Shown piece by piece: positions 1 to 22,889 of a stretch of 22,889 bases of DNA (its first letter is position 1; each line of letters starts with the position of its first letter). A program made the translations under genes and the position numbers. Source of the stretch: Candidatus Tectimicrobiota bacterium (GTDB taxonomy: Bacteria > JACPSX01); NCBI GenBank assembly GCA_016193065.1, contig JACPSX010000166.1, positions 1 through 22,889 on the forward strand, given 5' to 3'. The notes below the pieces were generated by a model that did not search any database, was not told where the DNA came from, and worked only from the letters and a program-made list of their open reading frames with translations.

Positions 1-1625
<1,625 letters not shown>

Positions 1626-1644
<19 letters not shown>

Positions 1645-2399
1645 CCCTGGAATACGAAGGGACCCAGTATCACGGCTGGCAAGTGCAGCCGGGCCTGGTG
1701 ACGATCCAGCAGGCGATCCAGGAGAGGCTGGCTCGGATCCTTCAGGAACAAGTGGTGCTCGTGGCGGCCGGGCGGACCGATGCCGGAGTTCACGCTCTTG
1801 AGCAGGTGGCGAACTTTCATTGTTCCTCCTCCATTCCTGCGGACAGCCTCCAGAAAGCTTTGAACAGCCTCCTGCCCAGGGACATTGCAGTGACGGGGGT
1901 GGAAGAGGTTCCGGAGGATTTCAGCGCCCGCTACTGGGCCCGCAGCAAGGTCTACCTTTACCGCATCTTGAACCGCACCTATCCCTCTTCCTTCTGGAGG
2001 CGCTATAGCTGGTTTCTGCCCAGGCGCCTCGACGTGCCGGCCATGGAGAGGGCGCTTCCAAGTCTTCTCGGCAGGCATGACTTCAGCGCCTTTCGTGCTT
2101 CGGGCTGTACGGCGAGATCCGTGATCCGCACGCTGCACCGGGCTGATCTCACCCGGCAGGGTGACATGATCGAGATGCGCTTTGAGGCGAACGCTTTCCT
2201 GCGCTACATGGTGCGGAACATCGTGGGGACGCTCGTGCAGATCGGCTTGGGGAAGAGACCCGCGGAGAACCTGGGCGAAGTCCTGGCCGGACGGGACCGG
2301 CGGCAGGCCGGGCCCACGGCGCCCGCCTGCGGCCTCACCATGGAAAAAGTGTTCCTCGGTTCATCGGACCCTTTGCTTCCTTGGGATGACCGGGTTTGA
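1626..2399 (+). CDS. truA: tRNA pseudouridine(38-40) synthase TruA
   Basis: TruA isomerises uridines 38-40 in the anticodon stem-loop of many tRNAs in the cytoplasm. The 257-residue product has the usual family length. It opens with [20 protein letters not shown], typical of TruA, and contains [18 protein letters not shown] with the catalytic aspartate (D52). Later family motifs include the [13 protein letters not shown] stretch and [17 protein letters not shown] near the end. The ATG at 1626 lies inside the end of uvrA, with a weak ribosome-binding site, so translation is probably coupled. The last residues run into the repeat-rich gap downstream. Very sure of the family. Confidence 0.97.
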
Positions 2400-2619
2400 G
2401 TTAGAAGAGCCGAGGGTCTCGGGGGTGCGGCGCCTGCCAAACTTTGTAGGGGCACCCCTACGTGGGTGCCCTCCGTCGCCCGTGCGGGGCACACCCGGTC
2501 TCTTCTTTGGAATCGCCTTTGCCTGCGGGGACTACCCCCTCGGAGGGGACTGACCTTCCCGCCCTGAGCACATCTGCCGGGGGCGCACTCGTGATGCGGC
2601 TATCCCGATGAAAAATCAG
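2400..2619. repeat. GC-rich gap after truA: REP-like hairpins and repeat copy A
   Basis: No gene is seen here. Just after truA, GGGCACCC (2450-2457) pairs exactly with GGGTGCCC (2464-2471) over a 6-base loop; an alternative stem is GTAGGGG with CCCCTAC (2446-2461). From 2478 to about 2583 the sequence resembles 22092-22163 in the same orientation, beginning GCCCGTGCGGGGC and ending near CTGCCGGG, with a diverged middle. I call this copy A of the dispersed repeat. There is no T-run, so a standard intrinsic terminator is not obvious. Confidence 0.6.
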
Positions 2620-2647
2620 GTGATCATGTTTGTAGATCCATTATAAT
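2620..2647 (+). promoter_or_regulatory. Possible sigma-70 promoter for the MgtE-N/NRAMP pair
   Basis: A perfect TATAAT lies at 2642-2647. The -35 candidate 16 bases upstream, GTGATC at 2620-2625, is poor (3 of 6 to TTGACA). If used, it leaves a leader of about 140 bases before the ATG at 2796. I found no match to the M-box or yybP-ykoY riboswitch by eye. Moderate to low certainty. Confidence 0.35.
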
Positions 2648-2795
2648 AGACCAATTTGGGAACGCCCGGGGGAGATCTAATCCGGTTGTGAAAGCATCCA
2701 CCCCATGATCAAACGTGCGAGAGAAAAGGGCAGTGGAATATCGATGAGTTTCCTGGTTATTCGCAAATCCCGTGTTGCGATATCCGAGGTGCATG

Positions 2796-4037
2796 ATGAT
2801 TTATTTCAGCGAGCTTGAGAAACTGGCTGCCTACGATGCCAAGGGTGAATATCTGGGCCGCTTGGTCGATCTCGGCATTGATCCGAACCAGAATCCGCTT
2901 CGGGTCGCACTCTACCTGGTTCGAATGCCGAAGAAGAGACTATTGTGCATAACCCACGAGCAAATTCAATCTATCTCGGTGCGCGCTGTTCAGGCCAATG
3001 TCCCGGGAGAGGAGATTCGCTCATACACTCCGGATGAGGGGGTAATCCGGATCCGGAAAGACGTGCTGGATCAGCAGATCATCGACGTGAACAACCAAAA
3101 GGTCGTGCGCGTAAACGATGTGGATTTTGACATCCAGCCCAGCGAAAGGCACACGCACCTGCGCATTGTGGCCGTCAATGTGGGGTGGGCGGCGGCCGTC
3201 CGGCGCCTGCTGCAAGGATTGTTCGCCAAGCATACGATTCGCCTGCTTTCCAACCTCTTTCCATCCAAGACGATTCCCTGGGAGTTCGTCAATCTGATTG
3301 AACCGGATCCGGCCCGTCGCCTCAAGCTGCGCATCACCTATCACCGGCTTGCCGAACTTCATCCGGCGGACCTGGCCGACATTCTCGAGGAATTGAGTCG
3401 AGACGAGCAGAAGTCGGTGATCGAGTCCCTGGACAACGAAACGGCGGCCCAGGCCGTCTCGGAAATTCCAACCCGGATGCAGGTGGCTTTGCTGGAGAGC
3501 ATCCCCGCGGGTCGAGCTGCCGACATCGTGGAAGAAATGCCGCCCGATGAAGCCGCCGATGTCCTGCAAGAACTTCCTCCCAAGACTTCCGCAGAACTGC
3601 TGGCCAACATGGAAGAAGAGGAGGCAGAAGAAGTTCGCGACCTGCTGGGTTTTGAGGAGAATACGGCCGGGGGCCTCATGACCACGGACTTCATCGCGCT
3701 GGAGGACTCCGGTACCGTGGGGAGCGCCATTGCCGCCTTCAAAACCTTTGAAGGTCCCATCGAGTCCGTCCATGCTGTTTACCTGGTAAACGGCGAATTC
3801 GTGCTGACGGGCGTCGTTCCCCTGGCCCACCTGCTGCTAGCCGAACCCAGCATCCCTCTGAAAGAAATTTCCACGGACCCGGTCATCTCCGTCCGCTCTC
3901 ATAAAGACGGGAAAACGGTTGTGAATCTATTCCACAAATACAACCTCCTCTCTCTCGCCGTCGTGGACGACGATGGGCGACTGCTGGGAGTCGTTACGGC
4001 GGACGACGTTCTCGAACTGGTGGTCACGCGCAAGTAA
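2796..4037 (+). CDS. Soluble PRC-barrel / MgtE N-domain / CBS protein, probable regulator of the adjacent transporter
   Basis: The product is about 413 residues with no membrane helices. Order from the N-terminus: PRC-barrel-like segment (about 3-65, with YDAKGEYLGRLVDLGID), a second one (about 85-130, with QIIDVNNQKVVRVNDVD), an MgtE N-terminal superhelical domain (about 185-290, with LHPADLADILEEL and EEMPPDEAADVLQELPP repeats), and a CBS pair to the C-terminus (LGFEENTAGGLMTTDFIAL, then AVVDDDGRLLGVVTADDVLEL). In MgtE channels these cytosolic domains sense Mg2+ and gate the pore; the pore domain is missing here. The NRAMP transporter starts 24 bases downstream, so this is probably its cytosolic sensor (inference). 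Start: ATG 2796 has GAGG six bases upstream; ATG 2793 and GTG 2772 are alternatives. Confidence 0.9.
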   Translation: MIYFSELEKLAAYDAKGEYLGRLVDLGIDPNQNPLRVALYLVRMPKKRLLCITHEQIQSISVRAVQANVPGEEIRSYTPDEGVIRIRKDVLDQQIIDVNNQKVVRVNDVDFDIQPSERHTHLRIVAVNVGWAAAVRRLLQGLFAKHTIRLLSNLFPSKTIPWEFVNLIEPDPARRLKLRITYHRLAELHPADLADILEELSRDEQKSVIESLDNETAAQAVSEIPTRMQVALLESIPAGRAADIVEEMPPDEAADVLQELPPKTSAELLANMEEEEAEEVRDLLGFEENTAGGLMTTDFIALEDSGTVGSAIAAFKTFEGPIESVHAVYLVNGEFVLTGVVPLAHLLLAEPSIPLKEISTDPVISVRSHKDGKTVVNLFHKYNLLSLAVVDDDGRLLGVVTADDVLELVVTRK

Positions 4038-4061
4038 TCCTTGCATCACCTGTGAGCATTC

Positions 4062-5327
4062 ATGAATCCGACCCGTTTTCAGCGCTTTCGCACCAATTTC
4101 CTGATTTTCCTGAGCGTGCTCGGGCCCGGCATTATCACGGCCAATGTGAATAACGACGCCGGTGGGATTTACACCTACTCGGTGGCTGGAGCGCAGTTTG
4201 GCTATACGCTGCTGTGGACGCTTGTTCCAATTACAGTGGCTCTGGTGGTGGTCCAGGAAATGGTGGCCCGCATGGGCGTGGTCACCGGAAAAGGGTTGGC
4301 CGATCTGATCCGGGAAGAATACGGCTTTCGGACGACTTTTTTCCTGATGGCGTTGTTGCTGATCACCAACCTGGGAAACACGATCGCCGAGTTTGCCGGA
4401 TTGGCCTCGGGGATGTCCATTTTTGGTGTCAGCCGCTACATCGCGGTGCCCCTGGGAGCGCTGCTGGTCTGGGCGCTGGTCATCAAAGGGACGTACCGGA
4501 TGGTGGAGAAGGTCTTTCTTGTGGCCTGCGTCTTTTATGGCGCTTATTTGATCTCAGGATTTCTGGCGCACCCGGATTGGAAAACGGCCATGAGCAGCGC
4601 CGCAGTACCTTCTCTGCGCTTTGATTCCGCCTATCTTTACATGATCATCGGCCTGGTGGGCGCAACCGTGGCTCCCTGGATGCAGTTTTACCTGCAGTCC
4701 GGGGTGGTGGAAAAAGGCGTTAAACTGGAACATTACAGGCAATCCCGCTGGGACGTCATCATCGGTTGCATCATCGCGGACGTGGTGGTTTTTTTTGTCA
4801 TCGTGGCTTGCGCCGCCACCATTTATGTAAGCGGCCAACGTCAGATCGCCGATGCCGGAGACGCGGCCCTGGCCTTGGCCCCGCTGGCGGGTCCATTCGC
4901 CAGCACGCTGTTCGCCTTTGGCCTGATCAACGCTTCCCTGTTTGCCGCCTGTATTTTGCCGCTGGCAACCGCCTACTCTGTCTGCGAGGGTTTAGGTTTG
5001 GAGTCGGGGATCAACAAACGAGTGCACGAGGCCCCCGGGTTCTACTCGCTTTATACCGGGCTGATCTTTTTGGGGGCGGTGGCGGTGGTGCTTCTGAGCG
5101 AAAGCAGGCAAATATCCATCATCCTGCTTTCCCAGGTGGCCAACGGCATCGTCCTGCCCTTCGTTTTGATCTTCATGCTGCGGCTGGCCAACCGCGAGGA
5201 CTTGATGGGCGAATATCGCAACACCCGGCTCTTCAATGTGATTGCCTGGATCACCTGCGTGGTCATGATTGCTCTGACGCTGCTCCTGGTCATCAGTGCT
5301 TTCTTCCCTCAATACACGCCAAAGTAA
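4062..5327 (+). CDS. NRAMP-family metal transporter, probably of the Mg2+-type (NRMT-like) branch
   Basis: This 421-residue polytopic inner-membrane protein has about 11 hydrophobic segments and the NRAMP opening LGPGIITANVNNDAGG. In classical Mn2+/Fe2+ transporters the TM1 motif is DPGN and the TM6 motif MPHN. Here they read DAGG (D32-G35) and APWM (A204-M207, in VGATVAPWMQFYLQS). The metal-binding aspartate is kept, but the asparagine and the soft-metal-selecting methionine are lost. Loss of that methionine is a feature of NRAMP-related magnesium transporters, and the MgtE-type sensor gene just upstream points the same way. Substrate Mg2+ is an inference; Mn2+ is possible. The ribosome-binding site is weak, so coupling to the upstream gene is likely. 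Confidence 0.9.
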   Translation: MNPTRFQRFRTNFLIFLSVLGPGIITANVNNDAGGIYTYSVAGAQFGYTLLWTLVPITVALVVVQEMVARMGVVTGKGLADLIREEYGFRTTFFLMALLLITNLGNTIAEFAGLASGMSIFGVSRYIAVPLGALLVWALVIKGTYRMVEKVFLVACVFYGAYLISGFLAHPDWKTAMSSAAVPSLRFDSAYLYMIIGLVGATVAPWMQFYLQSGVVEKGVKLEHYRQSRWDVIIGCIIADVVVFFVIVACAATIYVSGQRQIADAGDAALALAPLAGPFASTLFAFGLINASLFAACILPLATAYSVCEGLGLESGINKRVHEAPGFYSLYTGLIFLGAVAVVLLSESRQISIILLSQVANGIVLPFVLIFMLRLANREDLMGEYRNTRLFNVIAWITCVVMIALTLLLVISAFFPQYTPK

Positions 5328-5404
5328 ACCGCTTCCCTTGCCTTCGCCCGTCCGGCGTGTTATCGTACCTGCGCTGTTCTAGGAATGTCCCGGCAGGAGG
5401 AGTT

Positions 5405-6589
5405 ATGGAGACGCAGGTTCAGGATCGCGTGATCCGGCGGATTGGGTTTACGGCCTCGCAATGGCAGATGATCATCGCCATGAGCGCTGCAATCGGCCTG
5501 CGTATGCTCGGGCTTTTCCTGGTGTTGCCCGTCTTTACACTCTACGGGCAGCAGTTTACGGATTCCAACTTCCTCATCGGCCTTGCCTTTGGCGGCTACG
5601 GTCTTACCATGGCCATCGTCCAGTACCCTTTCGGCCGCCTATCGGACCGCTACGGCCGCAAAAGAATCCTGATTATCGGCATGTTGTTGTTCAGCGCCGG
5701 GGCCATCCTCGCCGCGATGCCTCCCAGCATCGAGTGGCTCATTGCAGCCCGCTTCCTGCAAGGACTGGGGGGGATCACCTCGGTTTCCTTTGCTCTAATC
5801 GCCGACGTGGTGCAGGAGGAGAGGCGAAGCATGGCGATGGCTTTCCTGGGCATCCCGATCGGTCTTTCCTTCGCGATCGGGGTCCTCCTGGGACCGATTT
5901 TCGCCAGTCTCTGGGGGTATGCTTCCCTGTTCTGGATCACCGGTGTGGCCGGTTTGCTGAGCACGCTGCATATCATCCTCGTGGTCCGGGAGCCGGAGCG
6001 CCACATCCGATCTGCAGCAGCGCCCTGGACTCCAAACGGGGAAATTCTGAAGCTGAACGCCTGCGGTTTTCTTATGAATTTCTTCATGACCTCGTTTTTC
6101 TTCTACTTTCCCCTCATGGTCGGCCGGTATCTTTCCCTGAGGGAGTACTATATGGCCCTGGGACCGATGGTGATCATGGCCGGGGTCTCCATGTTTGCCG
6201 CCTCGCGGATCGCCGACCGGGGAGCCAGCAAAGCAGTGAGCTTCGCTTCCTTTTCCATCCTCCTGTTCAGTGCGCTCGTTCTTTTCCAGCATGACCAGGG
6301 GGTTCTGTCGTCCCATCCCCTGGCGTGGATGATCGTCGGCGGGATCCTGTTCTTCATGGGATTTTCCGGATTGGAGCCGGTCCTACCTGCTTTGGTGAGC
6401 AGACTCGCCCGGCGGGAAACGTATGGCGCCAGTCTCGGGAGCTTCAACACGATTCAGTTTCTCGGAAACTTCGCCGGAGGGGCGATAGCCGGCTACCTGG
6501 GGCACTTCAGCCGCGGTTACGCCATGGGCGTTCTGGTTCTTGCGGCGGCTCTGGGAATGCTGATGATCTCTCGCCTGCAAGCCCAGTAG
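5405..6589 (+). CDS. Major facilitator superfamily transporter
   Basis: The product is 394 residues with about 12 hydrophobic segments, typical of a drug/proton antiporter-like MFS member of the inner membrane. The loop after TM2 has the MFS motif A, GRLSDRYGRKRILIIG (about 77-92), and RFLQGLGGITSVSFALIADVV follows in TM4-5. The reading frame is open much further upstream, but ATG 5405 has a strong AGGAGG at 5395-5400 and begins a sensible N-terminus (METQVQDRVIRRIGFT) before TM1; the upstream part is the shadow of the NRAMP gene. The substrate cannot be told from sequence. It may share a transcript with the two genes before it (77-base gap). Confidence 0.93.
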   Translation: METQVQDRVIRRIGFTASQWQMIIAMSAAIGLRMLGLFLVLPVFTLYGQQFTDSNFLIGLAFGGYGLTMAIVQYPFGRLSDRYGRKRILIIGMLLFSAGAILAAMPPSIEWLIAARFLQGLGGITSVSFALIADVVQEERRSMAMAFLGIPIGLSFAIGVLLGPIFASLWGYASLFWITGVAGLLSTLHIILVVREPERHIRSAAAPWTPNGEILKLNACGFLMNFFMTSFFFYFPLMVGRYLSLREYYMALGPMVIMAGVSMFAASRIADRGASKAVSFASFSILLFSALVLFQHDQGVLSSHPLAWMIVGGILFFMGFSGLEPVLPALVSRLARRETYGASLGSFNTIQFLGNFAGGAIAGYLGHFSRGYAMGVLVLAAALGMLMISRLQAQ

Positions 6590-6791
6590 GCGCTTTTCCC
6601 CCGACGACCAGCTAATGCCGTTCCAGCTATTTTGCCCTAAGACAGCAGGCAACGTGCCGGGCCAAGGAACGAGCATAACGAGGCGCGAGCCCCGAGCTGA
6701 CCGAGGCGTACTGAGGGAGTACGCCGCAGGGAGAGCGAGGGATCGCGCCCAGAGGGCACCCGGAAGTTAGGCGAAGTTAATTGGACCGGCA
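6590..6791. repeat. Convergent gap with a large imperfect hairpin (6682-6749)
   Basis: This gap separates the + strand MFS gene from the - strand TPR gene. It holds a 68-base imperfect palindrome. The outer arms GGCGCGA (6682-6688) and TCGCGCC (6743-6749) match exactly, and the inner stem GGCGTACT (6705-6712) / AGTACGCC (6718-6725) is perfect with a GAGGG loop. The arms are rich in GAGC/CGAG. It could act as a bidirectional terminator or be a dispersed structured repeat. There is no T-run. Confidence 0.6.
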
Positions 6792-7262
6792 CTAATTCAT
6801 CATCCCTTGCAATCTAGCAAGGTGAATAGCGGCCAACTTGTAGCCGGGCTCGATTTCCAGCGCTTTGCGGAATTCCGCGGTCGCTTCTAGATATTTGTGC
6901 TGGAGGAGGTAGATGCGCCCCAGGTTGCAATGGGGGTAATGATAGGCCTCGTAGTTCTTGGCCGTCATGGCCTGCTTGAGATATGGGATGGCTTCCTCCA
7001 GGCGTCCTTGCTGGATGTAGTAAGCCCCGATGTCGTTCCACGGGTTGCCGAATTCAGGGTCCAGTTCGATGGCCTGAAAGCACCGCTTGATGGCTTCTTC
7101 CAGATTGCCCTGGTGGCTGTAGGCCCACCCCAGGAAGGTGTAGGCCTGGGCGCTGGGCTCGATTTCGAGCGACTTCTTGTAAAGATCAATCGCCTCCTCG
7201 ATCTCACCCCTTATGTGGAACTCGTAAGCGTCCTCCAGATATTCTCTGGCCAGCGGATTCAT
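6792..7262 (-). CDS. Tetratricopeptide repeat protein
   Basis: A 156-residue protein made almost wholly of TPR units, about four in tandem: residues 5-38, 39-72 (AYTFLGWAYSHQGNLEEAIK), 73-106 (PWNDIGAYYIQQGRLEEAIP) and 110-143 (HCNLGRIYLLQHKYLEATAE). TPRs are helical protein-protein interaction modules; there is no signal peptide or membrane segment, so it is probably cytoplasmic. The frame is open upstream to 7448, but ATG 7262 has a purine-rich ribosome-binding site (GAGAGGGGG) and the upstream part translates the intergenic repeat into low-complexity sequence and overlaps the CPBP gene. The partner is unknown. Confidence 0.9.
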   Translation of the reverse strand: MNPLAREYLEDAYEFHIRGEIEEAIDLYKKSLEIEPSAQAYTFLGWAYSHQGNLEEAIKRCFQAIELDPEFGNPWNDIGAYYIQQGRLEEAIPYLKQAMTAKNYEAYHYPHCNLGRIYLLQHKYLEATAEFRKALEIEPGYKLAAIHLARLQGMMN

Positions 7263-7320
7263 ATGGATCCCCCTCTCCACGTTCCCTCGATTGTTTATAG
7301 CGGTTCGGCCGCCCGAAGAC

Positions 7321-7420
7321 AAGGGTCGCTGCGGAACACCCGCGGGGCGGGTACCCGGAAGCGAAAGGCGGGGGGCAGTCCCCTTGCTATAGATTCCCAA
7401 AGAGAGGGGGATGGGCAAGG
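7321..7420 (+). repeat. Dispersed repeat copy D (3' module) with nested GGGTACCC hairpin
   Basis: Lies between the TPR and CPBP genes. From AAGGGTCGCTGCGG to GATGGGCAAGG it matches 22253-22336 and the reverse complement of 8144-8222. Where those copies read GAGGCGTGAAGCGAA, this one carries an extra hairpin, ACCCGC (7338-7343) / GCGGGT (7347-7352), running into CGGGTACCCG (7348-7357), so a mini-hairpin appears to have been inserted into an older repeat. Confidence 0.6.
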
Positions 7421-7431
7421 GGAGTCGGGGA

Positions 7432-8067
7432 TTAGCGGATGGGAGCAACGAGGAGGATCAGGAGGTCCCACAGGCTGTGGGAAATAATCCCGGGAATGAC
7501 TGAGCCGTATCGTAGGTAAACGAGTCCCCAGAAAAGCCCCGCCAGCAGGGCCGCCATGGCGAGCATGAAATTGCCCGAGAGAGCGTGCAGCGCTCCGTAA
7601 ATGACTGTGGCGGAGAGCCACCCCTGCCAGGGACCCAGGCGCTGAGCCAGCGTTCTCTGCACAAAGCCCTTCCAGAAGATCTCTTCGGCGGGACCGATGA
7701 CGGCGGCCAGCAGCAGGCCGACAATCAGGGGTGAGCCGCCCCCCAAGGTTTCATAGATCGTTCCGACCTGCCCCGTGGCGAACGGAAGAATCCAGCCCGA
7801 GACCAGGTGCCCGGTCCAAAAAATTCCGTACAGGACCAGGGCCGAAAGGATTCCGATGGGGACAAACGAGGTCTTCCAGTGGAAGATCTCTGCCAAGTTC
7901 TTGCGGTTCCAGACCAGGGAACAAACGGCCAGAGTGCTGCTGGCCACGCTCATTTCGAGCCAGAAGTTCAGGGGCTTCCAGCGGAAAATGATCCACCAGA
8001 AGACCAGGGCCAGGCTCAGCGCGGCGACCACCCTGGGGTCGAGTTTGGTGGCAACCTTTGTCTCCAT
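7432..8067 (-). CDS. CPBP-family intramembrane metalloprotease (CAAX/Rce1-like)
   Basis: A 211-residue membrane protein with about six to seven hydrophobic segments. The three CPBP motifs are present: the glutamate pair E128-E129 in PAEEIFWKGF (EExxxK in place of the usual EExxxR), YGALH with H161 (motif 2), and SHSLWD with H197 (HxxxD, motif 3). Members of this family cleave within membranes; bacterial ones act in bacteriocin immunity, protein maturation or have unknown roles. The R-to-K change is conservative. ATG 8067 has GGAAAGG upstream, and a good promoter lies at 8097-8125. The neighbours give no hint of its substrate. Confidence 0.88.
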   Translation of the reverse strand: METKVATKLDPRVVAALSLALVFWWIIFRWKPLNFWLEMSVASSTLAVCSLVWNRKNLAEIFHWKTSFVPIGILSALVLYGIFWTGHLVSGWILPFATGQVGTIYETLGGGSPLIVGLLLAAVIGPAEEIFWKGFVQRTLAQRLGPWQGWLSATVIYGALHALSGNFMLAMAALLAGLFWGLVYLRYGSVIPGIISHSLWDLLILLVAPIR

Positions 8068-8096
8068 CTTTGCCCTTTCCTTGGCAACGGCGGGTC

Positions 8097-8125
8097 ATTC
8101 TAAACAAGGCGCCTGGTGGGGTCAA
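8097..8125 (-). promoter_or_regulatory. Sigma-70-type promoter for the CPBP gene
   Basis: Read on the - strand, TTGACC (8120-8125) is followed by a 17-base spacer and TAGAAT (8097-8102), five of six matches in each box at ideal spacing. It lies about 30 bases before the CPBP start codon at 8067, and fits that gene and perhaps the TPR gene after it. Confidence 0.6.
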
Positions 8126-8143
8126 CGATAATGGTGCATCTTG

Positions 8144-8453
8144 CACCCACCCCCATCTTGTGAATCCATAGCGAGGGGACTGCCTCCTGCCCTTCGCTTC
8201 ACGCCTCCCGCAGCGACCCTTTTCGGGGCGCCGGGTACCCATTCTATGGGTGCGGGACCCCTCCGCTACCGCCACGTTAAGTGCTCAGCTATCTGCAAGC
8301 ATATGCTCCGCAGGGCGACTTGGCCCTAGCCCGAAATTCTCCGCTGGCGTCGTCCCGCACGGGCCTGCGGGTGGCGCCGGGGAAGCCTCCGCAGAGCCGC
8401 GCGAAAGTGGGACCCTCGTCAGGGTGACGGAGCGCGGATCGAGGAGGCAACCC
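8144..8453 (-). repeat. Dispersed repeat copy B (inverted relative to copy C)
   Basis: The gap 8068-8575 contains no gene. Bases 8354-8453, reverse-complemented, match 22003-22102 at 97 of 100 positions without gaps; all three differences are C/T transitions. Bases 8144-8222 match the 3' module of copy C (22253-22336) in the same inverted sense. The middle (8223-8353) differs between copies and contains a mini-hairpin at 8231-8254. It is a non-coding dispersed element, perhaps a MITE-like or structured RNA element; no clear terminal inverted repeats were found. Confidence 0.75.
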
Positions 8454-8521
8454 GGGTACCCGCCGGGCGGGTGTCAGGACCCGCGGGCCAACAGTACCGG
8501 GTACCCGCAGAGCGGGTGCCC
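8454..8521. repeat. Two GGGTACCC hairpins in tandem
   Basis: Two copies of one small hairpin: GGGTACCCGC (8454-8463) facing GCGGGTGTC (8467-8475), and GGGTACCCGC (8499-8508) facing GCGGGTGCCC (8512-8521) with a 3-base loop and a single T-G wobble. Related hairpins are at 7338-7357, 8231-8254, 10412-10441 and 21897 onward. Confidence 0.65.
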
Positions 8522-8575
8522 AAGGGCGCCCCGGTCCCTCTTTTCTCTGAAGCTGCAAAAACTGATGGACGCGGG

Positions 8576-8995
8576 CTAGTAGTGGTGCAGCAGCCAATAG
8601 ACGACCCAGCCGGTGCCCGCCACGTAAAGCCAGATGGGCAGCGCCACGCGGGCGATGCGCTTGTGACGGGCAAAGTCCGAACGCAGAGCCCGGAATAGAG
8701 CCAGCAGGACCAGGGGAACCAGCGTGATCGCCAGCACGCTGTGGGATCCCAGGATCGCCAGGTAAAGAAGGCGGACTGCCCCCTGGCCACGGAAGGGAGT
8801 GGTGGCGGCCAGGGCCCAACGGGTGAGGTAAACGATCAGGAATGAGGCGGCCAGGGTCGCGGCGCCCATCATGCAGAGCTTGTGGCGGGGCACGTTGTGG
8901 CGGCGGATGAAGGCAAAGCCGAGAAGGGCGAGAAGGCCGCTGCCCAGGATCAGCACGGCGCCCAGGGCCGGGAGAGTTTCGATGAGCGCGGTCAT
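8576..8995 (-). CDS. DUF420 (CtaM-like) membrane protein, probable oxidase assembly factor
   Basis: A 139-residue membrane protein with four hydrophobic segments and the histidine pattern of the DUF420 family: H38 in PRHKLCM, H85 in GSHSVLA, H111 in ARHKRIAR and the terminal LLHHY after PIWLYVAGTGWVVYW. DUF420 includes CtaM, needed for assembly of haem-copper oxidases in Bacillota; the exact role here is inferred. It begins 10 bases after ctaB ends and is the last gene of the ctaA-ctaB operon, which supports a role in maturing the oxidase encoded at 17106-21479. Confidence 0.85.
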   Translation of the reverse strand: MTALIETLPALGAVLILGSGLLALLGFAFIRRHNVPRHKLCMMGAATLAASFLIVYLTRWALAATTPFRGQGAVRLLYLAILGSHSVLAITLVPLVLLALFRALRSDFARHKRIARVALPIWLYVAGTGWVVYWLLHHY

Positions 8996-9005
8996 GGCCT
9001 CTTGT

Positions 9006-9872
9006 TCAGGGGTTGGAGTCCAGAATCATGGCCAGGAAAAGCAGTCCCATGTAAGGAATCGAATACGCGAAGAGACGGCGGGCGGGGAGGCCGCTTTCTG
9101 TTTTCCGTAGCACCGCGATGGACAACCCGAGGAAGATCAGGCCCAGCACGGCCGCGCTGACCAGATAAAGAAGGCCCGCCGCCCGCAAAGGGTAGAGCAG
9201 CAGCGTGGCCAAGATCAGAGTGGAGGTGTATATGAGGATCTGGCGCTTGGTTCGGGTTTCCCCCCAGGCTACGCTGGCGATGGGAATGCCGGCCCGGGCG
9301 TAGTCCGCCTTCCGGTACAGCGTGAGCGCCCAGAAGTGAGGGGGCTGCCAGAGAAACAGGATCGCGAACAGAACGACCGCCACGACGCCCACATCTCCGG
9401 TGACCGCAGCCCAGCCGATGACCGGAGGCACGGCCCCCGGAACCCCCCCGATCACCGTGCACAACGGCGTGGAGCGTTTAAGCCAGGCGGTGTAGACCCC
9501 CACGTAAAATAAGATGGCCCCCAGGGCGAGCACGGCGCTGAGCAGGTTCACCCGCCAGGCCAGCAGCACAAAGGAAAGCACGCCCAGGCCGATGCCGAAC
9601 AGGAGGGCGTGATCGGGGCGTATGCGCCCGGTTGGCAGGGGGCGGCGGTTGGTGCGGCTCATCAACGCATCGATGTCACGGTCCACGTAGCCGTTGAGCA
9701 CGGCGGCCGAAGCGGAAGCCAGTGCCGTTCCCAGGAGCGTGGCCAGCACCAGTCCCGCCGGGCCAGGTCCGGAACTGGCCATCCAGATCCCCCCGAGCGT
9801 GGTCAAGATGACCAGGGCGTTGATCTCGGGCTTGGTCATCGCGTAGTAGTCTTTTAGAATTTGCGCTTTCAA
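9006..9872 (-). CDS. ctaB: Protoheme IX farnesyltransferase (haem O synthase)
   Basis: CtaB/CyoE attaches a farnesyl group to haem b to make haem O, the precursor of haem A, in the inner membrane. The 288-residue product has about nine hydrophobic segments and both prenyltransferase motifs: NGYVDRDIDALMSRTNRRPL (N60, D64 and D68 are the Mg-diphosphate-binding residues) and the second loop YTAWLKRSTPLCTVIGGVPG. The start MKAQILKDYYAMTKPEI is typical of the family. It follows ctaA by 28 bases and precedes the DUF420 gene by 10, giving a haem A operon divergent from the respiratory genes. Confidence 0.97.
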   Translation of the reverse strand: MKAQILKDYYAMTKPEINALVILTTLGGIWMASSGPGPAGLVLATLLGTALASASAAVLNGYVDRDIDALMSRTNRRPLPTGRIRPDHALLFGIGLGVLSFVLLAWRVNLLSAVLALGAILFYVGVYTAWLKRSTPLCTVIGGVPGAVPPVIGWAAVTGDVGVVAVVLFAILFLWQPPHFWALTLYRKADYARAGIPIASVAWGETRTKRQILIYTSTLILATLLLYPLRAAGLLYLVSAAVLGLIFLGLSIAVLRKTESGLPARRLFAYSIPYMGLLFLAMILDSNP

Positions 9873-9900
9873 TGCCGGGTCTCTCAGGGGAGTGCCCTCC

Positions 9901-10854
9901 TCAGATTGATTGCTGTTCTAAAACCAGCACTGGCGGTTTTAAGACGGCAGGCCTCAAGCATGCCGCGGAAAGGAAGACCATGGTGGCCAGGAGCGCCTCC
10001 GCATTGGCCAGATGAAGGACGGTCAAGAGCGGAGCAAGTCGGGAAGAGACCGCCAGTGCGCCCAGAAGGATCTGCACTCCGACCAGAACGGTGGCCACTG
10101 TGGGCAGCACGCTCAAAAACGGCTGCTCTCTGAGCGCGTCTCGCGCGCGCACCGCGGCCAGAAAAATCAACACTGCGACCAGGATGGCTCCGACACGGTG
10201 GCTGAAGTGGAAGACGGTCAGACCCTGCAGTGGAGGGATCACCTCGCCTTGACAGAGAGGGAGATCCGGGCAGGCCAAGCCGGCGCCGCTGTGGCGGACA
10301 TAGGCGCCCAGGATCATCTCCAGGTAAAGTACCCCCGTGGCCGCCAGGGGCCAGAACGGCGGGGGCCGCCCCGGGTCGACTTCCAGCGCGCTGAAATCGC
10401 GGGCTGGCACCCCGGGTACCCTCTGGGTGACGGGTACCCGGCTCAGAATCAGCATAAGGGCCAGAATGACCAGGAGAGCGCTGCCCAGAGCCAGGTGCGC
10501 CGTGACGATTTCGACGGGGAGTTCCCCCAGCACGGTGACGGCTCCCAGGAGAACCTGGGCCAGCAACAGAAACAAAGCAACTCCCGCCGCAGCCCCGACT
10601 CCTGGGATCCGGCGGCGTCTGCGCCAGGCTGTCACGGCGGTGCTGAGAACCAGCAGACCCACCAGGGCTGCCAGGACCCTGTGGCCGTATTCAATGAGGA
10701 CGGGGCCTTCGAGAGGCGGAATCAGTTGTCCTCGACAGAGAGGCCAGTCCGGGCAAGCCAGACCGGAGCCCGTGGCGCTCACGATGCCCCCCACCACCAG
10801 CAGGAGATAGGTCGACGCCAGGCTGATCCAGGAAAGCCGTTCCAGTGTCTTCAT
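9901..10854 (-). CDS. ctaA: Haem A synthase (COX15/CtaA family)
   Basis: CtaA oxidises the C8 methyl of haem O to a formyl group, making haem A. The 317-residue product has eight hydrophobic segments in two homologous halves. Each half carries a cysteine pair, CPDWPLC (C34, C40) and CPDLPLC (C195, C201), and the haem-ligand histidines: H58 in IEYGHR, H120, H219 in HFSHR and H281. E55 matches the catalytic glutamate near the first histidine. The loop between the halves (about 138-165) is extended, and residues 138-152 are encoded by a perfect GGGTACCC-type hairpin (10412-10441), as if a repeat had been absorbed in frame. The ribosome-binding site is weak. Divergent from the bd-like operon. Confidence 0.96.
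   Translation of the reverse strand: MKTLERLSWISLASTYLLLVVGGIVSATGSGLACPDWPLCRGQLIPPLEGPVLIEYGHRVLAALVGLLVLSTAVTAWRRRRRIPGVGAAAGVALFLLLAQVLLGAVTVLGELPVEIVTAHLALGSALLVILALMLILSRVPVTQRVPGVPARDFSALEVDPGRPPPFWPLAATGVLYLEMILGAYVRHSGAGLACPDLPLCQGEVIPPLQGLTVFHFSHRVGAILVAVLIFLAAVRARDALREQPFLSVLPTVATVLVGVQILLGALAVSSRLAPLLTVLHLANAEALLATMVFLSAACLRPAVLKPPVLVLEQQSI
10412..10441. repeat. GGGTACCC hairpin inside ctaA
   Basis: CCGGGTACCC (10412-10421) pairs perfectly with GGGTACCCGG (10432-10441) over a 10-base loop. It encodes part of the inter-domain loop of CtaA (RVPVTQRVPG). The same core recurs in the intergenic repeats at 7348, 8233, 8454, 8499 and 21897. Confidence 0.7.
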
Positions 10855-11023
10855 GAGCTTTACTGGCGCGGGTCTCCTCGCCTGTTCAAAAAAAGACAGG
10901 GTGAAACCCGGCCGCTCTCTCCCGCCCCGCCTGCGTACGTGCGGGATGGGACTGTTTCACTGCTTTATCTGCGCAGACCGCATAAAAAATTGAGGAGGTG
11001 GTGAACGATGCTGCAACTGCCAC

Positions 11024-11051
11024 TTGCATTCCCCCTCGCGCAGATTATAAT
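11024..11051 (+). promoter_or_regulatory. Sigma-70 promoter for the bd-like/cytochrome c operon
   Basis: TTGCAT (11024-11029), a 16-base spacer, then a perfect TATAAT (11046-11051). It lies in the 291-base divergent gap between ctaA and the CydA-like gene, leaving a leader of about 90 bases before the GTG at 11146. The gap also holds an ORF-free ribosome-binding-like sequence (AGGAGGTG, 10993-11000). I see no ctaA promoter of equal quality. Confidence 0.6.
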
Positions 11052-11145
11052 AGGTCACGTTTGCGTGTCCGTCCACCCGTATTTGCACATTTTTGGGCAA
11101 ACCAATTAGGGACCATAGCTCGGGAGGTACTGTGACGAGGCTTCC

Positions 11146-12858
11146 GTGGTGACCCGGCAGAGGGATGCTCGGTTCCATTTCTTCCTCTTTGCCGCGGCGA
11201 TTCTCGCCCTCTTGTCCGCCGCTCCCGCCCTGGCCCAGGAGGCCGGCAAGGAGGTCGCCTACCGGGCCTTCCCCCTCATAGGCTCCCGCCTAGCAGTCTG
11301 GGCGGTAGCTCAAATTCATCTCAATTTTGCCGCTTTTATCCTCGGTGTCCCCGTCTTTGCCGTCATCATCGAAATCATGGGCTGGCGCACCAGTACTGCC
11401 CTGTTGGGCGGCCTGTTCCTCTTTATCCTGGTCGGTTTTTACCCCAAGTTCTGGTCGTACATGAGCGGCATTTTTTACTCAACCTTCTGGGTGTACGGGA
11501 TCCTTTTTTTCCTGGAGACCTTCACGGTTTACCTCTGGTACTACGGGTGGGAGTGGCTCAGCGGAGCGAAGAAGTGGATCCACGTTTGCCTCGGGGTCCT
11601 TTCGAACCTCTTTGGTACCGCGATCCTCTTCGTGGCCAATGCCTGGGTTACTTTTATGGTTTCTCCCGGAGGGATTGACGAGGCGGGAAATTTAAAAAGT
11701 CTCTGGGGGGCCATTAACAACTTCACCTGGATGCCCATCAACATTCATAGAATCATCGCCAATATTGTTTTTGGAGGCACCATTGCGGCCGCTTACGCGG
11801 CTTTCCGTTTCCTGTCGGCCAGCTCCGATGAGGAGCGGGCCCGTTACGACTGGATGGGGTACATCGGCAACTTCGTGGCGATCTCCGCCTTCATCGTGCT
11901 CCCCTTCGCCGGCTACTGGCTGGGACGCGAAATCTACGCATTTAATCAGACCATGGGCATCACCATGATGGGCGGGTTCCTTTCCTGGCTCTGGATCATC
12001 CAGGCGATCCTGATCGGCGTGCTCTTCATCGGCTCCAACTACTACCTCTGGCTGGGAATGGAGCGGATCCCCGGATCTGAGCGCTACCGCAAGTACATCC
12101 CGTACCTCCTCATGGTGATCGCCGCGGGGTTCATCGTGTGGGCGACTCCCAGAAGCATGGTCATTACCCTTCAGGAAGCGCGCGCTATGGGGGGAACCCA
12201 CCATCCGCTGCTCGGCCTCCTGGGCGTCATGTCCGCCAAGAACACCGCGGTGAACCTCATGATCCTCACCACGTTCCTGTCGTTCCTGCTCTACCGCCGC
12301 GCCAACCGGATCTCCACCAAGCCCTGGGTCGGCACTGGCATGGCCGCCCAGTGGGCGACTTTCGGGCTGGCGGCGGCCGTCGTCACCTTTTTCGGAGTCT
12401 ACGGATACTTCGTGGAATCCATCGTGCGCATCGGCTTCTCGGTTTACCAGGTACTGTCCGTGCTGGGGGCTATCGTGCTCGTCATGGCTATCGATATCCC
12501 CATGTTTCGGGGTGCCAGGTCCACCGGGACCATCCGCTGGGGCCAGATTGCCCCGCGCTCCCAATATATATTGATCCTGCTGGCCGTGACCTTTACATGG
12601 CTTATGGGTCTCATGGGCTTTGCCCGCTCCGCGATTCGACAGCACTGGCATGTTTACGGCGTGATCCGCGACACTTCCCCTGATGCGGTAACCCCCGCCT
12701 TGGGATACGCAGCAAACGTGATCACGTTGGTTACTATTGTCTTCCTTTTACTCGTGATGTTCATCTTTTGGCTGGGCGGCCTTGGTGAGAAGGGGAAGGA
12801 GAAAACCCACGGAGCGGTTGCCCCGGCTGTCGCCGCTGGTTCCGGGGATCGGAAATAG
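11146..12858 (+). CDS. Cytochrome bd-like oxidase subunit I homologue (CydA-like)
   Basis: A 570-residue membrane protein with an N-terminal signal-like segment (possible cleavage after ALA, about residue 30) and many membrane helices. CydA signatures remain: QIHLNF with H58 (high-spin haem ligand position), ANAW...SPGG (164-175, like ANxWM..PxG), FFLETF with E124 (like E. coli E107) in a stretch ending YGW, and NIHR with H201 (haem b558 ligand position). The quinol-loop signature GRQPW has become IRQHW (497-501), and the glutamate of AIEGL (E. coli E99) appears as Y117. It is thus a divergent bd-like protein, as described from Nitrospira, rather than a classical oxidase; no CydB gene follows. 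Start is GTG 11146 (GAGG five bases before). The next gene begins at the very next base. Confidence 0.85.
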   Translation: MVTRQRDARFHFFLFAAAILALLSAAPALAQEAGKEVAYRAFPLIGSRLAVWAVAQIHLNFAAFILGVPVFAVIIEIMGWRTSTALLGGLFLFILVGFYPKFWSYMSGIFYSTFWVYGILFFLETFTVYLWYYGWEWLSGAKKWIHVCLGVLSNLFGTAILFVANAWVTFMVSPGGIDEAGNLKSLWGAINNFTWMPINIHRIIANIVFGGTIAAAYAAFRFLSASSDEERARYDWMGYIGNFVAISAFIVLPFAGYWLGREIYAFNQTMGITMMGGFLSWLWIIQAILIGVLFIGSNYYLWLGMERIPGSERYRKYIPYLLMVIAAGFIVWATPRSMVITLQEARAMGGTHHPLLGLLGVMSAKNTAVNLMILTTFLSFLLYRRANRISTKPWVGTGMAAQWATFGLAAAVVTFFGVYGYFVESIVRIGFSVYQVLSVLGAIVLVMAIDIPMFRGARSTGTIRWGQIAPRSQYILILLAVTFTWLMGLMGFARSAIRQHWHVYGVIRDTSPDAVTPALGYAANVITLVTIVFLLLVMFIFWLGGLGEKGKEKTHGAVAPAVAAGSGDRK

Positions 12859-13698
12859 ATGCGCCTGCCAATCGTTGTAAAAATCAGTGTGTTTGCCCTG
12901 GCTGTAATGGGGGTGTACACATACTATGCGAACTCCATCCCCCAGATTCAGTCCAAGCCCCCCGAGGAGCTCTCCCTGGAAGGAGGGAACGTGACTCAGG
13001 AGCAGCTCATCAAGGCGGGTGAGGAGATCTTCAAAGGGAAAGGTACCTGCGAGGTCTGCCATCGGATCGGCCAGGCAGGGGCGCGGGCTCCGGATCTGGC
13101 CGGCATGGGAGCGCGGGCGGTCAAACGGAAGCCCGGTCTTAGCGCGAAAGCCTACCTGATTGAGTCTCTCCTGGACCCCGGGGTTTACCTGGTGGAAGGG
13201 TATCCCAACATCATGCCCAAGGTAGACAAGCCCCCCATTGCTCTAAACCGCTCCGAACTGTGGGCCGTCACGGCCTTCCTGGAGTCCCTGGGTGGCACGG
13301 TGGACGTGGCGCTGGACGACATCCCGAAATCTGCAGGGGCCGGCGCCGCGGGTGGGGGAGCTCAGGTGGCGGAGCTGAAGCTGCCGGGCGACCCCAAGGC
13401 CGGGCAAGCAGTCTTTACTGGCAAGGGGGCTTGCGTGGCCTGCCATAAGGCTGGTTCCATAGGTGCTTCTCCCGTGGGGCCTGACCTCTCACAGATCGCT
13501 AGGATCCAGACACCTGATTACATTATGGCGAAGATTCTCGACCCGGCCGCAATGGGGACTGTGGCTGGATTTCCTCCCAAGGTAATGCCCCAGACGATTG
13601 GCCAGACCCTCACCGCGAAAGAGTACGTGGATCTCGTGTCGTTTCTCCTGACCCTCAAGGGCAGCAGCGCTACTCCGGCCCCGCAGGGCAAAAAGTAA
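12859..13698 (+). CDS. Membrane-anchored dihaem cytochrome c
   Basis: A 279-residue protein with one N-terminal membrane segment (about 7-24) that is a signal anchor or uncleaved signal, then two cytochrome c domains in the periplasm. Haem motifs are CEVCH (64-68) and CVACH (192-196); likely axial methionines are M119 in NIMPKV and M243 in KVMPQT. The two domains look like an internal duplication (each has a KG-C-x2-CH start and an IMP or VMP segment followed by a helix with LVSFL/VTAFL). The start codon directly abuts the stop of the CydA-like gene and the following cytochrome starts three bases after its stop, so the three are translationally linked and probably form one complex. Electron transfer is expected; the partner is inferred. 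Confidence 0.93.
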   Translation: MRLPIVVKISVFALAVMGVYTYYANSIPQIQSKPPEELSLEGGNVTQEQLIKAGEEIFKGKGTCEVCHRIGQAGARAPDLAGMGARAVKRKPGLSAKAYLIESLLDPGVYLVEGYPNIMPKVDKPPIALNRSELWAVTAFLESLGGTVDVALDDIPKSAGAGAAGGGAQVAELKLPGDPKAGQAVFTGKGACVACHKAGSIGASPVGPDLSQIARIQTPDYIMAKILDPAAMGTVAGFPPKVMPQTIGQTLTAKEYVDLVSFLLTLKGSSATPAPQGKK

Positions 13699-13701
13699 TT
13701 T

Positions 13702-15891
13702 ATGATTCGATCGAAGTTTTTCCAAGCAATTCTCGTTCTGGTTTTGGCTTTTGCGTTTTTCCGCTATGGGATCCGCCCGCCGGCCCCTTGGAGCGTGGTC
13801 TACCTGTACATGGGCATCGTGCTTCTGGCAGTCTTGGTCTACATCTCCTCGGACTCGGATTCCTGGCGGGCCTTCCTGCGACCCATCCATTTGGTTCTGG
13901 TCGATGACGAGAAGCGTCCCATCCGGCTGCTGCTCATGGTTCTCTTGCCTCTCTTTCTAGGGTACTACGCATACTCCCAGGCTGCCGCCAAGGTGGAGGC
14001 TCCTCCCGAGCTGCGGGCGGTTCACCCTGCACCCGCTTCGTCCATTTCTTTCCGCGGGAAGACAATTGACGTCCAGGGGTTCGAGAATCCCCTCCGGAAG
14101 GACGCTGCCAACCTCCGGAAGTACGTGGACGAAGGAGGGGAGATTTACGTTAAGAACTGCATGTTCTGTCACGGCGACAACTTGGACGGCGAGGGGCCAT
14201 TTGCCCACGCTTTTAGCCCTCCCCCGGCCATTTTTACCGACCCAGGCACCATTGCCATGCTCCAGGAGGCATACCTGTTCTGGCGGATCGCGAAAGGGGG
14301 ACCGGGCTGGCCAAAAGAGTCCACCCCATGGAATTCGGTCATGCCGGCCTGGGAGGATCGCCTGACGGAGGAGGATATCTGGAAGGTCATCATGTACCTT
14401 TATGACGCCACTGGATTCCAACCCCGTCGCTGGGAGGCAAATGCTGCACTGATTCCCTTTCCCTCCCAGGGGGAGAGTGCGGGGAAAGCTGTGGCCGCTC
14501 GGGTACCCTCGTCTTCCCTCCGTTCCCGGCGAGCGGAAAGGGGGCTGTGGAGTCCCGCCCTGGCAGAAGCGCAGCAGAGGGGGGACATGAATGCAGGCAA
14601 GGCAGTCTACGGAAAGAAGTGCGCCATTTGTCACGGGGAAAAGGGAGATGGGAACGGACCTGGAGCGTCCGACTTAGTCATCACAGCGCGGATGCCAGGA
14701 ACCTCCATGCCTCCCTGGAAGGGGCTTCCGGAAAAAGACCGCTGGAATCTGGTGGCGTACATAAAGACTTTTACCCCGGACTTGTTTAAGGGGACGCCGA
14801 AGGTGTTGGATCTCCCGAAGGAAGTCCCGCCTTCCAAAGAGTCTATCGTTCGTGGGAAAGAAATGTACGAGGCCATCGAGTGCAACAAGTGCCACGGCCG
14901 TGCGGGCCGGGCAGATGGACCCTCGGCTCCGGAACTCAAGGATGATTGGGAGCAGCCGATCCGTCCGGCCGATCTGACCAAACCCTGGAACTTCCGCGGC
15001 GGTGAAAGTAAGAAAGAAATCGCTACCCGTCTGGCCACTGGTCTCGCGGGCACTCCGATGCCAAGCTTCCTGGACAGCGTGGAGAAGCCCGAGGACATCT
15101 GGCACCTGGCAAATTACGTCAAGTCTCTGGCGCCGGACAAACCCAACTATGCCACCTTCCTAAGGGTGAAAAAAGTGGAGGGGGAAATTCCCGCTGATCC
15201 CGGTGCGCCGTTCTGGAGTCAGCAGGCCCCGTCCAATTTTCCCTTGGCGGGGCAGGTGATCGTGGACATGAGGAATTTCAACCCGTCCATTGACATGATC
15301 ACAGTGAAGGCGGTTTATTCTAGCCGGGAAATTGCAATTCATCTGACCTGGAATGATCCCACAGGCTCCCGACCGGACCCGGCCGCAAAGACCTTTGCCG
15401 ATCAGGTGGTCCTCCAGTTTCCGGTCAAGCTTTCCGAGGGCAACGAGCGTCCCTATGTCCTCATGGGCGATGGCTCGAACCCGGTCTACCTTCTGCGCTG
15501 GAGTAGCGATGGCGGAGTGGGGGAGGCCAACGCCACAGCAATCAGCAATCTCACCCCGCAGCCCGCTCAGGCAGTGGAGGCGAAAGGGACGGGGGTTTTT
15601 GCGGACGGCCAATATCGCCTCGTGATCAAGCGCCCCTTGCAGACGCCCGATCCTAACGATCTGCAGTTTCCGGTGGGTAAATTCTTTCCAGTTGCCTTCA
15701 TGGCCTGGGACGGCGGGGCCGGGGAGACCGGAAGTGACATGTCCTTTTCTTCGTGGTATTATTCCGTACTTGAAGAGCCAAGCTCGAAACGACCGTATGT
15801 GATTCCGCCCGTGGTGGTCCTTGTGTCCGTGGCAGCGGAGCTCTTGATCGTTCGCCGCGCGCAACGGAAGGCCCGGGGGAGCGTGAATTAA
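13702..15891 (+). CDS. Trihaem cytochrome c fused to an ethylbenzene-dehydrogenase-type haem b domain
   Basis: A 729-residue fusion. Three N-terminal hydrophobic segments lie at about 7-23, 31-48 and 75-92. Three cytochrome c units follow: CMFCH (153-157), CAICH (307-311) and CNKCH (394-398), with candidate axial methionines M214, M336 and M453. Residues about 494-690 resemble the haem b domain of ethylbenzene dehydrogenase gamma-type subunits (ADQVVLQFP, YVLMGDGSNPVYLLRW, FMAWDGG); M588 and K643 are candidate haem b ligands. A C-terminal membrane helix (about 699-717) follows. The linker 250-295 is basic, low in conservation, and encoded by GC-rich palindromic DNA. Third gene of a tight operon with the CydA-like and dihaem proteins; likely the electron-exit arm of that complex (inference). 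Confidence 0.9.
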   Translation: MIRSKFFQAILVLVLAFAFFRYGIRPPAPWSVVYLYMGIVLLAVLVYISSDSDSWRAFLRPIHLVLVDDEKRPIRLLLMVLLPLFLGYYAYSQAAAKVEAPPELRAVHPAPASSISFRGKTIDVQGFENPLRKDAANLRKYVDEGGEIYVKNCMFCHGDNLDGEGPFAHAFSPPPAIFTDPGTIAMLQEAYLFWRIAKGGPGWPKESTPWNSVMPAWEDRLTEEDIWKVIMYLYDATGFQPRRWEANAALIPFPSQGESAGKAVAARVPSSSLRSRRAERGLWSPALAEAQQRGDMNAGKAVYGKKCAICHGEKGDGNGPGASDLVITARMPGTSMPPWKGLPEKDRWNLVAYIKTFTPDLFKGTPKVLDLPKEVPPSKESIVRGKEMYEAIECNKCHGRAGRADGPSAPELKDDWEQPIRPADLTKPWNFRGGESKKEIATRLATGLAGTPMPSFLDSVEKPEDIWHLANYVKSLAPDKPNYATFLRVKKVEGEIPADPGAPFWSQQAPSNFPLAGQVIVDMRNFNPSIDMITVKAVYSSREIAIHLTWNDPTGSRPDPAAKTFADQVVLQFPVKLSEGNERPYVLMGDGSNPVYLLRWSSDGGVGEANATAISNLTPQPAQAVEAKGTGVFADGQYRLVIKRPLQTPDPNDLQFPVGKFFPVAFMAWDGGAGETGSDMSFSSWYYSVLEEPSSKRPYVIPPVVVLVSVAAELLIVRRAQRKARGSVN
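14455..14542. repeat. GC-rich palindromic insert in the trihaem cytochrome linker
   Basis: CCCTTTCC (14455-14462) is the exact reverse complement of GGAAAGGG (14535-14542). Between them are a CTCCC/GGGAG hairpin and CGGGTACCC. The segment codes for an Arg/Ser-rich linker unlike its flanking cytochrome domains, which suggests an absorbed repeat. Confidence 0.4.
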
Positions 15892-15905
15892 GGAGGAACA
15901 GGTCA

Positions 15906-16622
15906 ATGCAACGAGTGCTCAGGTGGTTTTTCATTGCTGGTGTTCTGGCATTGTCGCTTCCTTTCTTGGCGGGAATCTCCCCGGAAGTGAACGCGCAGAG
16001 CAGTGGAAGCATTGTTGGGGAAGTGAAGTACAACGGAACCCCACCCGCCCCGAAGGTGATCAAGGTGAACAAGGACAACCAGGCTTGCGGGAATGAGAAG
16101 ACCTCTGAGGAACTGGTGGTCGGGGCGAACAAGGGGATCCAGTGGGCCGTGGTGTCCGTAGTAGGGGCCAAGGGTCCGGCGCCGAAGCCTGCTCAGAAGC
16201 CGACTCTGGATCAGAAAGGATGTCACTTCCAGCCCCACGTCCTGCTGGCGCCGGTCGGGGTCGGGATCGATATCCTGAACTCCGACGGGATCCTCCACAA
16301 TATCCACACGTTCTCGAAGGCCAACCCTTCCTTTAACAAGGCCCAGCCGAAATTCAAGAAGGTAATTACCGAGAAGTTTGACAAACCCGAGGTCGTCAAG
16401 ATCCGGTGCGACGCCCATAGCTGGATGTCCGGATGGGTCGTGGTCCAGGAGCACCCCTTCTATGCGGTAAGCGATGCGAATGGGTCGTTCAAAATCGACA
16501 ACGTCCCGCCCGGAAAGCACAAGCTCGAGTTGTGGCACGAGACTCTGGGCAAAGTCGCGAAGGACGTCGAGGTCAAGGCGGGCGCTCCAACCAAAGTTAC
16601 CTTTGAGCTGACCAAGAAATAA
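15906..16622 (+). CDS. Exported cupredoxin-like protein with carboxypeptidase-regulatory-like tail
   Basis: A 238-residue protein with a clear signal peptide (RWFFIAGVLALSLPFLAG, cleavage likely near VNA-Q31), so periplasmic. The middle has a cupredoxin-like pattern: ILHNIH (H131, H134) and RCDAHSWM (C168, H171, M174), candidates for a type 1 copper site. The C-terminal part (about 185-238; YAVSDANGSFKIDNVPPGKH) resembles the carboxypeptidase-regulatory-like beta-sandwich. It is preceded by a strong AGGAGG and lies 14 bases after the trihaem cytochrome gene. By position it may carry electrons between the cytochrome module and the CuA site of the oxidase; a structural role is possible. Copper binding is not proven. 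Confidence 0.82.
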   Translation: MQRVLRWFFIAGVLALSLPFLAGISPEVNAQSSGSIVGEVKYNGTPPAPKVIKVNKDNQACGNEKTSEELVVGANKGIQWAVVSVVGAKGPAPKPAQKPTLDQKGCHFQPHVLLAPVGVGIDILNSDGILHNIHTFSKANPSFNKAQPKFKKVITEKFDKPEVVKIRCDAHSWMSGWVVVQEHPFYAVSDANGSFKIDNVPPGKHKLELWHETLGKVAKDVEVKAGAPTKVTFELTKK

Positions 16623-16665
16623 TTCGGAAGAACCCGACGGGCCGTAGAATCTTGAGGGGGTTGCC

Positions 16666-16863
16666 ATGCGTCTGGTGATATTCCATAAGATCCTGATCGG
16701 GACGGCCGTCCTTTTTGGGCTGGGCTTCTCCGGATGGGAATTCTTAAGCTACAGGCGCACGGGCCATGTGGAGGACCTGGTTATCTCCGTGTCTGCCGTG
16801 ATGATTTCCGCGGCCTTGGGGTACTATCTGAGGAACCTGAAACGGTTTTTGGCGTTGCCTTAA
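16666..16863 (+). CDS. Small two-helix membrane protein, unknown function
   Basis: A 65-residue protein I do not recognise. It has two hydrophobic segments (about 8-26 and 37-55) separated by a short polar loop (SYRRTGHVEDL), and a basic C-terminal tail (RNLKRFLALP). ATG 16666 is preceded by GAGGGGG. It is the last gene of the bd-like/cytochrome operon and sits before the oxidase promoter, so a small accessory subunit or assembly protein of either complex is plausible. Confidence 0.7.
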   Translation: MRLVIFHKILIGTAVLFGLGFSGWEFLSYRRTGHVEDLVISVSAVMISAALGYYLRNLKRFLALP

Positions 16864-16911
16864 GAAGCGCGGGTCTCCCGGCAGGACGGTCCGGCAAACC
16901 CCTGAATTAAA

Positions 16912-16940
16912 TTGACAGGGTGGGATCGCAACGCTACCAT
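16912..16940 (+). promoter_or_regulatory. Sigma-70 promoter for the cox operon
   Basis: A perfect TTGACA (16912-16917) with a 17-base spacer to TACCAT (16935-16940; four of six matches). It lies in the 242-base gap before coxB and would give a leader of about 160 bases. It implies that the oxidase genes can be transcribed apart from the bd-like module. Confidence 0.6.
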
Positions 16941-17026
16941 TGCCATTTTGATGGGCTGAGCAGACCCAGAAAGGGACAGCGAAGCCGGCATTTGGGATAC
17001 GGCCGGCCTAGCCGTCTGCACGGTAT

Positions 17027-17051
17027 GATCCGGAGCGCGAGGTTCCGGATC
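17027..17051 (+). promoter_or_regulatory. Hairpin in the coxB leader
   Basis: GATCCGGA (17027-17034) and TCCGGATC (17044-17051) form a perfect 8-base stem with a 9-base loop, followed by GGATTTTCC. It stands between the cox promoter and coxB. It could be an attenuator, a weak terminator for upstream transcripts or a protein-binding site; the short T-run makes a strong terminator unlikely. Confidence 0.35.
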
Positions 17052-17105
17052 GGATTTTCCTCGAAAGAAAAGCAGTCATAGAGGTCTTAAGAGGGGGATA
17101 CCTCG

Positions 17106-17765
17106 ATGATGAGCTGGCTTCCGGAAAACGTCTCGTCCTACGGCGGGGCGGTCGATTCTCTATTTTACCTCGTCTACTACATCACCGGTGCAGTGTTTTT
17201 CCTGGTCATGGGGTTAATGATCTTCTTCCTGGTGAAGTACCGCCACCGGGAAGGCCGGCGGGCCAGGTACAGCCACGGGAACAACACGCTGGAGATCCTC
17301 TGGACTGTCGTTCCGGCTCTGATCCTGGTGGTGCTGACGGCATTGAGCGTGCCTACCTGGGCGAAAATCAAGAGTCACATCCCGCCGACCGACCTCACGA
17401 TCCAGGTCATTGGGAAGCAATTTAACTGGGAGGTCACGTACGCCGGTCCGGACGGCAAGTTCGGCACCGAGGACGACAGGACCTTCGACAACGAGATGCA
17501 TGTCCCTGTAAACGCGCCCGTAAAAGTCGTCCTTCTTTCCAAGGACGTGATCCACAGTCTCTTCCTGCCGAACCTCCGTTTCAAGCAGGACGCGGTGCCT
17601 GGACGGGAAATCCCCCAGTGGTTCCAGGCCACCAAGACGGGGAAGTACGTGATCCCGTGCGCGGAGCTCTGCGGGTTCGGGCACTCCGGGATGCAGGGGT
17701 ACCTCTACGTCCACACTGCGCAGGAGTACGAGCAGTGGGTGAAGGAACAGTGGCCCTCATCATGA
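17106..17765 (+). CDS. coxB: Cytochrome c oxidase subunit II (CuA subunit)
   Basis: Subunit II accepts electrons through a dinuclear CuA centre outside the membrane and passes them to haem a. The 219-residue product has two membrane helices (about 19-43 and 62-82) and a cupredoxin domain. All CuA ligands are visible: H150 in DVIHSLFLP and, in CAELCGFGHSGM, C185, E187, C189, H193 and M196. No cytochrome c domain is fused at the C-terminus, so this is not a caa3-type subunit II and needs a separate donor. GAGGGGG precedes the tandem ATGs at 17106/17109. First gene of the oxidase operon. Confidence 0.97.
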   Translation: MMSWLPENVSSYGGAVDSLFYLVYYITGAVFFLVMGLMIFFLVKYRHREGRRARYSHGNNTLEILWTVVPALILVVLTALSVPTWAKIKSHIPPTDLTIQVIGKQFNWEVTYAGPDGKFGTEDDRTFDNEMHVPVNAPVKVVLLSKDVIHSLFLPNLRFKQDAVPGREIPQWFQATKTGKYVIPCAELCGFGHSGMQGYLYVHTAQEYEQWVKEQWPSS

Positions 17766-17798
17766 ATCAATCGGATTCCAGAAGGAGAACGGTGAGCG

Positions 17799-19571
17799 AT
17801 GAGTGACTCGGTAGGGGCAGCAGTGGCTGTGCACGATACCCACACCGGCTATGAGCGTCTGGGCTTCGTGAGGACCTACATCTTTTCCACCGATCACAAG
17901 ATGATCGGACGTCAATTCCTGTTCCTGGGCCTTTTTATGCTGGTCGTCGGCGGCTTTCTGGCCATGTTGATCCGTTGGGAGCTGGGCTGGCCGCAAACGC
18001 CCGTGCCGGGCTTCGGTTGGTTGTTCAAAGATACCGAAGGAGTCATTCCCCCCGAAGCCTACAACATGCTGTTCACCATGCACGCGACTCTTATGATCTT
18101 CTTCGTCGTGATGCCGATCATGGTGGGCTGCTTCGGGAACTTCCTGATCCCACTCATGATCGGAGCCCGCGACATGGCGTTTCCGAAGCTCAATATGCTG
18201 TCGTTCTGGACGGGGGCGGTGGGGGGCGTGATCATGCTGGCGGCCTTCTTCGTCCCCGGCGGCGCCGCGGCGTCCGGCTGGACGGCTTACGCGCCGCTGT
18301 CGGCGGTGACCGAGTACACGGGGGTCGACTGGGGGCAGAACCTGTGGTGCATCAGTCTGTTCGTTCTCGGCATCTCGTCCCTGATGGGAGCCATCAACTA
18401 CATCACGACCGTCATCAACATGCGGGCTCCGGGGATGACGTTGTTCCGGTTGCCGCTGGTGATCTGGTCGCTTTTCATTACGGCCATCCTCTTGCTTTTC
18501 GCCCTGCCCGTGCTCACGTCCGCCGTGGTGATGCTTCTCTTCGACCGCCTGCTGGGGACCCACTGGTTCCTCCCGAAGGGCGGAGGGGAACCACTCCTCT
18601 GGCAGCACCTCTTCTGGTTCTTCGGCCATCCGGAGGTCTACATCCTGGTTCTTCCGGCCATGGGCGTCACTTCCGAGGTTCTGTCCACCTTTTCCCGGAA
18701 GCCGATCTTCGGGTACCGCGCCATGGCCTACTCCATGATCGCCATCGCCTTCCTTTCCTGGATTGTCTGGGGACATCACATGTTCGTGAGCGGGATGAAC
18801 CCGATGATCGGCATGTCCTTCATGCTCTCCACCATGGTGATTGCCGTTCCGTCGGCCATCAAGACGTTTAACTGGCTGGGGACTCTGTGGGGGGGATCGA
18901 TCCGCTTCAAGACGCCGATGCTCCACGCCCTGGGGTTCGTATCGACCTTCGTCATCGGCGGACTCTCGGGCATCTGGATGGCCAACACGCCGGTGGATAT
19001 CTTCATCCACGACACGTACTTCATCGTGGCCCATTTCCATTATGTGGTGGCGGGGATTATTTTTGCCATGTTTGCGTCCGTTACCTACTGGTTCCCGAAG
19101 ATGTTCGGCCGCGTAATGAACGAAATGCTGGGCAAAATACACTTCGTCCTCACTTTCATCTTCTTCAACCTGACCTTCTTCCCCATGCACATCCTGGGCT
19201 TGGGCGGGATGATGAGAAGGATCTACGATCCGACCCAGTACGAGTTCTTGCAGGCGCTGCAGCCGATCAACCATTTCATGTCCATAAGCGCGCTTCTCCT
19301 GGGAGCCTCGCAGATTTTCTTCATCGCCAACTTCTTCTGGAGCCTCTTTGCCGGGAAGAAGGCCGAGGACAACCCCTGGAAGGCGAACACCCTGGAATGG
19401 TCCGCCCCGTCCCCTCCGCCCCACGGCAACTGGGCCGGCTCCCCCCCGACGGTCCATCGGGGTCCTTATGAGTACAGCTCCCCCGAGGTGGAGGAGGACT
19501 ACTTCCCCCAGAATCGTCCCCACCCGGCGTTGACGGGTGCTGGATCTTCAGCGAGAGTGGGAGGTCACTAA
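17799..19571 (+). CDS. coxA: Cytochrome c oxidase subunit I, A1-type haem-copper oxidase
   Basis: The catalytic subunit reduces O2 to water and pumps protons. The 590-residue product has the usual 12 helices and all key residues: haem a ligands H95 (TMHATLM) and H414, haem a3 ligand H412 (AHFHYVV), CuB ligands H277, H326 and H327, and the cross-linked tyrosine Y281 in GHPEVYILVLP. D125 (ARDMAFPKLN), E279 and K355 (PSAIKTFNW) match the D- and K-channel residues, so this is an A1-type enzyme. The C-terminal tail (about 530-590) is long, polar and proline-rich. AAGGAG lies upstream of ATG 17799, 33 bases after coxB. Needs haem A from the ctaA-ctaB operon. Confidence 0.98.
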   Translation: MSDSVGAAVAVHDTHTGYERLGFVRTYIFSTDHKMIGRQFLFLGLFMLVVGGFLAMLIRWELGWPQTPVPGFGWLFKDTEGVIPPEAYNMLFTMHATLMIFFVVMPIMVGCFGNFLIPLMIGARDMAFPKLNMLSFWTGAVGGVIMLAAFFVPGGAAASGWTAYAPLSAVTEYTGVDWGQNLWCISLFVLGISSLMGAINYITTVINMRAPGMTLFRLPLVIWSLFITAILLLFALPVLTSAVVMLLFDRLLGTHWFLPKGGGEPLLWQHLFWFFGHPEVYILVLPAMGVTSEVLSTFSRKPIFGYRAMAYSMIAIAFLSWIVWGHHMFVSGMNPMIGMSFMLSTMVIAVPSAIKTFNWLGTLWGGSIRFKTPMLHALGFVSTFVIGGLSGIWMANTPVDIFIHDTYFIVAHFHYVVAGIIFAMFASVTYWFPKMFGRVMNEMLGKIHFVLTFIFFNLTFFPMHILGLGGMMRRIYDPTQYEFLQALQPINHFMSISALLLGASQIFFIANFFWSLFAGKKAEDNPWKANTLEWSAPSPPPHGNWAGSPPTVHRGPYEYSSPEVEEDYFPQNRPHPALTGAGSSARVGGH

Positions 19572-19599
19572 TACGAACGGATTCAATCCTGATCTGTTC

Positions 19600-19655
19600 C
19601 GCATCCCTCACCCCGACCCTCTCCCCTTAGGGGAGAGGGCAAGGGAGAGGGGGAA
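19600..19655. repeat. REP-like CCCTCTCCCC hairpin between coxA and the 40-residue ORF
   Basis: CCCTCTCCCC (19617-19626) and GGGGAGAGGG (19630-19639) form a perfect 10-base stem with a TTA loop, flanked by CCCTCACCCCGA and AAGGGAGAGGGGG. This type of sequence is a common dispersed repeat in bacterial genomes. There is no T-run; it may stabilise or process the mRNA after coxA. Confidence 0.7.
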
Positions 19656-19680
19656 TTGAAATGAGGAGGGAGTCAGCGGG

Positions 19681-19803
19681 ATGAGTGAAGAGAAGGACGG
19701 AAACTTCCTCGGGCAGCGGAACCGGCGAACCGCGACGATCCTGATTGGGTGGATCGCGCTGCTGGCCTTTGCCTCGATTCTTGTGATCGTGATGAGGCAC
19801 TAA
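19681..19803 (+). CDS. 40-residue single-helix membrane protein of the oxidase operon
   Basis: A small ORF: a polar N-terminus (MSEEKDGNFLGQRNRRT) followed by one hydrophobic helix (about 18-38, ILIGWIALLAFASILVIVM) ending RH. GAGGAGGG lies about 10 bases upstream of the ATG, and the next gene (coxC) starts one base after the TAA. Position and form suit a small oxidase subunit or assembly peptide, comparable in kind to the short single-helix proteins often found between coxA and coxC; no specific family is recognised. Confidence 0.72.
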   Translation: MSEEKDGNFLGQRNRRTATILIGWIALLAFASILVIVMRH

Positions 19804-19804
19804 G

Positions 19805-20488
19805 ATGGCTACCGAGACTCGAATTCTGGAAGAGTTGGGAGAAACCAAGGACCTCCTGGACGACGTAGGCGGGGTGCCGCCGCGCTGGCCCCGGGGGGAA
19901 GAAGACGATCGATCCCCTTTTCGGGACTCCGAGCGGGGTTACCCCTCCCGCAATGCCAAACTCGGGATGGCCATGTTCCTGGGGGTGGAGACCATGTTCT
20001 TTGCCGGACTCATTGCCGCCTTCCTTTACTTGCGCCTGAACGCCTCGGAATGGCCTCCGGCCTCTCAGCCCCGTCTTCCAGTATTCGTCACCGGGATCAA
20101 TACGCTGTTGCTCCTGGCCTCGGGCTTCACGATGTGGAGGGTCCAGGGCCCGGCCGCGCGCCAGGACTCGGGGAGGCCGGCCCGAGGGCTGGGGATGACG
20201 TTCCTCCTAGGAACCGTTTTCCTCGTTGTGCAGGGCTACGAGTGGGCGCGACTCGTCCGCTTCGGTCTTACCTTTTCTTCAGGAAGTTACGGGGCGACGT
20301 TTTACACGTTGATCGGGCTCCACGGCCTTCATGTCCTGGGTGCACTCACATGGCTTGCGGCGCTGCAACTGGCCGCAAAGAAGAAGCGCCTTGCTCCGCA
20401 TCACCCGCGCGTGTTTCTGTGCGCGATGTACTGGTACTTCGTGGTGGCCCTATGGCCGGTCCTCTACGGGCTTGTGTATCTGGTGTGA
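19805..20488 (+). CDS. coxC: Cytochrome c oxidase subunit III, first paralogue
   Basis: A 227-residue protein with a hydrophilic N-terminal extension (about 1-50) and five membrane helices. Subunit III family residues include E62 in FLGVETMFFAGL, QGYEWARL (143-150) and GLHGLHVLGA (171-180). The last motif, YWHFVDxxW in canonical subunits, reads YWYFVVALW here, so the conserved His and Asp are missing. Subunit III stabilises the oxidase and supports proton uptake; it has no cofactor. It begins one base after the small ORF and is followed by a second paralogue, so the two may share the role of one classical subunit. Confidence 0.93.
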   Translation: MATETRILEELGETKDLLDDVGGVPPRWPRGEEDDRSPFRDSERGYPSRNAKLGMAMFLGVETMFFAGLIAAFLYLRLNASEWPPASQPRLPVFVTGINTLLLLASGFTMWRVQGPAARQDSGRPARGLGMTFLLGTVFLVVQGYEWARLVRFGLTFSSGSYGATFYTLIGLHGLHVLGALTWLAALQLAAKKKRLAPHHPRVFLCAMYWYFVVALWPVLYGLVYLV

Positions 20489-20518
20489 GGAACAGAGTGT
20501 TTGTGAGGAGAACCTATC

Positions 20519-21142
20519 GTGAGTGACGTGATAACCATTGAGCCGCCCAAGACCATGGAGCAGGCGGAGTCCCCCCTTACCCCGGAGAGCTGGGGGAAGC
20601 TGGGGATGTGGGTCTTCCTGGCAGGGGACGCCATGGGCTTCGGCGTGCTGCTGGCCGGATACGGCGCCATGCGGGCGGCCAGTGCCGACTGGCCCAACCC
20701 TGCCAACCACCTGGGGATTCAGCTCACGGCCTTTATGACCTTCCTGTTGATCTGCAGTTCCGTCACCATGGTGAAGTCCCTGGAATCGATCAAGAAGGGA
20801 TCGCGGAGCCGGATGAAGCTCTTCCTGTTCCTGACCATCCTGGGGGGGGCGACATTCCTGGGGCTGCAGGCTTACGAGTGGACTCATCTGATCGATCGCG
20901 GTCTCAATCTCTACGGGAATCCCTGGGGAGCCTCCCTGTTCGGGACCACCTTTTTCATCATCACGGGATTCCACGGCCTCCACGTGACGGCCGGGGTCAT
21001 TTACCTCTCCTGCATTTTGGCCTATGCGTCGCGCCGCCAGGACCCGGCGCGCAACTACATGCTGGCGGAGATTGCGGGGCTCTACTGGCACTTTGTGGAC
21101 CTGGTGTGGATCATGGTCTTTACATTCGTCTACCTGCTGTGA
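20519..21142 (+). CDS. coxC: Cytochrome c oxidase subunit III, second paralogue
   Basis: A 207-residue protein with five hydrophobic segments. It has LQAYEWTHL (116-124), GFHGLHVTAG (150-159) and a canonical YWHFVDLVW (189-197). The glutamate of the first motif, usually SE, is D37 (FLAGDAMGFG). This pattern is the reverse of the first paralogue, which keeps the Glu but lost the His-Asp. The start is GTG 20519, with GAGGAG about 10 bases upstream, 30 bases after the previous gene. Tandem subunit III-like genes occur in several bacterial oxidase clusters. Confidence 0.93.
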   Translation: MSDVITIEPPKTMEQAESPLTPESWGKLGMWVFLAGDAMGFGVLLAGYGAMRAASADWPNPANHLGIQLTAFMTFLLICSSVTMVKSLESIKKGSRSRMKLFLFLTILGGATFLGLQAYEWTHLIDRGLNLYGNPWGASLFGTTFFIITGFHGLHVTAGVIYLSCILAYASRRQDPARNYMLAEIAGLYWHFVDLVWIMVFTFVYLL

Positions 21143-21161
21143 GGAAAAGACGGGGGAAACG

Positions 21162-21479
21162 ATGGCGGAGCACAAAGACCCAAACTACATGGCGATCTTC
21201 TGGTGGCTGCTGGCCCTGACGATCACTGAACTGGGGGTGATTTTTCTCCCGGCGGCGAGGTGGGTGATTGTCGTCCTGCTCGTGGCGCTGGCGCTCTCCA
21301 AGGCCTCCCTCGTGGCCATGTATTTCATGCACCTGCGGTTCGAGCGCCGCACCCTGAGCTTGATTGCGGTGACCCCGCTTCTGTTGAGCGTCATTGTCTT
21401 GTCCCTTGTCAGTCTGGATCGCTCTCCAGTCCCGCGTCGAACCGTGGACGTGGTGGGGCCTGCACCCTCTGGGCAATGA
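21162..21479 (+). CDS. Cytochrome c oxidase subunit IV (bacterial, CoxD/CtaF-like)
   Basis: A 105-residue protein with three membrane helices and the family signature SKASLVAMYFMHLRFE (about 46-61). It is an accessory subunit of haem-copper oxidases, thought to aid assembly of the CuB site. The frame is open further upstream, but ATG 21162 lies 19 bases after the preceding stop, with GGGGG nearby, and begins a proper N-terminus (MAEHKDPNYM). Last gene of the oxidase operon. Confidence 0.9.
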   Translation: MAEHKDPNYMAIFWWLLALTITELGVIFLPAARWVIVVLLVALALSKASLVAMYFMHLRFERRTLSLIAVTPLLLSVIVLSLVSLDRSPVPRRTVDVVGPAPSGQ

Positions 21480-21487
21480 GTTTTTAA

Positions 21488-21754
21488 TCAGGAGACTTTG
21501 ACACAGTCCTGCTGGCACCCCTCTTTCTCCGGCCACAGGGAGCAGTCCTGCACTTGGGTCTTCTCAGGGCCGAAGGCGGAGGTGAGAGCGGCCTTCCGGG
21601 CATCCAGTTGCACTTCCGCATCCGTTCCCGTTTGAGGGCACCGGAGCATCCGGCGGGCACGAAACCGCAGGAAGACTTCGATGACCACGGGAACCAGAAC
21701 GTACAGAACCCCGAGGGCCACGATGGCGGCTGCGACCAGCAATGGAGCTTTCAT
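21488..21754 (-). CDS. Small single-helix membrane protein with four conserved-looking cysteines
   Basis: An 88-residue protein with one N-terminal helix (about 4-28, APLLVAAAIVALGVLYVLVP) and a soluble tail containing C39 (RCPQTG), C71, C80 and C84 (DCSLWPEKEGCQQDC). The pattern suggests binding of a metal or cluster, or disulfides if the tail is outside. A strong AAGGAGG stands before ATG 21754; the frame is open for 26 further codons upstream without a better start. It converges on coxD. I do not recognise a named family. Its position beside the oxidase suggests, but does not prove, a link with respiration or copper handling. Confidence 0.68.
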   Translation of the reverse strand: MKAPLLVAAAIVALGVLYVLVPVVIEVFLRFRARRMLRCPQTGTDAEVQLDARKAALTSAFGPEKTQVQDCSLWPEKEGCQQDCVKVS

Positions 21755-22350
21755 GTTTTTCCTCCTTACCGGGGAGGGTTCCCGGGCTTCCTCCCCGGGG
21801 CCTATTGTGGGCGGAATGTTCCGGGAAACCATAGTCTAAATCCCTCAAAATGATGGATTATTTTCTCCAAAAATCGGGGGCCCACGCCCAGGATGGGGGT
21901 ACCCGTCCTATGAGTGCGACTCCCGAACGCCTTGCGGCGAGGCAAGGGGGACCGGGGTGCCCCTTGGGGTTCCAGTACTGTTGGCCTGCGGGTCCTGTCG
22001 CCGGGTCGCCTCCTCGATCCGCGCTCCGTCACCCTGACGAGGGTCCCACTTTTGCGCGGCTCTGCGGAGGCTTTCCCGGCGCCACCCGCAGGCCCGTGCG
22101 GGGCGAACCCGGTCTTTATCGGCAGGAGGCTGCCCGTCCCGCCCTGAGCGCAACTGCCGGGAGCAGCGGGGGAACCCCCCGAGGCCCGCGCCGGATGAAA
22201 GCCGGAACTGACCGCAGGGAATTCCGGAAGGTTCATCCAGGCGCGGGCCCGTAAGGGTCCGCTGCGTGAGGCGTGAAGCGAAGGGTGGCAGGGCAGCCTC
22301 ACCACTATACTCTCGCAAAAGTGGGGGTGGGCAAGGAGGTGGTTTCTGCG
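21755..22350 (+). repeat. Gap with the longest copy (C) of the dispersed repeat
   Basis: No gene is seen between 21755 and 22466. A mini-hairpin like the one at 8233 begins at 21897 (GGGTACCC followed by CTATG). Bases 22003-22102 match copy B at 97 of 100 positions in inverse orientation; 22092-22163 resemble copy A (2478-2583); 22253-22336 match copies B and D. Internal palindromes are frequent (for example around 22170-22250). Long open frames cross it on both strands but none looks like a protein. Confidence 0.75.
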
Positions 22351-22379
22351 TTGACAACCTACCGGTGGGGCAGTATACA
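22351..22379 (+). promoter_or_regulatory. Strong sigma-70 promoter for the universal stress protein gene
   Basis: A perfect TTGACA (22351-22356), 17-base spacer and TATACA (22374-22379; five of six). The leader to the start codon would be about 80 bases. It lies just after the end of repeat copy C. Confidence 0.7.
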
Positions 22380-22466
22380 GAGAGTGTTTTGCGGCCCATA
22401 GGAAGTTTACGAAGGGCATTCACTTCAGCAGGTTAGAGTGAGGACTCGAGTTTACAGGAGGAGGGG

Positions 22467-22889
22467 GTGCGGGTGTACAAGCATATCTATGTGCCGGTAG
22501 ATAACTCGGAATATTCCAACCGCGCCATGGAGATGGCCCTGGCGCTGGGTGAGGCCTTTGGCGCGAAATTGACCGGGTGTCACGTTTATGCGGCCCGGCT
22601 TCACGACTACCGCTTCAAGCAGATGGAGTATACCCTCCCGGAGGAGTATAAGGACGAGCAGGAACTGGAGCGCCAGAGAAAGATCCATGACTCCCTGATC
22701 ACCATGGGACTCCAGCTCATCTCCGAGAGCTATTTGGACGTCATGGCCCGCAAGGCGGCGGCCAAGGGGCTATTCTTCGAACCAAAGCTGATCGACGGCA
22801 AGCACTACAAGGTGCTGGTTGAGGACGTCCGGAACTCGAATTACGACCTGGTGGTCATGGGGGCCGTCGGCATGGGGGCGGTTCGTGAC
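22467..22889 (+). CDS. Universal stress protein (UspA family), 3' end outside window
   Basis: An open frame of 141 codons running off the window. It begins VRVYKHIYVPVDNSEYSNRA, the usual first strand and phosphate-binding Asp of the Usp fold, and reaches YDLVVMGAVGMGAVRD, the start of the ATP-binding glycine motif (G-x2-G). Usp proteins bind ATP or AMP and act in stress survival or signalling. The stretch between (about 45-110) is longer than in minimal Usp domains and rich in charged residues (EYKDEQELERQRK). AGGAGGAGG lies before GTG 22467; GTG 22473 is an equal alternative. Own promoter at 22351-22379. Confidence 0.92.
   Translation, partial: MRVYKHIYVPVDNSEYSNRAMEMALALGEAFGAKLTGCHVYAARLHDYRFKQMEYTLPEEYKDEQELERQRKIHDSLITMGLQLISESYLDVMARKAAAKGLFFEPKLIDGKHYKVLVEDVRNSNYDLVVMGAVGMGAVRD

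Follow-up and report, generated by a model that had tools for sequence, protein, structure and literature searches.

A conserved gene module of a CydA-like protein, cytochromes c and an EB_dh domain as a possible electron-transfer complex alongside complex III

The window, i.e., the whole 22,889-nt stretch of DNA analyzed here, derives from a Rokubacteria-type genome. An ORF check recovered all five plus-strand genes that the first-pass annotation had placed in one run, with intergenic gaps of 0, 3, 14 and 43 bases, and the first three are almost gapless as it had described. The first gene (11146..12858, +) encodes a CydA-like (bd-like, OR-N-like) membrane subunit of 570 aa, based on a match to PF01654 above the Pfam cut-off (E 4e-9), alignments A1 and A2, and profile alignments to CydA proteins, both canonical ones and those with solved structures. 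In agreement with the earlier annotation, no CydB was found next to this gene or among the window ORFs. The second gene (12859..13698, +) encodes the expected dihaem cytochrome c, anchored by one N-terminal TM segment, with CxxCH motifs at aa 64 and 192 and PF00034 in two stretches. A gene for a CtaA-type haem A synthase (9901..10854, −; PF02628, E 2e-43) is divergent from the module.

The third gene (13702..15891, +) was identified as a trihaem cytochrome c-EB_dh fusion, as previously proposed, from Pfam, motifs, synteny, topology and a match to NxrC/EbdC. Its product has three N-terminal TM segments, CxxCH motifs at aa 153, 307 and 394, an EB_dh domain at aa 502-679 and a C-terminal TM segment, and represents a merger of a monohaem cytochrome c and a dihaem c-EB_dh protein that are separate genes in most phyla. 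The EB_dh domain (15205..15738, +; PF09459, E 1e-19) is of the NxrC/EbdC gamma type, with M588 and M680 as candidate axial residues. Its earlier description as a haem b domain held only in part: the domain is present and the axial Met of the EbdC/NxrC haem b gamma subunit is kept as M588, but the Lys found at the second axial position in EbdC and NxrC is replaced by M680. Across the family, both positions vary (Met in 41/79, Lys in 5/79), and a general haem b site in EB_dh was rejected on these grounds. The window's own domain is an uncertain candidate for haem b binding.

The fourth gene (15906..16622, +) encodes a secreted cupredoxin with a signal-like N-terminus, consistent with the periplasmic location assigned earlier, and a complete set of type-1 copper ligands (H131, C168, H171 and M174) that is kept in 44-46 of 46 homologues. 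The fifth ORF (16666..16863, +), for a small two-TM protein, is present as annotated, but its membership in the module was rejected. It is missing at this place in other Rokubacteria, such as L004, where the cupredoxin-coxB interval is too short for it, and its few homologues are located near cox genes. By its distribution, it probably belongs with cox. Downstream lie, all on the plus strand, genes for CoxB (17106..17765), CoxA (17799..19571; PF00115, E 5e-156), a CoxC-like subunit III (19805..20488; PF00510), a second CoxC-like protein (20519..21142; PF00510, E 1e-17) and subunit IV (COX4_pro; 21024..21479). The CuA motif of CoxB, CAELCGFGHSGM, is intact and CoxB contains no CxxCH, confirming an aa3 oxidase without its own cytochrome c domain.

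The recurrence of this gene order was a check named by the first-pass annotation. Of the loci that extend at least 3.5 kb downstream, 68/68 have the CydA-c-c-EB set intact, and they are spread over about 17 phyla; hence the association of these genes is far beyond chance. Four loci (L035, L040, L041 and L073) encode CydA and the dihaem cytochrome as one fused protein, and a fusion of the monohaem c with c-EB occurs in the window, L003, L008, L023, L025 and others. From these fusions, and from the ActA-ActB-ActE pairing described below, it seems well supported that the subunits belong to one electron-transfer complex. The link to the terminal oxidase is also widespread, with coxA within 8 kb and on the same strand as the module in 39/58 loci from nine phyla.

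By gene content and order, the module matches published bd-like/alternative-NxrC clusters of Nitrospira, Nitrospina and anammox bacteria, i.e., the bd-like_3/alt_NxrC_2 cluster of Nitrospira and its relatives in the other two (Lücker 2010, 2013; Mundinger 2019). The Nitrospira loci L128, L130 and L132 show the same order (CydA-like, dihaem c, monohaem c, dihaem c-EB_dh), with CydA-like proteins that are ~46% identical to that of the window (alignment A2) and cupredoxins nearby, and a tree made here groups the CydA-like protein with Nitrospira bd-like proteins. In contrast to the Nitrospira cluster, the window has its two c-EB genes fused, an aa3 neighbor, a single cupredoxin and no nxr genes (no molybdoenzyme among its ORFs). 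The quinol:cytochrome c idea for such clusters is not new: an "alternative complex III" role was suggested for Nitrospina in 2013, and the idea is in print for the Nitrospina/Nitrospira/Kuenenia cluster (PMC3578206).

The CydA-like protein shares the CydA fold and the equivalents of H19, E107, H186 and R448 with the cytochrome bd quinol oxidase CydAB, the window residues being H58 (H19), Y117 (E99), E124 (E107) and H201 (H186). The position of E99 is Tyr in 48/48 CydA-like sequences, and E445 is lost in the group, its position holding Ser, Ala or Asn; as a control, canonical CydA keeps Glu at both positions in 29/29 sequences. The H19 and H186 equivalents are retained, except that H19 is Lys in the Holophagae-type members. 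Judged from these alignments, the group has lost E99 and E445, two of the three ligands of the high-spin haems in cytochrome bd, while the E99 change by itself proves little because the putative bd-like terminal oxidase of Nitrospira also has it. The equivalent of M393 could not be placed, since the profile alignment to canonical CydA breaks down after TM6. In addition, ~21 aa found in every other homologue are missing from the window protein after residue 82 (the TM1-TM2 loop and the first part of TM2); this apparent 63-base gap, near window positions 11370-11410, casts doubt on the protein's function in this strain.

A search of the PDB with a single CydA-like sequence recovered no relative, whereas a search with the CydA-like profile did. 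The structure model of the window protein was mediocre (pLDDT 73), with its weak part at residues 78-91 around the missing stretch; for this reason, the full-length homologue L008, 82% identical to the window protein, was modeled instead (pLDDT 86). The L008 model aligned with CydA structures at Z 29-31 and with ActC/ActF, the membrane subunits of alternative complex III (ACIII), at Z 17-19.

One explanation of these data is a cytochrome c-oxidizing O2 reductase of the OR-N family in the cytochrome bd superfamily, in which electrons would enter via the c-haems and the CydA-like haems would reduce O2. In the published classification, OR-N proteins count as O2 reductases (PMC10839748, PMC12342949), and the Nitrospira/Nitrospinota relatives are assigned to this family in the literature as putative terminal oxidases. 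Because Nitrospira has no haem-copper oxidases, a bd-like protein of some kind has to do the job there, and the Nitrospira CydA-like group with the putative oxidase has the same Tyr at E99, E at E107 and H at H19/H186. The tight linkage to c-type haems and the missing quinol site are further OR-N traits. The loss of the strictly conserved E445, a ligand of one high-spin haem, together with Tyr at E99 and Lys at H19 in the Holophagae-type members, argues against O2 reduction at this subunit. So do the adjacent aa3 genes, the presence of a haem-copper oxidase in 33/34 module genomes, and one anammox genome that carries the module without a haem-copper oxidase subunit I. Moreover, OR-N oxidases are thought to require a second CydA paralogue (CydAA'), and the CydA-like protein is the sole match to PF01654 (cytochrome bd subunit I) in this 86%-complete genome. 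We therefore consider an O2 reductase rather improbable.

The earlier proposal of quinol oxidation at the CydA-like subunit gained no support. Based on the profile alignment and the model, the Lys and Glu of the canonical Q-loop align with uncharged Thr and Met, and additional helices follow where CydAB has its Q-loop; no alternative quinone site was identified in the subunit. This fits a second explanation, in which periplasmic donors (a DMSO reductase II-type molybdoenzyme or other cytochromes) would feed the EB_dh/c-haem wire and then aa3 without quinone, and the CydA-like subunit would serve as anchor of this wire, perhaps also linking it to proton movement. EB_dh domains serve molybdoenzymes as gamma subunits, and nxr genes accompany the homologous cluster of Nitrospina, Nitrospira and Kuenenia (PMC3578206). 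However, outside nitrite oxidizers a molybdoenzyme gene does not recur beside the module, and the best match in this genome to a type II alpha subunit is far under the cut-off. The variable EB_dh axial ligands also speak against such input, and one would not expect a CydA-derived membrane protein that serves as a mere anchor to keep an invariant b558-type His. We regard quinone-free input as unlikely.

The first-pass annotation had seen the module as a replacement for bc1 or ACIII, and had named a complete bc1 complex in the same genome, expressed with the oxidase, as one finding that would refute it. A genome search found genes for both systems: three operons for a Rieske protein and cytochrome b, and one with the full ActABCDEF set, lie outside the window, which itself contains no Rieske protein, cytochrome b, ActA, ActB or NrfD-type ActC. 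A replacement role was thus rejected, and all 34 of the 34 module genomes contain a cytochrome b or an NrfD-type protein. Hence, the conserved module, the electron-transfer complex and the aa3 linkage survive from the earlier reading, but the bc1/ACIII replacement does not, and the quinol site is unsupported.

The relation to ACIII is nevertheless close in some relatives. In both systems, a helical-bundle membrane subunit would carry a periplasmic arm with several haems, and the genes often adjoin cox. In 11 loci (10 Acidobacteriota and 1 Myxococcota), the CydA-like gene immediately follows ActB-ActE genes, joined by ActA in the seven whose contig reaches far enough. These 11 loci show 20-30 bp gene overlaps, no NrfD subunit and no space for ActC, as if the CydA-like protein had taken the place of ActC. 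The linkage is a new observation of this analysis, and our literature search found no paper on ActA-ActB-ActE-CydA operons. Bd-like proteins also adjoin ACIII genes in Nitrospirales, where OR-N5 CydAA' lies downstream of actABCDE (PMC12342949). There (L135), ActC is retained and followed by two short CydA-like proteins, in contrast to the one long CydA-like protein and its c-haem module described here and to the Acidobacteriota loci without ActC. Conceivably, though we are doubtful, this is a third, undescribed type of complex III, with a membrane protein derived from CydA in place of the NrfD subunits of ACIII. Its partners would be ActA-ActB-ActE in Acidobacteriota and, in Rokubacteria, Gemmatimonadota and others, a c-haem arm of its own, a cupredoxin and aa3.

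Our preferred reading, tentatively held at slightly less than even confidence, is an electron-transfer complex that links the quinone pool to periplasmic carriers and supplements complex III. One membrane complex would be built from the CydA-like protein, the EB_dh subunit and the membrane-bound cytochromes c, whose c-haems would make up a wire in the periplasm. Electrons would pass between the quinone pool and one-electron periplasmic carriers, namely cytochrome c and, we infer, the co-encoded type-1 cupredoxin. In the window's genome, they would be handed to CuA of the adjoining aa3 oxidase, where O2 would be reduced. The complex would act alongside bc1-type complexes and ACIII and not instead of them, and the assumed direction of flow may be reversed in anammox bacteria and nitrite oxidizers. 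The intact module, the fusions, the linkage to aa3 and to ActA-ActB-ActE, the ActC/ActF fold likeness, the loss of bd ligands, the conserved copper ligands, the CuA motif and the anammox genome without haem-copper oxidase subunit I speak for a quinone-linked complex. The uncharged Q-loop residues, the lack of an evident quinone site, the unconserved EB_dh haem ligands, the 21-aa gap and the published OR-N classification count against it, and a further quinol:cytochrome c oxidoreductase would be redundant in a genome that encodes ACIII and three Rieske/cytochrome b operons.

The ActA-ActB-ActE-CydA operons make the question testable, as does Sulfidibacter corallicola, a cultured and fully sequenced organism in which the module adjoins aa3, ACIII is encoded in full and PF00033 cytochrome b is absent. 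The module occurs mostly in uncultured bacteria, where routine annotation labels it a cytochrome bd oxidase and it is read as a sign of low-oxygen respiration. If it does encode a quinone-to-cytochrome complex, these low-oxygen inferences would be wrong, and bacteria would have one further link between quinone and cytochrome c.

The five genes described in the first-pass annotation are all encoded at 11146–16863, almost without gaps and on the plus strand: a CydA-like protein (11146–12858), a dihaem cytochrome c (12859–13698), a trihaem cytochrome c with an EB_dh domain (13702–15891), a cupredoxin (15906–16622) and a small protein with two transmembrane (TM) segments (16666–16863). Downstream of the last come coxB and coxA, then a pair of coxC-like genes and the gene for subunit IV. 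The two CoxC-like genes follow one another (19805–21142), and two are also found at other Rokubacteria loci. The CuA motif of CoxB is intact and the protein has no haem c motif, in agreement with the earlier description of an aa3 oxidase lacking its own cytochrome c domain; the oxidase therefore receives its electrons from a periplasmic protein. A same-strand coxA within 8 kb of the module was present at 39 of 58 loci (Rokubacteria 23/23, Gemmatimonadota 5/5, plus members of seven other phyla); the chance rate, estimated from two to four coxA per ~5 Mb genome, is well below 1%.

A single search across 84,980 species genomes turned up 210 relatives, of which the best 80 were used; the locus set is therefore biased to Rokubacteria. 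Among these 80, the proteins closest to the CydA-like protein were from Rokubacteria and Methylomirabilota (up to 85% identity). The window gene is the single PF01654 match in its own assembly (2.9 Mb, 294 contigs, 86% complete; the window is contig C57). It lacks 63 bases in frame (11371–11410), about 21 residues between EIMGWRT and STALLGG that are present in 35/35 other aligned homologues, reflecting either a true deletion or an assembly error.

The gene order recurs: cytochrome c and c-EB genes followed the CydA-like gene in 68/68 loci with sufficient downstream sequence. The third gene is fused in the window and several Rokubacteria/NC10, and split in most phyla into a monohaem c protein with three TMs and a dihaem c-EB_dh protein; a second fusion, of the CydA-like protein with the dihaem cytochrome, is seen in Anammoxibacter, Holophagae and Sulfidibacter. 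Because two different gene pairs are fused, we infer that the subunits form one physical complex. The whole module occurs twice, in adjacent copies whose CydA-like proteins belong to different clades, in a SAR324 locus (L072:4224–14929, tandem) and a Myxococcota locus (L036:3406–15507, divergent). In Calditrichota, Rhodothermota and Acidobacteriota (L054:14957–21124 and similar loci), PCP_red-domain genes recur 3′ of the module, one encoding a radical SAM protein and another a fusion with a universal stress protein. Three Nitrospira loci (L128, L130, L132) encode CydA-like, dihaem c, monohaem c and dihaem c-EB proteins in the module's order and correspond to the bd-like_3/alt_NxrC_2 cluster (Mundinger 2019). 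For the homologous cluster of Nitrospina, a function as an "alternative complex III" had been put forward in 2013 (PMC3578206). Hence the initial model, with quinol oxidized at the CydA-like subunit and electrons passed through c-haems to CuA, extends an idea already in print and is not new.

In cytochrome bd structures, the low-spin haem is ligated by His/Met, the second haem by His with Glu, and the third by a strictly conserved Glu. We aligned the family profile to canonical CydA and compared 48 sequences including all Nitrospira bd-like types. H19 was retained, except for Lys in three Holophagae-type members with the dihaem fusion (L040, L041, L073). In 48/48 sequences H186 was retained and Tyr stood in place of E99; E107 and R448 were kept and E445 was lost, whereas canonical CydA of Nitrospirota had Glu at both E99 and E445 in 29/29 by the same tests. 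These losses, the adjoining aa3 oxidase and the occurrence of the module in an anammox genome without a haem-copper oxidase weaken an O2-reducing role. The ligand argument is not decisive, since the presumed terminal oxidase of Nitrospira belongs to a CydA-like group with the same Tyr/His pattern. The rival reading, an OR-N family oxidase that depends on cytochrome c, seems unlikely.

The suggestion that the complex stands in place of bc1 or alternative complex III (ACIII) did not hold. The same genome has three cytochrome b/Rieske loci (C210, C148, C173) and a complete ActABCDEF on C34. The C173 locus (7983–12000; L094), a single operon in which cytochrome b is split and an octahaem c is also encoded, resembles the bc operon known from Nitrospina, Kuenenia and Methylomirabilis. 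Among module-bearing genomes, 23/34 had cytochrome b and 33/34 an NrfD-type protein, which by itself is no proof of ACIII; the check for complete ACIII operons covered this genome and Sulfidibacter, and both have one. The sole NrfD-less genome had four cytochrome b.

At 11 loci (ten Acidobacteriota, one labelled Myxococcota), distinct from the 39 with neighbouring coxA, ActB and ActE homologues lie directly upstream of the CydA-like gene. ActA precedes them in all seven whose contig extends far enough (L052:5406–11671, L043, L051, L055, L069, L076, L077); in L039, L048, L056 and L078 the contig begins inside ActB. In L052, pentahaem ActA (5406–6050), ActB (6041–9121), ActE (9121–9774) and the CydA-like gene (9755–11671) overlap, leaving no space for NrfD-type ActC, and no ActC, ActD or ActF intervenes at any of the 11 loci. 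The operon is possibly a hybrid of ACIII and the bd-like module. Related but different arrangements are actABCDE followed by OR-N5 CydAA′ in Nitrospirales (PMC12342949; L135) and, in Manganitrophus, TO_4 with ACIII-like parts. A model of the L008 homologue (82% identical to the window protein; pLDDT 86), in which the signal helix is followed by 13 long helices, matched CydA structures at Z 29–31. Far below CydA but above the other comparisons were ActC/ActF of ACIII (17–19) and polysulfide reductase NrfD (15). As helical bundles raise the background, these lower scores make replacement of ActC by the CydA-like protein structurally conceivable only.

A path to CuA is plausible from the sequence, given five c-haem motifs (residues 64 and 192 of the dihaem c; 153, 307 and 394 of the trihaem protein) and the intact type-1 copper site of the cupredoxin. 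The less certain link is the EB_dh domain: in the window protein the axial Met of EbdC is present, but the axial Lys is replaced by Met, and of 79 homologues 41 have Met at the first of these positions and 5 have Lys at the second. The rokubacterial Met, Met pair may still hold haem. An electron-input complex working without quinone appears improbable. The best-supported reading, which we hold tentatively, is an electron-transfer complex in which the CydA-like and c-haem subunits would link the quinone pool with periplasmic carriers and, in this genome, work together with the aa3 oxidase.
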